Shown: in pieces, positions 1 through 64,000 of the stretch | Numbering within the stretch: position 1 is the stretch's first letter | How the letters are laid out: every line of letters begins with the position of its first letter | Assembly (NCBI RefSeq): GCF_000321005.1 | Contig: NZ_HE578907.1 | Coordinates: 1,108,059-1,172,058, forward strand | DNA length: 64,000 bases | Reading direction: 5' to 3' | From: Anaerococcus senegalensis JC48 | GTDB lineage: Bacteria > Bacillota > Clostridia > Tissierellales > Peptoniphilaceae | Notes under the pieces: model-generated | The model's database searches: none | What the model was told of the DNA's origin: nothing | The model's input: the letters and a program-made list of their open reading frames with translations, nothing else | Position numbers and translations under genes: made by a program

Positions 1-331
1 CCCCTAAGAACCCCCATCTTTATAACCCCTTAACCGGCCCTTGCAGGGAGCAAAATTAGAAAGAAACTAAAGTTTCTTTCAGTTTTAAATTGTTTATCCA
101 AATTTTTAAAAGAAGAAAAGCCCAAAATAAATAAATTCTAAGTTCATTAAAAGAGAAAAAATAAAATCACTACCGTTCAAACAATTTTTTCTCTAATAAT
201 TCACTTGAATTTATAGTTATTTTTAAATAGCTCTTAAACTTCAAAAACTTGAAAGAAGCGTTAGCTTCTTACAAAACCAGCTCCATGCAATGGTCGGTTG
301 CAGGGGGGCAAAAAAGTGGGGGTTTTAGGGG
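1..331. repeat. MITE-like element with ~50-bp imperfect terminal inverted repeats
   Basis: The first 51 bases (cccctaa...gggagc) recur in inverted, imperfect form at 280-331 (gctcc...ttagggg). The arms share the outer cccctaa/ttagggg ends, a run of C/G blocks and the inner gggagc/gctcc edge. Inside lie two short perfect hairpins, gaaactaaagtttc at 63-76 and agaagcgttagcttct at 254-269. No coding frame is visible. This fits a small non-autonomous inverted-repeat element. The window starts at its edge, so the true left end and any target duplication cannot be seen. Confidence 0.55.
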
Positions 332-525
332 ATATAATTATCTTGAAATTGTTCCAGTGGTACAATTTCAATAATTATACCGCGGAGATTATTCGTAGTT
401 TTAATTTGAAATTGAATTTTGATTTAAGATTTTTTTAAATTTAAAAATCAAGTTAGCGTGGAAAAAGGGGGAGAATCGAAACTCCCCCATTTCCTCCGCC
501 CTAACATTACGAAGAATTAATTAAA
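332..525. other. Structured intergenic region downstream of proA
   Basis: There is no gene here, but two strong stem-loops. At 332-379 a stem of about 18 bp is formed by ataattat.ttgaaattgt and its inverse. At about 452-515 a long stem runs from gttagcg through gggggag, with the loop aatcgaaa, back through ctccccc to ccctaac. The outer sequences attattcgtag (about 390) and ttacgaagaat (about 510) are also inverse repeats. It may be a second inverted-repeat element or a structured 3' region. No known RNA family was recognised. Confidence 0.45.
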
Positions 526-577
526 TAAAATAATTTGTTCTAAAACAAAAACTTTCTAAAATAATCTTTCAAAAAGA

Positions 578-1849
578 TTATTCCCTAATTTGCCCTTTAC
601 CCAAAATCACATATTTATATGTTGTAAGTTCATTTAATCCAACTGGGCCCCTTGCGTGGAGTCTTTGGGTTGAAATTCCTATTTCTGCTCCAAATCCAAA
701 TTCTGAACCGTCTGTAAATCTTGTTGAGGCGTTTACATAAACGCAAGCTGAATCTACTTCATTAACAAATTTATTCGCCCTTTCTATTTTTTCTGTAATT
801 ATTGCATCTGAATGTCCTGTCGAATATTTATAAATATGATCAATCGCCTCGTTTATATTTTCCACTTCTTTTATTGAAAATTCATAATCTAAATATTCTT
901 TTCCATAATCTTCATCGCTTGCAGGAATTGCACCTTTTATTTTTCCTATAGAATTTTTACAAGCATGAACTTTTAATTTGTATTTTCCAATAATTTTATT
1001 TAGTCCATCATAAAAACTTTGGTCTATATCCTTGTGAACGACTAAGCTTTCAAGAGCATTACAAACGCCAATTCTTTGAGTTTTGCCGTTTTCGAAAATC
1101 TTCAATGCTTTTTTTATATCAGCATATTTATCAACATATAAATGACAATTTCCTACTCCAGTCTCAAGGGTTGGTACACTTGCATTTTTTACGACAGCAT
1201 TAATTAAAGATGCAGATCCTCTTGGAATTAATAAATCTACATATCCATTTAATTTCATAAGTTCAGTTGATGAATCTCTTGTAGTATCATCAATTATTTG
1301 TACAATATTTTCGTTAAAGCCAGACTCTTTTATAGCTTCTCTTATGGCATTTGCGATTGCAAGGGAAGAATTTATTGCTTCTTTTCCACTTCTTAAAATT
1401 ATGGTATTTGAAGATTTTATGGCAAGAATTGAAGCGTCCAAGGTTACATTTGGTCTTGCCTCATAAATCATTGCCAAAGAACCTATAGCAACTGATTTTT
1501 TTCCAATCAAAAGTCCATTTTCTAAAGTTCTAACATCAGTCATTTTTCCAATTGGATCAGGAAGTTTTATCATTTGATCAATTGATAAAATCATTGAATC
1601 AATTCTCTTGTTATCAAGCTTTAATCTATCAAGAAGACCTTCTGCCATATTATTTGAAAGACCATTGTCATAGTCTTTTTTATTAGCAATAAGTATATTT
1701 TTTCTATTATTTTCTAAAGAAATTTTTATATTTTCTAAAATTTTATTTTTATCTTTTGTTGAAAGCTTTACAAAATCTTTTTTCGCTTTTTTGGAAAGCT
1801 CTCCCATCCTAGTTAATTTTTCTTTTAAAGATTGTTCCAATTTCTTCAC
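578..1849 (-). CDS. proA: Gamma-glutamyl phosphate reductase (ProA)
   Basis: This enzyme carries out the second step of proline synthesis, the NADPH-dependent reduction of gamma-glutamyl phosphate to glutamate semialdehyde. The 423 residues match the usual length of the family. The catalytic cysteine lies in QRIGVCNALES (about Cys263), and family blocks such as IYEARPNVT, LIPRGSASL and VNASTRFTDGSEFGFGAE are intact. The gene follows proB and overlaps it by 41 bp, so the two are surely one operon. The start is uncertain. The longest frame begins with GTG, but AGGTGA stands about 5 bases before an in-frame TTG three codons later (1838-1840), which may be the real start. A weak stem-loop overlaps the stop codon at about 560-583. 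Confidence 0.95.
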   Translation of the reverse strand: MKKLEQSLKEKLTRMGELSKKAKKDFVKLSTKDKNKILENIKISLENNRKNILIANKKDYDNGLSNNMAEGLLDRLKLDNKRIDSMILSIDQMIKLPDPIGKMTDVRTLENGLLIGKKSVAIGSLAMIYEARPNVTLDASILAIKSSNTIILRSGKEAINSSLAIANAIREAIKESGFNENIVQIIDDTTRDSSTELMKLNGYVDLLIPRGSASLINAVVKNASVPTLETGVGNCHLYVDKYADIKKALKIFENGKTQRIGVCNALESLVVHKDIDQSFYDGLNKIIGKYKLKVHACKNSIGKIKGAIPASDEDYGKEYLDYEFSIKEVENINEAIDHIYKYSTGHSDAIITEKIERANKFVNEVDSACVYVNASTRFTDGSEFGFGAEIGISTQRLHARGPVGLNELTTYKYVILGKGQIRE

Positions 1850-2603
1850 CTTTCACAATTTTTCTTATATTTTTCAAATCACTTGAATTAGCAATTACTG
1901 TATCAATTCCTTTTTCCATACAAAGATTGGCAGCATTTATTTTTGTCGCCATTCCACCTGTACCTATATTTGAGTAAGAATCTTTTCCCATAGCTCTTAA
2001 TTTTTCATCAATTATATTTACTTCTTTTACTAATTTTGCATCCTTATTAATTCTTGGATCATCAGTATAAAGTCCATCAATATCTGATAAAAGCATTAAT
2101 AAATCAGCATCTACAAGTCTTGCAACTACTGATGAAAGTGTATCATTATCTCCAAAATCTATTTCGTAAGTTGAAATTGTATCATTTTCATTTACAATTG
2201 GAATAACTCCCATTTCCAACAAATCATTAATGGTATTTTTAGCATTTACATTCATAACCTTGTTGGTTTCTACCATTCTTGTAAGAAGAATTTGTCCTAT
2301 AGAATATCCATATTCTGCAAAAGCTTTTAGGAAAGTATTCATCAAAGTTACTTGACCAACAGCAGCTGTGGCTTGTTTTTTACTTATATCATTTCTAGGT
2401 CTTTTTACATTTAGTCTATTTGATCCAGTTGCTATAGCTCCTGATGAAACCAAAATCACTTTGATTCCTTTATTTTCCAAATTTACAATTTCCTTGGCCA
2501 AATCTTCTATTCTTTCGATATTTACTCCACCGTTTTCGTGGCTTACGGAAGAAGATCCGACTTTTATAACTATTTTTTTTAATTCATTACTAAATTCTCT
2601 CAT
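1809..2603 (-). CDS. proB: Glutamate 5-kinase (ProB), short form without PUA domain
   Basis: ProB phosphorylates glutamate to gamma-glutamyl phosphate, the first step of proline synthesis, and hands the product to ProA encoded next. The amino-acid kinase fold is complete: Lys in IVIKVGSSSV, SSGAIATG, NENDTIST, FGDNDTLSS and GTGGMATK near residue 220. The protein stops at about 264 residues, so it lacks the C-terminal PUA domain of the 367-residue E. coli type; short forms are known. I chose the ATG at 2601-2603 because GGTGA lies just upstream. The frame stays open 20 codons further upstream, but that part has no ribosome binding site and does not look like ProB. Confidence 0.94.
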   Translation of the reverse strand: MREFSNELKKIVIKVGSSSVSHENGGVNIERIEDLAKEIVNLENKGIKVILVSSGAIATGSNRLNVKRPRNDISKKQATAAVGQVTLMNTFLKAFAEYGYSIGQILLTRMVETNKVMNVNAKNTINDLLEMGVIPIVNENDTISTYEIDFGDNDTLSSVVARLVDADLLMLLSDIDGLYTDDPRINKDAKLVKEVNIIDEKLRAMGKDSYSNIGTGGMATKINAANLCMEKGIDTVIANSSDLKNIRKIVKGEEIGTIFKRKIN

Positions 2604-2734
2604 ATTTTTCACCATATTATATTTTATAAGAAAACACAAAAATAAGCAATTTAAAACACCCAATTGCAGGGTGGTATTTGAGAAGAAATATTAGAATATT
2701 TTAATTGCTAAAGCTTAAATTTAATTCTACTTAT

Positions 2735-3015
2735 CATTTTTTAAGAGATCTCTCCACACTAAAACCAATTTGCTTTGCAAATTTCCCCTTGATTTCACCT
2801 AGTTTTAGGGATAAATATGCCAAATCAAGGCATATTTATCAAGTCGAGATGGGTTATTGCGGTATGTTTTTAATTGCTGAAGTTTAATTTTTTTATTATC
2901 TTTCAAATTTAAAAAAATGAAATTTAAGCATTATATTAGTTTATTCTTCAGCTATTAGTTCCATATAAAAATTAACCCATCTCGAGCGAATGTAATGAGT
3001 CGAGAGATCTCTTTT
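2735..3015. repeat. Palindromic intergenic element between proB and the MetE-like gene
   Basis: Most of the gap from 2604 to 3111 is an inverted-repeat structure. The outer arms carry agagatctct (about 2743 and about 3005). A second pair of arms of about 40 bp, cgagatgggtta...ttgctgaag at 2843-2885 and its inverse at 2948-2985, is nested inside. A perfect 12-bp stem (gataaatatgcc/ggcatatttatc) sits at 2810-2840. The right arm carries cgagcgaatgtaatgagtcg, which looks like a dispersed intergenic repeat. The only open frame here (2705-2887, plus) has no ribosome binding site and follows the palindrome, so I do not call it a gene. Confidence 0.5.
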
Positions 3016-3111
3016 ATTTGCTTTTCTTATTAATCTATCTTCCCTAGAATTAACTATATACAAAAATTAAATTAATATATATAAAAATTAAATTATCTCC
3101 TAGTCAAGTAT

Positions 3112-4218
3112 CTACAAAACTTCTTCAGCTACTTCTTTTATTAGGGCAATTTTTTTCCATTGATCTTCTTCTGTAATTTTATTTCCTTCTTCTGTTGAAG
3201 AGAAACCACATTGTGGGGAGATTGCTATTTGGTCCTTATCTAAATATTTTTTAGCCTCATTAATTCTAGCTATCAAATCTTCTTTTTTCTCTAAATCTGC
3301 CCTTTTACTTGTAACTAGGCCTAGGACAACTTTTTTTCCTTTTGGAACTTTTTTTAAGGCCTCAAATGATCCTGATCTTTTATCATCATATTCTAAGAAG
3401 AATCCATTTACATGCTCATCTTTTAGCAAATAATCTGCGATTTTATCATAACCACCCTTAAAGTGGAAGGCTGATTTATAATTTCCCCTACAAATATGGG
3501 TTAAAACATTTAATCCTTCTGGTGCCTTATCAATTGCCTCATTATTTATTGTCAAATACGTCTTCTTTAATTCTTCAACGTTTTTGCCGTCTTTTTCATA
3601 TTCTTCTATTGCATCATCATCAACCAAGGCTCCCCAAGTGCAATCATCAATTTGAACAGTTTCACAACCTAAATCATGAAGTTCTTTGAAAAATTCTCCA
3701 TAAGCCTTAGCCACATCTTTTATAAAATCATCTTCGTTTTCATAAACCCCGCCTTCTCCAATTTGATTATAAACTGTTCTTAATAATTGGGCAGGAGCAG
3801 GTATGGTTTGTTTTGCTTTTATGTCATTTTCTTCAAATTTTTGTACGTATTTAAAATGTTCTAAAAATGGGTGGTTTGTACCTAAAATTTTACCTACAAT
3901 TTTTACAGAGTCTGGCCTTAAAACTTCTCCATGAAATTTTATTCTCTTATCTTCTTCTAGGGTATATTTTTCTATTCCATTTAGGCCCCAAAAAAAGTCA
4001 TAGTGCCACCAGCTTCTTCTAAATTCACCGTCTGTTATAAATTTAAGACCAGCCTCTTTTTCCTTTTCAATTAACTTTTCAATTTCTTCATCTTCAATTT
4101 TTTTAAGGTCAATTTCCTTAATTACTCCCTTAGAAAAATCTTCTCTTGCTTTTTTTAATCTTTCTGGTCTTAAAAAAGATCCTACAATATCATATTTGTA
4201 TGGTGCTCTTACTGTCAT
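3112..4218 (-). CDS. MetE-like cobalamin-independent methionine synthase family protein (short form)
   Basis: The 368-residue protein corresponds to the catalytic C-terminal half of MetE, as in the YxjG/YxjH group, and lacks the N-terminal MetE domain. Zinc-ligand candidates are in order: His241 and Cys243 (LTHICRG), a Glu near 274 (FFLEYDD) and Cys337 (SPQCGFSS). It probably transfers a methyl group to homocysteine or a related thiol. The methyl donor of short forms is not settled. AAGGAG stands 7 bases before the ATG at 4216-4218; the longer open frame upstream is the T-box leader read as protein. The T-box upstream, probably methionyl-tRNA-sensing, supports a role in methionine supply. Confidence 0.85.
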   Translation of the reverse strand: MTVRAPYKYDIVGSFLRPERLKKAREDFSKGVIKEIDLKKIEDEEIEKLIEKEKEAGLKFITDGEFRRSWWHYDFFWGLNGIEKYTLEEDKRIKFHGEVLRPDSVKIVGKILGTNHPFLEHFKYVQKFEENDIKAKQTIPAPAQLLRTVYNQIGEGGVYENEDDFIKDVAKAYGEFFKELHDLGCETVQIDDCTWGALVDDDAIEEYEKDGKNVEELKKTYLTINNEAIDKAPEGLNVLTHICRGNYKSAFHFKGGYDKIADYLLKDEHVNGFFLEYDDKRSGSFEALKKVPKGKKVVLGLVTSKRADLEKKEDLIARINEAKKYLDKDQIAISPQCGFSSTEEGNKITEEDQWKKIALIKEVAEEVL

Positions 4219-4553
4219 TTTTTTCTCCTTAAAAATATAAATTTTTAGGCCTGAGTTAAAATCTGGTTGATAATTTTGTAATAAAAAAGTCCTTATTATA
4301 ATCAAATGATTATAATAAGGACGAAAATTCCGCGTTACCACCTTAATTGCATAATATTTTATGCCACTTATCAGATACATTCATATCCTATCTCTATAAC
4401 GGGAGATCCCGTCTTGTCCTAAATATCGAACAAGCCCATCAGAGGCCATTTTCGTTTTTGCTTTGTTTTATTCCATCTCAGCTTACGGAACTCTCTTTGA
4501 AAACTCTACTAAACTACTTTTCTCGTTTTATGGTTTTTTATTCTTCTAACTTG
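4219..4553 (-). ncRNA. T-box leader, probably tRNA-Met responsive
   Basis: Read on the minus strand, the leader contains AGAGAG (4491-4496), then GCTGAGATGG as in stem I, and the T-box core GGTGGTAACGCGG at 4330-4342. It ends in a terminator at 4289-4322, a 15-bp stem closed by ATTT and followed by six T. The UGGU in the core fits a tRNA with discriminator A, as in tRNA-Met. An AUG at 4447-4449 (GAAAATGGCC) is the best specifier candidate, but I have not folded the RNA. Uncharged tRNA would favour readthrough into the MetE-like gene. Confidence 0.9.
4289..4322 (-). terminator. T-box intrinsic terminator
   Basis: This is a perfect 15-bp stem (gtccttattataatc and its inverse) with a 4-base loop, followed on the minus strand by a run of T. 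It is the OFF structure of the T-box and competes with the antiterminator that contains the T-box core. Confidence 0.9.
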
Positions 4554-4559
4554 ATACTT

Positions 4560-4588
4560 ATTCTAGCAGGGATTTTTTCTTTTGTCAA
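4560..4588 (-). promoter_or_regulatory. Promoter of the T-box/metE-like unit
   Basis: TTGACA (4583-4588) and TAGAAT (4560-4565) are separated by 17 bases, and TGC directly precedes the -10 hexamer, giving an extended -10. Transcription would start near 4553, just before the T-box leader. The promoter lies right after the stop codon of the upstream alcohol dehydrogenase gene. Confidence 0.8.
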
Positions 4589-4593
4589 ATTTT

Positions 4594-5769
4594 TTAATCT
4601 TCAAGGCACATTTCATAAATTTTTCTTACATCAGCTGGACTAAGTTCAATAAATCCATTGATTTTTCCTTTTTCACCACACGCTTTTTTGCTCATTTGGT
4701 CAAAATATTTTTCATCAATATTTATTTTTTTAAGATTTGAATCAAGTCCTAAAGTTTCGAAGAAAAATTCTTTTACTTTTTCTATTGCTTTTTTGGCAAC
4801 TTCCATTTGGTCAAGATTTTTGTCAATATCAAATACATTTACTCCCAAATCATAAAATTTATGAGCAGTTGATTCATTTAATACATATTCCATCCATCTT
4901 GGTGTTAAAATTGCAAGACCAAGTCCGTGAGTTATATCATAAAAGGCTGAAAGTTCATGTTCAATTGGGTGAACTGTCCACTCAGATTTACTTGATGATG
5001 ATACAAATCCATTAATTGCCCAAGAAGAAGCCCACATCAAATTTGCTCTTGCCTCGTAATTATTTGGATCTTTTACAGCAATTGGTCCATATTTAATTAC
5101 AGTTTTCATTAATGATTCCATCATTCTATCAAGCATATACATTGATTCATCTTGGTTAAAATAATTTTCAAAAATATGAGACAAAATATCACTTGATCCA
5201 CAAGCTGTTTGATATTTACTTACTGAGTAAGTTATTTCTGGATTTAAAAATGAAACTTTTGGTCTTGTATCAGGGTGACCTGATGAAAGTTTTTCTTTTG
5301 TTTCAGGATTTGTAATTACTCCTCCATTATCCATTTCAGATCCTGTTGCAGCCATAGTTAAAACTGATAAAAGTGGAATTGCAGGACTCATTGGTTTTGC
5401 TTTAGAAATAAATTCCCAAGGATCAAAATCTGCGAGGGCTCCTGCTGCCATAAATTTTGAGGCATCAATAGTAGATCCACCACCAACAGCAAGAATTGCT
5501 CCTATATTATTTTCTTTTATAATTTCAACACCTTTTCTTACAGAATCAATCCTAGGATTTGGTTCAATTCCTGAAAGTTCAAAGATTTCTACTCCAGAAT
5601 TTTTAAGTTCTTTTACTACCTTGTCATATACACCATTTTTTTTGATAGATCCTCCACCATATGTCAAAAGAACCTTATTTGAATATTTTTTAACTTCTTC
5701 TCCCACAAAATCTAGGGCGTCTTTTCCAAAATGTATTTTTGTAGGAATACTATAAGTAAAATCTAACAT
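4594..5769 (-). CDS. Iron-containing alcohol dehydrogenase (butanol dehydrogenase-like)
   Basis: This is a 391-residue group III alcohol dehydrogenase, closest in look to the NAD(P)H-dependent butanol dehydrogenases BdhA/BdhB and YqhD. The nucleotide-binding GGGST (AVGGGSTIDASKF) and the metal-binding His residues in SSDILSHIFE, HPIEHELSA and DITHGLGLA are present. It probably reduces aldehydes to alcohols to regenerate NAD(P)+ in fermentation. AAGGAGGATTT precedes the ATG. It is a single gene; the neighbours on both sides have their own promoter or terminator. The exact substrate cannot be read from the sequence. Confidence 0.9.
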   Translation of the reverse strand: MLDFTYSIPTKIHFGKDALDFVGEEVKKYSNKVLLTYGGGSIKKNGVYDKVVKELKNSGVEIFELSGIEPNPRIDSVRKGVEIIKENNIGAILAVGGGSTIDASKFMAAGALADFDPWEFISKAKPMSPAIPLLSVLTMAATGSEMDNGGVITNPETKEKLSSGHPDTRPKVSFLNPEITYSVSKYQTACGSSDILSHIFENYFNQDESMYMLDRMMESLMKTVIKYGPIAVKDPNNYEARANLMWASSWAINGFVSSSSKSEWTVHPIEHELSAFYDITHGLGLAILTPRWMEYVLNESTAHKFYDLGVNVFDIDKNLDQMEVAKKAIEKVKEFFFETLGLDSNLKKINIDEKYFDQMSKKACGEKGKINGFIELSPADVRKIYEMCLED

Positions 5770-5842
5770 AAATCCTCCTTAATTTTTCATCTAATTTATT
5801 CTTACCCAAATTATAAGTTAAAAATTTTTATCAATTAAAAAA

Positions 5843-5875
5843 GGCATATATAGCAAGTAAGATTCTATATATGCC
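5843..5875 (-). terminator. Terminator of the polyol PTS operon
   Basis: An imperfect stem (ggcatatata.../...tatatatgcc) is followed on the minus strand by TTTTTT. It lies about 8 bases past the stop codon of the EIIBA-containing frame. Confidence 0.85.
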
Positions 5876-5882
5876 CTTAATT

Positions 5883-7307
5883 TTATTCTAGTACTTTTTT
5901 AATTTTTTCCTTATCAGCGAGTTCTACTATTTCTTTTACTTTTTCTTCAGTATCAAATTCTGTAGCAATTTTTGATAAGATTTCTAAATGCTCGTCTCCT
6001 TTTCCAGCTATTCCTATCACTAAATATACTTTTTCATCATTCCAAGTAATTCCGTTTTTATTTACTATAACAACAAGTCCAGTATTTAAAATTTCTGACT
6101 TATAATCATAAGCTCCATGTGGAATTGCAAGACCGTTGCCCATATTTGTGTGGAATTCTGATTCTTTTTCTTTCATTCCATCTAAATATTTTTCTGTTGT
6201 ATAGCCACCTGATACAAATTTTTGGTTGATTTTTATGAGGGCGTCTTCTTTTGTTGTAATTGAATTATCAATTATAATATTATCATTTGGTAAAACTTCC
6301 AAGCTTGTTTTTAAATCTGATCTTTTTTCATTTAATAATTTTACTACATCATCAAATTCTTTTGGGTTTATATAGGATGATATTATAATTCTTGTTTTAT
6401 TTGGTGCTTTTTTCTTAGCAGCTTCTGCTAATTCTTTGTGAACAACTATAAGATCAGCATCATCAGGAATTGATTGGATTGATGTATGGATTACGTCAAT
6501 ATCAAAGCCTTCATTTTTTAATCTTTTCTTTAATGATGAAGCTGTCATTGCGCTTGATCCCATTCCAGCATCACAAGCTACTACGATTTTTTCAATTTCT
6601 TTTGAAGAAATTTCATTTCCAATATTTTCATTTAAATTTTCACTTGTTTCTTCTTCATCACCAGTATAATTTTTGTAATATCTTTTTACAAAGATACTTG
6701 CAACTAAGAAAGTTACTATTGTAGCTGATAATACTACAATTAACATAGCTAAATATTTTCCCTTAGGTGTCATAGCTATTACTGAAAATATTGATGCAGG
6801 TGATGGAGTATAAACTGTTCCGTAATGTAAAAGTTGCATTACAATAATATTTGTAGCTTGTCCTGCAATACAAGCAATTAATGTTAATGGGTTTGATAAA
6901 ACATATGGAAAATATATTTCATGAATTCCACCCAAAAATTGAATAATCATAGCACCAGGTGCTGCTTCTTTCATATTTCCTTTTCCAAATTTCCAATATG
7001 CAAGTAGTATTCCAAGACCAATTCCTGGATTTCCAATTATCATAAATAATGGTGAATATCCTACTTTTGCAACTTGAGTTAGGCCAAGAGGTGCCATTAT
7101 ACCGTGGTCGATTGCATTATTTAAGAATAATACCCTACCAGGTTCTATTAATAATGAAACAAGTGGTAAGAATCCTTTGTTCATTAAATATTCAATTCCC
7201 CCAGCCATTGCATTTGTAACTGATACTACGACAGGTTCTATAAATAAGAAAGATAGAACACAAATAATTCCACCAAGAATTCCAAGTGAGAAATTATCAA
7301 CTATCAT
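5883..7307 (-). CDS. mtlA: Mannitol-type PTS EIICBA, C-terminal part after a frameshift
   Basis: This frame holds most of the membrane EIIC domain (start to about residue 215), the EIIB domain with the phosphocysteine in VVACDAGMGSSA (Cys245) and the EIIA domain with the phospho-His in AIPHGAYD (His397). Together with the preceding 125-residue frame it makes a normal MtlA of about 605 residues. The two frames are joined without loss if one A is removed from the AAAA run (plus-strand tttt 7332-7335): the reading then continues [19 protein letters not shown]. The ATG at 7305-7307 lies inside the conserved EIIC sequence and has no ribosome binding site, so it is probably not a true start. The gene is either inactivated or carries a sequencing indel. 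Confidence 0.85.
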   Translation of the reverse strand: MIVDNFSLGILGGIICVLSFLFIEPVVVSVTNAMAGGIEYLMNKGFLPLVSLLIEPGRVLFLNNAIDHGIMAPLGLTQVAKVGYSPLFMIIGNPGIGLGILLAYWKFGKGNMKEAAPGAMIIQFLGGIHEIYFPYVLSNPLTLIACIAGQATNIIVMQLLHYGTVYTPSPASIFSVIAMTPKGKYLAMLIVVLSATIVTFLVASIFVKRYYKNYTGDEEETSENLNENIGNEISSKEIEKIVVACDAGMGSSAMTASSLKKRLKNEGFDIDVIHTSIQSIPDDADLIVVHKELAEAAKKKAPNKTRIIISSYINPKEFDDVVKLLNEKRSDLKTSLEVLPNDNIIIDNSITTKEDALIKINQKFVSGGYTTEKYLDGMKEKESEFHTNMGNGLAIPHGAYDYKSEILNTGLVVIVNKNGITWNDEKVYLVIGIAGKGDEHLEILSKIATEFDTEEKVKEIVELADKEKIKKVLE

Positions 7308-7326
7308 TTCAAAGCCATTAGGAACT

Positions 7327-7704
7327 TTATCTTTTAACTAAATCATCAAATTTTTTAATTACTAAACCTGAAAATGGACCAATAATCATTGCTCCCAAAA
7401 ACATTGGTATATCTGCTCCTACAACTATACCAAAAGTTCCTATAGCCCCTGCTACTGCTCCTCTTTTTCCATGTACAAGTCCACCACCACTATAACCAAT
7501 CAAAATTGGTAAAAGATAATTTAAAAGTGGTATAATAAGTTTTGCTATTTTTTTATTTGGTGCCCAACCTGACTCTATAAAGATTGCAGTAATAAGACCA
7601 AAAGCTATAAAAGCTCCTATATTTGGAATTACCATTCCACTTAGAAACGACCCAAACTTCTGGAATTTATCACGAGTATTATTAATATTTTTTTCCCTTG
7701 CCAT
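7327..7704 (-). CDS. mtlA: Mannitol-type PTS EIICBA, N-terminal fragment
   Basis: This is the first part of a mannitol-family [36 protein letters not shown] and [13 protein letters not shown] are typical. It stops after KKFDDLVKR at a TAA created by the one-base frameshift described for the C-terminal part. The start chosen is the ATG at 7702-7704 with AAAGGTGAAATT upstream; the TTG five codons earlier is less likely. It follows the DeoR-family gene by 18 bp in the same operon. Alone, the fragment (about three membrane segments) could not transport. Confidence 0.85.
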
Positions 7705-7722
7705 AATTTCACCTTTCAAATA

Positions 7723-8472
7723 CTATATAATTTTTGTAGTTTTTATAATTTTTTCTCTATAATCTTCGCTTACCTTATCACTTATTAAATAATCAAAATC
7801 TTCAATTTTAGAAAAAGTAAATGATGAAACCTTATCAAATTTACTTGAATCTAAAAGCATTATTTTTGTTTTTGATGTTTCCATAAGTCTTTTTTTAAAG
7901 GCTGCTTGATTTTCATCAAAAGTTGAAAACCCTTTCTTTAAATCGAAGGATTCACAAGCTAAAAATGCCTTATCACAATTTATATTATCCAAAAAACTTA
8001 AAGCCTTTGGCCCATTGGTAGAATTTATATCTCTTCCAATAAGACCACCCACAAATATCAACTTGAAGGTAGAATTTTCTGATAAAAAATTTGCTATTGC
8101 AAAATCATTTATAATCAATGTTAAATTCTTAAAACTTGTAAGTTTTTTACATAGGGCAAAACTTGTAGTTCCTGAATCCAAAGCTATGGTGTCATTTTCT
8201 TCAACAAGCTCAATAGCTTTTTTTGCAATCATCATTTTTTTGTCAGTATTTATAATCTTTTTTTCACTAATAGTTTGATATTCGCCAATTTTTTTATTTA
8301 AAATTGCTCCACCATGTGTCCTAGTTAATTTATTATTTTCTTCCAAAAAAGTTAAATCAGCTCTGATTGTAGGCAAGGAAACATTAAATTTCCCTGCCAA
8401 ATCAGCTACACTTGCTTCTTTTTTTTCTCTAAGGTAAGTTAAAATTTCGATCCTTCTTTGTTCAGTAAACAT
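7723..8472 (-). CDS. DeoR-family transcriptional regulator of the polyol PTS operon
   Basis: This 249-residue DeoR-type repressor has an N-terminal helix-turn-helix (RIEILTYLREKKEASVADLA, then SLPTIRADLTFLEE) and a C-terminal sugar-phosphate-sensing domain with ALDSGTTSFAL. It sits between the dehydrogenase and the PTS gene; its ATG overlaps the stop of the dehydrogenase gene by one base (TAATG), so translation is coupled. It probably represses its own operon and is relieved by a phosphorylated polyol. The effector is unknown. Confidence 0.88.
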   Translation of the reverse strand: MFTEQRRIEILTYLREKKEASVADLAGKFNVSLPTIRADLTFLEENNKLTRTHGGAILNKKIGEYQTISEKKIINTDKKMMIAKKAIELVEENDTIALDSGTTSFALCKKLTSFKNLTLIINDFAIANFLSENSTFKLIFVGGLIGRDINSTNGPKALSFLDNINCDKAFLACESFDLKKGFSTFDENQAAFKKRLMETSKTKIMLLDSSKFDKVSSFTFSKIEDFDYLISDKVSEDYREKIIKTTKII

Positions 8473-9518
8473 TATTTTATGTCTTCTTTATTAAATTTTT
8501 TCCAAGGTATATTTACTTCAGCACCATTTTCAATTATGTCATATACATGCATTAATAATGGATATTCTTCCTTATCAATTTTTCCGTTTTTATCAAGAAC
8601 TGTTATAGCTTGACCCATTCTTTTTGAAATTACTACAGACTCTAAAGTAACTCCCTTTAGCTCTTCCATAGCCTCATCAAATGAAAGACCACGACCTAAA
8701 AGAGTTCCAATTTTTCTAGTTCTTCCACCAAAAACTGTTACATATAAATCTCCAACTCCAAGCTCAATTTGATTATCACTTCCATTTACAAATTCAAGTA
8801 AATGTGTCATTTCTCTTGTTGCTTGAGTAAATAGAGCTGCTTGAGAGTTATAATGAACTGCTCCTATACCTTCTCTTTTTACAGCAAGACCAACTGCCAA
8901 AGTTACAGCTAAAGCATAAGCATTTTTTAAAGCAACTGCAAGTTCAACTGCCCTTACATCTGTAGATGTTGAAATATGATAATAATCTGTTTCAAAAATT
9001 TCTTTAAAGAAATTTACAGTTTCTATATCTTCCCCACAATAACAAACAAGAGAATCATCTTTGTCTGCTAGTTCATAGGAAGTACAAGGTCCACCAACTG
9101 CGCAAATTTTTCTATCTATTCCTTTTTCTTTTAATTTATTTTGCCAATATTCTGGATAAGTTAACAAATTTCCTTCTTCATCGTTTATCATTCCCTTTGT
9201 AACAGAAATTATCGGAAGATTTGGATCGATTTTTGGAAAAATTTCATCTAAAATCCAATCAACACCAAAAGATGATACACCACAAATTACAGCATCTGCT
9301 CCTTCTAAAGCCTCATTCAATTCATTTAAATAATAAAATTTAGTGTTTTTATTAAGTTGTCTTTTTAAAGTGTTGTGATACGCTGTTTGTTTTCCTTCTT
9401 TGATGATATCATCATCGAGTGGAGATCCTACAAGTCTAATTTCATGGCCGTTTTCATTTGCTGGCATACTCATAGCTGATGCCATCATACCAGAACCTAT
9501 AAAAACTAATTTTTTCAT
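8472..9518 (-). CDS. GpsA-like NAD-dependent dehydrogenase of a polyol PTS operon
   Basis: This is a 348-residue member of the glycerol-3-phosphate dehydrogenase superfamily. The nucleotide-binding start MKKLVFIGSGMMASAM and the active-site lysine block AVALKNAYALAVTLA are present. The usual GPSFA.E motif of true GpsA is replaced by GGPCTSYELAD, so it is a divergent subfamily. It is the first gene of an operon with a DeoR regulator and a mannitol-type PTS, and no mtlD is present. I infer that it oxidises the phosphorylated polyol imported by the PTS rather than making glycerol-3-phosphate for lipids. GAAGGGAAAAT precedes the ATG. Confidence 0.75.
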   Translation of the reverse strand: MKKLVFIGSGMMASAMSMPANENGHEIRLVGSPLDDDIIKEGKQTAYHNTLKRQLNKNTKFYYLNELNEALEGADAVICGVSSFGVDWILDEIFPKIDPNLPIISVTKGMINDEEGNLLTYPEYWQNKLKEKGIDRKICAVGGPCTSYELADKDDSLVCYCGEDIETVNFFKEIFETDYYHISTSTDVRAVELAVALKNAYALAVTLAVGLAVKREGIGAVHYNSQAALFTQATREMTHLLEFVNGSDNQIELGVGDLYVTVFGGRTRKIGTLLGRGLSFDEAMEELKGVTLESVVISKRMGQAITVLDKNGKIDKEEYPLLMHVYDIIENGAEVNIPWKKFNKEDIK

Positions 9519-9574
9519 ATTTTCCCTTCTTTCTTTGTTTATTTTTTATTTTTTCTTTTTCTTTCGTTAGCTTA

Positions 9575-9602
9575 ATTATATTAGCTATAAACTTATTGTC
9601 AA
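9575..9602 (-). promoter_or_regulatory. Promoter of the polyol PTS operon
   Basis: TTGACA (9597-9602) and TATAAT (9575-9580) are 16 bases apart. The spacer and the bases after it contain repeated AGCTAA (TAGCTAA...AAGCTAA), a possible operator of the DeoR-family repressor. A purine-rich leader of about 50 bases follows. Confidence 0.82.
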
Positions 9603-9656
9603 ATGTTTTCATAACTTTTTTATTAAAAATATTTATACAAGAAAATAAACAAAAAA

Positions 9657-9696
9657 AGACTTGCTAATCTTGAAATTAATCAAGATTTGCAAGTCT
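9657..9696 (-). terminator. Terminator of the EpsG/Wzz module
   Basis: The stem agacttgc.aatcttg pairs with caagatt.gcaagtct and is followed by TTTTTT on the minus strand. It lies about 50 bases past the SH3 lipoprotein gene. Confidence 0.85.
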
Positions 9697-9744
9697 TTTC
9701 AATTATCAAAGAAAAATATTACAAGATATAATTTTTTATTAAAA

Positions 9745-10098
9745 CTAACTATCTATATCTAAATCTTCTTTTTTCATGTAAGCTTGGTTTCCAAAATAAT
9801 CTACCCTCACATAATCATCTTTTTCATTTGATATTATTTTTACGCTAGATCCTTTTTTTATTTTATCCCATTTTCTTAAAGGGTCTAATTTATCATACAT
9901 AAAACAATCTCTTTTTACTACATACAAACCATCAATTTGAAATTCTTTTTCCTTTTTACTTTTATTACTTTGACTAATTTTTTCATTTTTAATTTCTAAG
10001 GGGTAATGATGATTTGTTTTTTTCTTGCATCCAGTAAGTGAAAATAATATTACTAGACCTAGGCATATTTTCTTAAATATTGTAAACCACCCCCACAA
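9745..10098 (-). CDS. Small SH3-domain lipoprotein of the polysaccharide module
   Basis: The product has a lipoprotein signal with the lipobox LTGC near residue 23, a charged linker and a C-terminal bacterial SH3-like fold (GSSVKIISNEKDDYVRVDYF). It is probably anchored outside the membrane. It is the last gene of the module and overlaps the preceding gene. The start is odd: the only standard start codon in frame before the signal peptide is a TTG at 10096-10098 with no clear ribosome binding site, while a strong GGGGGTGG sits 6 bases before an in-frame ATA that would begin just at IFKKICLG. Initiation may use a non-canonical codon or be coupled to upstream translation. Confidence 0.65.
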   Translation of the reverse strand: MWGWFTIFKKICLGLVILFSLTGCKKKTNHHYPLEIKNEKISQSNKSKKEKEFQIDGLYVVKRDCFMYDKLDPLRKWDKIKKGSSVKIISNEKDDYVRVDYFGNQAYMKKEDLDIDS

Positions 10099-10576
10099 TT
10101 GGGCAGGATAATTTTTTTAATTCTTCAAAACTTTCTTCAAATTTTTCTTTTTTACTTTTATTTTCTTTTACAAAGGCAATTTTACCATCTTCAAATTTTG
10201 CCATCATATATGAAATTGATTGGTAATTTTCTTCATTTATTAAAACTAAATCATAAGAATTTTTTATATCACCCATCATTTCTTTAAATTCTATAGAATT
10301 TATGATTTTTGCAATATCTTCTTCTATACTAATATTTAAAATTGACAAGTCTCCATCTTTACTAATTATTTTTTCAATATTTTTATCTATTTTATAATTA
10401 TCTAATTTGGTGAAATCAATATATAAAGTAGATTTTATTTTTGCACATTCTTTTGCAATTTCTAATCTTTGACCTTCTTTTTTGCTATTACCTAAATTTA
10501 TTAGGCCTAAAGTTTGTTCACTTTTGTTAGAAAGCTTTACTGCAATTTTTTCATTTACTAATTTATTATTTTTCAT
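10073..10576 (-). CDS. Degenerate CpsD/BY-kinase-like protein without Walker A
   Basis: The 167-residue protein has the layout of the cytoplasmic tyrosine kinase partner of Wzz proteins: a P-loop position, IDF (Walker A' place), NSYDLVLINEE (Walker B place) and a final SCPIVGVVYNI like the ILGVVLN of CpsD. The P-loop itself is gone: the place of GEGKST reads GNSKKEGQRL. The tyrosine-rich tail is absent too. It follows the Wzz gene with an 11-bp overlap, as CpsD follows CpsC. I infer a non-catalytic partner of the Wzz protein. AGGAG stands 6 bases before the ATG at 10574-10576; the longer TTG start is less likely. Confidence 0.65.
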   Translation of the reverse strand: MKNNKLVNEKIAVKLSNKSEQTLGLINLGNSKKEGQRLEIAKECAKIKSTLYIDFTKLDNYKIDKNIEKIISKDGDLSILNISIEEDIAKIINSIEFKEMMGDIKNSYDLVLINEENYQSISYMMAKFEDGKIAFVKENKSKKEKFEESFEELKKLSCPIVGVVYNI

Positions 10577-11216
10577 CAACAACTCCTAAAAGATCCACAT
10601 CTTTATTATCAAAATAATGGTAAGATCTAATTCTTCCAGCAAAAAATTCTTTTGTTACTATAATTACAAGAGATAAAATCAAAGCCATAAGTCCTAAAAA
10701 TATTCCTATAATAAGAGGTTTTTTGCTAGATGCATCTTCAACACTTACATTTTGTAAATTTTCAATGTTATCTTTTCCCAAAAGATTATTAACTTCTTTT
10801 TTAAATTCATTGATAATAAGGTTTACAACTTGACTTGTTTCTTTTTCTCCCTTATCCTTATATTCAAAAGTTATTATTCCAGCTGGAGCATTAATTTCTG
10901 TTTTTAAGTTATCTTTGATTTTGTCAGCTATTTCTTCATCATTCATTTTTTTTGCTACATTTTGATAAAGATCTTCTGAATTTAAAATTTCTCCATAGAT
11001 ATTGGCTAATTTTTCATTTAACATTAAAGTATTGTATGTTAAATCTTCTCCCTTATTTTCTGTTATAAGAATCGCTGCCTTTGCCTCATAAGTATTTTCT
11101 GTTTTAGAATTTGTGTAAAAATATCCAATAAGGAAAAATACTACAGCTGAAATACAAACATATTTTAAGTTATCTTTGATTATTTTTCCTATTTCTGACG
11201 ATTTAATTTTTTCCAT
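10566..11216 (-). CDS. Wzz/YveK-family chain-length regulator (CpsC-like)
   Basis: The 216-residue protein has two membrane segments (about 15-30, YVCISAVVFFLIGYF, and about 170-190, PLIIGIFLGLMALILSLVII) flanking an extracytoplasmic Wzz domain, as in CpsC/YveK co-polymerases that set polysaccharide chain length. It lies directly after the EpsG-like gene and before the kinase-like gene, the normal order of these partners. TTAGGGGGAGAAA precedes the ATG. The C-terminal tail (YHYFDNKDVDLLGVVDEK) would face the cytoplasmic partner. Confidence 0.85.
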   Translation of the reverse strand: MEKIKSSEIGKIIKDNLKYVCISAVVFFLIGYFYTNSKTENTYEAKAAILITENKGEDLTYNTLMLNEKLANIYGEILNSEDLYQNVAKKMNDEEIADKIKDNLKTEINAPAGIITFEYKDKGEKETSQVVNLIINEFKKEVNNLLGKDNIENLQNVSVEDASSKKPLIIGIFLGLMALILSLVIIVTKEFFAGRIRSYHYFDNKDVDLLGVVDEK

Positions 11217-11225
11217 TTTCTCCCC

Positions 11226-12344
11226 CTAATCCTTCAGTGATAATATAGCTTGTTCATTTGTAAAGAAAAATTCATAACTTGGTGCCTTTGCCATCAAAAA
11301 TATAGCATAAGGCAAAATATAAACAAAAATAGATAAGTAGACTAAAAAATGAACATACTCATCTTCTTTTCTAAGTTTTTTTACTAAAATTGGTATATAA
11401 AGCAATTGGAATATTCCAAAAAAGTTTGAAAATCTAAAAGCAATAGCTGTTGATGACCTAAATACCAACAAAACTATGGCACAAAACCAAATAGCTTTTA
11501 TACTTATATCCTCAATTGACATTTTTTTTATTTGCTTTTTATTAAAATAAATTAAACTAGTAAAAAATAAAAACAAAGCAAACAAAATTCTAGGATCAAC
11601 AAAGCTCATTTCCTTGGCAAATCTACCTTCAAAAGTGTAGTTCATAATCTTTACACTCATTGTGCCCATACCAATAGATCCTAAAATCTTACCTACAATC
11701 ATTAAAACTTGCTTTGAAAATACAGAAATTAATAAACCAAGTCCTATTGCAATAATTTCAAATCTCTTGGATAAGTCTATCTGCATCAAGACAAAAAATG
11801 GCAACAAAATTACTGCCGATTTATGAAAAGAAAGTGCCAACAAAAGAGCCAAAATCGACTTAATTTTCTTATTTTTACTAAATAAATAAATGCTCAAAAA
11901 ACCAAGTCCAATAGAACTTGCAGTTCTTGAAGTCTGCATATCAAATTGAATAAAAATCGGCAAAAAAATTATAGCCGACAAGAAAGGATTTTCACTTTCT
12001 TTTAAACAAATATATGCAGTAGGAACAATAGAAAGTAAATTCATCAAAATAATTATAGCTTGTCTAGAAATTCCCAATAAATTTATAAGATAAGATGAGA
12101 TTCTAAAGCCTATTTCCACAGGATAAGAAGAAAAAACTTTAGATAAGTCTGTTCCAATATCTTTTGCAAAATATAGGTAATTATAATAATCTGCATCTCC
12201 ACTTCCTCTAAGACCTGCAAATATAAAAAAGGCCAAAAACATCAGACCCGCAGCGTATTTTATTTGTTTTTTCTTATCAAAATCAACCATAGAATTAATA
12301 GCATACAAAGATAATTCTATAGTAGTAAACATTAAAAAACCCAT
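11226..12344 (-). CDS. EpsG-family polysaccharide polymerase-like membrane protein
   Basis: The 372-residue protein has about ten hydrophobic segments and the EpsG-type block GLRGSGDADYYNYL after the second one, with FHKSAVILLP in the middle, as in EpsG/Wzy-like exopolysaccharide polymerases. It is the first gene of a four-gene operon (EpsG, Wzz, kinase-like protein, SH3 lipoprotein). No glycosyltransferase, flippase or initiating sugar transferase is nearby, so its glycan must be made elsewhere or the locus is a remnant. A TGATATAAT extended -10 lies at 12363-12371, and GAAGGAGT precedes the ATG. Confidence 0.8.
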   Translation of the reverse strand: MGFLMFTTIELSLYAINSMVDFDKKKQIKYAAGLMFLAFFIFAGLRGSGDADYYNYLYFAKDIGTDLSKVFSSYPVEIGFRISSYLINLLGISRQAIIILMNLLSIVPTAYICLKESENPFLSAIIFLPIFIQFDMQTSRTASSIGLGFLSIYLFSKNKKIKSILALLLALSFHKSAVILLPFFVLMQIDLSKRFEIIAIGLGLLISVFSKQVLMIVGKILGSIGMGTMSVKIMNYTFEGRFAKEMSFVDPRILFALFLFFTSLIYFNKKQIKKMSIEDISIKAIWFCAIVLLVFRSSTAIAFRFSNFFGIFQLLYIPILVKKLRKEDEYVHFLVYLSIFVYILPYAIFLMAKAPSYEFFFTNEQAILSLKD

Positions 12345-12567
12345 TTTTACTCCTTCTAAGATATTATATCACAGAAAAAAATAATCATAGCATAAAATTA
12401 AAACAAAAGATTTTAAACACATATTTTCTTATATGAGAATCTTAATAAAATCTATTACTTTATTTTATTATTTAAAAAATAAAATTTAGGAATATACTTT
12501 TATAATTAAAATATTATTAATATCTACTTATTTAATATTCCAATAAATATTTTATTAATATAAAAAA
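12345..12567. other. Intergenic gap between the giant gene and the EpsG operon
   Basis: Apart from the extended -10 element of the EpsG operon (attata 12363-12368 on the plus strand) and the T-run of the giant gene's terminator, I see only AT-rich DNA here and no gene. Confidence 0.5.
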
Positions 12568-12589
12568 GACCCCAGTAAAACTGAGGTCT
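12568..12589 (-). terminator. Terminator of the giant surface protein gene
   Basis: gaccccag and ctgaggtc form an 8-bp stem with one mismatch around a TAAAA loop, followed by TTTTTT on the minus strand. It lies about 22 bases past the stop codon. Confidence 0.85.
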
Positions 12590-12611
12590 AAAAATTATCT
12601 ATAATTTTTAT

Positions 12612-15600
12612 TTACTTAGAACTAATTTCTAATTCCTTGTTTTTTCTTTTGTTATAATACCAAACACCAAGAATCATTAAAATTAATCCTAAAATTGTAA
12701 ATCCAAGCCATGGCCTAATTCCATTAGTTAATGGAAGAGTTAGTTTTTTATTTTCTATATTAATAGAATTATTACTAATATCTGCCATATTATCAAAATT
12801 AAAACTATGATCAATATGTTGATCTGTCCTTGTTCCTATATGGAAAGTTCTATCTTCTTTTTCTTTATCATTAATTACAAGGCTAGAATTAATATCTAAT
12901 ACTGTATCTTGATTTAGAAGTGAAGACATTTCAAAGACTATAGTTTTATTTGTAGTATCTTTCTTTTCTAGCTTGTTAACCAAATTATAAAGATCAATTT
13001 CTATTTTTCCTTTACCATTTGTATAATCACTATCTGTTAAAGTATAAGTTTCAGAATCAGTTTTCTTACCTTCAGAATCTACTAAATAAGCCTTAATTGA
13101 TATTGGTGTATTTGAATTTGATGATTCATTTGCATAAGCAAATCCTGATAGAATAAGTTTTGATTTATCCTTAATATAAGTTATATTTTCATGATTAGGA
13201 TTTATTTTCGTACTTATATCAGTCTTATACATTGGTTTTGAATTTGACCAAGTTTGTGTCTTTTTAACACTCATATCAGTCTTATATTTTTCTTCTTGAA
13301 TCTTTCCATCGATTGCTGCAAATTCTTTTACATAATCTTTTGGTCTTATATATCCACTAGGAGCTTTAATTTCCTTTAGGGCATAATATCCAGACTCGTA
13401 GAAGGTAAAGTCTACTATTCCGTCATCACCTGATGTAAAGCTTTTAACTTCATTAAATCCACTTGGAGCTTTTTCATCAGATTTTAGTACTAATCTTTCA
13501 ACTTTTCCATCTGTAGTTTTTTCATATAGTTTAAGAAGTTCATTTGAATACTCATCAGATTTATTTTTCTTGTAGTAAACATCAAATTTAGCATCTTTTA
13601 AAGTTTTCTTTGTGCTTGCATCAATTTTTTTGAAGCTAATATTTTGTTTCTTCTTATTTTCTATATAAATTGGAACAAGTCCTTCTTCTATTTCAGTATT
13701 TTCATCAGAATCAGTAGTTTTATTTGTAATTATCTTTCCATTACTATTTACTACAAACTCGTAGGCAGGATTTGTTAGAATCTTATAACCTTGTGGTGCG
13801 GATACTTCTTCTAACTTATAGAATCCTGGTTTTAGTTTAGTAAATTCAAACTTACCGTCTTCGCCACTTGTTAATTCTTCCTTAACATAAGACCATTCCT
13901 TGTCTGTAGATTTTGCTTTGTATTTTAGTTTAAACTTAGCATTTGCTAGAGCCTTACCATCTTGGTCTACCTTTTTGAACAAGATTTTGTTTTCTGGGTT
14001 GACTGCTTTAATTTCTGGCTTGACACTACCGCTTGCCTCATTTACAAAGTAATGAACTGAGTCATGTCTTTCAGCATAGGTTGGTGAATAATTTTGGTTA
14101 AATTTAAGGAGTGTTCCATGAGCTGTATATTCAGACTTATCCTTTTCAGCTACCCTTCCAGTTACTTTTATTATATAGGAGTGAGTATTGTAGATTCCAT
14201 TATTAAATTTAACACTTGTGTAATATCCTTTATTTAATCTTTGAAAAGATCTTACAGTATCAAATTGAGATAGGTTAGAACTATTTTCATTTACAGCAAA
14301 TGATTCTGGCATATCCTCTGCTACATTGGAATTATCATGTAAGTAGCTTACAGACATGTTGAAGTTTTCTATATCTCGGTCTGATACATATCTTAACTCA
14401 ACAGGTCCATCTGTATTTTCTTTTAGTCTATTAACATAATAGTAATGTAGGAATTCACCTGTTTCTGGATTGTATTTTACTATCTTTGAAACAAGATTGA
14501 TCCTATTTCCATATGCATCGATCTCGTGACCATAATCAAGATCATAGATTACTTTCATATCTCTTAATTGACTATTATCATTTCCAACGTAGAATCCAAC
14601 TTTTTGTTTACTTAAACCTTGATCTGTTTGTTTAACCTTATATAGGTCAATAAAGGAAGTTAGTTTGTTTGAAAATTCTACTAGATCGTAGGTTTTTGCA
14701 TAATCTGTGAATGTATAGGTTATAGTTCTCTTTTCTCTATCATAATCAGCTTTAGCTATAGTACCAATACCAGCTGCAATGATGTCTAAGTTTTCTACTT
14801 CATTTTCAGCTATACCATTTAGGTCTGTTACATCACTCATATTGAGTACGAAGTAATCCCCTGGGTTAATCTTTACGCTAGGATCAACTGCATATTTGTT
14901 GGTAAATTCCATACTTTCGCCCCAGTGTGGATGGATTTTATTTCTATCTTCACTGGTTTTATCTTCTGGATTTAGAACATTCATCTTTGTTGTATTTAAA
15001 GTAATCTTATCTGATAAATCTCTTCCATCTCTTGCGATAGGACCTGCATATGGATCTAAGCCTTCTCCACCTACTGTGAAGTTCCAAACTTGGTTAGTAT
15101 TTACATATCCATCTGGTGATTCAATTTCTTCTAGTCTGTAGTTACCAATTGGCAATTTATCGAAAAGAATAGTACCATCTTTGCCTACAGTTTTAGTTGT
15201 TATTGAACCATTTTTTGATAAGTTAGTTAATTTAAACTTAGCACCAGCTAAGAGATCACTTGCCTTAATTTCATTACCATTTTGATCGACCTTTTTAACT
15301 GTCATTTCACCTTCGCCTGGTTTTTCGTTTATGATTTTACCCATGTTCTTGGCTGTAGCACTAGTTACAAAGTCTATAAGTTTACCATCTTTTGCAGAAG
15401 TTTTGTCTTCTGGAACGTATTGGTATACGCCATTTGCATTGTCATATTCTAGGGATATATAACCACTAGATGCTGGGACAATTTTGATTTGCTTTACTGG
15501 ATATTCATTGTAGTATGAATTTCCTTCTTCATCAAATTGTTTCTCACCTACTACTATCATATCTTTTAGTAAAACTTCTTTTTTGGTATCAGGGTTAACT

Positions 15601-18600
15601 ATTTTACTTGTTTCTATATTTATATCTTTTGAATCTACATCCTTGATATCAAGATTCTTAGTAGAATCTTTTGGATCTACCATTTGAAGGTCAGATAGAT
15701 TATAAGTTTTTCCTTTACTTACAAATCTCACATTTATAGTTTTAATATCAACAGTATCACCTGTTTCAGGATCTACTACATCTCCTGAGTTTGTATTAAC
15801 AGTTTTAATTGTGAAATAAAGTAGTGGATCTGTGATTGGCTTATATCCTTCTGGTGCTTTGACTTCCATTAGTCTATAACGACCTGGCTCCAAGTTTCTA
15901 AAACCAAAGTATCCGTTAAAGGCTGAACCAACATATGAACCATCTACATCTACATAGGTGTTGGCGATTTCTTTTTGAAGTTTGAATATTGCACCTTCAA
16001 GTCTGTTTGTTGTTACATTTTCACTATCAACTTTATCGTTTAGATTGTCACGACCGTGTTTAGAAAATGTTACATTATATCTTTCTTCTTCATTTATTAC
16101 ACTCATTCCATCTTGTGGAACTTCTGTATAGTTTTTAGATGAATAAAGTGTATGAAGATCAATACTTGTTGAAACTCTAGTTCTGTCTTCTTCATTTAAT
16201 GGAGGATAAATACGTCCACCAGTTTTACCTAATTGACCAGTTGGAGATTTTTCAAATTTAGTTAAACCAAGGGCTATGTTACCAGCTTGGTAAGAGCCTT
16301 TTTCAACTTTTTTAAATATTATTTTTCCTTGATTATCTCTACCAACTGCTTGTTGGAATTCTCTCGCTCCATCGTAGAAGTCAAAATTGAGTTCAAGTTT
16401 TTGCAAATCATCTGGATTTGTAATAGTTTCTTTTCCACTTTGATGATTATCTTTTCCAGTAAGAATAGCATCATCGTAGAAACCTTCAACGTCAATATAA
16501 TATACTTCGCCCTTATCTAGGTTCATTATATCTTCATCAAATCCCCAATCATATGGTCTCCATCTTGCAGTATTAAGCATTGTTACATCATTTTTAGATA
16601 AGTCATAATTGTTTAATACTGTATCAGCAAAGCTGTCATCATTTGGAGCACCTGTTATCTTGTAGGTTGATCTGTAGGCAGTTTTTACACCTTCTACATC
16701 TATATTAGGTTCTTTTCCTGGCCCATTGTCTGTTTCTTCTCTTTTATATTTTGGATTAATTTGAATATTAATCTTATTACTTTCTCCTCTATATCCTCTT
16801 GTATCAATGTATATTCTTTGAATATAAGTTTTAGACTGAGTATTTATATAAGTTATTTTAGACTTATACTTAATACCATTATCTGCAGTTTTTATACTTT
16901 CTCTATCATAAGACTTATTATCTTTTAGATAATCATATGAAGTATGTTCTGCTGATTTATATTTTGCTTTTAGCTGTCCAGCATTTTCATATACTTCTAT
17001 ATCAAAAGGAGCTTGTGGCTTTTTGTATCCTGATGGTGACTTAGTTTCTGTTAATCTATAGAAACCAACAGGTAAACTTACAGGATTATCATCCTTATCT
17101 TTTAGTGTAACATTACCATTTTGATCTGATACACCGAAAAGTTTTTCGAAAGCAGAGTCCTTAGTTGTATAGTTTCCATCAGTGTATTTTTCTAATTCAA
17201 ACTCTGCCTTTTCAAGTCTTCTATCATAATTGTCTCTTTTTATAATCTTAAGAGCAAGACCTGTTTGTTTGTTGGTGATTATAGCAGTATTATCTATTAG
17301 TTCTTCTCCATCAGCTTTTGATCCATGACGTTCAATTCTGTCAGTTTTTTCTTTAATAGTTCTTACCAATTTGATATTGTAAGCTGCTATTCTTTCACCT
17401 TCTTGTTTTGCTGGAATTTCTAAATCATCTGGCCAGTTTTCAGGTTTAATTGCATCAGCTTTATTTTTTCTATCGAAAGTTACAGAATATTGATATTTCG
17501 CCTCGCCATTTTGACCTTCTGAATCAACTTTGATTTCACCTTGGGCTAAGTTCGGATCATCTTTTACAATCGTTTCAAATGGTATCTCTATAGTTTTATT
17601 TACTGGATCACTCGTTCTTGATTCTGGTCTTTTCTTTGTACCATGGTGGTACTCATCAGCTATAGCCTCTGGATTAGCTCTGGTATTTCCAGTAGCTGTT
17701 TTATTTCCAGATCTTATACCATCAGCTAATTCGTATTTATATTCTTTGTAAAGTTTTCCAGTAGAGCCTGCTACTGTCCAAGTTTCATCTTCATATCTGT
17801 CTGGTTCTGGAACACTAATAGTTTGTGGCTTTGGTATTTCACTATCATATTCCCAAACTGTTTCGTAAGTTACAACTGGACCTTTATTAATAGCTGATTC
17901 ATTAGTGTATGAGTTAGCTAGCCATGATTTACTACTATGAGTCGCAGCAGTATTTGACTTATAGTTTGTTCCAAGACCTACACCATATTTTTCATCATAC
18001 TGTGTTTCAATTTCTACTCTAATTGTTCCATTATATTTGGAAGGTATTGTAGCTACTAATCTTTTTTTACCATTTACAGTTTTTTCACTGAAAGTTATTT
18101 TTGATGTTATATCAGTGAGACTTCCTGGATTGTCAACATTATAGTTTGAAGCTTGATATACTTTGATAACTGAATTAGCTTTTGTTACATTAAAGTTTTC
18201 AGGTTGACTATGGATTTGGATTTCACGGTTTTTTGCACCATAAGGACTTTGTCCGTAGACAAAGACTTGTCTTAGTCTATTATCAACTTTATTAATTTCA
18301 GTAATCTTGGTTAAGACTGGAGCTGTATTATCATCAGCATGATTTGATCTAACATCTAATTTTCCTGATCTAGTTGGATCTATTTTTTCCCAATCGCTTA
18401 CTGCTTTTTTAGTATTTTCCATAAGCTCGCTTGGATTAATCTCTGAAATTTCAAGTTCATCATTTTTATCTCTAGAATCTTTTGCTATTTTTACAAATAG
18501 ATATGACCTCTTGTCTATAAATCCTTTATTTGAAATTCTATTATCTGATAGTACTCTAGCAAAATCACCTCGTAGAAGAGAAGATTCTCCAATATCAACC

Positions 18601-21600
18601 ATATTTGATTTGATATAAGATTTTCCATCTTGGGTTATAGTTACAGTCCATATTTCATCGGTCTTTTGATAGCCTGGTGCAGGTTCGCTTTCTTCTAACT
18701 TATATTTACCTGGTTTTAGACCGTTAAATGAAATCATTCCGTCAGATCCTGTTGTCATATATCTTTCATTTGGACTATCGTCTGGACTAGTTAGTTTAAA
18801 TGTTGCACCTTGGATTGGTGTAGTTTTATCAATTTCTCTTACCTTTTTAATCTTGAATCCATAAGTTTTAGGCTCGTTAGTAACATTAAGTGATCCTTCT
18901 GCTACGTAAGAACCTATTATAGATCCTTCTTCTCTTCTTGTTGGATCGCTTTCTACAATATCAGATACTCTTTCATAGTAGTCAGATTTCCAGTAAGTTT
19001 GTCCACCTTCAAACCAATCCATTCCAGTACCTACTCCACCATCTAAAGTTTTGTAAGGTATTTTGACATCTATTACTATTGGTTTATTGCTAGCTGGTAG
19101 ATCTAGTTTTAACCTTCTTTCTCCATAATGAGAATCATCTACTGATTTTCTTACAGATGAAGTTATATCTGTTTCCTTAAAATCCGCAAGTCTTAAATCA
19201 GAGATAAATCCAGTTACTTTTCCACTAGTGTTGCCACCTTCTTTGGGTTCAAGAGTAAATACTTTTACTTCTTCATTGTTATACCAATCCATATTTGGAT
19301 ATTCTGGTTTTTCTCTATGAATTATTGCTTCTGATTGACCGATTTGTCTTGCTTCTGGATTTATTACATATCTTTGGATAACATAATTATTTTCTTTATT
19401 GATAGCTACGATTCTTGTACCCATATATCTTGCGTCAATTGAATTTGCAGCCCAGCCTGTAAGTCTATTATCATAGCTCGACCATCCTGTTGTTGGTCTT
19501 TCTTTTACATTAACCCAATGAGTACCATCTTCACCAAGGATTGATTTTATATCACTAGTATCTGATTTTGAATAGGTATAGATTTTGGTTTTACCATCTT
19601 CTATTCTTAGTACCCATTTTTTATTAAGTGAATTATATCCTGCTGGTGGCTCTACTTCTTCAAGGACGTAATTTTTGCCCTCTTGTGGAGTTCCATTAAA
19701 GTCTACAATACCATTTTGATCTGATGTTGCATATATTGGTAAGTTTTGATCTTTACCTTCTGGATCAGATATCTTAAATTTCGCTCCAGCAAGTGGTTTT
19801 CCATAGCCGTCTTTTTTGTATACTCTAAATTTTTGTCCTGCTGGTTTGTTCGTTACTGGAATATTTATAGTATCTTTTCCAGTGTATTCTTCACCTCCAC
19901 CTATGATTGAAGCTGAAGTTATTTTTACATTTCCATCACTATATACTGTAACATTCCATCCTTTAGTAGACTTAATATATCTTTCTGGTGCCCTATATTC
20001 TTTTAGGATGTATTTCCCAGGAGCAAGATTATCAAAGCTAATCTCACCGTTTTGATTCGATGTTCTGTAGATTTTTTTATTATCAGAATCTGTTAGGACA
20101 AAGGTTGCTCCTTTAAGTTTTTCATTTTGATTTGCTTCATTTAGCTTAGTTATCTTGAAACTTGCGGGTTGGTATTTTTTATTTATGATACCAACTACTT
20201 CTTTAGCAAATGAGGGTAGTTGTTCACCTGTTTGGTCTGCCTTAGAATAGTTTTTATTAGGGCCTGTTACAAAGGATGAATTTAAAGATTTTGCCCTATT
20301 TCCGTTTTCATCACCATTTGCCATGTAGAAGGCTCTCCAGTGAGTGTTAAACTCGTCTATATCTCTAATCCTAAATGTTTGTTCTATTAAATAAGCATCT
20401 TTTATAGGATTTATCTTAGGTACGGATATAGTTAGAGGAGGATTTTTTGTATCATATAATTCTCCCGTGCTTATTACCTTATTTGGATCATAAGTTAAAT
20501 TAAATCCACCTTGTGATATATTGTAAGCTTTTGTATGATCAATTTCTGCATGATATACAAGACTATAAATATCTGGATTTTGTTCAGGTCTTACACCCAT
20601 TGACAATGGCATATAGTCATTTACTTGAGGGTAATAATCACGGTGAGCCTCGTATTTTTTAAGTGGTGGAATAGTTGTTTCATAAATCTTGACATCATCC
20701 AAGTAGTATGGAGGATCGTATTGACCTTGCCAAGTTTCTTGCTTTACACCTTGGTAGTTTGCAAATTTCCAGTTAAACCAAATCTTGTTGGCATTACCTG
20801 TCTTGTAATCACCAAGTGGGTTGTAGTATCCAATAGCTTTTACATACCAATTTCCATCGTCTGCCTTGTAAACATCTCTAAAGTAATAAGCTTGACTTGG
20901 GAATTTCCCTGCTGTGGTATGTGTGTCATAACCACCGTAGTCTGCATGAACTGTTAGATTTTGTACTTGATTACCTTCAATTTTTCCTGATTGGTTAGGA
21001 GCTACTGTATTAGTAAATTTCCAATCTCCAGAATGAGTTGCATAGAATTTAGATGGTATCATTCCCTTAAGATCTAGACTAAATCTTGTTTCACCATTAC
21101 TTAGTGAGTTTTCATTAAAGACATAAGTTAATAGGTTAGTCTTATAATTAAAGTATGGCTCTGCTATCATTTTCCCATTGAAATATAAGTTTGGGAAAGT
21201 CTTAAAGTATTGGGTAAAGTCTAGGTTAGGGTCAAATTGGATTTCAAATCTAGATTCTGGAGCTGCATTACTTATGGTAGCATCTAAGTGATATTTTAGA
21301 GATTCTAGTCTGTATGCTTCCCATACTCCTCTAAAGTTACCTAATCCTTCATCATCATTTATAACCATGCTTTGATTTACACGAGTTACTATGGCAGTAT
21401 CTTCTGTTTGACCACCTTCTTCTCTTTCTATATAATAGTCAACTCCTGCTTTTGGTGAACCAGATGAGTCTTTAAACTTAGCATCGTAAGATACTTGTCC
21501 GTCTTCACTTACAGTTACTCTGAAGTATACGTTAGATTTTTCATAACCTTCTGGAGCTTTCACTTCTTCTAGGTAGTAGGTTCCTGTTGGATATTTTCCA

Positions 21601-24600
21601 AAGCTTAACTTTCCATCTTCACCAGTGATTTTGTTTGCAATTATTTCTCCATTTTCATTTTTAAGGACAAATTCTGCTCCACCTAATCTATCTTTCTTGC
21701 CATCAGTAGAAGTGCCTGCAAATTTTGCCACTTCTATTTCACTTTTTGGAAGCTCTTCATTAGAAATTGTTATTGTTGGATGTCCATTTTCCTCAGAATT
21801 TTTGCTTAAATTTACATTTGCTCTAATTTTGGATTGACCCGCTGGGGCTTCTTTTGCAAGCCAATCATAAGATAAAACTGTACTATCTTTATCTCCAATA
21901 TTGGCATTTACTTCCACTAAGAAACCCCATTTGTCACCAAATCTTCTTTGAGGGAATGTTATTTGATAAGAATTATTTCCTGATAGAGGATTTTTTGTAT
22001 TTGCATTTCCTTCAATTGCTCCATTATTGTTTGGAGCTCCTGGAGTAATTTTACCTAGGCTAGATAGTTTTTGATCAACGTTTTGATTATTCATAGAGGC
22101 AAAAATATCTGGTCTTTTGTTAGGACTTACATCATATACCTTAATATTTGAATCTTGTAAATTTACTCCTGGTATAAAGATATTAAATGTTGTATCCTTG
22201 TCAGTTCTTCCGCCCACTCTTTGGTCGTATGGTTTTAGATATACATAAAATTTTAAATTTCCATTTTCATCAACTTTTCCGTAATGTTGAGTGTTCATAA
22301 AGTCTTTCCAGTTTGGAAAGTCAGAGTGTTCTAATATATCTGTTTTACCAGAACCAGAAGAAAATTGAGCGTTTTTACCTGATATAGATACTTTTCCATC
22401 ATCTGAAATTGTGATAGTCTTATCTTCTTGATCAAGCTTATATCCTGCTGGTGCTTTTGTTTCTTTTAAAGTATATGTGCCTGGTTTAACATTATTAAAT
22501 GTAGCTTCACCATTAGAATCTGTTGTAATTAAAATTTCTGCACCTAGTAGGTAGAAGTTTGCTCCTGGAATTCTTTTTTCAGGATTATTTGCATCTACTT
22601 TTATTACAGTAAATGTTGCAGGTATTTTGTCATTTTTTTCTATCAAGTCATTTACAATTTGGTGAGATTTTGAATCTATATCATAGTAGTTAGCATTTTC
22701 TTTAAATGTATATTTTTTATCACCTACTGAAATAATTTCAGTTGGTAGAACTTGATCTACCTTGTGGTCGATCATAGAAGCTTTGCCGTCACTTCCTATA
22801 TTCCAAAATCTTACATTTGGTATATTTATTACTCTTTGATGACCTTCTTCTTCTTTAAGTTCAATTTTTCCTAATTCTTTTTTATCATTATCTATAATAG
22901 TTAGATTTTGAGCTGGCATTTTATCATAGTCTTCTGCTAATGACCAGTGTTGGTCAACTATTATGTCTTTATATTTTGAAATTGTAACTCCACCAACACT
23001 GTAATCAGTTGGGTCATTTGGTGTATTTAACTTTGTATCAAACTTATATACTCCAATATTTCCTACTGCTTGTGTGCCATTTGGATTAGTTTCTTTTTCT
23101 GGTACATTTGAGATGTTAGTTTCAGGATTTTTAACTTCCATCTTTCCAGTTTCTTTGTTTATACCATAAACTGCTCTTTTGCCAGTAGCTAATGTTTGGT
23201 TTTCCAGACTTCTTGTTTCTAGTGGAAGACCATTATTAGTATCTCCTGTAGACACCGCATCTGTTATTGTCCACTCTGCCTTATCTTCTTTTTTGAATTC
23301 TCCTTTTATAGTAGTTCTGTTATTCATACTAGTACGGTTAGGAGAATTTTGTTCGATTTTTTCTTGTGGGTATCCTTCTTTTAATATATGTCTTAGGGCA
23401 CCAACTTTATTATTTTTAGCTGTAAGGATAGTTGATACATCTATCATATATGAAGCTTGTTTATTTGTTACTGGAGTATTGAAAGTATAAACAAGAGTTT
23501 TGACATTTTCATTTAGATCGTGGTGTTTAGAGTCTGATATTCCTAATTTTCCACCTAATTGATCTGTTAGGTCAACAGATTTTCCATTTATTTTAACATT
23601 TTGGATTTCGCCAAGACCAGAGCCTTCTACTGTAGTTAGGTTTAGTTTGTAGCCTAATTCTTTTAGGTCTACTGTAGAGTCGACTCTTAGTGTCCAGTTG
23701 ATTCCTGCCATACCCAAGCCTTCAACTACAGGGTTTCCTACAATATCCATATTTACCTTGTAGTCCTCGTCATCTTCGCCAATTATTTGAACTACATCAT
23801 CTCTACCTTCTTCTATTATAGTTCCTGCTGGATTTCCGTTTTTGTCTATTTTTTCTGCAGGTAGAGTTTTTGGATTTGTAACTCCTAGACCAGATATGCT
23901 ATTTACTATAGTAAAGCTTTTATCTGCTGGAATGTTTGCTGTGTTATAATCAACATCTATATTTAGTAGCTTATTTATATCTTCATCTATATCGCTTACT
24001 ATTTGATATTTAATGGTATTTGTAGCTTGATCATAGCTAGGTCTTGCTATAACATTTCCATTGTAGATAATATCTTCTAGGCTAGATGGGTCTTTTACAG
24101 TTAATTTTTTATCTAGGTGAATATTAAAATATTGGTCAGCCTTGATTGGACCAAGTCTGTTTGATGTATCAAAACGAGTCCTAATTGTGAATTTTTTATT
24201 TTCTAAATTTGATTCACTTTCATTATTTTGTGCTGCCTTAACTTTTTCTTTTGATGGTTCATCTTGACCCAAAAACAACATTCTAAGTTTTGGCATCAAG
24301 CCACTTTTTTCTGCCTTTTTCTTTTCATTTTTATCTTCACTTTTTTCTTCTACTTGATTATTTTTGGAAGATTTTTCATTTTCATCTTTATTTTCTTCTT
24401 TTTTTGTTGTTTGTGTAGAATCTTTTTTGTCTGTAAGATTTTCTTTTTCATCTTTACTTTTGCTATTTTCAATTGATTTTTCATTTGATTCTACTGTTAC
24501 TTCAGTTTTACTTTCTTTATTTTCTTCTTTTTTATTTTGTGAAGAGTCTTCTTTATTTGAAGATGATTTTTCATCTTGTTTCTTTTCTTCAGTGATAGAA

Positions 24601-25487
24601 GAAATTGAAGTATTTTTATCTAGTTCTGTTTTTATTGGTTGATCTTGTTGAGATTTTTCTTTCTCAGCTTCTTCTTTTTGAATTTTTTCTTCTTGTTTTT
24701 TATTTTCTTCTTGTTTTTTATTTTCTTCTTCTATTAAGTTATTTAAATTTTCAAAATCTTCTTTTAAAGATTTTGTAGTATATAAAGTTTTATTTTCGTC
24801 TCTAATTAAGGCAAAAATATCCCCTTCATTTTTTATAGTCAAATTTCCTTCTTGGTCTTTTTCATAAAGGTTGAAGTTTGGATCTAGGGATTCATATTGA
24901 AGAAATTCTAGATTGAAAACTAACTTGTCTTCATTAAATATTTTTTGATTTCCTTTTTCATTAAAGTCAAAATCATCCATTATTTCAAAGTCTATGTATG
25001 AATAGTTTTCTCCATAAGGATTTTCTTTTTCTGTGTCTTTATTTTCTAGTTGTTCATTTGTTAGTAATTTAAAGCCATTTTCATCTTCGATTATTTCTAA
25101 ATCAAGATCAAGTCCTTGGTCATTTAGCATATCTTTAACACGCCAATATTCCCTACTAGCCTGTTCGTTTGAATCAAAATATCCGTCATCATACAATTTT
25201 AAATCAATTCTTTTTACTAATCTAAAATTTGAAGTAGTATCTGGCATTGTTACAGCTACAGAAAATTTATCCTCATCTTTTTTGATATTTTTTTTATAAT
25301 AAATTTGCTGTGCTTTTGTGATTGAAAGATTCACATTATAACCATCTTTCATCTGTTCAATTGATTTTATGGTATTTAGATTATCTTCTTGAGCTTTGGA
25401 TGTCGTCTTAAAAGCTGGAAGCATTACTTGAAGTACCATAAATAAAGCCATCAAAAATGACGTCATTTTTCTTGATAATGTTTTCAT
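12612..25487 (-). CDS. Giant LPXTG-type surface adhesin with about ten SpaA/CnaB domains
   Basis: This 4291-residue protein fills a fifth of the window. In order it has: a signal peptide (1-32); a unique N-terminal region to about 240; an E/K/S-rich unstructured stretch (about 242-416); then SpaA/CnaB isopeptide domains mixed with MSCRAMM-like beta domains. The CnaB E-boxes lie near residues 1005, 1305, 1829, 1942, 2265, 2814, 3207, 3455, 3892 and 4037 (e.g. YTLKETKAPAGY, YYLEEVKAPEGY). Between them are N2-like (GDYFVLNMSD, ITYTFTDYA) and N3-like (YVINP..., IKVY) folds. The end has LPLTNG at 4251-4256, a membrane segment and a positive tail. It is probably a wall-anchored adhesin whose domains carry Lys-Asn isopeptide bonds. 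The ligand is unknown and no sortase is in the window. AAAGGAGCTCAT precedes the ATG. Confidence 0.93.
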   Translation of the reverse strand: MKTLSRKMTSFLMALFMVLQVMLPAFKTTSKAQEDNLNTIKSIEQMKDGYNVNLSITKAQQIYYKKNIKKDEDKFSVAVTMPDTTSNFRLVKRIDLKLYDDGYFDSNEQASREYWRVKDMLNDQGLDLDLEIIEDENGFKLLTNEQLENKDTEKENPYGENYSYIDFEIMDDFDFNEKGNQKIFNEDKLVFNLEFLQYESLDPNFNLYEKDQEGNLTIKNEGDIFALIRDENKTLYTTKSLKEDFENLNNLIEEENKKQEENKKQEEKIQKEEAEKEKSQQDQPIKTELDKNTSISSITEEKKQDEKSSSNKEDSSQNKKEENKESKTEVTVESNEKSIENSKSKDEKENLTDKKDSTQTTKKEENKDENEKSSKNNQVEEKSEDKNEKKKAEKSGLMPKLRMLFLGQDEPSKEKVKAAQNNESESNLENKKFTIRTRFDTSNRLGPIKADQYFNIHLDKKLTVKDPSSLEDIIYNGNVIARPSYDQATNTIKYQIVSDIDEDINKLLNIDVDYNTANIPADKSFTIVNSISGLGVTNPKTLPAEKIDKNGNPAGTIIEEGRDDVVQIIGEDDEDYKVNMDIVGNPVVEGLGMAGINWTLRVDSTVDLKELGYKLNLTTVEGSGLGEIQNVKINGKSVDLTDQLGGKLGISDSKHHDLNENVKTLVYTFNTPVTNKQASYMIDVSTILTAKNNKVGALRHILKEGYPQEKIEQNSPNRTSMNNRTTIKGEFKKEDKAEWTITDAVSTGDTNNGLPLETRSLENQTLATGKRAVYGINKETGKMEVKNPETNISNVPEKETNPNGTQAVGNIGVYKFDTKLNTPNDPTDYSVGGVTISKYKDIIVDQHWSLAEDYDKMPAQNLTIIDNDKKELGKIELKEEEGHQRVINIPNVRFWNIGSDGKASMIDHKVDQVLPTEIISVGDKKYTFKENANYYDIDSKSHQIVNDLIEKNDKIPATFTVIKVDANNPEKRIPGANFYLLGAEILITTDSNGEATFNNVKPGTYTLKETKAPAGYKLDQEDKTITISDDGKVSISGKNAQFSSGSGKTDILEHSDFPNWKDFMNTQHYGKVDENGNLKFYVYLKPYDQRVGGRTDKDTTFNIFIPGVNLQDSNIKVYDVSPNKRPDIFASMNNQNVDQKLSSLGKITPGAPNNNGAIEGNANTKNPLSGNNSYQITFPQRRFGDKWGFLVEVNANIGDKDSTVLSYDWLAKEAPAGQSKIRANVNLSKNSEENGHPTITISNEELPKSEIEVAKFAGTSTDGKKDRLGGAEFVLKNENGEIIANKITGEDGKLSFGKYPTGTYYLEEVKAPEGYEKSNVYFRVTVSEDGQVSYDAKFKDSSGSPKAGVDYYIEREEGGQTEDTAIVTRVNQSMVINDDEGLGNFRGVWEAYRLESLKYHLDATISNAAPESRFEIQFDPNLDFTQYFKTFPNLYFNGKMIAEPYFNYKTNLLTYVFNENSLSNGETRFSLDLKGMIPSKFYATHSGDWKFTNTVAPNQSGKIEGNQVQNLTVHADYGGYDTHTTAGKFPSQAYYFRDVYKADDGNWYVKAIGYYNPLGDYKTGNANKIWFNWKFANYQGVKQETWQGQYDPPYYLDDVKIYETTIPPLKKYEAHRDYYPQVNDYMPLSMGVRPEQNPDIYSLVYHAEIDHTKAYNISQGGFNLTYDPNKVISTGELYDTKNPPLTISVPKINPIKDAYLIEQTFRIRDIDEFNTHWRAFYMANGDENGNRAKSLNSSFVTGPNKNYSKADQTGEQLPSFAKEVVGIINKKYQPASFKITKLNEANQNEKLKGATFVLTDSDNKKIYRTSNQNGEISFDNLAPGKYILKEYRAPERYIKSTKGWNVTVYSDGNVKITSASIIGGGEEYTGKDTINIPVTNKPAGQKFRVYKKDGYGKPLAGAKFKISDPEGKDQNLPIYATSDQNGIVDFNGTPQEGKNYVLEEVEPPAGYNSLNKKWVLRIEDGKTKIYTYSKSDTSDIKSILGEDGTHWVNVKERPTTGWSSYDNRLTGWAANSIDARYMGTRIVAINKENNYVIQRYVINPEARQIGQSEAIIHREKPEYPNMDWYNNEEVKVFTLEPKEGGNTSGKVTGFISDLRLADFKETDITSSVRKSVDDSHYGERRLKLDLPASNKPIVIDVKIPYKTLDGGVGTGMDWFEGGQTYWKSDYYERVSDIVESDPTRREEGSIIGSYVAEGSLNVTNEPKTYGFKIKKVREIDKTTPIQGATFKLTSPDDSPNERYMTTGSDGMISFNGLKPGKYKLEESEPAPGYQKTDEIWTVTITQDGKSYIKSNMVDIGESSLLRGDFARVLSDNRISNKGFIDKRSYLFVKIAKDSRDKNDELEISEINPSELMENTKKAVSDWEKIDPTRSGKLDVRSNHADDNTAPVLTKITEINKVDNRLRQVFVYGQSPYGAKNREIQIHSQPENFNVTKANSVIKVYQASNYNVDNPGSLTDITSKITFSEKTVNGKKRLVATIPSKYNGTIRVEIETQYDEKYGVGLGTNYKSNTAATHSSKSWLANSYTNESAINKGPVVTYETVWEYDSEIPKPQTISVPEPDRYEDETWTVAGSTGKLYKEYKYELADGIRSGNKTATGNTRANPEAIADEYHHGTKKRPESRTSDPVNKTIEIPFETIVKDDPNLAQGEIKVDSEGQNGEAKYQYSVTFDRKNKADAIKPENWPDDLEIPAKQEGERIAAYNIKLVRTIKEKTDRIERHGSKADGEELIDNTAIITNKQTGLALKIIKRDNYDRRLEKAEFELEKYTDGNYTTKDSAFEKLFGVSDQNGNVTLKDKDDNPVSLPVGFYRLTETKSPSGYKKPQAPFDIEVYENAGQLKAKYKSAEHTSYDYLKDNKSYDRESIKTADNGIKYKSKITYINTQSKTYIQRIYIDTRGYRGESNKINIQINPKYKREETDNGPGKEPNIDVEGVKTAYRSTYKITGAPNDDSFADTVLNNYDLSKNDVTMLNTARWRPYDWGFDEDIMNLDKGEVYYIDVEGFYDDAILTGKDNHQSGKETITNPDDLQKLELNFDFYDGAREFQQAVGRDNQGKIIFKKVEKGSYQAGNIALGLTKFEKSPTGQLGKTGGRIYPPLNEEDRTRVSTSIDLHTLYSSKNYTEVPQDGMSVINEEERYNVTFSKHGRDNLNDKVDSENVTTNRLEGAIFKLQKEIANTYVDVDGSYVGSAFNGYFGFRNLEPGRYRLMEVKAPEGYKPITDPLLYFTIKTVNTNSGDVVDPETGDTVDIKTINVRFVSKGKTYNLSDLQMVDPKDSTKNLDIKDVDSKDINIETSKIVNPDTKKEVLLKDMIVVGEKQFDEEGNSYYNEYPVKQIKIVPASSGYISLEYDNANGVYQYVPEDKTSAKDGKLIDFVTSATAKNMGKIINEKPGEGEMTVKKVDQNGNEIKASDLLAGAKFKLTNLSKNGSITTKTVGKDGTILFDKLPIGNYRLEEIESPDGYVNTNQVWNFTVGGEGLDPYAGPIARDGRDLSDKITLNTTKMNVLNPEDKTSEDRNKIHPHWGESMEFTNKYAVDPSVKINPGDYFVLNMSDVTDLNGIAENEVENLDIIAAGIGTIAKADYDREKRTITYTFTDYAKTYDLVEFSNKLTSFIDLYKVKQTDQGLSKQKVGFYVGNDNSQLRDMKVIYDLDYGHEIDAYGNRINLVSKIVKYNPETGEFLHYYYVNRLKENTDGPVELRYVSDRDIENFNMSVSYLHDNSNVAEDMPESFAVNENSSNLSQFDTVRSFQRLNKGYYTSVKFNNGIYNTHSYIIKVTGRVAEKDKSEYTAHGTLLKFNQNYSPTYAERHDSVHYFVNEASGSVKPEIKAVNPENKILFKKVDQDGKALANAKFKLKYKAKSTDKEWSYVKEELTSGEDGKFEFTKLKPGFYKLEEVSAPQGYKILTNPAYEFVVNSNGKIITNKTTDSDENTEIEEGLVPIYIENKKKQNISFKKIDASTKKTLKDAKFDVYYKKNKSDEYSNELLKLYEKTTDGKVERLVLKSDEKAPSGFNEVKSFTSGDDGIVDFTFYESGYYALKEIKAPSGYIRPKDYVKEFAAIDGKIQEEKYKTDMSVKKTQTWSNSKPMYKTDISTKINPNHENITYIKDKSKLILSGFAYANESSNSNTPISIKAYLVDSEGKKTDSETYTLTDSDYTNGKGKIEIDLYNLVNKLEKKDTTNKTIVFEMSSLLNQDTVLDINSSLVINDKEKEDRTFHIGTRTDQHIDHSFNFDNMADISNNSINIENKKLTLPLTNGIRPWLGFTILGLILMILGVWYYNKRKNKELEISSK

Positions 25488-25855
25488 ATGAGCTCCTTTT
25501 TATAGATTATTTTTATAAGTAACTATATTTTTATTAAGTTATAAATATTAAGACATTTTAATTTTCTTATTTATCTTTTTACCTTGGTAAAGTTAAATAG
25601 TAAAGTTAAATACAAATTTTCAACCTTTTTTCCTTTAAAATCATGTAAAAAAACTAAATTTACACAATCTCCCTTATATTAATTATAAAGCCAATAATTT
25701 TTTTAGTCAATCATTTTTATCTTTATTATTTAAATAAATTACATTACTAAAATTATTTTTGGTCTTAATTTAAAAACAAAAAAATCTGCTACAAAATTAT
25801 AATTTTTGCAACAGATTTTAATTTAAAATAAGTTTTTATTTAATTTTTATAAGAA
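25488..25855 (-). promoter_or_regulatory. Promoter and 5' leader of the giant surface protein gene
   Basis: TTGACT (25705-25710) and TATAAT (25682-25687) are exactly 17 bases apart, a strong sigma-A promoter. The leader is about 185 bases long and AT-rich, with a direct repeat of taaagttaaata at 25588-25599 and 25601-25612. No riboswitch was recognised. The rest of the gap holds the terminator of the esterase gene. Confidence 0.82.
25780..25819 (-). terminator. Terminator of the esterase gene
   Basis: aaaatctg...cagatttt forms the stem, with an A/T-rich upper part, and a T-rich run follows on the minus strand. It lies about 37 bases past the stop codon. Confidence 0.75.
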
Positions 25856-26806
25856 TTATTTATTAAATTGGTCTAGAACCCATAAATAAGATTCTTCTGT
25901 AATTTTGTTCCAATAATCCCAATTATGTTCAAATTCTTTTCCATCTTTTTTAAATTCAGTATTTATTTCAGCTTGTTCAAGTTTCTTGTTGAAATTTTCG
26001 ATATCAGAAATTTTTATTGTTGTATCTCCCTCGCTAGATCTTATATAAAAATTCATATCTTTTGTATTCTCATTTATAAAATTTGCAGGGAATTTTTCTT
26101 TATATACTTGGTCTGACCAAATTTCTTTTCCATCAGAAAAAGCCCTGTAATTTCTTCTAATTAAGCTATCTTTATCAAGTTTTTCCCAAAGCGTTGGTGA
26201 TATTAAAAGTGCTTTTGAAAATAAGTCAGGATTTCTAAGACTAAGACTTGCTGCTCCATATCCTCCTACAGAAAACCCACCTACTGCCCTATTATCTTTG
26301 TCAGATTTTGTCTTATATTTATTGTCAATTTCATTTATAAGTTCATCTTTGATTGCGCTTTCCATTTTTTTATCATAATCACTATCTACATAAAATGAAG
26401 AAAATCCATCTACAAAAACTACAATCATCTTTTCTTTTTTATCTTTCATTATTTTATCAAGTACATTTTTTGTATTTGATTTTTCGAGTATTAATGAAGA
26501 GTTTTCTCCCATTCCATGAAGCATATATAATACTGGGTATTTTTCTTTGCCTTTTTCCTTATATCCATTTGGTAGATAAACCTTATATTTCCAATTTTGT
26601 TTTAAAATTTCAGAATTAATTGATCCATCTAAAATTCTCCCCTGATCTTTTTTGTCAATATTTGATTTTTTCTCATTTGAAATATTTTCACTTGAAGAGA
26701 AGCTTTTCGAATCTATATTTTGTTTTTTTTCATTTTTATTAGAACAAGACGAAAAAATTAAAGCTAAAGCTAAAAAAGTTCCTATCAATTTTTTATTCTT
26801 TTTCAT
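25856..26806 (-). CDS. Secreted esterase lipoprotein (esterase D/PF00756-type)
   Basis: The 316-residue protein has a lipoprotein signal (lipobox FSSC near residue 21), a Lys/Ser-rich linker and an alpha/beta-hydrolase fold. The nucleophile Ser is in GGFSVGGYGA, an oxyanion-type LHGMGEN block lies upstream, and the Asp of RSSEGDTT and His of EFEHNWDYW complete the triad. It is probably a cell-surface carboxylesterase of the esterase D/antigen 85/feruloyl-esterase group; the substrate is unknown. It is divergent from the C69 dipeptidase gene. AGGTGAT precedes the ATG. Confidence 0.85.
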   Translation of the reverse strand: MKKNKKLIGTFLALALIFSSCSNKNEKKQNIDSKSFSSSENISNEKKSNIDKKDQGRILDGSINSEILKQNWKYKVYLPNGYKEKGKEKYPVLYMLHGMGENSSLILEKSNTKNVLDKIMKDKKEKMIVVFVDGFSSFYVDSDYDKKMESAIKDELINEIDNKYKTKSDKDNRAVGGFSVGGYGAASLSLRNPDLFSKALLISPTLWEKLDKDSLIRRNYRAFSDGKEIWSDQVYKEKFPANFINENTKDMNFYIRSSEGDTTIKISDIENFNKKLEQAEINTEFKKDGKEFEHNWDYWNKITEESYLWVLDQFNK

Positions 26807-26836
26807 AAAATCACCTCATCATAATCAATTGTATTT

Positions 26837-26865
26837 ATTATACATTAAAGATATTTTTTCTTCAA
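26837..26865 (-). promoter_or_regulatory. Promoter of the esterase gene
   Basis: TTGAAG (26860-26865) and TATAAT (26837-26842) are 17 bases apart on the minus strand, about 30 bases before the start codon. Confidence 0.75.
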
Positions 26866-26993
26866 TAAGGAAATATTTTCACAAAAAATTTCCAGATTTT
26901 TCAAAAAATTATAATTTTTAATAAATATTTGCCAATTAGTATTTCTTTTTCACAATATTATGATAAATTATATCAATTTTATTGTGTTAACGT

Positions 26994-27022
26994 TTGTCTA
27001 TTCTTGTTTAATGTTCTATAAT
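26994..27022 (+). promoter_or_regulatory. Promoter of the C69 dipeptidase gene
   Basis: TTGTCT (26994-26999) and TATAAT (27017-27022) are 17 bases apart. The predicted leader is only about 12 bases, just enough for the GGAGG at 27030-27034. Confidence 0.78.
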
Positions 27023-27040
27023 AAAAGTCGGAGGTACACT

Positions 27041-29023
27041 ATGAAAATATTTAATAAATTATGTGTTTCAATATTTGTAGCAGTATTTTTATTTACTGCC
27101 CTTGCCTTACCTGCAAAAGCTTGTACAGGCGTTATAGTTGGTAGCGATTTGACTGAAGATGGTTCTACTATTTTTGGTCGTACAGAGGATTTGGAAATAA
27201 ACCACAACAAAGTTTATAAAATAAACGAAGCTGGTAAGTATAAAAAAGACGAAAAACTTACAGACGTTTCTTATGCTGAAAAAGGTGGTTACGAATACAA
27301 ACTTCCACATGATTCCTATCGTTTTACTTCAATAAGTGATACAACACCAGAATACGGATTATTTGATGAAGCTGGATACAATGAAAAAGGTCTTATAGCT
27401 GATATGACAGTTTCAGCATCAGCAAACGAAGATATACAAAAAGTTGATCCATATCTTGACGGAGCAAATGAAGGAGATCCTATAGGAATTAGTGAAGCAA
27501 TAATTACAACTGTTGTTTTATCAAGTTCTGATAATGCCTTAGATGCTGTAAAATTAATAGCTAATGAAGTTGCTACAAAAGGCGCTGCTGAAGGTAATGC
27601 TCTAGTAGTTTCTGATAATACAAATACTTGGTATGTAGAAATTTATTCAGGACATGAATTTGTTGCAATGAAATATCCAAAAGATAAATTCTCAGTTTTC
27701 CCAAATACTTTCTGGTTAAATGAATCAAAACTTACAAAAGGTGAGGAAAGTGAAAATTATATAATGAGCGAAGATGGAAACTATCTTTATTCAAAGACAA
27801 TTTTCGATACAGCTAAAAAAGCCAAAACTTTCCAAGGAAATGAAGATGAAAGAGTTATAGATTTAGCTAAATCTTATGCCGAGAAAGATTTCTCTCCATC
27901 AAATCGTTCAAGAGTTGCATCAGGAATTAAATTCTTAAATCCAGATTCTAAAGTTGACATGGATACAAAAACTTACGAATTTTTACAAGATGCTAAAAAA
28001 GGTTCAATTTCTGTTAAAAATGTAATGGACTTTACAAGAAACAGATTAGAAAATTTTGACATAGAGGCAAATGACAGAGGAAGAGATGAAACTTATCCAA
28101 TAGGAAATAGAAATACAATGGAATCTCATATCTTCCAAATTCCTAAAGATGCTGAAGCAACAAATCCTGGAGTAATGTGGTTAACACTTGGTTCTCCATT
28201 AGTTCAACCATACCTTGCATACTATCCAAACCAAGAAGATGCAATTGATGAAGTTAAAAATGAAACAAATGATCCTGAAAAAGATAAATCTCATTATTGG
28301 ATGGCAATGGATACACTTCATATGGTAGAAGCAAATAGAGATGAATTTATGAAAGATATATCTCAAGAAATTGACAAATTTGAAAAAGAACAAATAGCTA
28401 ATACAAAAATTTCAGGAGAAAATGATCCTACAAAAACAAATAATGAAAATGCCAAGAAAGCATTTGATTTATTAAAAGGATTTAATAAAGATCTAGAAGG
28501 AAAATATAAAGATTATTTAAAAGAAAATGACTACGAATATACTTTCTACGGAAGACGTGATACAGAAAACTTCACTAACACTACTATGGAGGTTCCAAAA
28601 GATACTAACGAAACTGCTTTAAATCTTAATATAGAAGCAAATGAAGATGGAAAAGGTGGAAAAATCGATATAGTAGATAATTACGGAAATACTGTAGAAA
28701 AAATAAATAATCCAGTAAAAATTTCAGTTCCTAAAAAAGGATTTGAAAAACAACCTACATTTGATGCAAAAGATTCTAAAATCGAAGTTAAAGAAGACAG
28801 TGATTCTTATGTATTCGAAACAGAAAAAACTTCTTTGAATTATAAGAATGACGGTGAAAAATCTGAAAATAAAGACAATAAAGAAGAAAAAACAGAATCT
28901 AACGATAACTCAAACGAAAATAAAGATGAGAAAAAATCTGATAAAAAATCAAATAAAGGATTAATAATAGGAGCAATTGTAGTAATTGCAGCACTAGTAG
29001 CATTTTTCAAAAAGAAAAAATAA
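27041..29023 (+). CDS. Secreted, membrane-tethered C69-family dipeptidase
   Basis: This 660-residue protein is a peptidase C69 (PepD-type) enzyme that would cleave dipeptides outside the cell. Signal peptidase cleavage after PAKA leaves Cys28 (ACTGVIVGSD) as the N-terminal nucleophile, the Ntn-hydrolase arrangement of the family. FGRTEDLEIN, GYNEKGL and NTFWLNE are family blocks. After the catalytic part (to about 450) come a helical region, a small beta region, an acidic/Lys/Asn-rich spacer and one C-terminal membrane segment ending in KKKK, with no LPXTG. The ATG at 27041 has GGAGG 6 bases upstream; the open frame 27 codons earlier runs through the promoter. Some relatives use this fold to act on peptides from host proteins or cell wall, but that is not shown here. 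Confidence 0.88.
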   Translation: MKIFNKLCVSIFVAVFLFTALALPAKACTGVIVGSDLTEDGSTIFGRTEDLEINHNKVYKINEAGKYKKDEKLTDVSYAEKGGYEYKLPHDSYRFTSISDTTPEYGLFDEAGYNEKGLIADMTVSASANEDIQKVDPYLDGANEGDPIGISEAIITTVVLSSSDNALDAVKLIANEVATKGAAEGNALVVSDNTNTWYVEIYSGHEFVAMKYPKDKFSVFPNTFWLNESKLTKGEESENYIMSEDGNYLYSKTIFDTAKKAKTFQGNEDERVIDLAKSYAEKDFSPSNRSRVASGIKFLNPDSKVDMDTKTYEFLQDAKKGSISVKNVMDFTRNRLENFDIEANDRGRDETYPIGNRNTMESHIFQIPKDAEATNPGVMWLTLGSPLVQPYLAYYPNQEDAIDEVKNETNDPEKDKSHYWMAMDTLHMVEANRDEFMKDISQEIDKFEKEQIANTKISGENDPTKTNNENAKKAFDLLKGFNKDLEGKYKDYLKENDYEYTFYGRRDTENFTNTTMEVPKDTNETALNLNIEANEDGKGGKIDIVDNYGNTVEKINNPVKISVPKKGFEKQPTFDAKDSKIEVKEDSDSYVFETEKTSLNYKNDGEKSENKDNKEEKTESNDNSNENKDEKKSDKKSNKGLIIGAIVVIAALVAFFKKKK

Positions 29024-29029
29024 GATGAA

Positions 29030-29060
29030 AAATCAGGGGTAATATAATATCCCCTGATTT
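29030..29060 (+). terminator. Terminator of the C69 dipeptidase gene
   Basis: A perfect 10-bp stem (aaatcagggg/cccctgattt) is followed by a T-run, 6 bases past the stop codon. Confidence 0.9.
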
Positions 29061-29159
29061 TTTTAATTATTTATAAATTCTAGTCTTTTTCCATAAATAT
29101 TTTGTTTCAAATTTTTACTTTGTAATTTTTCTATAGTTTTTATTAACATCAAAATTAAA

Positions 29160-29684
29160 TCACTTATTTTCTGGATATTTACTAACAATTACTTGGCAAG
29201 ATTTCATTGCTTCAAGGGCAGTTTGATGATTTTTTTCATTTGTGCCCTTGCACAAATTTTCATATACTTTAACTTCCGTATCCAAAAGTGCATTTTTTAT
29301 TAAAATTGCATTTGATAATACACAAATATCAGTACAAATTCCTGTCATATAGATATTTTCTATTTTTTCTTTTTCATTTAATTTTTTTAAATATTCTACA
29401 AGTTCATAAGAGCCGAATGATGGTTTATCAATTATTTTATTATTTTTTGTATCAATTCTAATCTCCCAACCTTTAGTATTTTTTATACAATGGGTCACCG
29501 GTAGATGTGATCCCTCAAGTGTTTGTAAATAATTTTCATCATGGCTATCTCTTGTAAAAATTACTTCTCCATCAAAATTTTCTACTAATTTTTCTATAGG
29601 TTCTACTATTTTTTCGTTACCTTCATTTCCTAGCGCTCCATCCACAAAATCATTTTGCAAATCAATTACTAATAATACGTCCAT
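29160..29684 (-). CDS. pncA: Nicotinamidase/isochorismatase-family hydrolase
   Basis: The 174-residue cysteine hydrolase has the family triad: Asp8 (LLVIDLQNDF), Lys in IIDKPSFGSY and the nucleophile Cys121 in GICTDICVLSNA. Metal-ligand candidates lie in TRDSHDENY and EGSHLPVTHC. The layout fits nicotinamidase, which converts nicotinamide to nicotinate for NAD salvage; another amidase activity is possible. AAGGAGAAAGT precedes the ATG. It has its own promoter at 29711-29739. Confidence 0.82.
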   Translation of the reverse strand: MDVLLVIDLQNDFVDGALGNEGNEKIVEPIEKLVENFDGEVIFTRDSHDENYLQTLEGSHLPVTHCIKNTKGWEIRIDTKNNKIIDKPSFGSYELVEYLKKLNEKEKIENIYMTGICTDICVLSNAILIKNALLDTEVKVYENLCKGTNEKNHQTALEAMKSCQVIVSKYPENK

Positions 29685-29710
29685 ACTTTCTCCTTTTTGT
29701 TATTTTTATT

Positions 29711-29739
29711 AGTATATAACTTATAATTTTTTTAATCAA
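29711..29739 (-). promoter_or_regulatory. Promoter of the nicotinamidase gene
   Basis: TTGATT (29734-29739) and TATACT (29711-29716) are 17 bases apart on the minus strand. It lies between the gene and the inverted-repeat element at 29763-30001. Confidence 0.78.
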
Positions 29740-29762
29740 CTTAGAAAATCCCAAAAAAAATA

Positions 29763-30001
29763 AACTTAGGTTTTATCCTAAGCCAGACTGTTGATAAAGT
29801 ATACAAATCCTCATGCTAAGAATATCATACGGAAAAAGTTGATTTGATTTCAAATTTTAAAATTCGTCAAAAAAACGCACTTTTTGAGCGTTAGCGAGTT
29901 TGCGTTTTTAGAATTTTGGAATTTAGAAATCAACAATTTTTGAAGTCCGATATTCGTGCTTGAGGGTTTGTATACTCTCTGAACTTAGGTTTTATCCTAA
30001 G
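29763..30001. repeat. Inverted-repeat element flanked by 20-bp duplication of a terminator stem-loop
   Basis: A 199-bp sequence (29783-29981) is an imperfect palindrome: gtatacaaa.cctca.gc..gaatatc on the left matches gatattcgtgcttgagggtttgtatac on the right, with further pairing (gttgattt, aaattttaaaattc) towards a centre near 29880. It is flanked by identical 20-bp copies of aacttaggttttatcctaag at 29763-29782 and 29982-30001. Each copy is a hairpin. On the minus strand only the distal copy is followed by a U-tract (TTTATTTTTTTT). The likely history is insertion into the terminator of the CoA-hydrolase gene with duplication of its stem-loop. No coding frame is present. Confidence 0.7.
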
Positions 30002-30008
30002 TTTATCT

Positions 30009-31058
30009 TTATTTATATAATTTTTCTATTTCTAAAAGTTCTTTTATTTTTTCTTTTGAAACTTGATCAAGTGATTTTTCTTTCCAATTAGCACTTTCTT
30101 TATCAATTATCAAAGATCTTATTCCTTCTTGCATTGAACCTGTTTTTCTCGCATATTTTAATATTTTTAAATCGAGATCAAAGACTTGATCCTTGCTTAA
30201 ATTTTTGCAAGCAAAATATTTCTCAAATTGAACCTGTAACATAAAAATATATCTTTCTTTAAGATTTTCCAAAGTTTTTTGTGCAAATTCATCTTCTTTA
30301 TTTGATTTTAAACTTTCAAGAATCTCATCAAGGCTATCATAGGAAAAATATTTTTCTATTTTTTCCATATTTTTATCAACTTTAGAAATTTTATTTTCTA
30401 ATTTCAATTTTTCTGTATTAAGTTTTAATTCATCTAGTAATTTTTCACCTTCATAATTTTTTGATAAGTCTATTAAAATATCTAAAAATTCTTGATAATT
30501 ATTTGAATCTAAATAAAGATTAGCCAAATTATATTTTATCAAATCCGAACTTTCTAAACTTTCTCCACAAAGACCTAGATATTGGCCAAGTGATTGAGGA
30601 AGTTTTGAAATATGCCAACAAACTCCAACATCTGGAACAAAACCCAATCTTGTTTCTGGCATAGCCCAATTTACACTTTCATCACAAACTATAAAATCAG
30701 AATTTATGGTAAGACCTATTCCCCCTCCCATAACTATTCCAAAATAATGACTAATAATTGGTTTTTTGTAATCTTTTACGTACTTATCTAGGATAAATTC
30801 TTCTTCATAAAATTCATCCTTGTTTTGACAGTGATTATTTAAAAGATAATCATTGTAAATTGTTTTTAAATCTCCACCCGCACAAAATCCTTTTTGGCAA
30901 AGTGAATCAAATAAAACAGCTTTTATTTTATCATCATTTTCCCATTTTTTGAGGGTTTTTTCTATATTCTTGACCATTTCTAAATTTAGGGCATTTATTA
31001 CTTCTTTTTTGTCTAAATAAATTATTCCTATATTTTCTATTATTTTTTCTTTAATCAT
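30009..31058 (-). CDS. 3-hydroxyisobutyryl-CoA hydrolase-like crotonase-family protein
   Basis: This 349-residue crotonase-fold protein has the oxyanion block CAGGDLKTIYNDY, GIVMGGGIGLTINSDF and MPETRLGFVPDVG, which with the extra C-terminal 130 residues mark the 3-hydroxyisobutyryl-CoA hydrolase subgroup (ECH_2) rather than plain enoyl-CoA hydratase. It would hydrolyse a hydroxyacyl-CoA, as in valine breakdown. No other valine or fatty-acid genes are near, so the substrate is open. AGGTGAT precedes the ATG. Its terminator seems split by the inverted-repeat element just downstream. Confidence 0.8.
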   Translation of the reverse strand: MIKEKIIENIGIIYLDKKEVINALNLEMVKNIEKTLKKWENDDKIKAVLFDSLCQKGFCAGGDLKTIYNDYLLNNHCQNKDEFYEEEFILDKYVKDYKKPIISHYFGIVMGGGIGLTINSDFIVCDESVNWAMPETRLGFVPDVGVCWHISKLPQSLGQYLGLCGESLESSDLIKYNLANLYLDSNNYQEFLDILIDLSKNYEGEKLLDELKLNTEKLKLENKISKVDKNMEKIEKYFSYDSLDEILESLKSNKEDEFAQKTLENLKERYIFMLQVQFEKYFACKNLSKDQVFDLDLKILKYARKTGSMQEGIRSLIIDKESANWKEKSLDQVSKEKIKELLEIEKLYK

Positions 31059-31130
31059 TTTATCACCTATATTTAGGATATTTTAAAAGTAGAAATTGTC
31101 AAGAAATTTGACCGATAAATATTTTTTAAA

Positions 31131-31946
31131 TTATTCGGTTCCCAAGGCTTTTAGGGTATCGCCGTGAAGTTTTTCTTTAGTATTTTTATCTTCTTTTACA
31201 AAAAACGAATACAAGATATCCACCATTATAGATATTGGAAATTGTGGACTTATCGCATTTCCATAATCTAAATGCTTAAGTGATGGAACTAGGATAACTT
31301 CATCACAATAATCTTGGTATGACTCTCTAACTTGTGAAGTTATAAGAACTGTTTTTGCATTTTTTGCACGAGCTTGTGATAGAAAAAGCATAACTTCACT
31401 TGTATTTCCGCTTATACTAAGTCCAAAAATTAGAGAATCTTCATCATGAAAAGCCCCTCTCATTTTCATTTGGTCAGAATCTGTTATGGAATCTATATTA
31501 ACTCCAATTCTCATAAATCTAAGTTCCATTTCATTTGCCGCAAGTCCTGATGATCCTTTTCCGCAAGCTACAACTCTATGTGCCTGGCTTATATATTTTA
31601 TTACTTTTTTTATTTGATTTTCATCTATTAGGCTGTAAGTTTTGTTTAATAATTCTTGATAAGTGTTTAAAACTTGGCTTACATTTCCATTTATATCTTC
31701 GTTTTTTTCTACAAAATCTTGACCATATTGATAAATAAATTCCCTATATCCTCTAAATCCACATTTTTGTGCAAATCTTGAAAGAGAAGCCTGAGATACA
31801 AATAGTTTTTCTGCTATACTTTTGCTTGAAAAATCATCTCTTTTATTATTATGAATAAAAAAATCGGCTACGTTTTTTTCAACTTCTGTAAAATTATCAT
31901 AATTTGATTCTATTATTTCTACAACAGATTTATTATAATAGTCCAA
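31131..31946 (-). CDS. RpiR-family regulator of the sialic acid operon
   Basis: The 271-residue protein has an N-terminal RpiR helix-turn-helix (KSIAEKLFVSQASLSRFAQK) and a C-terminal SIS sugar-phosphate domain (VVACGKGSSGLAANEM, FGLSISGNTSEVM). It is the last gene of the nan operon, 9 bp after nanK, so it is very probably the NanR-type regulator that senses a ManNAc/GlcNAc phosphate. It begins with TTG (31944-31946), supported by AGGAGAATATT just upstream. Confidence 0.85.
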   Translation of the reverse strand: MDYYNKSVVEIIESNYDNFTEVEKNVADFFIHNNKRDDFSSKSIAEKLFVSQASLSRFAQKCGFRGYREFIYQYGQDFVEKNEDINGNVSQVLNTYQELLNKTYSLIDENQIKKVIKYISQAHRVVACGKGSSGLAANEMELRFMRIGVNIDSITDSDQMKMRGAFHDEDSLIFGLSISGNTSEVMLFLSQARAKNAKTVLITSQVRESYQDYCDEVILVPSLKHLDYGNAISPQFPISIMVDILYSFFVKEDKNTKEKLHGDTLKALGTE

Positions 31947-31955
31947 AATATTCTC

Positions 31956-32852
31956 CTATTTTTCTTCTAAATCTCTAAAATTATAATAAGCTCCCAAGAT
32001 TCCTGCTTGATTTTTATGTTTGGCAAATTTTAGGCTTAGCTTATCAAAAAATCTTTTTTCTAAATATAAAGAGATTTTTTCTTCAATTCTTTTTTTCAAA
32101 TATTCTTCTTGAGCCATAATGCCTCCTCCAAGTACAACCGTATCTGGATTTAACATATAGGATAAATTTGCTATTCCTAGTCCCAAAACATCACACATTT
32201 CATCAATTGCCTCTATACAAATTTGATCTCCATTTTTTGCATTTTCGAAAACTTTTTTTCCATCCCATAAAGATAATTCTTCATTTTTTTTCTTAGAAAC
32301 TTTTTCAACCAAAGTTTTTGCTGATCCTAAATTTTCAAATTTATCACCATTTATATTCATATATCCAACCTCAAAAGCAGAACCATTTGCCCCATGGATT
32401 ATTTTTCCATCAACTATTCCACATCCACCAATTCCTGTTCCAATTGTAAGAGTCAAACAAACTTTACTATCTTTTGAAGCTCCTGATTTATATTCAGCAT
32501 ATCCTGCACAGTTTACATCATTTTCAACCTGGCAAGACAAAGAAAATTTTTCTTTTATTGCCTTTTTAAAATTTATTCCTATATAATTAGGTATTAGATC
32601 TGATGCGTGATAAATTGATCCCTTTATTGTATCAACTACACCTGCTGTTGAAATACAAACTCCCATTATTTGATCATTTTGATTTTTCTTTACAAAGTTA
32701 TCTACAATTTTTATAACTTCATTTAGAATATGATCTCCTCCTTTTTGGGCATTTGTTTTTATTTGGTCATTTTCCAAAATATTTGCTTTATCATCAATAA
32801 GACCATATTTTATAGCTGTTCCACCTATATCTATACTAATATATTTTTTCAT
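31956..32852 (-). CDS. nanK: ROK-family N-acetylmannosamine kinase (NanK)
   Basis: This 298-residue ROK kinase would phosphorylate ManNAc to ManNAc-6-phosphate for NanE. The ATP loop (SIDIGGTAIKYGL), the catalytic Asp region (VENDVNCAGYAEY) and TLTIGTGIGGCGIVDGKIIHG are present. The zinc-type CxCGxxGC cluster of many ROK proteins is absent and GSAFEVGYM stands where EIGH is usual. The substrate is assigned from the operon. AAAGGAGAAATT precedes the ATG. Confidence 0.88.
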   Translation of the reverse strand: MKKYISIDIGGTAIKYGLIDDKANILENDQIKTNAQKGGDHILNEVIKIVDNFVKKNQNDQIMGVCISTAGVVDTIKGSIYHASDLIPNYIGINFKKAIKEKFSLSCQVENDVNCAGYAEYKSGASKDSKVCLTLTIGTGIGGCGIVDGKIIHGANGSAFEVGYMNINGDKFENLGSAKTLVEKVSKKKNEELSLWDGKKVFENAKNGDQICIEAIDEMCDVLGLGIANLSYMLNPDTVVLGGGIMAQEEYLKKRIEEKISLYLEKRFFDKLSLKFAKHKNQAGILGAYYNFRDLEEK

Positions 32853-32870
32853 AATTTCTCCTTTAAAATA

Positions 32871-32898
32871 AGAGGCAAATGCTCATCACACTGCCTCT
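32871..32898 (-). other. Stem-loop between nanQ/yhcH and nanK
   Basis: agaggca and tgcctct form a 7-bp stem with a 14-base loop, followed by a short T-rich stretch (TATTTT) on the minus strand, within the 54-bp gap. It may be a weak terminator or processing site that lowers expression of nanK and the regulator. No direct evidence decides between them. Confidence 0.45.
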
Positions 32899-32906
32899 AT
32901 TATATC

Positions 32907-33356
32907 CTATAATTTAATTTTAAAAATTGCTTTTTTAATTTTTTGTGGATTATCAACTTCTATGGCTGTCATATGAGAATCATTAGGATAACAAATTAGA
33001 AAATCTCCCTCATTTAAAATTACTGATGAATTTTTTTCGCCTTCCATTGCTTGATAATCATCTTCTTTTTTATAAGGACCCAAGTCCATATTGTCGATAA
33101 AATTTAAATCAATTTGTTCAGTTCCATCAAGCATTAAGTGAAGATCTAAATAATCTTTGTGAGCTTCCCAAAACCTATTTTCAGGACTTGTTGTCTCATA
33201 TTCTACAATATTTACAAAAATATCTTCGCCTTTTATAGGATGAGTCCCTTTTTCCATTTTTTTCATATCATTATTTTTATAAAATTCAAAACATTCTTTA
33301 ATTTGATCACTTAAATAATCAAACTCTTCTAAATTTTTTATATTTCCAAATATCAT
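32907..33356 (-). CDS. YhcH/YjgK/YiaL-family protein (NanQ-like sialic acid anomerase)
   Basis: The 149-residue cupin-like protein belongs to the YhcH (DUF386) family, found in most sialic acid operons; E. coli NanQ opens N-acetylneuraminate anomers for the lyase. Metal-ligand candidates are the His and Glu residues in WEAHKDYLDLHLMLDGTEQI and the final His in YPNDSHMTAIEV. It stands between the transporter and nanK in the operon. TTAGGGGTAAAA precedes the ATG. Confidence 0.85.
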   Translation of the reverse strand: MIFGNIKNLEEFDYLSDQIKECFEFYKNNDMKKMEKGTHPIKGEDIFVNIVEYETTSPENRFWEAHKDYLDLHLMLDGTEQIDLNFIDNMDLGPYKKEDDYQAMEGEKNSSVILNEGDFLICYPNDSHMTAIEVDNPQKIKKAIFKIKL

Positions 33357-33364
33357 TTTTACCC

Positions 33365-34876
33365 CTAATTTTGATTATAAATTGTTGTATTTTTTGGTAA
33401 TATAGTTTCTTTGCCCTTAACTTTGTTGTAAATTGCTGATCCAATAAGTCCAACTACCAAAGAAACTAATATTGATATAATTGAGTATGACCAGAAAGAA
33501 ATTTTTGCTGGATCTACAAAATATTTTATATAAATCATAACGCCGCTTGCTGCAATAAAGGCAAGTGTTGCCCCAAATTTATTTGCAGTTTTTGTAAAGG
33601 CTCCAAGTATAAAGGTTCCTACAAGTATTCCCAAAACAAGACCCATAAATCCATTAAACCATTCGTAGGCTGATTTTATATCTCCATTTGCCAAGATCAT
33701 TGAAACAATTATTGCAAAAATCCCCACTACTAATGAAACTTTTTGACCAATTTTTGTTTGTTTTTCAAAACTTAAATCTTTTTTCACACTTGATTGAATA
33801 TCCAAAGCCCAGCTTGATGCAACTGAATTTAGTCCAGTTGAAAGTGTTGATTGGCTTGCTGCATAAATTGCTGCAAGTAATATTCCGGTAAATCCTACTG
33901 GAAGCTCAAAAGCAATCCATGATGCGAAAATTTGATCTTGTTGAGCTGCTGGAGGTAAAGGATTACCTTGAACTTTATAAAATACAAAAAGTCCTGTTCC
34001 TATAAGATAGAATACTGTTGCAATAAAAATTGATAGACAACCGTTTGTTACCATCATTTTATTTAATTTTTTTGTATCAGTTGTAGTTGTGAATCTTTGT
34101 ACAATATCTTGGCTTGAAACATAAGATCCTATTGTGTTTAAGCCTGCTCCAACTATTAGTAAAAATATTGAATCCCTAAATATATTTGCATCAAATATTG
34201 GTTCGTTTACTGCTAAAAATTTGTGGTTTGTGAAAAGTTCATTTGCAACTGCCCCAAATCCGCCGTTAATATTTGCCATTAAATAAAATAAACCAAATGT
34301 TACTCCAATAAGTAAAACTGATCCTTGGATGAAATCTGTCCATAATACTGATTTAAGTCCACCAGTATAAGAATAAATTATTGCAATAACTCCCATGATT
34401 ATTATTAGAATATTTACATTTATTCCCATAAGTTTTGATAAAACCATACATGGAAGATACATTATAATTGACATACGACCAACTTGGTAGATTATAAACA
34501 TAATAGCACCAAGAATTCTAAGTCCCTTGCTGTCAAATCTTAATTCAAGATAATGATAGGCTGTATCTATATCAAGTTTACTATAAATTGGTAAGAAAAA
34601 TTTTATAGTAAATGGAATTGCAACTAGCATTCCAAGTTGTGCAAACCACATAATCCAAGTTCCTGCATAAGAATTTCCTGCAAGTGATAAAAATGAAATC
34701 GGACTAAGAAGAGTTGCAAAAATTGATACTGAAGTTACCCACCAAGGTACTGTTCCGTCACCTTTAAAATATTCTTTGCCCTTCATTTCTTTTTTAGAGA
34801 AATGAAGGCCTGCAAATAATACTGCTGCTAAATATACTATTAATATTATTAAATCAATGTTAGTAAATCCCTGCAT
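33365..34876 (-). CDS. Sodium:solute symporter, probable sialic acid transporter
   Basis: This SSS-family symporter of about 503 residues has some thirteen hydrophobic segments. Family blocks include KGKEYFKGDGTVPWWVTSVS, FATLLSPISFLSLAGNSYAG, TGGLKSVLWTDFIQG and AIYAASQSTLSTGLNSVASS. Its place between nanA and nanQ makes N-acetylneuraminate the likely substrate, taken up with Na+. I chose the ATG at 34874-34876, which has AAGGTGA 6 bases upstream, over the GTG three codons earlier. Confidence 0.86.
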   Translation of the reverse strand: MQGFTNIDLIILIVYLAAVLFAGLHFSKKEMKGKEYFKGDGTVPWWVTSVSIFATLLSPISFLSLAGNSYAGTWIMWFAQLGMLVAIPFTIKFFLPIYSKLDIDTAYHYLELRFDSKGLRILGAIMFIIYQVGRMSIIMYLPCMVLSKLMGINVNILIIIMGVIAIIYSYTGGLKSVLWTDFIQGSVLLIGVTFGLFYLMANINGGFGAVANELFTNHKFLAVNEPIFDANIFRDSIFLLIVGAGLNTIGSYVSSQDIVQRFTTTTDTKKLNKMMVTNGCLSIFIATVFYLIGTGLFVFYKVQGNPLPPAAQQDQIFASWIAFELPVGFTGILLAAIYAASQSTLSTGLNSVASSWALDIQSSVKKDLSFEKQTKIGQKVSLVVGIFAIIVSMILANGDIKSAYEWFNGFMGLVLGILVGTFILGAFTKTANKFGATLAFIAASGVMIYIKYFVDPAKISFWSYSIISILVSLVVGLIGSAIYNKVKGKETILPKNTTIYNQN

Positions 34877-34886
34877 TTTTTTCACC

Positions 34887-35807
34887 TTAATCTATATATT
34901 TATCCTTAGCATCTTTTATCATCTTGGAAGCTTCTTTTACAATTTCCATATCAGAATCGATCAAGTTTTCAAGAGGTTTTCTAACTCCGCCTATATCCAA
35001 ATCTTCATTAATTCTTAATATTTCTTTGATAACTGCATACATATTTCCACGAGCTGAGCACATTTTATAAATTATAGAATCAACAGCATATTGGATTTCA
35101 CGAGCCTTGTCTAAATCTTTATTTTTTAGACATTCATCCATTTTTAAAATTAATTCAGGCATTACTCCATATGTTCCACCGATTGCTCCTTCAGCTCCAA
35201 TAAGTCTTCCTGAAATAAATTGTTCATCTGGTCCGTTAAAAATTATATAATCATCTCCGGCATTTTGTTTAAACATTTGAATATCTTGAACTGGCATTGA
35301 AGAGTTTTTAACACCAATTACATTAGGATTTTTTCTCATTTCACTAAACAAAGACTCTGTTAAAGCAACTCCTGCAAGTTGAGGAATATTATAAATTACA
35401 AAATCAGTATTTGGTGCAGCAGAAGAAATATCATTCCAGTATGAAGCAATAGAATATTCTGGAAGTCTAAAATAAATTGGAGGAATAGCTGCGATAGCAT
35501 CAACACCCAAACTTTCAGCATGAGCTGCAAGTTCCATAGAATCTTTTGTATTGTTGCAAGCTACGTGAGCAATAACAGTAAGCTTACCCTTAGCTTCTTT
35601 CATTACATTTTCAAGAACAATTTTTTTATCTTCAACACTTTGGTAAATACATTCTCCAGAAGAACCATTAACATAAACACCCTTCACACCTTTACTGATG
35701 TGATATTTTGTAAGTTCTCTTACCCTTTCAGGACTAATTTCTCCATTTTCATCATAGCATGCATAAAATGCTGGAATAACTCCCTTATATTTGTCTAAAT
35801 TTCTCAT
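34887..35807 (-). CDS. nanA: N-acetylneuraminate lyase (NanA)
   Basis: This 306-residue aldolase of the DHDPS/NanA family cleaves sialic acid into ManNAc and pyruvate. NanA marks are present: YVNGSSGECIYQSVEDKK, the Tyr of FVIYNIPQLAG and the Schiff-base Lys in VIGVKNSSMPVQD, followed by FNGPDEQFISG. It follows nanE and precedes the SSS transporter. GAAAGGGAAAATT precedes the ATG. Confidence 0.94.
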   Translation of the reverse strand: MRNLDKYKGVIPAFYACYDENGEISPERVRELTKYHISKGVKGVYVNGSSGECIYQSVEDKKIVLENVMKEAKGKLTVIAHVACNNTKDSMELAAHAESLGVDAIAAIPPIYFRLPEYSIASYWNDISSAAPNTDFVIYNIPQLAGVALTESLFSEMRKNPNVIGVKNSSMPVQDIQMFKQNAGDDYIIFNGPDEQFISGRLIGAEGAIGGTYGVMPELILKMDECLKNKDLDKAREIQYAVDSIIYKMCSARGNMYAVIKEILRINEDLDIGGVRKPLENLIDSDMEIVKEASKMIKDAKDKYID

Positions 35808-35836
35808 AATTTTCCCTTTCTTTTATTAAATATTTT

Positions 35837-36541
35837 TTATTTTTCTAATTCATCAATTTTACTAGCAAAATTTTTAGTTATAACTTGTGGCCTTGTAATA
35901 ATTGAACCAACAACAACGCTATAAGCGCCTAGCTCAAGCACTCTCTTTGCTTTTTCAGGTGTATTAATATTTCCTTCAGCAATAACTTTATTATTTACAT
36001 TTTTAATTATATCTCTAAGAATTTTGAAATCATTTTCTTCGATTTTATCATTTTTAGATTGGTCAGTATATCCAACCAAGGTCGTTCCGATAAAATCAAA
36101 ACCAAGTTTGTCAGCATTTATAGCCTCATCAACAGTAGAACAATCAGCCATAAACAATTGATTTGGATATTTTTTCTTAACTTCCTTAAAAAATTCATCG
36201 ATTCCAATTTCACCAGGTCTTAAATCTTTTGTAGCATCCATTGCAATTACTTCTACATTAGATGAAACTAAATCATCAATTTCATCCATAGTTGGTGTAA
36301 TATAAACTTTAGAATCTTCGTAATCTTTTTTTACAATACCAATAACTGGTAAATCAACTTCATTTTTAATTTCTTTAATATCTTCACTAGTATTAGCTCT
36401 GATACCCTTTGCTCCACCTTGCTTAGCAGCTTTTGCCATTTTTCCCATTATAAATGATGAGTGTAAAGGCTCATCTGGCAAGGCTTGACATGACACTATT
36501 AATTTCCCTTTAATAGAACTTATTTCCTCTATATCAGTCAT
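35837..36541 (-). CDS. nanE: N-acetylmannosamine-6-phosphate 2-epimerase (NanE)
   Basis: The 234-residue TIM-barrel protein converts ManNAc-6-phosphate to GlcNAc-6-phosphate. Family blocks are [66 protein letters not shown] and [13 protein letters not shown]. It is the first gene of the operon; AAGGAGGTAGAT precedes the ATG. nagA and nagB, needed for the next steps, are not in the window. Confidence 0.95.
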
Positions 36542-36720
36542 ATCTACCTCCTTGATGGTTACAGTATATTACATGATAAATTTAATTTCAATAAATATAA
36601 TTAATTTGAAATTACTTTCGAAAAATTGAATTAACAAATTCGTTTTCCCGTTTTCAAAAATTATTTTTTTAATTTCACGAAATTAATTTCAATAATTCTA
36701 AAATTTTTAAAAATAATTAC
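36542..36720 (-). promoter_or_regulatory. nan operon promoter with repeated operator-like sequences
   Basis: TTGAAA (36586-36591) and TATACT (36563-36568) are 17 bases apart. TGAAATTAA occurs three times on the minus strand upstream and across the -35 (once as the palindrome GAAATTAATTTC), and an inverse copy (AATTTCAA) lies between them. I infer these repeats are sites for the RpiR-family regulator at the end of the operon. Confidence 0.72.
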
Positions 36721-36804
36721 TAAAATAAATAGCAAATATCCATCAATATACTTAAAAGAATTTAAAATCTATTATTTTTATATTTGAAATATAAATTTAT
36801 AATT

Positions 36805-36839
36805 AAAAATCCTAGCAAATATTATCTGCTAGGATTTTT
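36805..36839. terminator. Terminator of the pyrimidine phosphorylase gene (bidirectional shape)
   Basis: aaaaatcctagca and tgctaggattttt form a perfect stem with T-runs on both strands. It lies about 50 bases past the phosphorylase stop codon. The rest of the 36721-36888 gap is AT-rich without a gene. Confidence 0.88.
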
Positions 36840-36888
36840 TGGAAAATTTTTATAATTTATATATGGATAATTTAATATTATTTTGTGT

Positions 36889-38190
36889 TTAACCCAGTAT
36901 TTCTTCTACTATTGGAATTGGATTTGTTTTTTCTTTTGTGTATGAGAAAGTATCATAGAAACTTTCTATCCATTCTTCTGTTAATTCTTGATCGTGATAA
37001 ACTGTACAAAGTAGGTCACCTTCTTTTATTTTGTCACCTTTTTTGACATTCATTTCAAGTCCTACTGCATAGTTAATATCGTCTTCTTTTTTCTCACGAC
37101 CTCCACCAAGTTTCATTGATAGAATTCCTAAATTCATTGAATGAATATGTTCAATATAACCTTCTTCTTTTGCTTTCATTTCTGTTTTATATTTTGCTTG
37201 TGGAAGTAAAGATGTATCTTCTATTTGATCAACATTTCCACCTTGACTTTTTACCATTTTCTTTAATTGTTCAAATGCTTTTCCAGAATTTATAGCATCT
37301 TCGATCATTTTTCTTGCTTGATCTTTATTTTCAGCTTTTCCAGCTTGCATTAGCATTATTTCTCCTGCTACTGTTACAAGTTCTGTAAAGTCTTTTGGCC
37401 CTTGTCCTTTTACAGTATCAACCGCTTCTCTAACTTCCAAGGCATTTCCTATTGTATTTCCTAAAGGTTGGTTCATATCTGTAATCATTGCCTTTGTATT
37501 TCTTCCAAGTTTTGTACCAATTGCTATCATAGCATTAGCTAATTTTTTAGCATCTTCTTTTGTTTTCATAAAGGCACCCTCACCATATTTTACATCCAAA
37601 AGAATTGTATCTGATCCTGATGCAAGTTTTTTACTCATGATTGATGATGCGATTAAGGGAATTGAATTTACTGTTGCTGTTACATCTCTAAGTGCATATA
37701 ATTTTTTGTCTGCTGGGACTAATTCTCCAGTTTGTCCTATTATTGCAAATCCTATTTCATTTACTTGTTTTTTAAATTCTTCTTCTGTTAAGAAGACATT
37801 TAATCCTTCTATTGATTCTAATTTATCTAGAGTTCCTCCAGTATGACCTAAGCCTCTTCCACTCATTTTGGCAAGTTTTAATCCACAAGCTGAAACTATT
37901 GCACCAAGGGCAATTGATGTTTTATCTCCTACTCCTCCTGTTGAATGTTTGTCAGATTTTATTCCTTCTATATCTGATAAATCCATTACATCTCCACTAT
38001 TCATCATAGCTTCTGCAAGTTTTGCTGTTTCATGATCTGTCATTCCATTTAATACAATTGCCATTAATAGGGCTGATGTTTGGTAATCTGGAATTGATCC
38101 GTCTGTTACTCCGTCTATCCAATATCCTATTTCAGCATCTGTTAATTCTTCTTTATTTTTCTTTTTTTCAATTATATCTACTATTCTCAT
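36889..38190 (-). CDS. pdp: Pyrimidine-nucleoside phosphorylase
   Basis: The 433-residue enzyme splits thymidine, deoxyuridine or uridine with phosphate into base and (deoxy)ribose-1-phosphate. The family signature KMSGRGLGHTGGTLDKLE and the phosphate-binding KHSTGGVGDKTSI are intact, and the C-terminal domain (GREKKEDDINYAVG) is complete. AAGGAGGAAATT precedes the ATG at 38188-38190; the longer frame upstream has no support. It lies after the decayed nupC and near a DeoR regulator, a deoxynucleoside catabolic setting. Its original promoter may have been lost with the 5' part of nupC. Confidence 0.93.
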   Translation of the reverse strand: MRIVDIIEKKKNKEELTDAEIGYWIDGVTDGSIPDYQTSALLMAIVLNGMTDHETAKLAEAMMNSGDVMDLSDIEGIKSDKHSTGGVGDKTSIALGAIVSACGLKLAKMSGRGLGHTGGTLDKLESIEGLNVFLTEEEFKKQVNEIGFAIIGQTGELVPADKKLYALRDVTATVNSIPLIASSIMSKKLASGSDTILLDVKYGEGAFMKTKEDAKKLANAMIAIGTKLGRNTKAMITDMNQPLGNTIGNALEVREAVDTVKGQGPKDFTELVTVAGEIMLMQAGKAENKDQARKMIEDAINSGKAFEQLKKMVKSQGGNVDQIEDTSLLPQAKYKTEMKAKEEGYIEHIHSMNLGILSMKLGGGREKKEDDINYAVGLEMNVKKGDKIKEGDLLCTVYHDQELTEEWIESFYDTFSYTKEKTNPIPIVEEILG

Positions 38191-38226
38191 AATTTCCTCC
38201 TTAAAATAGCATCCATATTCCAACTA

Positions 38227-38785
38227 TCATTGATGATAGTAAACTCCTAGTATTCCATTTAAAAGGGCTACAATTGAAATAATTGCTATAAGTAATGCAC
38301 CTATTACCATGGCCATATTCATTCCATCCATAGCTCCTGCTGATAAGGCATCTAATACATTCTCATTATTACCCTTATTATCCATTTTTATTTCTCCAAG
38401 TTCTTTAACTTGTTCTATTTGTGGGCAAATAATTTTTGAAATAATAATTGATCCTATAGGAACAAGAGTTGATGCTATTAATAATGATTGCATTGGTATT
38501 CCAAGAGCAATGTATCCTGCAATTATTGATACAGACATAGAACCCATACCTGATACTAAAACAAGCATTACTTCAGAATCTGTCATCATTTTTAAATATT
38601 TTGCAACAAGTATTGGGGAATCTGTTTGTCCCAAAAATATATTTGCTACTGCTACAAAAGATTAAACCTCTGATGTTTTAAATACTTTTCCTATAACCCA
38701 GCCAATTTTTGATACTATAAAACCTAAAATTCCTACATAATATAAAACTACAACAAGGGCTGATATAAATACAATATTAGTTAAG
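38227..38785 (-). pseudogene. nupC: Decayed NupC-type concentrative nucleoside transporter
   Basis: Only the C-terminal half of a CNT-family transporter is left. On the minus strand the reading starts at about 38785 with IVFISALVVVLYYVGILGF, runs to KVFKTSEV, meets an in-frame TAA (38662-38664) and goes on with SFVAVANIFLGQTDSP, where intact relatives read a Gly-Ala-Glu-Ser type junction. The N-terminal half is missing because the DeoR gene on the other strand begins at 38795. An intact copy would be near 400 residues. A 7-bp stem-loop at 38223-38240 overlaps the stop. The remaining open frame (38227-38634) is not a functional transporter. Confidence 0.85.
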
Positions 38786-38794
38786 GGGATCTAT

Positions 38795-39574
38795 ATGAGC
38801 AAAAAAGATGATAGGATAGAAAAAATAATTTCAATTATAAAAGAAAATAATGAAACAAGTGTAAAAGAACTTGCAAATTTTTTAAATGTTTCTGATATGA
38901 CTATAAGACGAGATGTAAAAGTTTTGGAAGAAAAAAATATTATTGAAACTTTTCATGGAGCTATTGTTTATAATTCAAGAAAAGATAATCCTATTGAAGA
39001 TAATCAGTATAGTCTTGGTACAAATTCTATGATAAAAGATAGGGAAAAATATTTAATTGGTCAAAAAGCAAATTCTATGATAAATGAAGATGACATAATA
39101 ATTATAGATACCGGTACAACAACCGAGAAATTAAGTCAAGCTATGACAAATGATATAAAATACACAGCTTTAGTTTTTTCATCAAATAATCTTATAAATT
39201 TATTGTTTAAAGATAAAATAGATCTTATAATTGGTGGAGGATGTTTTCATAGAGATTCTGGTATGATTGAATCATCATTTAGTATAGAAATGATTAAAAA
39301 TATAAGGGCTTCAAAACTTTTTTTGTCAGCTGCAGGAATTCATCCAAAACTAGGACTTACTTGTGAAAATTCTTATGAGCTTGAAAGTAAAAAAATAATT
39401 ATTAAAAATTCTCTAGAAGTAATACTTTTAATAGATTCATCTAAATTTGGTCAAGTAAAATCTACTCATTTTGTAGAACTTGATGATATAGATAAGATCA
39501 TAACAGATGATAAAATAGATGATGAGTGGAAAGAAATTATAGAAGATAAAGGAATAGACCTTATTATAGCTTAG
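38795..39574 (+). CDS. deoR: DeoR-type regulator of deoxyribonucleoside catabolism
   Basis: The 259-residue protein has a DeoR helix-turn-helix (TSVKELANFLNVSDMTIRRD) and the sugar-phosphate domain with IIDTGTTTEKL. The block SAAGIHPKLGLTC matches E. coli DeoR (SAAGVH..KGATC) better than other family members, and the neighbours are nucleoside genes, so deoxyribose-5-phosphate is the likely effector. It is divergent from pdp. Its ribosome binding site AAGGGGAT (about 38785-38792) touches the point where the nupC remnant ends. Confidence 0.8.
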   Translation: MSKKDDRIEKIISIIKENNETSVKELANFLNVSDMTIRRDVKVLEEKNIIETFHGAIVYNSRKDNPIEDNQYSLGTNSMIKDREKYLIGQKANSMINEDDIIIIDTGTTTEKLSQAMTNDIKYTALVFSSNNLINLLFKDKIDLIIGGGCFHRDSGMIESSFSIEMIKNIRASKLFLSAAGIHPKLGLTCENSYELESKKIIIKNSLEVILLIDSSKFGQVKSTHFVELDDIDKIITDDKIDDEWKEIIEDKGIDLIIA

Positions 39575-39588
39575 AAATTTAAACATAG

Positions 39589-39636
39589 AAAAAATACTAG
39601 AAAATTTAGTAATTAATAAATTTTCTAGTATTTTTT
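39589..39636. terminator. Bidirectional terminator between deoR and the convergent 75-residue gene
   Basis: A stem of about 18 bp (aaaaaatactagaaaattta and its inverse) has T-runs on both sides, directly after deoR and before the stop of the convergent gene. Confidence 0.85.
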
Positions 39637-39638
39637 AT

Positions 39639-39866
39639 TTATATATCTTTTTTATTTTCTATCAATTTTTCAATATTTTTATTAAGTCTATCAAGCTGTT
39701 TAATCATAAGCCAATTTTGTGCATACAATCCATTAATTCCACCACCAGAAAACATACTTGAATTATTAAAAATAATTTCTAAATCTTCTTTTTCTATATC
39801 TTCTAGTTCATAATAATCAACTATTTGTTCAAATGCTTTTTCATTTTTTCTATCAAAAATCGCCAT
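39639..39866 (-). CDS. Hypothetical protein, 75 residues
   Basis: I do not recognise this small protein. It is acidic at the N-terminal half (ELEDIEKEDLEIIF), has a Gly-rich turn (SMFSGGGINGL) and a helical C-terminal half (LMIKQLDRLNKNIEKLIE) that could form a coiled coil. No membrane segment or signal is seen. GGAGGGATAT precedes the ATG, and a terminator follows, so it is probably a real single gene. Confidence 0.65.
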   Translation of the reverse strand: MAIFDRKNEKAFEQIVDYYELEDIEKEDLEIIFNNSSMFSGGGINGLYAQNWLMIKQLDRLNKNIEKLIENKKDI

Positions 39867-39957
39867 ATATCCCTCCTATTTTATTTTCTACCCAAAATAA
39901 ATGCTAAATAATTTTTAAAGTTTTTATCATATGATATTATTATCCTAGGAGGATTTT

Positions 39958-40362
39958 ATGATAAAAAAATTAATCAAGATTTTTAAGCCTAATATTTTTA
40001 GAGTATCTATATTATTAGTTTTATTTTTAGCAATGGGTGCTTATTTTTTAAAAACTAATATGAGTGGAGGATTGCTTTTAATCGGGGATTTAGCTTTTAT
40101 TTTAGTTACCCTACTTTTTTCAGATCATTTTGATTTATATAAATCAAATAAATATAAAAATCAATTTTTTCTTGCAGTTATATTTACTATTATTATAATT
40201 ATGATTTTATCAATGGTTTTGGTATCTTTGGATATGGATGCCAATGATTTTAAAGGTTTTAAGTCTATTTCTTTTAATTTATATATGCTTACAGGAGCTT
40301 ATATTTTATCCCTACTTTATAAGGAAATAAGGTATACTTTGGATAAAAGTACAAAAAAATAA
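39958..40362 (+). CDS. Hypothetical membrane protein, 134 residues
   Basis: The protein has four predicted membrane segments (about 14-32, 38-54, 66-90 and 108-121) and a basic N-terminus. I do not recognise a family. AGGAGGATTTT precedes the ATG, and a terminator shared with the convergent neighbour follows at once. Confidence 0.7.
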   Translation: MIKKLIKIFKPNIFRVSILLVLFLAMGAYFLKTNMSGGLLLIGDLAFILVTLLFSDHFDLYKSNKYKNQFFLAVIFTIIIIMILSMVLVSLDMDANDFKGFKSISFNLYMLTGAYILSLLYKEIRYTLDKSTKK

Positions 40363-40380
40363 GAAGTATTACTTCTTATT
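40359..40380. terminator. Shared bidirectional terminator of two convergent genes
   Basis: aataagaagt and acttcttatt flank a 2-base loop with T-runs on both strands. The hairpin includes both stop codons, so the two genes end within one palindrome. Confidence 0.85.
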
Positions 40381-40825
40381 TTTTTAATATCTCCAAAGGA
40401 TCTATAGCTTGAGGAGATATGGATAATTTATTTTTACTATTATAAAAAACAAATATTGGGAAATTCGTTTTTCCATCTTCTATATTTTCCACCAAAGTTT
40501 CCATAAAAAATTTCAAATCATTTTGACTTATATCTTTTTGTTTTGTATTTTGATTAAAAATCCAAAAAGGTGATAAAGGTTTAAATTCTTTTATATCTAA
40601 AAGTAAACCTGCAGTTTGTTTCAAATTTGAAAAACTTACCCCAAAAGCATAAATTCCATTATCATGATCTTCTTTTTGGTCTATTTTTACATTATCTGGA
40701 ATATTTACCACATCAATTTCCATTACATTTGTAATCTTTCCATTATTTTTTTCAAATTTTTCTAATATTTTATCCTTATCTAATTGTTTTTTTACTAAAT
40801 TATAATATTTTTTATCTTTTAACAT
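40376..40825 (-). CDS. Hypothetical protein, 149 residues
   Basis: A soluble protein with no signal or membrane segment and no family that I recognise. It has a Lys-rich N-terminus (DKKYYNLVKKQLDKDKILEK) and a beta-strand-rich C-terminal half (FPIFVFYNSKNKLSISPQ). AGGAGAATAA precedes the ATG. It is transcribed towards the membrane protein gene at 39958. Confidence 0.65.
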   Translation of the reverse strand: MLKDKKYYNLVKKQLDKDKILEKFEKNNGKITNVMEIDVVNIPDNVKIDQKEDHDNGIYAFGVSFSNLKQTAGLLLDIKEFKPLSPFWIFNQNTKQKDISQNDLKFFMETLVENIEDGKTNFPIFVFYNSKNKLSISPQAIDPLEILKK

Positions 40826-40888
40826 TTATTCTCCTATTTTAAATAAAAATTTAGGGATGAAATTATCTTACATCCCTAAATTTTTTAT

Positions 40889-42292
40889 TTAATTTTCTAT
40901 CTCTTTTAGTTCCAAACTTTCTAATGAATCTTCTTTAGCCTTATCTTCTTCTTTTTCTGGTATTAATAAATTCATTAATATTGCAGATATTGTTGAAAGA
41001 ACAACTGGTGATGACCCAATAGCAATTGAAAGTCCTTCTGGCATAAATGAAACTCCTGCAATTTGTGCACTTGATACAACTGATGTAAATCCTATTCCAA
41101 GAGCTACTGATACTCCAACAATTGAAGTATTTCTTGCAGAAAGAGGTTGACTTGTTATCATCCTAATCCCATTCATTGTTATAGCAGCAAAAATTGAAAG
41201 GGTTGCCCCTCCCAAAACTGGATATGGGATTGTTGTTAGAATTGATGATAATTTTGGCACAAGTCCTGATACTAAAATTATTAATGATGCTAGGGTAAAT
41301 ACTTTTTTATTTATAACCTTATTTATTGATACAATTCCTGCGTTTTGTGAAAATGTTGATGTTGGCAAGCAACCTAGAGCTGCTAAAAATATATTTGCAG
41401 CACCAAATCCGATAGTACCACCGCTTAATTCTCTTTTTGAAGGAATTCTATTCATTCCTCCAACAGTTGTTGAAGTCATATCTCCTATTCCTTCTATGGC
41501 CGTTACTATAAATATAATTGTGATTGAAAAAATTGCTGATGGTTCAAAGGATATTCCAAAATGAAATGGTTCAACAACAGATATCCATCCAGCTTGGCTT
41601 ACTGATGTAAAATCAACCATATTAAAAAATAAGGAAATTATGTATCCAATTATTATTGCAAATAATACATTAGCAAGTTTTATCATTCCTTTTCCAAAAT
41701 GAGTAAAACCTAGAGATAAAATTAAAGTTATTCCTCCAACAAGCCAATTTTGCCATGCTCCCCATCCAGCTACATCTACGCTTCCTGCTCCTCCAATATT
41801 TGTAATTGCTATTGGATAAAGTGAAAGTCCAATTACAAGAACAACAGTTCCTGAAACTAGGGGTGGGAAAAGTGGCATTATGTATTTTAATCCAAGTCCA
41901 AAAAGTACAGCACAAATTCCTCCTATTACTTGAGCCCCAAGAACTATAGCAACAACTTCTTTGGGTCCTCTTGCTCCAAACTGAGTTGAAAGTGCAATCA
42001 TAGTTGGAACATAGGAAAAGGAAACTCCAAAAATCATGGGAAGTTTTGACCCTATTTTTTTTATAGGATAAATCATAAGTAAGCTTGTTAGGGCTGATCC
42101 TATAAGAGAAATTTGAATCATTATAATTGTGTCTGAAGGATTAAGTCCTGCTGCTCCAGCAAAAATTAAAGTTGGAGTTATACATCCTGCTATCATTGCT
42201 ATTACATGTTGAAAAGCAAGAGGCAAGGACTCTCTCAAAGTTGCATCTCCATCAAAACTAAAAAGTCCGTTAAGTGATTTGTTTTTTTCCAT
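40889..42292 (-). CDS. NCS2-family uracil/xanthine permease
   Basis: This proton-coupled purine or pyrimidine permease of 467 residues has about 14 membrane segments. Family marks are LPLAFQHVIAMIAGCITP near the start, AIEGIGDMTST with the substrate-binding Glu, and FSQNAGIVSIN. Whether it carries xanthine, guanine or uracil cannot be told. I looked for a purine riboswitch upstream and found none. GAGAAG stands just before the ATG at 42290-42292; two more ATG codons in frame upstream have weaker sites. Confidence 0.85.
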   Translation of the reverse strand: MEKNKSLNGLFSFDGDATLRESLPLAFQHVIAMIAGCITPTLIFAGAAGLNPSDTIIMIQISLIGSALTSLLMIYPIKKIGSKLPMIFGVSFSYVPTMIALSTQFGARGPKEVVAIVLGAQVIGGICAVLFGLGLKYIMPLFPPLVSGTVVLVIGLSLYPIAITNIGGAGSVDVAGWGAWQNWLVGGITLILSLGFTHFGKGMIKLANVLFAIIIGYIISLFFNMVDFTSVSQAGWISVVEPFHFGISFEPSAIFSITIIFIVTAIEGIGDMTSTTVGGMNRIPSKRELSGGTIGFGAANIFLAALGCLPTSTFSQNAGIVSINKVINKKVFTLASLIILVSGLVPKLSSILTTIPYPVLGGATLSIFAAITMNGIRMITSQPLSARNTSIVGVSVALGIGFTSVVSSAQIAGVSFMPEGLSIAIGSSPVVLSTISAILMNLLIPEKEEDKAKEDSLESLELKEIEN

Positions 42293-42595
42293 ATTCTTCT
42301 CTTTCATATAAAATTTTTTGCTTAATTTAATCAATTAAAAGGACAATAAAAATTGCTTTTTATAATTGATATAGTAACAAAATACATAATAAGAATATCA
42401 TAGGATAAAAATTATTACAAACCCTTAAAAAATTTATTTTAAAAATCTAAATTAATATTTCTTATTAAATTTTTAAGGTCTAAAAATAAAATATAAATAA
42501 GGAGATTAGAGGAAGAAGGGCGTGTGATAGTATATAAGAATAACTTATGATATCTTTGTATTTTTGTCCCTCTTTAATATTTGTGTAATAAATCG
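42293..42595. other. Long AT-rich leader region of the NCS2 permease gene
   Basis: No gene is seen. An AT-rich inverted repeat (ccttaaaaa.attta and its inverse) spans 42423-42479; it may be an old terminator or transcriptional barrier. A purine-rich plus-strand stretch gattagaggaagaaggg lies at about 42502-42520. No clear promoter or riboswitch could be assigned. Confidence 0.4.
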
Positions 42596-42685
42596 TTATA
42601 TAAAGGCATAAGAATAATTTGACCCAATATCACCCAAACTAAATCCGATTTTTTGCATTTTTTTCAATCTTTTTTCTATATTCAT
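42596..42685 (-). pseudogene. 29-codon remnant resembling the start of a GPH-family sugar symporter
   Basis: A short frame starting at ATG 42683-42685 reads MNIEKRLKKM then QKIGFSLGDIGSNYSYAFI and stops at 42596. The KIG.SLGDIGSN block is typical of the first membrane segment of glycoside-pentoside-hexuronide:cation symporters. There is no ribosome binding site and no continuation in other frames that I can follow, so this is best seen as a gene relic. The match is short and may be chance. Confidence 0.35.
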
Positions 42686-42716
42686 ATTTTTTAATTAATT
42701 AAATTTTATATAATAA

Positions 42717-42748
42717 AATTCCCTGCCTATTTCTAGACAAGGAATTTA
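42717..42748 (-). terminator. Terminator of the potABCD operon
   Basis: A stem of about 12 bp (aaattccctgcc pairs with gacaaggaattt, G-U pairs included) with a loop of 8 bases is followed by T-rich DNA on the minus strand. It begins at the potD stop codon. Confidence 0.75.
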
Positions 42749-43831
42749 TTAATTATCTGACTGTGGAGAAATTTTTAAATCTAAAAAAAGATCATTGTAT
42801 AAGATTGTCCTCTCCTTACCAAGATTTTTAAAAACTTCTAATTTTTCTATATATTCATCATCTGGATACAGTATTTTATCAGCTCTTGCTTCTTTATCAA
42901 TATATTTCATGGCCTTTTTATTTGGAGTTGGGTACCAAACATAATCAGCATTTTTTGCTGCAACTTCTGGTCTTAAAAGATAATTTATTAAGGCATAAGC
43001 ACCTTTTGTATTTTTGGAAGTTTTTGGAATAACCATAGTATCAAACCAAATATTTGAACCTTCTTTTGGAATGGCATATGAAAGATTTGGATTAATTTCT
43101 TTTGCCATAGATGCTTCTCCAGAAAATGTAATTCCAATATCAGCCTCACCTTGGGCCATATACATCCTAATCTCATCAGCAAGTATCGCTTTTACATTTT
43201 TCATAAAACCAACCAGGTCATTTTTAGTATCTCTTAAAACTCTTTCATCAGTTTCATTTAAAGATTTGCCCCTTGCTAAAAGTCCAATTCCTAAAGTTTC
43301 TCTTGCTCCATCAAAAGATAAGATTTCTCCCTCAAATTTAGGATCCCACAAATTTTTCCAAGATGAGAAATCTTCTTCTTTGTATTTTTTATTGTTATAA
43401 ATTATACCAAAAGATCCCCAAAAATACGGAATTGAATACTGGTTATTTGGATCATATGATAAATTTAAAAATCTAGGATCTATATTATCAAGTCCCTTTA
43501 TTTTTGAATGGTCCAATTTTTTCAAAAGTTTCTTATCTCTCATCATTTCAACTGTGTATTCTGAAGGAAAAGCCAAGTCATAGGAAGTTTTTCCTTGCTC
43601 AACTTTTGCCATCATGGCCTCGTTTGAATCAAAAGTTTCATAAATTACGTGATAGCCTGTTTCTTTTTCAAAATCCTTTATAATATCAGGATCTATATAG
43701 TCCCCCCAATTATAAAAATATATATTTTTTGAATCTTGATCTTTTTCTTTTTCATTTAATTTTTTTTGACCAAGAAACAAAAGAAGGCAAAGAGCTAATA
43801 TTCCTATAAAAAATTTATAAACCTTATTCAT
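42749..43831 (-). CDS. potD: Spermidine/putrescine ABC transporter substrate-binding protein (PotD)
   Basis: The 360-residue protein is the extracellular polyamine receptor of the PotABCD importer. Family blocks are IYFYNWGDYIDPDIIKDFEK at the N-terminus, YDLAFPSEYTVEMM, IPYFWGSFGIIYN and VWYPTPNKKAMKYID. The N-terminal hydrophobic segment has no proper lipobox (LALC, Leu at -1), so it may be an uncleaved membrane anchor rather than a lipoprotein. Its ATG overlaps the potC stop by 4 bp (ATGA). Confidence 0.92.
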   Translation of the reverse strand: MNKVYKFFIGILALCLLLFLGQKKLNEKEKDQDSKNIYFYNWGDYIDPDIIKDFEKETGYHVIYETFDSNEAMMAKVEQGKTSYDLAFPSEYTVEMMRDKKLLKKLDHSKIKGLDNIDPRFLNLSYDPNNQYSIPYFWGSFGIIYNNKKYKEEDFSSWKNLWDPKFEGEILSFDGARETLGIGLLARGKSLNETDERVLRDTKNDLVGFMKNVKAILADEIRMYMAQGEADIGITFSGEASMAKEINPNLSYAIPKEGSNIWFDTMVIPKTSKNTKGAYALINYLLRPEVAAKNADYVWYPTPNKKAMKYIDKEARADKILYPDDEYIEKLEVFKNLGKERTILYNDLFLDLKISPQSDN

Positions 43832-44625
43832 TTCGCCCTCCTTTTTCTTTCTCTACTTTGTATAACATAATATCCTATAGCCAAAAGTAAAGACAAAAGA
43901 AAAATCATAGATGAAAGGGCGTTTATTTCTAAAGATATTCCAGTCCTAACTCTCGAATAAATTTCTACAGAAAGAGTAGAAAATCCTGATCCTGTTACAA
44001 AAAAAGTAACAGCAAAATCATCCAAAGAATAAGTTAGTGCCATGAAAAATCCAGCAAATATTCCACTTGCAATATTTGGAAGAATTATCTTGTTTAAAAT
44101 TGTAAGATCATTTGCTCCCAAATCTTCCGCCGCTTTCATCATATCAGAATTTAGGGCGTAGAGTCTTGGTAGAACCATTAAAACTACTATCGGAATTGAA
44201 AAGGCAATATGTGAGAGCAAGACTGAGTAAAAACCCATGGGAATTTTTAATAAAAAAGAAAATAAAATCAAAAATGAAGCCCCCATCATAACATCTGGCA
44301 AAACCATCAAAACTGAATTTAGGCTTAAAACTTTCTTTTTTAAATTTTTATCTTTCATATAATAAATAGAAATTGCCCCAAGTGTTCCAATTATTGTTGC
44401 TATCAAAGACGACAAAAGTCCAATTATTAGGGTATTTATTACAATATTTATAAGTCTTTCATCTTCAAAAACTTTTTTATAATATTTTAATGTAAAGCTT
44501 TCAAAAACATTCATATTTCCCCCGCTATTAAATGAATAGAAAATCAAAAAAGCCAAGGGCAAATACATTATTATAAATATAAAAAATAAATACAAATTTC
44601 CAAGTCTATTTTTTTTATTTTCCAT
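43828..44625 (-). CDS. potC: Spermidine/putrescine ABC permease (PotC)
   Basis: This 265-residue inner-membrane subunit has six membrane segments and the ABC-permease EAA-type loop AAEDLGANDLTILNKIILPN that contacts PotA. IMYLPLAFLIFYSFN at the N-terminus is typical of PotC. It overlaps potB by 11 bp and potD by 4 bp. Confidence 0.92.
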   Translation of the reverse strand: MENKKNRLGNLYLFFIFIIMYLPLAFLIFYSFNSGGNMNVFESFTLKYYKKVFEDERLINIVINTLIIGLLSSLIATIIGTLGAISIYYMKDKNLKKKVLSLNSVLMVLPDVMMGASFLILFSFLLKIPMGFYSVLLSHIAFSIPIVVLMVLPRLYALNSDMMKAAEDLGANDLTILNKIILPNIASGIFAGFFMALTYSLDDFAVTFFVTGSGFSTLSVEIYSRVRTGISLEINALSSMIFLLSLLLAIGYYVIQSRERKRRAK

Positions 44626-45415
44626 CTTTAACCGCCTTTTTATTTAAAAGAGAAATAACTGCAAACATCATAATAATCAAAACTAGACCAATTGTCGATC
44701 CCATCCCCCAATTTTGTGTTACCAAATAATGTTCTTCTACAGCAGTTCCCAAAGTTATAATTTTATTTCCTCCAATAATTCTTGTTATAAGAAAAAGTGA
44801 AAGGGAAGGAATAAAAACTGCCTGACTTGCAGCCATTACTCCGTCCATGGAAAGTGGGAGGATTATTTTCCTAAATGTTTGAAATTTACTTGCCCCCAAA
44901 TCTTCACTTGCAATTATATATTCATTTGGAATAGAATCAATCGCCCTAAAAATTGGAATTATCATAAAGGGAAGCTCAACATATGATGCAACCAAAATAA
45001 AGGCAGGATTTGTAAACAAAAACCCCTCACTTGCAAGAGATAAAAATCCCATAATATTTCCATTCTTATTGAAAAGTCCAATAAAAGCATAGGTCTTTAA
45101 AACCAAATTTATCCAAGTTGGAAGAATTACCAAAAGCAAGATAAAATCCTTATTTTTTGTCTTTGATAAAAAATAAGAAAATGGATATGCCAACAAAAGT
45201 GTAAAAGCTGTAATTAAAAATGCAGTAAAAAGAGAATTAAAGGTCATAATCATATAATTTTTATTTGAGAAATAGGAAATGTAATTGTTTAAAGTAAAAT
45301 TTCCATAAATATCAAAAAAAGATTGGTAGACCAAAAGAAGGATTGGAGCAATTATAAAAATTAAAATCCACAAATAATAAATTGCAGATAATTTTTGGTA
45401 TTTTTTAGCCATCAT
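44615..45415 (-). CDS. potB: Spermidine/putrescine ABC permease (PotB)
   Basis: This 266-residue subunit is the partner of PotC, with six membrane segments and the EAA loop [37 protein letters not shown] is a usual PotB block. Two adjacent ATG codons (45413-45415 and 45410-45412) follow AGGAGAAG, and the second has the better spacing. It overlaps potA by 11 bp. Confidence 0.92.
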
Positions 45416-46517
45416 CTTCTCCTATTGCATATTTTTCAATTCTTTTATCAAAATCATCCTCGCTTTCGTTATAACGCATAACGTGGATATTTTCTGCGTC
45501 AAAAGAAATACCTATATCATCACCCTCTTCAAAAATTCTTGTAGTATGAATTTTCCATTTAAAATCAGAAGAATCAAAACAAATCAACTCATTAAAAACT
45601 CCCCTGTACAAAATATTATCAATATTTACAACAATATCTGCCTCATCAATTGGGACGACATTAATATCTTCAGGTCTAATTACAACCTCAACTCTTTCAT
45701 TTTTACGAATTCCAGCATCAGAACAAGCAAAAATTTTATTTGAAAATTCAACCTTATAATCATCAACCATTCTAGCCTTCAAAATATTACTTTCCCCAAT
45801 AAATTGGGCAACATAGCGATTTATTGGTTCATCATAAATATCTTTTGGACTTCCTTGTTGGACAATCTCACCTTTATCCATAACAAAAATCCAATCGCTC
45901 ATAGCAAGAGCCTCTTCTTGATCGTGAGTTACAAAAACAAAAGTTATTCCAAGCTCCCACTGCAAATCACGAAGCAAAACTTGCATAGATTTACGAAGCT
46001 TCATATCAAGAGCAGATAAGGGCTCATCTAATAAAAGCACATCAGGTTTATTCACAAGAGCACGAGCAATAGCAACTCTTTGTCTTTGCCCACCAGACAT
46101 TTGAGAAATTTCACGCTTTTCAAAACCAGATAAATTAACCATATCAAGAGCCTTTTCAACCTCTTTTTTAATTATTTTTTTGTCAGTTTTTTTAATCTCA
46201 AGACCAAAGGCAACATTATCAAAAACATTCATATGAGGAAAAAGAGAATAATTTTGAAAAACCGTATTAACTTTTCTCTTACTTGCAGGAACATTCAAAA
46301 CATTTTCACCATTTATATAAACTTCTCCAGAATTCGGTTCCAAAAAACCAGCAATAAGATTTAAAATTGTAGTTTTCCCACAACCAGATGGACCCAAAAG
46401 GGTATAAAATTTTCCTTTTTCAAGTTCCAAATCAACAGATTTTAAAATAGTTTCATCATCAAAAGACTTAGAAACGCCCTTTAAAACCACAGAATATTTA
46501 TATAAATTTTCACACAC
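45405..46517 (-). CDS. potA: Spermidine/putrescine ABC transporter ATPase (PotA)
   Basis: This 370-residue ATPase has Walker [10 protein letters not shown], signature [15 protein letters not shown], Walker [13 protein letters not shown] and a C-terminal TOBE-type domain (about 290-370). It powers PotBC. I chose the GTG at 46515-46517, which has GGGGGTGG 4 bases upstream; the frame is open for 26 more codons into the promoter region. An extended -10 (TGTTATACT) lies just upstream at 46546-46551, so the operon may have its own promoter although it follows the kinase gene by 55 bp. Confidence 0.92.
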
Positions 46518-46572
46518 AAGACCACCCCCATTAGTTTCTTTAAAAAGTATAACATAAAAAATGAAAAAAAAC

Positions 46573-47856
46573 TCAAAACAAAAAAGATACTTCAAGACCC
46601 TTATTTTTGTTTTTTATAATAAATTTTCCACCATGTAATTCTGCAATTTGTTTTGAAATAAAAAGACCCAAACCATGTCTTGTAACATCGGTCAAATCTT
46701 CCTTATTAATTTTTTCTATTATTTTTTCAGATACTCCCCTTCCTTGATCTATAATTTTGATTTCTAACTTATCATTAGAATCTGAAATTGTAAGTTTAAT
46801 TTTTCCATCTGTATAAATTAGGGAGTTTTTTAAAATATTTTCAAGCATCCTTATAAACAAATTTTCATCCATTTTAAGATTAATATTTTTATCTTCCACC
46901 TTATTTTCAAAGATAATTTCCCTGTTTGGATTTTCATTTAATTTATCTACTATAAGTTTTCTAATTACTTTTATAGGATTTTCTTCCCTAAAATTTTCTT
47001 TATCTATGTTAGAAAGTGATAAGGTGAGATTTAAGCCCTCCAAGATATTTGAAATTTTTAGGACTTGGTCTTTCATATTTTCTATATCAAAATTTTCCTT
47101 ATTTTCTTTACTTAGCTCCCATGAAATTTTTGCAAGGGGAGTCCTTACATCATGACTTAGGCCTCTAATCCACTTATTTTGGGATTTTTTTAAATTATCG
47201 TATTTTTCATTTGCCTTATTTATGGATATGGCCAAATCTTTTAATTCTCCATTTTCATCCAAGCTTTCATAATCATCTTCATAAAGCCTATCTATCGCTT
47301 TTTGAAATGGCAGGGTATTTTTAAAGATTTTTTTAATATCAATCCTATAAAAAATATAAACTAATAAGAAAAACAAAAGTGCAAAAATTATAAATAATTT
47401 AAAATTAAAAATAAGGTTCTTGTAATTATAATAATTGAAGGGAAATTTATCCAAAGAATTTTTTGGATAGGCAAATAAAATCAAACCATCTCCAACAATG
47501 TAGGTAAAAACAGGATAGTCAGACAAATAAAACCTAGTAAATCTTGCAACATCAATAAGTTCAAATTTATCTTTAAGATTTTTTGGTTTATTGAAACTTT
47601 CTATAACATTTCCATTCTTATCAAGTCTTATGGACCAAATATTTTTTTCTTTTAAAAATTTCTTATTTTTTTCATTCAGATAAGTCTGAGTTTTGTTTTT
47701 CTCCACATAAGAATAAACATCATTAGGTTTTGGATATTTATTGCTTAATTTGTAATTAATGTAGAGAAAAATCATAAATAAAAATATTAGAAAAAACATC
47801 AAAAACAAAATTCTAAGGGTGATCTTTTTTAATCTTTTTAAAAAATAATCAAACAT
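46573..47856 (-). CDS. Sensor histidine kinase, lantibiotic/bacitracin-sensing type
   Basis: The 427-residue kinase has two membrane segments (about 15-35 and 148-168) around an extracellular sensor domain of about 110 residues, then a dimerisation domain with the phospho-His235 in [14 protein letters not shown] and an ATPase domain ([34 protein letters not shown]). The companion regulator overlaps the operon 2 bp upstream, and the ABC exporter next to it is divergent, which suggests control of that exporter. AAGGAGTAGAA precedes the ATG. Confidence 0.9.
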
Positions 47857-47858
47857 TT

Positions 47859-48554
47859 CTACTCCTTATTAACAAGCTTATAACCAAGTCCCTTTATTGT
47901 AATTAAAATTTTGGGATCTCTTGGATTATCCTCAAGCTTTTCACGAAGCCTATATATGTGAGTTATTAAGGTATTTTCATAGCCATAAGAATCTTTCCAA
48001 ATATGATCTAAAATCCTATCAATTGAAACTATCATATTTATATTTTCACATAAGTAATCTAAAATTTTAAATTGTGTAGCTGTTAGAGGAATTTCTTCAC
48101 CATTTTTTTCAATAACCCCCTTAGATTTATCAAAAATCACCTTGCCTAAATTTATATTTTCTTCATTTTTTATTTTTTTACTTCTTCTTAAAACTGCATC
48201 AATTCTCCATAAAAGCTCGTCAGGGAAAAATGGCTTTACTAAATAATCATCAGCCTTGTTTTCAAAGCCTTCTTTCCTGTCATCTATTCCATCAAGGGCA
48301 GATAAAATTATAACGGCTAAATCAGAATTTTTCCTTACTTCCTTTAATAAGTCAAAACCGCTTCCATCTGGAAGCATTAAATCCAAAACTATTAGGTCAA
48401 TTTTAAAATTTTCAAGTTTAAACCTCGATTCCTTTAAATTTTTAGCAGTATAAATTTTTTTAAAACCCTTGTCTTTTAAAAAGTTATATAAATTTTCTAA
48501 TAAATTTTTTTCATCATCAACGACTAAAATACTACAATTTTCTCTAAAATTCAT
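47859..48554 (-). CDS. OmpR-family response regulator
   Basis: The 231-residue regulator has a receiver domain (acidic pair VVDDE, phospho-acceptor Asp58 in VLDLMLPDG, Lys in VKPFFPDEL) and a winged-helix output domain (TATQFKILDYLCEN, ITHIYRLREKLEDN, IKGLGYKL). It is transcribed with the kinase and divergent from the exporter. GAGGTGGGGAA precedes the ATG; a TATAAT at 48575-48580 is the likely -10. Confidence 0.92.
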   Translation of the reverse strand: MNFRENCSILVVDDEKNLLENLYNFLKDKGFKKIYTAKNLKESRFKLENFKIDLIVLDLMLPDGSGFDLLKEVRKNSDLAVIILSALDGIDDRKEGFENKADDYLVKPFFPDELLWRIDAVLRRSKKIKNEENINLGKVIFDKSKGVIEKNGEEIPLTATQFKILDYLCENINMIVSIDRILDHIWKDSYGYENTLITHIYRLREKLEDNPRDPKILITIKGLGYKLVNKE

Positions 48555-48678
48555 TTCCCCACCTCGTTAAGCTAATTATACACCACATATTTAATTAATT
48601 TTATTTTGTGATGTAAAAGTGACCTTCTTAAAAGCTTATTTTTATCTATTTTTGTTATTTTATATTTAGGAGGAAATT

Positions 48679-49572
48679 ATGAAAAAAATACTGGAAATAA
48701 AAAATTTAGAAAAATCATACAATAAGAAGAAAGTCTTAGATATAGACTCTTTAGAAATAGAAGAAAAATCTATTTATGGATTAATTGGAAAAAATGGAGC
48801 AGGAAAGTCCACTCTTATGAAACTTATACTAGGTCTTGTAAAAAAAGATGGAGGAGAAATAAAAGTTTTTGGATGCGAATTAAATTCAAAAAATCAAAAA
48901 GATTTCAATAAAAATCTTGGTGGTCTAATTGAAAATCCTTCCTTTTATGACCATTTAACAGGATATGAAAATCTAGAAATAATATCAAGCCTAAAGGGAG
49001 TGGATAAAAAAGAAATTTCAAAAACTTTAGACCTTGTTGGTCTTAAAAATGTAGGAAAAAAGAAAGCTAGAGAATATTCTTTAGGTATGAAGCAAAGACT
49101 TGGAATTGCCATAGCCTTAATTGGAAATCCCAAACTTTTAATCTTAGATGAACCGATTAATGGTCTTGATCCTCAAGGAATTGAAGAGATGAGAAATTTA
49201 TTTAAAAATATTATAAAAAATACTTCCACAAGTATCCTAATTTCTTCACACATTCTTGATGAAATCGAAAAAATTTCAACTCACATTGGTATTCTAAAAG
49301 ATGGAAAATTAACCTACAATGGAAGCTTAGAAGAATACAGAAGTCTTCATCCTCCATTTATATCAATTGCTACATCTGATAACAAGAAAGCCATCGAGCT
49401 TTTAGATCTTGATGGAGCTTATTTAAAAGATAAAAAGATAATTTTAGGAAAAAAATCAAACCAAGATATTGGAGAAATAGTAAACTTTTTACATGGAAAG
49501 CTTGATATTTATAGGATTGAGGAAGAAAAAGAAAGTCTTGAAAAATTATTTATTGAAGAAAGCAGGTCTTAA
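48679..49572 (+). CDS. ABC-2 exporter ATPase, lantibiotic-immunity type
   Basis: The 297-residue ATPase has Walker A GKNGAGKST (37-45), signature YSLGMKQRLGIA, Walker B LLILDEPINGLDP and a C-terminal extension. This is the BcrA/NisF/EpiF layout of ATPases that work with two ABC-2 permeases, encoded next. It would drive removal of membrane-active peptides. AGGAGGAAATT precedes the ATG. Confidence 0.9.
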   Translation: MKKILEIKNLEKSYNKKKVLDIDSLEIEEKSIYGLIGKNGAGKSTLMKLILGLVKKDGGEIKVFGCELNSKNQKDFNKNLGGLIENPSFYDHLTGYENLEIISSLKGVDKKEISKTLDLVGLKNVGKKKAREYSLGMKQRLGIAIALIGNPKLLILDEPINGLDPQGIEEMRNLFKNIIKNTSTSILISSHILDEIEKISTHIGILKDGKLTYNGSLEEYRSLHPPFISIATSDNKKAIELLDLDGAYLKDKKIILGKKSNQDIGEIVNFLHGKLDIYRIEEEKESLEKLFIEESRS

Positions 49573-49573
49573 A

Positions 49574-50326
49574 ATGAAAAACTTAGAAAGAAAAAAATTC
49601 AAAAGGCTTGGGATAAATTTTTTAATATTAATAGTTTTTATCTCTCAAATGTTAATAGTAACAGGTCAAAGTTTTTCAAAATCTTTTTTAGAAAGTAAAC
49701 TCCCACTTTCCTATATAATGGATACATATTTATTAATATCTCTACTAATAAATCCCATCCTCATTTCATCTCTTGTAAAAAAGGTACTTGAAATTGAAGA
49801 AAAAAACAAGATGTGGCAGATGCAAATAATTCTTGGAGAAAAAGTTAATTCTATTCTACTTAATAAATTTAAAAATTTATCCCTTAGGCTAATTTTTTTA
49901 CAAATAATTGAAGCTTTAACTTTTATTATTTTAGCAATGAAGTCAAAAAATTTCAGTTTTAATAATGAAATGATTTTAAGATTTTTAATTGTAAATTTAT
50001 CATCTATTATAATAAATTTATTTTTCTTGGGATTTTTTATGATAATAGAGATGAAAACAAAAAAAGTCTACACCCTATCATTTATTTCTATAGTAGGAGG
50101 CCTTACTGGAGTAATAACAATGCTTACATCTGAAATTCTCTCTTTTATAAATCCTTTTGCTTGGATGGCAAGTCTTTTAAATATTTCTTATGTAAAAGAA
50201 GGAGGGAAATTTGTTCAAGTGTTAAATCCAATAAATTTCTATCCCCTAATCATTGCCCTAATTTTTTTAATAGCAAGCATTTACTATATAAATACAATGA
50301 AATCTTACAACTTATACAAAGACTAG
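49574..50326 (+). CDS. ABC-2 permease, lantibiotic-immunity type (first subunit)
   Basis: The protein has about 250 residues and six membrane segments, matching the NisE/EpiE/MutE group in size and layout (FISQMLIVTG, INPFAWMASLL near the end). The ATG at 49574 lies one base past the ATPase stop; AGG of the ATPase's last codons serves as a weak binding site, so it is probably coupled. The longer frame to 49493 overlaps the ATPase and is not used. Confidence 0.82.
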   Translation: MKNLERKKFKRLGINFLILIVFISQMLIVTGQSFSKSFLESKLPLSYIMDTYLLISLLINPILISSLVKKVLEIEEKNKMWQMQIILGEKVNSILLNKFKNLSLRLIFLQIIEALTFIILAMKSKNFSFNNEMILRFLIVNLSSIIINLFFLGFFMIIEMKTKKVYTLSFISIVGGLTGVITMLTSEILSFINPFAWMASLLNISYVKEGGKFVQVLNPINFYPLIIALIFLIASIYYINTMKSYNLYKD

Positions 50327-50334
50327 GAGGAAAA

Positions 50335-51039
50335 ATGTTAAAATTAGAATTTAAAAAAATAAAATTTATAAATATTTTGCTGGTAAGTCTTTTAATTCCT
50401 CTACTCGCAAATGCCTTTGGACTTATAAATTACCTGGGAAATAGGGAAAGTTTAACTCACAATTGGCAAAGCCTTTGGACTCAAGTAAGTTTATTTTACT
50501 TTTCCTTTTTCTATATACCTTTAATTGCAATAATAATAGCAAGTTTGTGGTCAACAGAACACAAGGCAGGACTAAAATTTATAAGATTAAGCCCAAAGAA
50601 AAATATATCATTTGTAATAGGAAAAATAATTTTAGCTTTTATAATAATAAGCCTTTGTCAATTATATTTTTTGGCACTTTTTTATCTTGGTGGAAAATTT
50701 ATAGGAAATTTCCCAAGCGTAAACTTTAATATTTATTTTTACTATACAATCCTTAGTATATTTTTAGCACTTCCTATAATCGGGATTTTTGGAGCTTTAT
50801 CTATAAAGATAAAGTCTTTTGGAATAATAGTTCTTCTATCTATAATTTTTACAATGTTTGGCTTTGCAACTGCCTATAAATCTTTAAAAATAATAGGACT
50901 TAGCTTTTTGGCAATAGAATCTAGTAACTTTAGATTTATAAGTCCACATGATCTAGCCTTATTGGGAATTTTTGCAATAGGAGAGATAATAATATTTTTA
51001 TATTTTTCTAAGAGATTTTTAAAATACGAAAATAAATAA
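50335..51039 (+). CDS. ABC-2 permease, lantibiotic-immunity type (second subunit)
   Basis: The protein has 234 residues and six membrane segments. SLWSTEHKAGLKFIRLSP is like the EHK-type block of the NisG/MutG/BcrB group. AGGAGGAAAA precedes the ATG at 50335. The three genes form one operon ended by a terminator at 51063-51108. Confidence 0.82.
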   Translation: MLKLEFKKIKFINILLVSLLIPLLANAFGLINYLGNRESLTHNWQSLWTQVSLFYFSFFYIPLIAIIIASLWSTEHKAGLKFIRLSPKKNISFVIGKIILAFIIISLCQLYFLALFYLGGKFIGNFPSVNFNIYFYYTILSIFLALPIIGIFGALSIKIKSFGIIVLLSIIFTMFGFATAYKSLKIIGLSFLAIESSNFRFISPHDLALLGIFAIGEIIIFLYFSKRFLKYENK

Positions 51040-51062
51040 ATTTTCCTATATTTTTCATAAAA

Positions 51063-51108
51063 AAACTGACCTCATAAAGTTAATTTTTATAATTTTTGAG
51101 GTCAGTTT
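51063..51108 (+). terminator. Terminator of the ABC-2 exporter operon
   Basis: aaactgacctca and tgaggtcagttt form a perfect 12-bp stem with an A/T-rich loop, followed by TTTGTTTGT. Confidence 0.8.
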
Positions 51109-51342
51109 GTTTGTACACATGAAATTTACAAATTAAAAATAATCTCTTAGCATATTTGTCAAATCAAATTTATTACTAGACTTAATTATTTGGTATAGAT
51201 CTGTCCTTTAGCTGTAAACGAATTTTATCATCTATTGAATCTTTCTAAGATTTTCAGTCAATTTTATTATTTAACTTTAACATATTAGTAAGAGTTTTTA
51301 TTTATTCTGGTTTTTTTAGATATTTTGTTCCTATATTAAAAA
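51109..51342. other. Non-coding gap between the ABC exporter and the Nudix gene
   Basis: There is no intact gene. On the minus strand short readable pieces occur in different frames (e.g. DSIDDKIRLQLKDRSIPNN near 51200 and LYQIIKSSNKFDLTNMLRDY ending near 51143), as if an older gene had decayed, but I cannot name it. Confidence 0.3.
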
Positions 51343-51801
51343 TTAATGAAATTTTTTCCTATCCTTATCCACATCCCAATAAATTTCCCTGTATTTTCCA
51401 TCATAAATTTTTAAAATTTCTGGCATTGACTCGCTCATATTATTCATTTTTTTAAATTCCTCATAATCTTTCCAAAATAATTTTCCTTCCCTATTATCTT
51501 CAATTAATTTGCCAGAAAAATTCTTTGTTTGATACAAAAGTCCTACATCTTTTTGAAATTCGCCCTCATCATTTGTGAAGGTCCATGTTATTATTCCAAC
51601 AAGTTCAGGATTTTTTATATCTAAGTTTGTTTCTTCTTTTGCCTCTCTTATTACTGAATTTTCAAAAGATTCATTTTCTTCAACTTTTCCTCCAGGAAAG
51701 GTGAGACCTTCCCAGCCATATTTTTTCTTTTTATCTAAGACTAATACCTTATTATTTTTTTCATCGTAAATTTTTACCATATTCATTAATCTAATTTTCA
51801 T
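51343..51801 (-). CDS. Nudix hydrolase (MutT/8-oxo-dGTP diphosphatase-like)
   Basis: The 152-residue protein has a full Nudix box: G in GGKVEENESFENSV followed by IREAKEETNLDI, giving the GX5EX7REUXEEXGU pattern with Asn for the last Gly. It hydrolyses a nucleoside diphosphate linked to another group; clean-up of oxidised nucleotides is possible but not proven. GGAGAAATA precedes the ATG. Confidence 0.85.
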   Translation of the reverse strand: MKIRLMNMVKIYDEKNNKVLVLDKKKKYGWEGLTFPGGKVEENESFENSVIREAKEETNLDIKNPELVGIITWTFTNDEGEFQKDVGLLYQTKNFSGKLIEDNREGKLFWKDYEEFKKMNNMSESMPEILKIYDGKYREIYWDVDKDRKKFH

Positions 51802-51824
51802 TATTTCTCCAATCCATAAAAAAA

Positions 51825-51846
51825 GGAAGCAAGTTTCCTTACTTCC
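51825..51846 (-). terminator. Terminator of ileS
   Basis: ggaagcaag and cttacttcc form a 9-bp stem with a 4-base loop, followed by eight T on the minus strand, 9 bases past the ileS stop. Confidence 0.9.
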
Positions 51847-51854
51847 CTTTGTTT

Positions 51855-54800
51855 TTATTTTCTTTCAAGTTCGATTTTTACAGTTTTATCATTTAATTCG
51901 AATTCTTCTGTATCAAGGTCTTTTACTTCCATTGTATCTGCCAATGTTTCTTTTTTGATTTCTTCTTTGTATTCTTCAAGAGCTTTTTGTAAATTATCAT
52001 CTGCACTATAGAATATATTAATCCTATCTGTAACTTCGTATCCATTATCTTTTCTAAGGTTTTGGATTTTTGATACAAATTCTCTTGCATATCCTTCTTT
52101 TTTAAGGTCTTCTGTGATTTCTGTGTCTAATACTACAAAGACATTACCGTCCATCTCAACATCAAATCCTTCTTTTGCTTGGATTCTTACGTCAAGATAA
52201 TCTTTTTCAACTGTGTATTTTTCTCCATTAATTTCTATTTCTTGTGGGGAATTTTCAACCTTTTCTACAAATTCTTTTGCATCAACTCCAGCTAAGAATT
52301 TACCAAAGGCTCCTACGTTTTTAGCAAATATTTGTCCAACTTTTCTAAAGTTTGGCTTTAAATAATAATCCATAAAGTCAGTAAGATCATCTGCAAATTC
52401 AACTTCTTTAATATTTAATTCTTCTTTGATTAGTCCTGTTAAATCGCTAATTTTTTCTTTATATGATCCATCTACAATTATTTTTTCTAGAGGTTGGCGA
52501 ACCTTGATTGATTCTTTTTCCCTTGATGCACGACCAAGTGTTACCATTTTTCTTACAAGATCCATTTTCTCTTCTAATTTTTGGTCAATTAAATCTTCAT
52601 TAACTTCATCGAGTTTTTCAACGTGAACTGAAAGTCCATTTGTTAAATTTCTGTAGATTTCTTCTGATATAAATGGAGCTATTGGAGCTGTCATTTTTGA
52701 TAAAGTTACCAGTACATCAAAACATGTTTTATAAACTGCTTTTTTAGATTCTGTTAAATCCTCTCTCCAAAATCTTTTTCTATTTCTTCTTATATACCAA
52801 TTTGATAAATCTTCTACTACAAAATCATTTACTAAGTGAACAACCTTGTTGTAATCAAAAGATTCCATTTGTTCGTAATAAGTTTTTAATAGTGAATTTA
52901 ATCTTGAATATAGCCACTTGTCGATTTCTTCAAGTTCTACATTTTCAAAATTTTTGATCTCATCAAGTCCAATATTATCTGTGTTTGCATAAAGAACAAA
53001 GAAATTATAAACATTTTCGATTGTCCTAAAGAAATTATTTTTAACTTCGATTAGACCTTTTTCGTCAAATTTTGTTGGCACCCAGCAAGGTGAAACAAAA
53101 AGTGAATAAAATCTTACTGCATCTGCCCCATATTTATCGAATAATTCAAATGGATTTAGGGTATTTCCTTTTGATTTTGACATTTTTTGTCCATTTTTAT
53201 CAACAACTAAGTCATTTACTAATACATTTTTGTATGGTGCTTTTCCTGTAATAATTGTTGAAATAGCCATTAATGAATAGAACCATCCTCTTGTTTGATC
53301 GATTCCTTCGCAAATGAAGTCTGCTGGGAAATAATTTTCAAAATCTTCTCCCTTTGCAAATGGATAATGAACTTGTGAAAATGGCATTGCTCCTGAGTCA
53401 AACCAAACGTCAATTACATCTGGAACCCTGTGCATTACTTTTCCACAATCCGGACAAGTTATTGTTACATCATCAACATATGGTCTGTGAAGTTCTATAT
53501 CTTCACTTATATCTTCTCTTGCTTTTTCGGCCAATTCTTTTCTTGAACCAATTGATTCAACGTGACCACAATCGTCACATCTCCAAAGATTTAGTGGAGT
53601 TCCCCAATATCTTGATCTTGAAATTGCCCAATCTTTTACATTTTCAAGCCAATTTCCAAATCTTTTATCTCCGATTGTTTGTGGATACCAATTAACTCCG
53701 TTATTATTTTCAACCATTTTTTCAGAAAGTTTACTCATTTCTATATACCAAGATGGTTTTGCATAATAAACAAGCGGAGTTTTACATCTCCAACAGTGAG
53801 GATAATTGTGTTCTATTGTTTGTTTTTTATAAACTTTTCCTTCATCTCTTAAATGCAAGAAAATTTCTTCGTTTGTATCAAAAATAAATTTGCCATTCCA
53901 AGGAGTTTCTGTAAAACATCCTTCAAGGTCAACTGGTTGAACAAATGGTAAATTATATTTTCTTCCAAGTTGGTAGTCGTCCTCACCAAAGGCTGGAGCT
54001 GTGTGAACAATTCCTGTTCCATCTTCTGCTGAAACATAATCAGCACAAGTTAAGAAAAATGCCTTGCCATCTGGTTTTACATATGGAAGTAGCTGTTCAT
54101 ATTCTACATATTCAAGATCTTTTCCCTTCATCTCTTCAACAACTTCATATTCATGATCTGCCATAACTTTTTCAAGCAAAGATTTTGCCAAATAATAATA
54201 ACAGCCATCAGTTTTATCATTTACCTTTACATAATCAAGTTCTGGATGAACTGTAAGAGCAACGTTTGATGGAAGAGTCCATGGAGTTGTTGTCCAAGCT
54301 AGAAAATATTCATTTTCAGCATCTTTTTTCTTAAATTTACAAATTAAAGTTATGGCCTTATCCATTTGATAGCCTTGAGCAACTTCGTGACTTGCAAGAC
54401 CTGTTCCACATCTTGGGCAATATGGCATAACTTTTGCCCCTTCATAAATTAATCCTTTTTTGAAAGCTTGGTTTAAAAGCCACCATTCAGTTTCTATATA
54501 ATCATTGTCCAAAGTTATATAAGGATTATCCATGTCATAAAGAAAAGCCATCCTATCTGACATATCTCTCCACATGTCTGAATATTTAAAAACTGAGTCC
54601 TTACATTTTTGATTGAATTTTTCTACTCCGTATTCTTCAATTTGATCTTTTTCACTAAATCCTAATTCTTTTTCAACTTCAATTTCTACAGGAAGTCCGT
54701 GTGTATCCCATCCAGCTTTTTTTAATACCTTAAAGCCTTTCATATTTTTATATCTTGAAGTCATATCCTTCAAAGTTCTTGCAATAACGTGGTGGATTCC

Positions 54801-54965
54801 AGGTTTTCCATTTGCTGTTGGAGGTCCATCAAAAATTATATATTCTTCAGCATCTTCTCTTGTTGTAAAAGTCTTATCCAATAGGTCAATTTCTTGCCAA
54901 TATTTGGAAAGATCAAGTTCTCTTTGTTTAGTATTTTTTGTATCTAATGATTTAAAACTTGGCAT
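51855..54965 (-). CDS. ileS: Isoleucyl-tRNA synthetase, type 2 (IleS2), with GXHH in place of HXGH
   Basis: The 1036-residue class I synthetase charges tRNA-Ile. GPPTANGKPG at the N-terminus, GGWDTHG-like AGWDTHGLPVEIEVEKELG and PYCPRCGTGLASHE place it in the eukaryote-like type 2 group. The signature HXGH is changed to G56-I57-H58-H59. KMSKS is intact at 594-598. An editing (CP1) domain lies between, and the C-terminal part is long. Type 2 enzymes are known to resist mupirocin. AAAGGGAATT precedes the ATG at 54963-54965; the longer frame runs into the T-box leader, which controls the gene. Confidence 0.94.
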   Translation of the reverse strand: MPSFKSLDTKNTKQRELDLSKYWQEIDLLDKTFTTREDAEEYIIFDGPPTANGKPGIHHVIARTLKDMTSRYKNMKGFKVLKKAGWDTHGLPVEIEVEKELGFSEKDQIEEYGVEKFNQKCKDSVFKYSDMWRDMSDRMAFLYDMDNPYITLDNDYIETEWWLLNQAFKKGLIYEGAKVMPYCPRCGTGLASHEVAQGYQMDKAITLICKFKKKDAENEYFLAWTTTPWTLPSNVALTVHPELDYVKVNDKTDGCYYYLAKSLLEKVMADHEYEVVEEMKGKDLEYVEYEQLLPYVKPDGKAFFLTCADYVSAEDGTGIVHTAPAFGEDDYQLGRKYNLPFVQPVDLEGCFTETPWNGKFIFDTNEEIFLHLRDEGKVYKKQTIEHNYPHCWRCKTPLVYYAKPSWYIEMSKLSEKMVENNNGVNWYPQTIGDKRFGNWLENVKDWAISRSRYWGTPLNLWRCDDCGHVESIGSRKELAEKAREDISEDIELHRPYVDDVTITCPDCGKVMHRVPDVIDVWFDSGAMPFSQVHYPFAKGEDFENYFPADFICEGIDQTRGWFYSLMAISTIITGKAPYKNVLVNDLVVDKNGQKMSKSKGNTLNPFELFDKYGADAVRFYSLFVSPCWVPTKFDEKGLIEVKNNFFRTIENVYNFFVLYANTDNIGLDEIKNFENVELEEIDKWLYSRLNSLLKTYYEQMESFDYNKVVHLVNDFVVEDLSNWYIRRNRKRFWREDLTESKKAVYKTCFDVLVTLSKMTAPIAPFISEEIYRNLTNGLSVHVEKLDEVNEDLIDQKLEEKMDLVRKMVTLGRASREKESIKVRQPLEKIIVDGSYKEKISDLTGLIKEELNIKEVEFADDLTDFMDYYLKPNFRKVGQIFAKNVGAFGKFLAGVDAKEFVEKVENSPQEIEINGEKYTVEKDYLDVRIQAKEGFDVEMDGNVFVVLDTEITEDLKKEGYAREFVSKIQNLRKDNGYEVTDRINIFYSADDNLQKALEEYKEEIKKETLADTMEVKDLDTEEFELNDKTVKIELERK

Positions 54966-55198
54966 AATTCCCTTTCTTTCTAAATAATAAATTATAATAA
55001 AAAAACGCCCCCAGAAGGGACGGTCCACCCAAAAATTGAGTATAAAGTTAACGCCTTTTTTACGTAATAAACTAATTTCTTTTCATCTATTAAGCTAAAA
55101 GATGATCTTCATAATAAAAAACGCATAGCCACTTTCACCTAAAGGCCTCTCTGTAAATTATTTTTTAAAACTACTCTTCTTTTAATTGCTTATATCTA
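54966..55198 (-). ncRNA. T-box leader of ileS, isoleucine specifier, atypical T-box core
   Basis: On the minus strand the leader reads AGAGAG (55147-55152), then GGCC...GGTGAAAG...GGC as in stem I, and GAAGATCATC with the Ile codon ATC (55104-55106) as specifier. The core is reduced to GGGTGGACCG directly followed by TCCC; the usual CGCG arm is missing and the tRNA-binding bases read UGGA (55024-55027) instead of UGGU. The terminator (55006-55022, CGTCCC/GGGGCG) is followed by seven T. Antiterminator GGG/CCC and terminator stem share the CCC, so the switch logic is kept. Confidence 0.85.
55006..55022 (-). terminator. T-box terminator of the ileS leader
   Basis: A short 6-bp GC-rich stem (cgcccc.../...gggacg with one G-U pair) is followed by seven T on the minus strand. 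Confidence 0.82.
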
Positions 55199-55204
55199 TT
55201 GACT

Positions 55205-55233
55205 AATTTACTATTTTTAAAGAAAAAAGTCAA
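55205..55233 (-). promoter_or_regulatory. Promoter of the ileS T-box unit
   Basis: TTGACT (55228-55233) and TAAATT (55205-55210) are 17 bases apart, placing the start near 55198, just before stem I. The -10 match is moderate. Confidence 0.6.
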
Positions 55234-55284
55234 ATTGATTTTTATCTAAAAAAATATATATTTATAAATTAATAAGAAGTATAT

Positions 55285-55698
55285 TTATAAAATAATAAAA
55301 AGAGTTCCCACTGTAATTAAAATACATCCGATAATAGACTTTGTAGAAAATTCTTCACCCAAAAATAAAAAGGCAAGTATTAAAGTTAAAACCACACTCA
55401 TTTTATCTATTGGTACAACCTTTGAGGCATTTCCATATTTTAAAGCTCCATAATAACAAAGCCAACTTAATCCTGTCGCAAGTCCTGATAAAATGAGAAA
55501 AGTCCAAGATTTTTTGCTAATGTTATAAATTCCAGAAAATGATGAAGTAATAAAAACCATGCCCCAGCTCATAAGTAAAACTACAAAAGTTCTAATTGCA
55601 GTTGCAAGATTCGAATTTACTCCTTCAATTCCAACTTTTGCCAAAATCGAAGTTAAAGCTGCAAAAATTGAAGAGAAAATTGCAAGTACTAACCACAT
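55285..55698 (-). CDS. EamA-family half-size transporter
   Basis: The 137-residue membrane protein has five hydrophobic segments and a single EamA (DMT) repeat, half the length of usual two-repeat members; such forms work as dimers. LCYYGALKYGNASKVVPIDK followed by LSVVLTLI-like SVVLTLILAFLFLGE is typical. The substrate is unknown. AAGGAGGATTTT precedes the ATG. Confidence 0.82.
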   Translation of the reverse strand: MWLVLAIFSSIFAALTSILAKVGIEGVNSNLATAIRTFVVLLMSWGMVFITSSFSGIYNISKKSWTFLILSGLATGLSWLCYYGALKYGNASKVVPIDKMSVVLTLILAFLFLGEEFSTKSIIGCILITVGTLFIIL

Positions 55699-55740
55699 AA
55701 AATCCTCCTTGATTATTATAAGTTTTTATAGATTTAAATT

Positions 55741-57204
55741 TTAAAAAAATCTTTTTTCAACTCTTTTTTTGTTGATTTTATTTTTATATATTATTGAAAC
55801 TATTATGTTTAAAATTATATTTATTACGAAAGCCCATAAAAATCCTGGAATATTCAAAGGTGAGACTTGTAATATTCTTAGTAAAAATAATACTATTATT
55901 CCTACACTTATTCCAAAAGCTGCACCCTCTTTTGTAGAATTTTTCCAATAAAGTCCCAATATAAAGGCTGGTGCTAATTGAGCAAGTCCTGTATAAGCAA
56001 CATCTTGAACAACTTGTACCAAGGCTTTTGGTGGATTTATTGCAATTAATGCTCCAACAATTGCAATTATTACTATAATAATTCTAGAAATTTTTAAATT
56101 TTTATTGTCAGATATTTTATCTTTTCTATGAAAAAATATTAAATCTTGTGAAACTATTTGTGAACATGATAAAAGCATGGCGTTGATTGTACTCATTCCT
56201 GCAGAAATAGCTGCTGCCATTACAAGTGCTGATACCCACCAATTACTATATTTCATCATCATTATTGGTAAAACTTGATCAGATCTTTCTATTACTGGAA
56301 GAAGATTATGACCTGCAAGACCAATAAAAAGTGCTGAAAATCCAAAAATTAAAATTTGTGATACTGGAACACTTATTGCTGATTTTGTTAATGAATTTGT
56401 ATCTTTTGCCATCAATGATTTTGACCAAATATAAGGACATAACCAAATTCCAAATGGTAAAACTATAAATTGCATAAACCAATATGGATCAGTATATGTA
56501 TTTTGTGGTCCTGGTCTTGATAAAAGTTCTGGGAAAGAATCTTTGGTTGTTTGAAATAAATTTACTATTCCTCCAAAAGGATGGATAGCAATAAAAGCTG
56601 CAATAATAATTCCAACCATCAAAATTATTGCTTGGAAGGCATCAAGTAATACAACTCCTCCAGCTCCTCCAATTAAAACATAGAATAAGGAAAAAACTAC
56701 TGAAATAATAAGGGCAACTTTGTAATCTAATAAATCTCCAGTTACAACAGAAAGGGCAGTTGCATTTCCCACATATTGCATGGATAAAAATATCAAAGTC
56801 ATCAAAACAGAAATTATTGATGCTATTATTTTTAAATATCCTGACTGAAATCTATCTTCAAAATAATCTCCTATGGACATATATCCATATTTATTTGCTT
56901 GTTTTCTAATTTTATTTCCTAAAAAAATAACCATAAAGGCTACCCAAACTTGACTTAGTACTATAACAATATAAGAAATTCCATGAGTATAATACATTCC
57001 AGGACCTCCTAAAAATGCAAAAGTACTTTGCATTCCAGCAATCATTGTAAGAGCCATTAAAAGTCCACCCACACCCCTGTTCGCCAAGAAAAATCCTTGA
57101 GCATCAGATTTATTTTTTTGTTTTTTAGAATTAAAAATTGTAACTGCAAGCATTAATACTAAATATAAAACTACAATTAGTAAGCTATAAATATTTTTAC
57201 TCAT
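55741..57204 (-). CDS. Sodium:solute symporter family protein (PanF-like)
   Basis: This 487-residue SSS symporter has about thirteen membrane segments; ANRGVGGLLMALTMIAGMQS, GGAGGVVLLDAFQAIILM and AAAISAGMSTINAMLLSCSQ are family blocks. It is translated directly after a DUF3311 protein (stop and start adjoin), the usual partner of this SSS subgroup. The substrate (pantothenate, a carboxylate or an amino acid) cannot be decided. Confidence 0.85.
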   Translation of the reverse strand: MSKNIYSLLIVVLYLVLMLAVTIFNSKKQKNKSDAQGFFLANRGVGGLLMALTMIAGMQSTFAFLGGPGMYYTHGISYIVIVLSQVWVAFMVIFLGNKIRKQANKYGYMSIGDYFEDRFQSGYLKIIASIISVLMTLIFLSMQYVGNATALSVVTGDLLDYKVALIISVVFSLFYVLIGGAGGVVLLDAFQAIILMVGIIIAAFIAIHPFGGIVNLFQTTKDSFPELLSRPGPQNTYTDPYWFMQFIVLPFGIWLCPYIWSKSLMAKDTNSLTKSAISVPVSQILIFGFSALFIGLAGHNLLPVIERSDQVLPIMMMKYSNWWVSALVMAAAISAGMSTINAMLLSCSQIVSQDLIFFHRKDKISDNKNLKISRIIIVIIAIVGALIAINPPKALVQVVQDVAYTGLAQLAPAFILGLYWKNSTKEGAAFGISVGIIVLFLLRILQVSPLNIPGFLWAFVINIILNIIVSIIYKNKINKKRVEKRFF

Positions 57205-57417
57205 CTATTTCTCCTCGTCCTTTTCATTTTTTACAAAATCATAAGCCACAAACAAAACAAATATAAGGTTTAAAAACATCAATATCCACCAGTAAAATAA
57301 TGGAAATGGTAACCAACCAAATAAATAAGGTTCTGGACTTTTTGTAAACTTAAAAGGTATCATTGCCAACAATAATAAAATTGCGAATATAATTTTTATA
57401 ATATTCTTTTTCTTCAT
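57205..57417 (-). CDS. DUF3311-type small membrane partner of the SSS symporter
   Basis: The 70-residue protein has two membrane segments and the block LFGWLPFPLFYWWILMFLN, typical of DUF3311 proteins found next to SSS symporters. I chose the ATG at 57415-57417, which has GAAAGGGTGGAAA upstream. The stop codon adjoins the symporter start. Its exact job (assembly or a subunit) is not known. Confidence 0.78.
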   Translation of the reverse strand: MKKKNIIKIIFAILLLLAMIPFKFTKSPEPYLFGWLPFPLFYWWILMFLNLIFVLFVAYDFVKNEKDEEK

Positions 57418-57465
57418 TTTCCACCCTTTCTCATAAAATATTTTACACGTACTAATTTTAGGCAA

Positions 57466-57636
57466 AATTTTTTTCTAAATTTTTCAATTTAGATAAAGTT
57501 AACATACAATAATCTTTCTGATATTATTTTAAAAATCAAAAATAATTAGAAACAGATTTGCAAATATTTAATTTTTCTTCTACCTATTTTACACAAAATA
57601 TTCATATTTAACAAATTTTATTTAAAATTTTCTAAA
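57466..57636. other. AT-rich gap upstream of the DUF3311/SSS operon
   Basis: No gene or recognised RNA. The sequence must hold the operon's promoter, but no clear pair of hexamers stands out. Confidence 0.35.
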
Positions 57637-57678
57637 AAAATACTCTTCTTACTGATAGTGCAGTAAAAAGAGTATTTT
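57637..57678 (-). terminator. Terminator of the AMMECR1-like/Gpx operon
   Basis: aaaatactctt.cttactg and cagtaa.aagagtatttt form a long stem followed by a T-run on the minus strand, right at the stop codon. Confidence 0.85.
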
Positions 57679-58173
57679 TTATTTATGAATTTTTAGCCTA
57701 AATTTATCAATAGAAAAATTATCCCAACTATCAACGTTGGAAATTTCTATGGCTTTTTTTAACATTTCCATATCAGAATTAAAATTAGACCTTAGAAAAT
57801 AATAATTTTCATCCATAAATGATAAAACTATACCATCAAAATCATTAAATTCTTCAATAAATCTTAATTTTTCTACATCATAAAATTCGTAAACTTTAAT
57901 TTCAAGTTTATCTAAATTTTTACGATTTATGGGATTGAATTTCAAATCAAAAAATCCTGCATTTACAGATTCAAAAATTATATCTAAGCCTATATTTTCT
58001 TTTGATGGGTAGATTGAACCTGATATTCCTTTTAACCTCCCATCAATCTTAATTTCAACTCTTATTCCATTGGATTTTCCTTTAAATTTTTGGTCAAAAT
58101 CTTTTAAGTAGGTTCTGTTTTCTAAATAATATTTTATAGATTCTTTTGCTAATTTTACATAATCATCCATCAC
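57679..58173 (-). CDS. AMMECR1-domain-like protein
   Basis: The 164-residue protein has the layout of the AMMECR1 domain: YVKLAKESIKYYLEN at the start, GRLKGISGSIYPSKENIGLD where the family has LRGCIGT.xP, ESVNAGFFDLKFNPINRKNL (compare NAxxAAFxDPRFxPV) and LDKLEIKVYEF. The conserved Cys of RGCIG is replaced. The function of the family is not settled; it is often linked with radical SAM and MEMO proteins, which are absent here. It overlaps the glutathione peroxidase gene by 4 bp, so the two are co-translated. Confidence 0.62.
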   Translation of the reverse strand: MMDDYVKLAKESIKYYLENRTYLKDFDQKFKGKSNGIRVEIKIDGRLKGISGSIYPSKENIGLDIIFESVNAGFFDLKFNPINRKNLDKLEIKVYEFYDVEKLRFIEEFNDFDGIVLSFMDENYYFLRSNFNSDMEMLKKAIEISNVDSWDNFSIDKFRLKIHK

Positions 58174-58640
58174 AATAAACTCTCTATATCTTTTTCAATT
58201 TTTTCAGGCTTTGTTGTTGGTGCAAATCTTTTTACAATATTTCCATCCCTATCTATCAAAAATTTTGTAAAATTCCATTTAATTTTTCCACCGAGTATTC
58301 CTCCTTCTTCTTTCTTCAAAAATGTATAAAGAGGATCTTCATTTTCCCCATTCACATCAATTTTTTGAAACCTATCAAATTTTGTTCCAAAATTTAATGA
58401 ACAGAAAGAATCAATTTCTTGGTCATTTTCTGGAGCTTGACTCGCGAATTGATTGCAAGGAAAGTCTAAAATTTCAAAGCCTCTGTCGTAATATTTTTCA
58501 TAAAGATTCTCTAATCCATCATATTGTGGTGTAAATCCACATTTTGTTGCTGTGTTTACAATTAATAAAACTTTTCCTTTGTATTTTTCAAGCTTTACAT
58601 CTTCTCCCTTATTATCTTTTACTACAAAATCATATATCAT
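58170..58640 (-). CDS. Glutathione peroxidase-family thiol peroxidase (BsaA-like)
   Basis: The 156-residue peroxidase has the catalytic Cys34 in TATKCGFTPQY, Gln in FPCNQFASQAPE and Trp-Asn in KIKWNFTKFL. A second Cys (FPCNQF) may resolve the disulfide with thioredoxin, as in most bacterial members. It would reduce hydroperoxides, useful to an anaerobe under oxygen stress. AAGGAG lies about 13 bases before the ATG, a rather long spacing. Confidence 0.9.
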   Translation of the reverse strand: MIYDFVVKDNKGEDVKLEKYKGKVLLIVNTATKCGFTPQYDGLENLYEKYYDRGFEILDFPCNQFASQAPENDQEIDSFCSLNFGTKFDRFQKIDVNGENEDPLYTFLKKEEGGILGGKIKWNFTKFLIDRDGNIVKRFAPTTKPEKIEKDIESLL

Positions 58641-58778
58641 AACTTATTAATTTCTCCTTAAATTTTTCTTTCTATTCATTAATTTACCCAAATTTTAGAT
58701 AATTTTTACAATAAAGGGTAAATTAATAAATATAGAATATATTAGTTTATTAATTAACAATTATAAAGGAGAATATAG

Positions 58779-59960
58779 ATGTACGATTATTTAATTATAG
58801 GAAATGGAATAGCTGGTCTTAAGGCTGCTGAAAGCATTAGAAAAAAAGATGATCATGCTTCAATTGTAATTATTTCAAAAGCAGCTGATCATACTTATTG
58901 GAGAACAAAATTATCTGAATTAATCTGTAAAGATTTTACAAATGATGATATTTTGGTTAAAAAATTAGACTGGTATGAAAAAAATAATATTGAGGTAAAA
59001 CTTCAAAATGAAGTAGAAAAACTTGATCTTGAAGGTAAAAAAGCAATCCTAAAAAATGGAGAAGAAATTGAATATGGTAAAGCTCTTATTGCAACTGGAT
59101 CTCACCCTTTTGTTCCACCAATAAGAAATATTGATTCAAAGGGAGTTTTTGCAATTAGAACTGTTGATGATTTAAATTCTTTCAAAAATCATATCAAGGA
59201 AAATAAAAAAGTTATTATAATTGGTGGTGGTCTTCTTGGACTTGAGGCTGCTTTTTCAATAAAAAATGCAGGATGTGATGTTCTTGTAATTGAAACTTTT
59301 GATTATATTTTAGGAAAACAACTTGATAATGAACTATCTTTAAAACTTGAAAAAGAATTAAATAATGCTGGAATCGAAACTTCAACTGGTAAAAACACAT
59401 CAGAAATTTTAGAAAAAGATGGAAAAGTTTGTGGAATAAAACTTGAAGATGGAGAAGAAATTGAAGCTGGAACTATTTTAGTTCAAACAGGTGTAAGAAA
59501 TGACCTTGATGTTGCAATTAATTCAGGACTTAAAACAGAACGTGGAATAATTGTAGATGAAACTTTAAAAACAAGTGATGAAAATGTCTATGCAGCAGGA
59601 GACTGTATGCAATTAGGACAAGCTACAATCGGTCTTTGGACAGCATCAATGGAAATGGGGCAAATTGCAGGAAGCAATATGACAGGTGATGATAAAACTT
59701 ATCAAACACCAAAGCCATTCTCATCTCTTCTTCTTGGAGATATAAAACTATTTTCAGCAGGATTTAATTCAGGTGAAGGAATAGAAGAAGTTAAAAAAGA
59801 AGACGAAGAAAAAGTTTATAAATTATTCAAAAAAGACGGAAAATATGTAGGAGGCATCCTATATAAAGATATCAAATTCCAAAACGATGTTAAAAAAATA
59901 GTATTTGAAGGCGAAGATCCAAAAAATACAAAACTTGGAAAAGAAATTTTTGGGATGTAA
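58779..59960 (+). CDS. FAD/NAD-binding oxidoreductase, NADH:rubredoxin reductase-like
   Basis: The 393-residue flavoprotein has an FAD-binding Rossmann start (YLIIGNGIAGLKAAESIR), a second dinucleotide site (VIIIGGGLLGLEAAFSIK) and the C-terminal FAD block VYAAGDCMQLG. It lacks the redox CxxxxC pair of disulfide reductases and resembles clostridial NADH:rubredoxin oxidoreductase in length and layout. It would pass electrons to rubredoxin for oxygen and peroxide reduction. It is divergent from the peroxidase operon. AAAGGAGAATATAG precedes the ATG. Confidence 0.82.
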   Translation: MYDYLIIGNGIAGLKAAESIRKKDDHASIVIISKAADHTYWRTKLSELICKDFTNDDILVKKLDWYEKNNIEVKLQNEVEKLDLEGKKAILKNGEEIEYGKALIATGSHPFVPPIRNIDSKGVFAIRTVDDLNSFKNHIKENKKVIIIGGGLLGLEAAFSIKNAGCDVLVIETFDYILGKQLDNELSLKLEKELNNAGIETSTGKNTSEILEKDGKVCGIKLEDGEEIEAGTILVQTGVRNDLDVAINSGLKTERGIIVDETLKTSDENVYAAGDCMQLGQATIGLWTASMEMGQIAGSNMTGDDKTYQTPKPFSSLLLGDIKLFSAGFNSGEGIEEVKKEDEEKVYKLFKKDGKYVGGILYKDIKFQNDVKKIVFEGEDPKNTKLGKEIFGM

Positions 59961-59963
59961 GAA

Positions 59964-59992
59964 AAAAGCTCTTGGCTAAACCAAGAGCTTTT
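59964..59992. terminator. Shared bidirectional terminator
   Basis: aaaagctcttgg and ccaagagctttt form a perfect 12-bp stem around CTAAA with T-runs on both strands, between the convergent flavoprotein and esterase genes. Confidence 0.92.
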
Positions 59993-59993
59993 A

Positions 59994-61214
59994 TTAATTT
60001 TCTATAATTTCAATAGGACTTGCTTCATATACAAAAATCATTGAATCAAAAATTTCTTTTGGAGACTTTTCTATTCTATATGAGTATGGGACAAATTTCA
60101 TTACCCAAGTGTAACCTTCGCCTAATGATCCCATTTTTATTTTTGAATCTAGGAGATTTTTGCAATCTCCATCTTCTACTTTTGAAAAATCTAAATAATA
60201 GGAATTGTTATAATTTTTTGCCGCGTATGCAAAAGGATCTGCTGATATAAGTTTTTGTATTGTCCTTTGATTTTTTTGCATAGTTTTTATATTTACCTTT
60301 GTTTTATAAAAATCTGTTCCTATTGTAAAATATGATTTTTTATATTTTTCACCTAAATTTTCTCCCATATTTTTATACATTGATTCTTTTTTTCCAATAT
60401 GACCATTGTGTCCTGCTATCATTATTTTTGAATTTTTTTCATAATCTTTTATCCAAGAAACATTTTCTGCCATTTTTTTATCTCTATATTCACCTGATTT
60501 TACATAATCATCAACCATTCTATAATATGGAAAACTTGATAGAATGTTTTCTATAAGTCTTTTTTCTTTGGTATTTTCATCAAGTTTTTCATCTAATTTT
60601 TTTAAATTTTCTTCCAAGACTTTCATCTTTGGATCTTTGATTGAAATATTATCTTTTTCTAAGACATCCAGACTTTTTATATCAAAATCTATATTTTCTT
60701 TTTTTACAAAATCTTTTACAATTTTTACGGATTTTTCTGGATTTTGCATATCAAAACCGTAGAAGGAAATTTTTTGTTCATGATTTTGGTTGTATTTTTT
60801 TATCCAATTTATTAAATCATTTATCTCATTTGTATGGTAAATTGGAAAGGAGAAAATTTTTGATGGATTTTTTTGAAATTTTCCTGATTTTACATAAGAA
60901 TCTATTTCCATTCCTTCTGAAAAATCACATTCTAAAGCAAAGGCCCTAACATTTTCATCTTTTACTAATTTTTTTAACAAGGTTAATTTTAATTCTTGAA
61001 ATTCTTTGTTTCCATGTGTAGCCTCGCCAAGACCAATGATTTCTACTTGGTCGTCGATTTTTATATCTTCTATTTTTTGAGCATATTTTCCCAAATCTGA
61101 GATTTCTTTTTTGGCTTTAAATTCCGGAATTTTTGTCCACAAAAATATAAACAAAAATCCTAATACTGAAATTGAAACTATTATATATAGTAGAATTTTA
61201 AATATTTTTTTCAT
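59994..61214 (-). CDS. Membrane-anchored erythromycin-esterase-family protein
   Basis: The 406-residue protein has one N-terminal membrane segment (about 6-27) and an erythromycin esterase (EreA/EreB, PF05139) domain. The catalytic block GLGEATHGNKEF gives Glu64 and His67, and AGHNGHIGK gives His269 and His272. YGFDMQNP is another family block. The catalytic domain would lie outside the membrane, unlike cytoplasmic Ere enzymes. It follows the BceAB-type transporter by 2 bp, so it belongs to the same operon. Macrolide hydrolysis is possible but not shown; many family members have other substrates. Confidence 0.82.
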   Translation of the reverse strand: MKKIFKILLYIIVSISVLGFLFIFLWTKIPEFKAKKEISDLGKYAQKIEDIKIDDQVEIIGLGEATHGNKEFQELKLTLLKKLVKDENVRAFALECDFSEGMEIDSYVKSGKFQKNPSKIFSFPIYHTNEINDLINWIKKYNQNHEQKISFYGFDMQNPEKSVKIVKDFVKKENIDFDIKSLDVLEKDNISIKDPKMKVLEENLKKLDEKLDENTKEKRLIENILSSFPYYRMVDDYVKSGEYRDKKMAENVSWIKDYEKNSKIMIAGHNGHIGKKESMYKNMGENLGEKYKKSYFTIGTDFYKTKVNIKTMQKNQRTIQKLISADPFAYAAKNYNNSYYLDFSKVEDGDCKNLLDSKIKMGSLGEGYTWVMKFVPYSYRIEKSPKEIFDSMIFVYEASPIEIIEN

Positions 61215-61216
61215 TT

Positions 61217-63211
61217 TTACTCCTTATTTAATTTTCCCATTTCAAAATATATTGGTAGGGTTATTCTAAATATCATTATATAAATTAATGAGAAAATTAT
61301 TATACAAATCGCCTCTATTTCTATGAATTTTCTAAGCTCAAGCATGGCAAATAATTGAATCATGCCAAAGGCAAGTTTTGATGCGATTAGAATATGGATT
61401 ATTGAAATTATTAAAGGTCCAAAAAACGTAAAATAGTTTTGTTTTTTTACTGATTTTTTTATTTCTTTTTTGCTCATTCCAACTTTTTGTAGAATTTTTA
61501 TATTTCTTCCATCTTCAAGGCCTTCTGCTGCTTGTTTGTAATAGATAACTACAATTGTTGAAATTAAAAATACTAGGGCAAGAATTGTTACTACTATATA
61601 GGCTCCCGTGTGCATTTTATCAAATTCCATCCTATTTTCTATGGAATTTTTTACTAAAATATTATCAGATATATTTTCATTTAATTTTTTGTCCATGTAG
61701 TCAATATTTTTTTGACTTTTATCTTTTAAGTCAAAATATATTCCCGACACACTAGGGAAAGTCTTAATATTTTTGCCATCAGATATTTTTTTTGAAAATT
61801 CATCTATATCATCTACAACTACAAGAATATTGTGAAAAAGACTTGTTGTAGGATCCATTAGGACATAGGAAATATTTTTTACATTTTCTTTTACTTTCAA
61901 ATTTTGATTTTCTAAAGAAATTTTTCCGTATTTTTTTGCTTTGGAATCAAAAACTATAGCCTCATCCTTTTTAAGAGAAATATTTGTCTTATTTGCCATA
62001 TTAAAAGATTTTATATCTGTTAGGGATATAATTTTTGTTTTATCATCCATTATTGTTTTTCTTAAATCATCATCTTCTAGGATAGAAAATTTTCCAGGTG
62101 ATTTTTCACTAACTACAAGACCCTTTCTTCTAAATTCTCCAAGATTTTTTATTTTTTCTTTGTCTATATTTTTTTCAAGTAAATTTTTTCCATATTTTTC
62201 ACTTTCCTTATCATTTTCTTGGTATTGGATCAAAAAATCACTTGGGGCAATCCTATCTAACAAATCATTTTTCCCAACAAACATGGCGCTCATCACAACA
62301 AAACTCAAAAGAAAAAGGGAAGAGATAATGGTAATTGATGAAAGAGCCATGGCAGATTCCTTGCTTCTTTTGATAAGCTCTCCTATAAAGGTCATATTTG
62401 TACCCTTGTAATAAATTTTTTTATTTTTTCTAAAAAGTTTTAAAATCCAAATAACAAGAGACCTAAAGAAAAAATAAGTTCCAATTATTACTGCTATACT
62501 TGCTGGTAAAAATTTTGGAAGAGCTTGAAAAATTCCCCCATTAATTGAAAGGGCTGTATAATAACCATAGCCAATTAAAATTATGGCTAAAATCATAGAA
62601 ATCACATTCGCCTTTGGTTCACTTTCTCCTTTTTGGGAAAGTTTTGAAAGCTCTATTGGATTTGTTTTTCTAATCGAATTTAAACTTATCAAAGTTATTA
62701 GAATAAAGATTATAGCAAAAATAATAAGTCCTAAAATTAACTTAGAAAAATTTACAGAAAGTTTTATCTCCGTTTGAATTTTCAAAATTTTTGCCACTAA
62801 ATTTATAAAAAGAGGTCCCAAAAGAATAACAAGAAAACTTCCAATTATCAAAGTAGAAATTCCTAGAATTAAATTTTCTATTATCAGAATTTTTCTTAAA
62901 GATTTTTTGTCCATACCAAGTCCATACAAAAGTCCCAATTCCTTGTAGCGATTTTTGACGATGGTCTTTGCCATGTAGACAAGAAAAATTAGGGAAAAAA
63001 TAGCTACAATCCATGAACCCACTCCCAAAAGACTTTCTATTATAGCGCTTCCTCTAGATTCTAGAATAAATTTTTCACTTTTTAAATCTATTAAAAGATT
63101 AAAAATGAAAAGCATAAAACTTGATGCCAAAATATAAGGAAAATACAAAAATTTATTATTTTTTATTCCCCTTGTCGCCATTTTAAAATTAAGCTTGTTC
63201 AAATCCCTCAC
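61217..63211 (-). CDS. FtsX-family ABC permease (BceB-like)
   Basis: This 664-residue permease has the ten-segment layout of BceB-type peptide-resistance transporters: one segment, a block of three, further segments near 200-300, a large extracellular domain of about 200 residues (about 320-520) and three final segments. It begins LNKLNFKMATRGIKNNKFLYFPYILA, close to the usual BceB/VraG start. It overlaps the ATPase gene by 23 bp. It would sense or remove cell-wall-active peptides such as bacitracin. No dedicated two-component system is next to it in the window. Confidence 0.87.
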   Translation of the reverse strand: MRDLNKLNFKMATRGIKNNKFLYFPYILASSFMLFIFNLLIDLKSEKFILESRGSAIIESLLGVGSWIVAIFSLIFLVYMAKTIVKNRYKELGLLYGLGMDKKSLRKILIIENLILGISTLIIGSFLVILLGPLFINLVAKILKIQTEIKLSVNFSKLILGLIIFAIIFILITLISLNSIRKTNPIELSKLSQKGESEPKANVISMILAIILIGYGYYTALSINGGIFQALPKFLPASIAVIIGTYFFFRSLVIWILKLFRKNKKIYYKGTNMTFIGELIKRSKESAMALSSITIISSLFLLSFVVMSAMFVGKNDLLDRIAPSDFLIQYQENDKESEKYGKNLLEKNIDKEKIKNLGEFRRKGLVVSEKSPGKFSILEDDDLRKTIMDDKTKIISLTDIKSFNMANKTNISLKKDEAIVFDSKAKKYGKISLENQNLKVKENVKNISYVLMDPTTSLFHNILVVVDDIDEFSKKISDGKNIKTFPSVSGIYFDLKDKSQKNIDYMDKKLNENISDNILVKNSIENRMEFDKMHTGAYIVVTILALVFLISTIVVIYYKQAAEGLEDGRNIKILQKVGMSKKEIKKSVKKQNYFTFFGPLIISIIHILIASKLAFGMIQLFAMLELRKFIEIEAICIIIFSLIYIMIFRITLPIYFEMGKLNKE

Positions 63212-63962
63212 CTCCAGATAAAATCATCATTTGAGATTTGACCAATTTTTCATACATTTGATCATTTGTCCTATCTCCCTTATAAAGGTCATAGAAAATT
63301 TTCCCATCCTTTATAAATAAAACCCTAGAGGCCCTTGCAGCAGCCATGGTAGAATGGGTAACCATAAGAATTGTTTGTCCATTTTTGTTTATTTTTTCAA
63401 AAATATTTAAAAGCTCCATGGAAGAATTTGAATCCAAGGCTCCTGTCGGTTCATCTGCAAGTAATATTTTTGGATTTGTAATGAGAGATCTTGCAACGGC
63501 AACCCTTTGTTTTTGTCCTCCAGAAATTTGGTAGGGAAATTTATCCAAGAGATCAGAAATTTTCAATGCCCTTGCAAGTGGATTCAATTTTTCCTCCATA
63601 ATTTTATATTTTTCATTTGCCAAAACCAAAGGCAAAAATATATTATCCCTGTTGTTTAAAGAAGATAAAAGCGAAAAATCTTGGTAGACAAAGCCCAATT
63701 TTTCCCTCCTAAATTTTGCCCTTTCCTTATCACTCTTATTTTTTGTATTTTCACCAGATAAAATTACATCTCCAGCCGTTTGAGTATCAAGACTTGCTAT
63801 CAAATTTAAAAGAGTAGATTTTCCAGACCCACTCTCACCCATTATGGCAACAAATTCTCCTTCTTCGACCTCAAAATTAATATCTTTTAAGGCAACAACC
63901 TGAGTATTTTTATCCTCACTATTATAAACTTTTCTTAAATTTTTAACTTCTAATATATTCAT
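63189..63962 (-). CDS. ABC transporter ATPase (BceA-like)
   Basis: The 257-residue ATPase has Walker A GESGSGKST, signature ISGGQKQRVAVARSL, Walker B ILLADEPTGALD and the H-loop TMLMVTHS-like ILMVTHSTMAAARA, all typical of the MacB/BceA group. It is the first gene of the operon with the BceB-like permease and the erythromycin-esterase-like protein. TAGGAGGATCAT precedes the ATG. The upstream control region lies outside the window. Confidence 0.9.
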   Translation of the reverse strand: MNILEVKNLRKVYNSEDKNTQVVALKDINFEVEEGEFVAIMGESGSGKSTLLNLIASLDTQTAGDVILSGENTKNKSDKERAKFRREKLGFVYQDFSLLSSLNNRDNIFLPLVLANEKYKIMEEKLNPLARALKISDLLDKFPYQISGGQKQRVAVARSLITNPKILLADEPTGALDSNSSMELLNIFEKINKNGQTILMVTHSTMAAARASRVLFIKDGKIFYDLYKGDRTNDQMYEKLVKSQMMILSGGEGFEQA

Positions 63963-64000
63963 ATGATCCTCCTAAGCCTATATTACAAAAAATAAAATAA

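What the first reader, a model, noticed from the sequence alone, without database searches (positions are those of the whole stretch)
12612..25487. Giant surface protein with CnaB domains interspersed among repeated MSCRAMM-like adhesin units
MSCRAMM proteins normally have one N-terminal ligand-binding A region followed by stalk repeats. Here N2/N3-like folds seem to occur several times, interleaved with about ten SpaA/CnaB domains along 4291 residues. Such a chain could bind several ligands or the same ligand many times along one covalently stiffened fibre. The E-boxes (E-x-K-A-P-x-G-Y type) were read directly; the N2/N3 assignment rests on motif likeness (GDYF.L..SD, ITYTFTDY, YVINP, IKVY).
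Basis: partly seen in the sequence, partly recalled or inferred. Interest (0 to 1): 0.75.

Follow-up and report, generated by a model that had tools for sequence, protein, structure and literature searches.

The report
Giant bacterial adhesin with exchangeable body
A giant surface protein of an Anaerococcus bacterium carries several adhesin-like modules that are probably built into, rather than strung between, its covalently locked stalk domains, and its whole middle part appears to be traded between distantly related bacteria while each lineage keeps its own ends.

Summary
ORF 12612-25487 (-) encodes a 4291-residue, Cys-free protein with ten CnaB domains, one clear MSCRAMM N2-N3 pair (aa 3486-3825; clumping factor A, E 1.4e-8), a divergent second pair (aa 1345-1767), an extra N2 (aa 430-560) and two lone N3-like modules (aa 1973-2198, about 2350-2535). 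Two additions. (1) The modules are probably inserts, not beads. In eight of ten CnaB domains the conserved candidate bond Asn lies beyond the module, just before the next CnaB or the anchor, so the module would sit between the host's penultimate and last strands, off the load path. This rests on sequence; structure prediction could not test it. (2) Signal peptide plus head follow the species tree (nearest neighbour in own clade 16 of 16); the 17 body segments compared do not (1-5 of 16-17). The window's body is 74-98% identical per segment to A. vaginimassiliensis (dS 0.31-0.40 against 1.46 for ileS), its ends belong to the A. vaginalis clade. Similar bodies occur in three genera with RpoA 51-58% identical. 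The family hits 44 of 249 genomes of the order, all in one family. New variant of known kinds; ligand unknown.

The parts
12612..25487 (-). Whole ORF, 4291 aa, with stop codon
25392..25487 (-). Signal peptide region, aa 1-32 (lineage-specific)
   Evidence: sequence
24723..25391 (-). Head S0, aa 33-255; follows the species tree; no Pfam family over cut-off
24201..24722 (-). Lys/Glu/Ser-rich linker, aa 256-429
   Evidence: sequence
23808..24200 (-). S1a, aa 430-560, N2-type (Big_8) domain; Big_8 in 16 of 16 members
22632..23807 (-). S1b, aa 561-952, beta-rich, fold not identified
22362..22616 (-). CnaB1, aa 958-1042 (K963, E1009; candidate bond Asn N1243)
21777..22361 (-). S2, aa 1043-1237, probable guest of CnaB1, fold not identified
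21456..21740 (-). CnaB2, aa 1250-1344 (K1255, E1308; candidate N1769)
20199..21455 (-). S3, aa 1345-1763, divergent N2-N3 pair, probable guest of CnaB2
19836..20174 (-). CnaB3, aa 1772-1884, contiguous (K1781, E1830, N1880)
19572..19835 (-). CnaB4, aa 1885-1972 (K1891, E1944; candidate N2204, alternative N2007)
18894..19571 (-). S4, aa 1973-2198, lone N3-like module, probable guest of CnaB4
18594..18869 (-). CnaB5, aa 2207-2298 (K2215, E2266; candidate N2739)
17289..18593 (-). S5, aa 2299-2733, hypervariable segment: N3-like part (aa about 2350-2535), then G5 domain (aa 2629-2671); probable guest of CnaB5
16953..17264 (-). CnaB6, aa 2742-2845 (K2750, E2814; candidate N3132)
16110..16952 (-). 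S6, aa 2846-3126, weak N3 likeness only; probable guest of CnaB6
15768..16079 (-). CnaB7, aa 3137-3240 (K3143, E3208; candidate N3387)
15348..15767 (-). S7, aa 3241-3380, unidentified; probable guest of CnaB7
15048..15314 (-). CnaB8, aa 3392-3480 (K3399, E3454; candidate N3830)
14013..15032 (-). S8, aa 3486-3825, canonical N2-N3 pair (Big_8 then SdrG_C_C) with trench-like motif TYTFTDY; probable guest of CnaB8
13647..13988 (-). CnaB9, aa 3834-3947, contiguous (K3839, E3894, N3944)
13323..13646 (-). CnaB10, aa 3948-4055 (K3954, E4039; candidate N4246, alternative N4096)
12768..13322 (-). S9, aa 4056-4240, unidentified; probable guest of CnaB10
12615..12767 (-). aa 4241-4291: candidate last strand of CnaB10 (N4246), sorting signal LPLTNG, membrane span, positive tail

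Best explanation
It is a cell-wall-anchored fibrillar adhesin of Anaerococcus, one member of a family spread over the same bacterial family (Peptoniphilaceae in NCBI). Ten CnaB domains form a stalk that is probably locked by Lys-Asn isopeptide bonds. Eight modules (S2 to S9), including two N2-N3 pairs and two N3-like modules, are probably inserted as guests between the penultimate and last strand of eight of these CnaB domains; each host's bond would close over its guest, so pulling force runs along the CnaB chain while the modules hang sideways and stay free to open and close. The pair at aa 3486-3825 is the best candidate for a dock-lock-latch ligand site; its ligand is unknown. The gene behaves as a chassis with an exchangeable body: signal peptide plus head (and, more loosely, the anchor) stay with the lineage, while the body (aa about 430-4050) moves by recombination between species and genera as one of several divergent types. 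Shown: domain content, conserved residues, mosaic gene, conflict of head and ileS with body. Inferred: insertion topology, bond formation, ligand binding, fit of the ends to the cell's own export and sortase machinery, and immune or niche selection as the driver.
For: Ten CnaB, N2 and N3 domains (S3-S8 profile match over 248 columns, probability 95.4, and S4-S5 98.0). First-strand Lys and E-box Glu conserved in 10 of 10 CnaB in all rows (17 of 17 or 16 of 16). Asn 9-12 residues before the next CnaB's Lys at 9 of 9 CnaB-CnaB junctions: 8 pass 90% conservation in the global alignment, N1243 does in the local one; 4.2% of positions have such an Asn 9-13 upstream. A closing-strand matrix trained on the two contiguous CnaB (3 and 9) ranks the proposed site first in 5 and second in 3 of 8 guest regions of 135-417 scored positions. 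Exchange. Second giant locus shows the same pattern in part.
Against: No coordinates were available and no model tested the insertion: the model of aa 568-1767 (pLDDT 71.8, pTM 0.41) has a strand at aa 1238-1243, as expected, but stops before N1769; the model of aa 1975-3155 is poor (52.7) and shows no strand at N2739, N2204 or N3132. Other conserved Asn lie nearer behind CnaB1 (N1065, 17 of 17), CnaB4 (N2007, 15 of 17), CnaB10 (N4096, 16 of 16) and CnaB5 (N2295, 14 of 17). The single-sequence version of the matrix test was weaker (ranks 5-236 of 4279 for the eight sites), and without the Asn column the family version gives ranks 4, 20, 1, 3, 9, 20, 9, 1. The anchor keeps to the own clade in only 10 of 16 and S9 in 6 of 16, and in the cross-genus trio S9 travels with the body. 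No binding data.
Confidence: 0.68

Rival explanations
1. Beads on a string: complete CnaB domains alternate with MSCRAMM-like and other beta domains; the conserved Asn before each next CnaB belongs to the last strand of the preceding bead.
For: Alternative conserved Asn behind CnaB1, 4, 5 and 10; neither model shows the closed host.
Against: No conserved Asn (80% or more) was listed directly behind CnaB2, 6, 7 and 8 short of the proposed one, apart from those inside the CnaB7 guest (N3352, N3381); the spacing to the next Lys equals that in the two contiguous CnaB; matrix ranks 1-2 in 8 of 8 guests.
Confidence: 0.27
2. The N2/N3-like domains are structural stalk units that lost ligand binding; binding, if any, is by the head or by other modules.
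For: The trench-like motif is kept only in S8, not in S1 or S3; S4 and S5 have an N3 without an N2. dN/dS in N2/N3 segments (0.09-0.32) is no higher than in CnaB segments (0.09-0.35) in the one pair tested. An adhesive pair near the anchor is unusual (PMC8286594, section 9 and passages).
Against: S8 keeps N2-N3 order, a match over both domains to ClfA, and Y-[TVI]-F-T in 16 of 16 rows that cover the motif.
Confidence: 0.25
3. The body types are ancient paralogues kept or lost at random, so that the trees disagree without transfer between species.
For: Two paralogous giant loci exist in several genomes, so duplication and loss do happen.
Against: Body dS is far below ileS dS in all six distant pairs tested (0.33-0.76 against 1.22-1.66); ancient paralogues would be at least as diverged as the species. 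The head in the same gene tells the opposite story.
Confidence: 0.04
4. Assembly chimera or contamination in the window genome.
For: Mosaic joins inside one gene; three relatives have broken frames (L013, L014, L056).
Against: The same pattern occurs in many separately assembled genomes; the window genome has 0.66% contamination and the gene lies inside a 1.37-Mb contig.
Confidence: 0.02

Closest known systems
Staphylococcal MSCRAMMs (ClfA, SdrD, SdrE, SdrG)
   Same: S8 has the N2-N3 pair in the same order, with sequence match over both domains, and a C-terminal sorting signal.
   Different: The canonical pair is near the anchor, not N-terminal; further N2/N3-like domains recur along the chain and are probably inserted in CnaB hosts; 4291 residues. 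Sdr proteins carry CnaB (B) repeats after the A region (recalled; PMC3775735 seen as listing and abstract start only).
Isopeptide-domain insertions in pilus-tip adhesins (RrgA, Spy0125)
   Same: A large domain inserted between bond-contributing residues of a CnaA-like (RrgA) or CnaB-like (Spy0125) domain (PMC12617251, passages).
   Different: There one or few inserts; here probably eight in a row in one chain, including MSCRAMM-like pairs.
Giant cross-linked adhesin of Mobiluncus mulieris
   Same: Giant Gram-positive adhesin with many cross-linked Ig-like domains (PMC10619420, abstract and outline only).
   Different: [quoted passage not shown] here no Cys, CnaB hosts with diverse modules.
Mosaic adhesin genes of Staphylococcus aureus (fnbpA)
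   Same: Domain variants shared by unrelated lineages through recombination (PMC2905362, abstract and passages).
   Different: There within one species and domain by domain; here about 11 kb of body between species and genera, with ends that tend to stay with the lineage.

Membership tests
MSCRAMM (N2-N3, dock-lock-latch type) | N2-type domain followed by N3-type domain | tested here: met
   S8: PF17961 2.3e-19 then PF10425 9.2e-11; ClfA 1n67 E 1.4e-8
MSCRAMM (N2-N3, dock-lock-latch type) | Latch-trench motif in N2 (recalled as TYTFTDYVD) | tested here: met
   S8: Y[TVI]FT in 16 of 16 covering rows, exact TYTFTDY in 4; not in S1 or S3
MSCRAMM (N2-N3, dock-lock-latch type) | Ligand-binding A region at the N-terminus, before the stalk | tested here: not met
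   Canonical pair at aa 3486-3825 of 4291, after eight of ten CnaB domains
MSCRAMM (N2-N3, dock-lock-latch type) | Ligand bound by dock, lock and latch | not testable with these tools
   no binding data
CnaB isopeptide domain | Lys in first strand and Glu of the E-box | tested here: met
   10 of 10 domains, conserved in all rows
CnaB isopeptide domain | Bond Asn/Asp in the last strand of the same domain | tested here: inconclusive
   Clear in CnaB3 and CnaB9; in the other eight only beyond the inserted module
CnaB isopeptide domain | Bond actually formed | not testable with these tools
   needs mass spectrometry or structure
Fibrillar adhesin (PMC8286594) | Known adhesive domain plus stalk domains in one chain | tested here: met
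   PF17961:PF10425 with ten PF17802
Sortase-anchored surface protein | LPXTG-type signal, hydrophobic span, positive tail | tested here: inconclusive
   LPLTNG, Gram_pos_anchor 19.5 bits against cut-off 20; four sortases in the genome
Major pilin (SpaH/EbpB, NF033902) | Match over the curated cut-off | tested here: not met
   64.6 bits against 95; nearest sortase match on the contig about 124 kb away

The most novel reading that the evidence does not exclude
Peptoniphilaceae share a family-wide pool of giant adhesin bodies that pass between genera as nearly whole, about 11-kb units, while each lineage keeps its own signal peptide, head and anchor. The bodies are built so that MSCRAMM-like modules sit as side-loops inside isopeptide-closed CnaB hosts: a fibre whose load path bypasses its binding modules, so modules and whole bodies can be swapped without weakening the stalk.
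Probability: 0.55. Interest if true: 0.82.

Novelty: new variant of a known kind. Interest (0 to 1): 0.72.

Why it matters
If the topology holds, it shows how a fibrillar adhesin can carry binding modules along its whole length without making them weak links: they are left out of the covalent load path. If the exchange holds, a common but little-studied family of anaerobes has an allotype system for one of its largest surface proteins that crosses genus lines, which suggests strong diversifying pressure and a split of labour between a transferable body and lineage-bound ends. Both are directly testable. PMC8286594 (section 9 and passages) reports that adhesive domains in Firmicutes lie mostly at the N-terminus, so a canonical pair near the anchor is an exception. 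My ten searches of the held library listed no paper that, by title, start of abstract or the passages I opened, describes this protein family or its exchange; only the listed top rows were seen, and most subscription journals are not held.

Tried and rejected
Rejected: 'all segments between CnaB domains are N2-N3'. S2, S7 and S9 gave no MSCRAMM family and no profile link over 30%, S6 only weak links (56 and 67; no Pfam family in 16 members). Profile searches of S1, S2, S3, S4 and S6 against PDB sequences gave nothing credible (best E 0.07). Rejected: thioester adhesin, as the protein has no Cys. Rejected: major pilin (membership test). Not supported: positive selection on N2/N3 in the window/A. 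vaginimassiliensis pair.

Led nowhere: the model of aa 1975-3155 is poor; fold comparison never ran.

Choice of rows: type-A trees use 16-17 rows, ileS 17. L065 lacks most of S8 onward; L058 has a stretch of unknown residues at the N-terminus; G003 is missing from the head set, though its head groups with the own clade. One search leaves out the linker, S5 and S7. The pairs were picked by me (six distant, five close). One search used 20 of the 23 matching genomes of other genera (the three left out had the weakest matches in those genera) and 16 of the 21 matching Anaerococcus. Insertion sites were proposed after seeing the conserved Asn, so the p-values are optimistic. Chance expectation of nearest neighbours in own clade, by my arithmetic from clade sizes: 4.25 of 17, and 3.7 of 16 without G003. 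In the AU tests the groups come from ileS but were tested after I had seen the trees.

Full report
1. What was checked. The ORF at 12612-25487 (minus strand) is open for 4291 codons. The genome (G000, window at C1:1108059-1172058) is an Anaerococcus: its IleS is 95-97% identical to six genomes (G001, G003, G007, G008, G013, G046), 88% to G023 and 73-78% to the other 23 Anaerococcus genomes searched. The product has no cysteine and a calculated mass of 486 kDa, starts with a signal-peptide-like stretch and ends in LPLTNG, a hydrophobic span and a positive tail.

2. Domain content. Ten PF17802 matches lie in the frame. The segments around them are called S0 (head) to S9. S8 (aa 3486-3825) is a true N2-N3 pair: PF17961 at 2.3e-19 followed by PF10425 at 9.2e-11; phmmer aligns it over both domains with clumping factor A (1n67, 1.4e-8) and with SdrD and SdrE. 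S1 has PF17961 in 16 of 16 members. S3 matches PF17961 in 11 of 16 members, not in the window's copy, and its profile aligns with S8 over 248 columns (probability 95.4). S4 matches PF10425 in 9 of 16, not in the window's copy. S5 contains a region that aligns with S4 (98.0; PF10425 itself in 1 of 16); in the window it ends with a G5 domain, found in 4 of 16, while 13 of 16 members have InlB B-repeats. S6 has only weak links (to S4 56, to S8 67); S0, S2, S7 and S9 have none over 30. Of 45 segment pairs compared, 6 scored over 30. PF05737 did not appear.

3. Where the bond residues are. In each of the ten CnaB domains the first-strand Lys and the E-box Glu are conserved in all rows (17 of 17, or 16 of 16 for CnaB9 and 10). 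The third residue should be an Asn in the last strand. In the two CnaB domains directly followed by another (CnaB3, CnaB9) this is N1880 and N3944, 11 and 10 residues before the next domain's Lys. At the other seven CnaB-CnaB junctions an Asn lies 9-12 residues before the next Lys (N1243, N1769, N2204, N2739, N3132, N3387, N3830), and N4246 lies directly before LPLTNG. Eight of the nine junction Asn pass 90% in the global alignment; N1243 does so in the local alignment of S2. 4.2% of positions have such an Asn 9-13 residues upstream. A matrix of the closing strand, trained only on CnaB3 and CnaB9 and averaged over the family, ranks the proposed site first in the guests of CnaB2, 4, 5, 8 and 10 and second in those of CnaB1, 6 and 7, out of 135-417 scored positions. 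Fisher's combination gives 2.6e-11, or 1.7e-7 from the ranks without the Asn column (4, 20, 1, 3, 9, 20, 9, 1). These values are optimistic: sites were proposed from the Asn pattern. The single-sequence version was weaker (ranks 5-236 of 4279).

4. What this means. The simplest reading is that S2 to S9 are guests between the penultimate and last strand of CnaB1, 2, 4, 5, 6, 7, 8 and 10. In CnaB folds the bond joins adjacent first and last strands, and both CnaA and CnaB folds tolerate domain insertions, with RrgA and Spy0125 as examples (PMC12617251, passages). A bond there would close over the guest and carry tension past it. Against this: no coordinates; a model of aa 568-1767 with pLDDT 71.8 that has the expected strand at aa 1238-1243 but proves nothing; a poor model of aa 1975-3155 without strands at N2204, N2739 or N3132; and alternative conserved Asn behind CnaB1, 4, 5 and 10.

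5. The mosaic. Aligned by codons to the A. vaginimassiliensis homologue (L010), the window gene is 73-97% identical in nucleotides per 50-codon bin over aa 451-2300 and 2751-4050, but 41-46% over aa 1-250, 39-49% over aa 2301-2700 and 43-50% over aa 4101-4250, with intermediate bins between. In residues the body segments are 74-98% identical. Yet ileS of these two species has dS 1.46 and RpoA is 75% identical. Body dS is 0.31 and 0.40, near the ileS level inside the window's own clade (0.28-0.30, five species). The head is 62-72% identical to six own-clade members. S9 is 44-48% identical to four of them and 42% to G015 from another clade, but 29% to A. vaginalis. The second part of S5 is 63% identical to A. 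vaginalis. So at least two, probably three, sources meet in one gene.

6. It is general. With clades taken from ileS, the nearest neighbour of signal peptide plus head is in the own clade in 16 of 16 rows; for the 17 body segments compared it is 1-5 of 16 or 17 rows, about the chance value of 4.25 of 17; for S9 6 of 16, for the anchor 10 of 16 (linker, S5 and S7 not included). AU tests reject the own clade as a group for two body blocks (p 1.8e-63, 5.3e-53), and reject window plus A. vaginimassiliensis for ileS (1.3e-6) and for the head (5.4e-4) (quick trees, one simple model, groups not fixed in advance). Close pairs such as G006-G018 (ileS dS 0.18, heads 89%) have bodies 50-56% identical, whereas six distant pairs (ileS dS 1.22-1.66) have bodies 72-90% identical at dS 0.33-0.76, with heads 22-33% in the five pairs where heads were compared. 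A second paralogous giant locus shows it in part: A. hydrogenalis and G010 share 80-93% in seven of eight windows between positions 500 and 4500 (34% in the eighth), while heads of G006/G018 (88%) and A. vaginalis/A. ihuae (73%) stay with the lineage. Heads of the two loci group by lineage more than by locus.

7. Across genera. The S3 profile hits 44 of 249 genomes of the order at E 1e-5, all in the window's family (Peptoniphilaceae by NCBI), in 9 of 92 genera. Of 36 S3 sequences compared (16 Anaerococcus, 20 others) 21 have their nearest neighbour in another genus, many of these only 48-61% identical; strong cases are G083-G142 (93%, dS 0.25), G126-G149 (91%, 0.38), G018-G083 (89%, 0.47) and G152-G141 (84%, 0.77). 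RpoA identity for these genera is 51% (G083-G142), 66% (G126-G149) and 77% (G152-G141). The first case was opened: G083, G142 and Anaerococcus G018 share 70-96% in every body segment except S5 (28-66%), S9 included, with heads 7-23% and anchors 36-51%, although RpoA is 51% between G083 and G142 and 58% and 53% to Anaerococcus (A. vaginimassiliensis used as stand-in for G018). G018 and its sister G006 have heads 91%, anchors 100%, bodies 38-71%, S5 27% and S9 47%. In the window pair S9 stays with the lineage (28%), in the trio it travels with the body, so the C-terminal boundary varies.

8. Function. Inferred: S8 is the best candidate for a ligand site, since among S1, S3 and S8 it alone keeps the trench-like motif (motif recalled). 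The ends may stay because they must fit the lineage's own export and sortase machinery. Within a body type selection is purifying (dN/dS 0.21 and 0.25), so diversifying selection, if any, acts between types.

9. Verdict. Observation confirmed; interpretation partly supported. The more surprising results are the probable insertion topology and the exchange of bodies between species and genera.

Noticed in passing
12615-12767 and C-termini of L009, L011-L014, L056: The sorting signal in the window's clade reads LP[LFMR]T[NRHS]G instead of LPXTG, in 7 of 7 members seen; outside the clade most giant frames end in YPxTGG or LPxTG-like signals.
   Followed up: partly
L051, L052, L057, L060, L061, L062, L064, L067, L069, L070, L074, L010: A second, paralogous type of giant adhesin (about 4000-5000 aa, under 26% identical to the window protein in the body) in many relatives; heads shared by lineage. 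No second giant frame appeared among the window genome's SpaA or Big_8 matches.
   Followed up: partly
L013, L014, L056: The giant gene is broken into two open frames in A. hydrogenalis, A. vaginalis and G003, at different places; intact copies exist in L009, L011 and L012. Assembly error or real breaks not distinguished.
   Followed up: no
L054 (G000:C1:1250000-1260500): A separate cluster of SpaA-type frames with three sortase matches, likely a pilus locus.
   Followed up: no
25856-26806: Putative lipoprotein esterase directly upstream of the giant gene; a similar frame lies upstream of it in L009, L011 and L014.
   Followed up: no
51855-55028: IleS scores 960.8 bits to the general ileS model and 925.5 to the MupA model, far below the latter's cut-off of 1900; a housekeeping gene used here as species marker.
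   Followed up: no
5883-7719: Mannitol PTS frame that begins at position 129 of the full-length model, with a 130-aa frame upstream; possibly split.
   Followed up: no
L053 (G000:C1:1075794-1076081): A third Big_8 domain of this genome in a 601-aa frame, a separate smaller putative adhesin.
   Followed up: no
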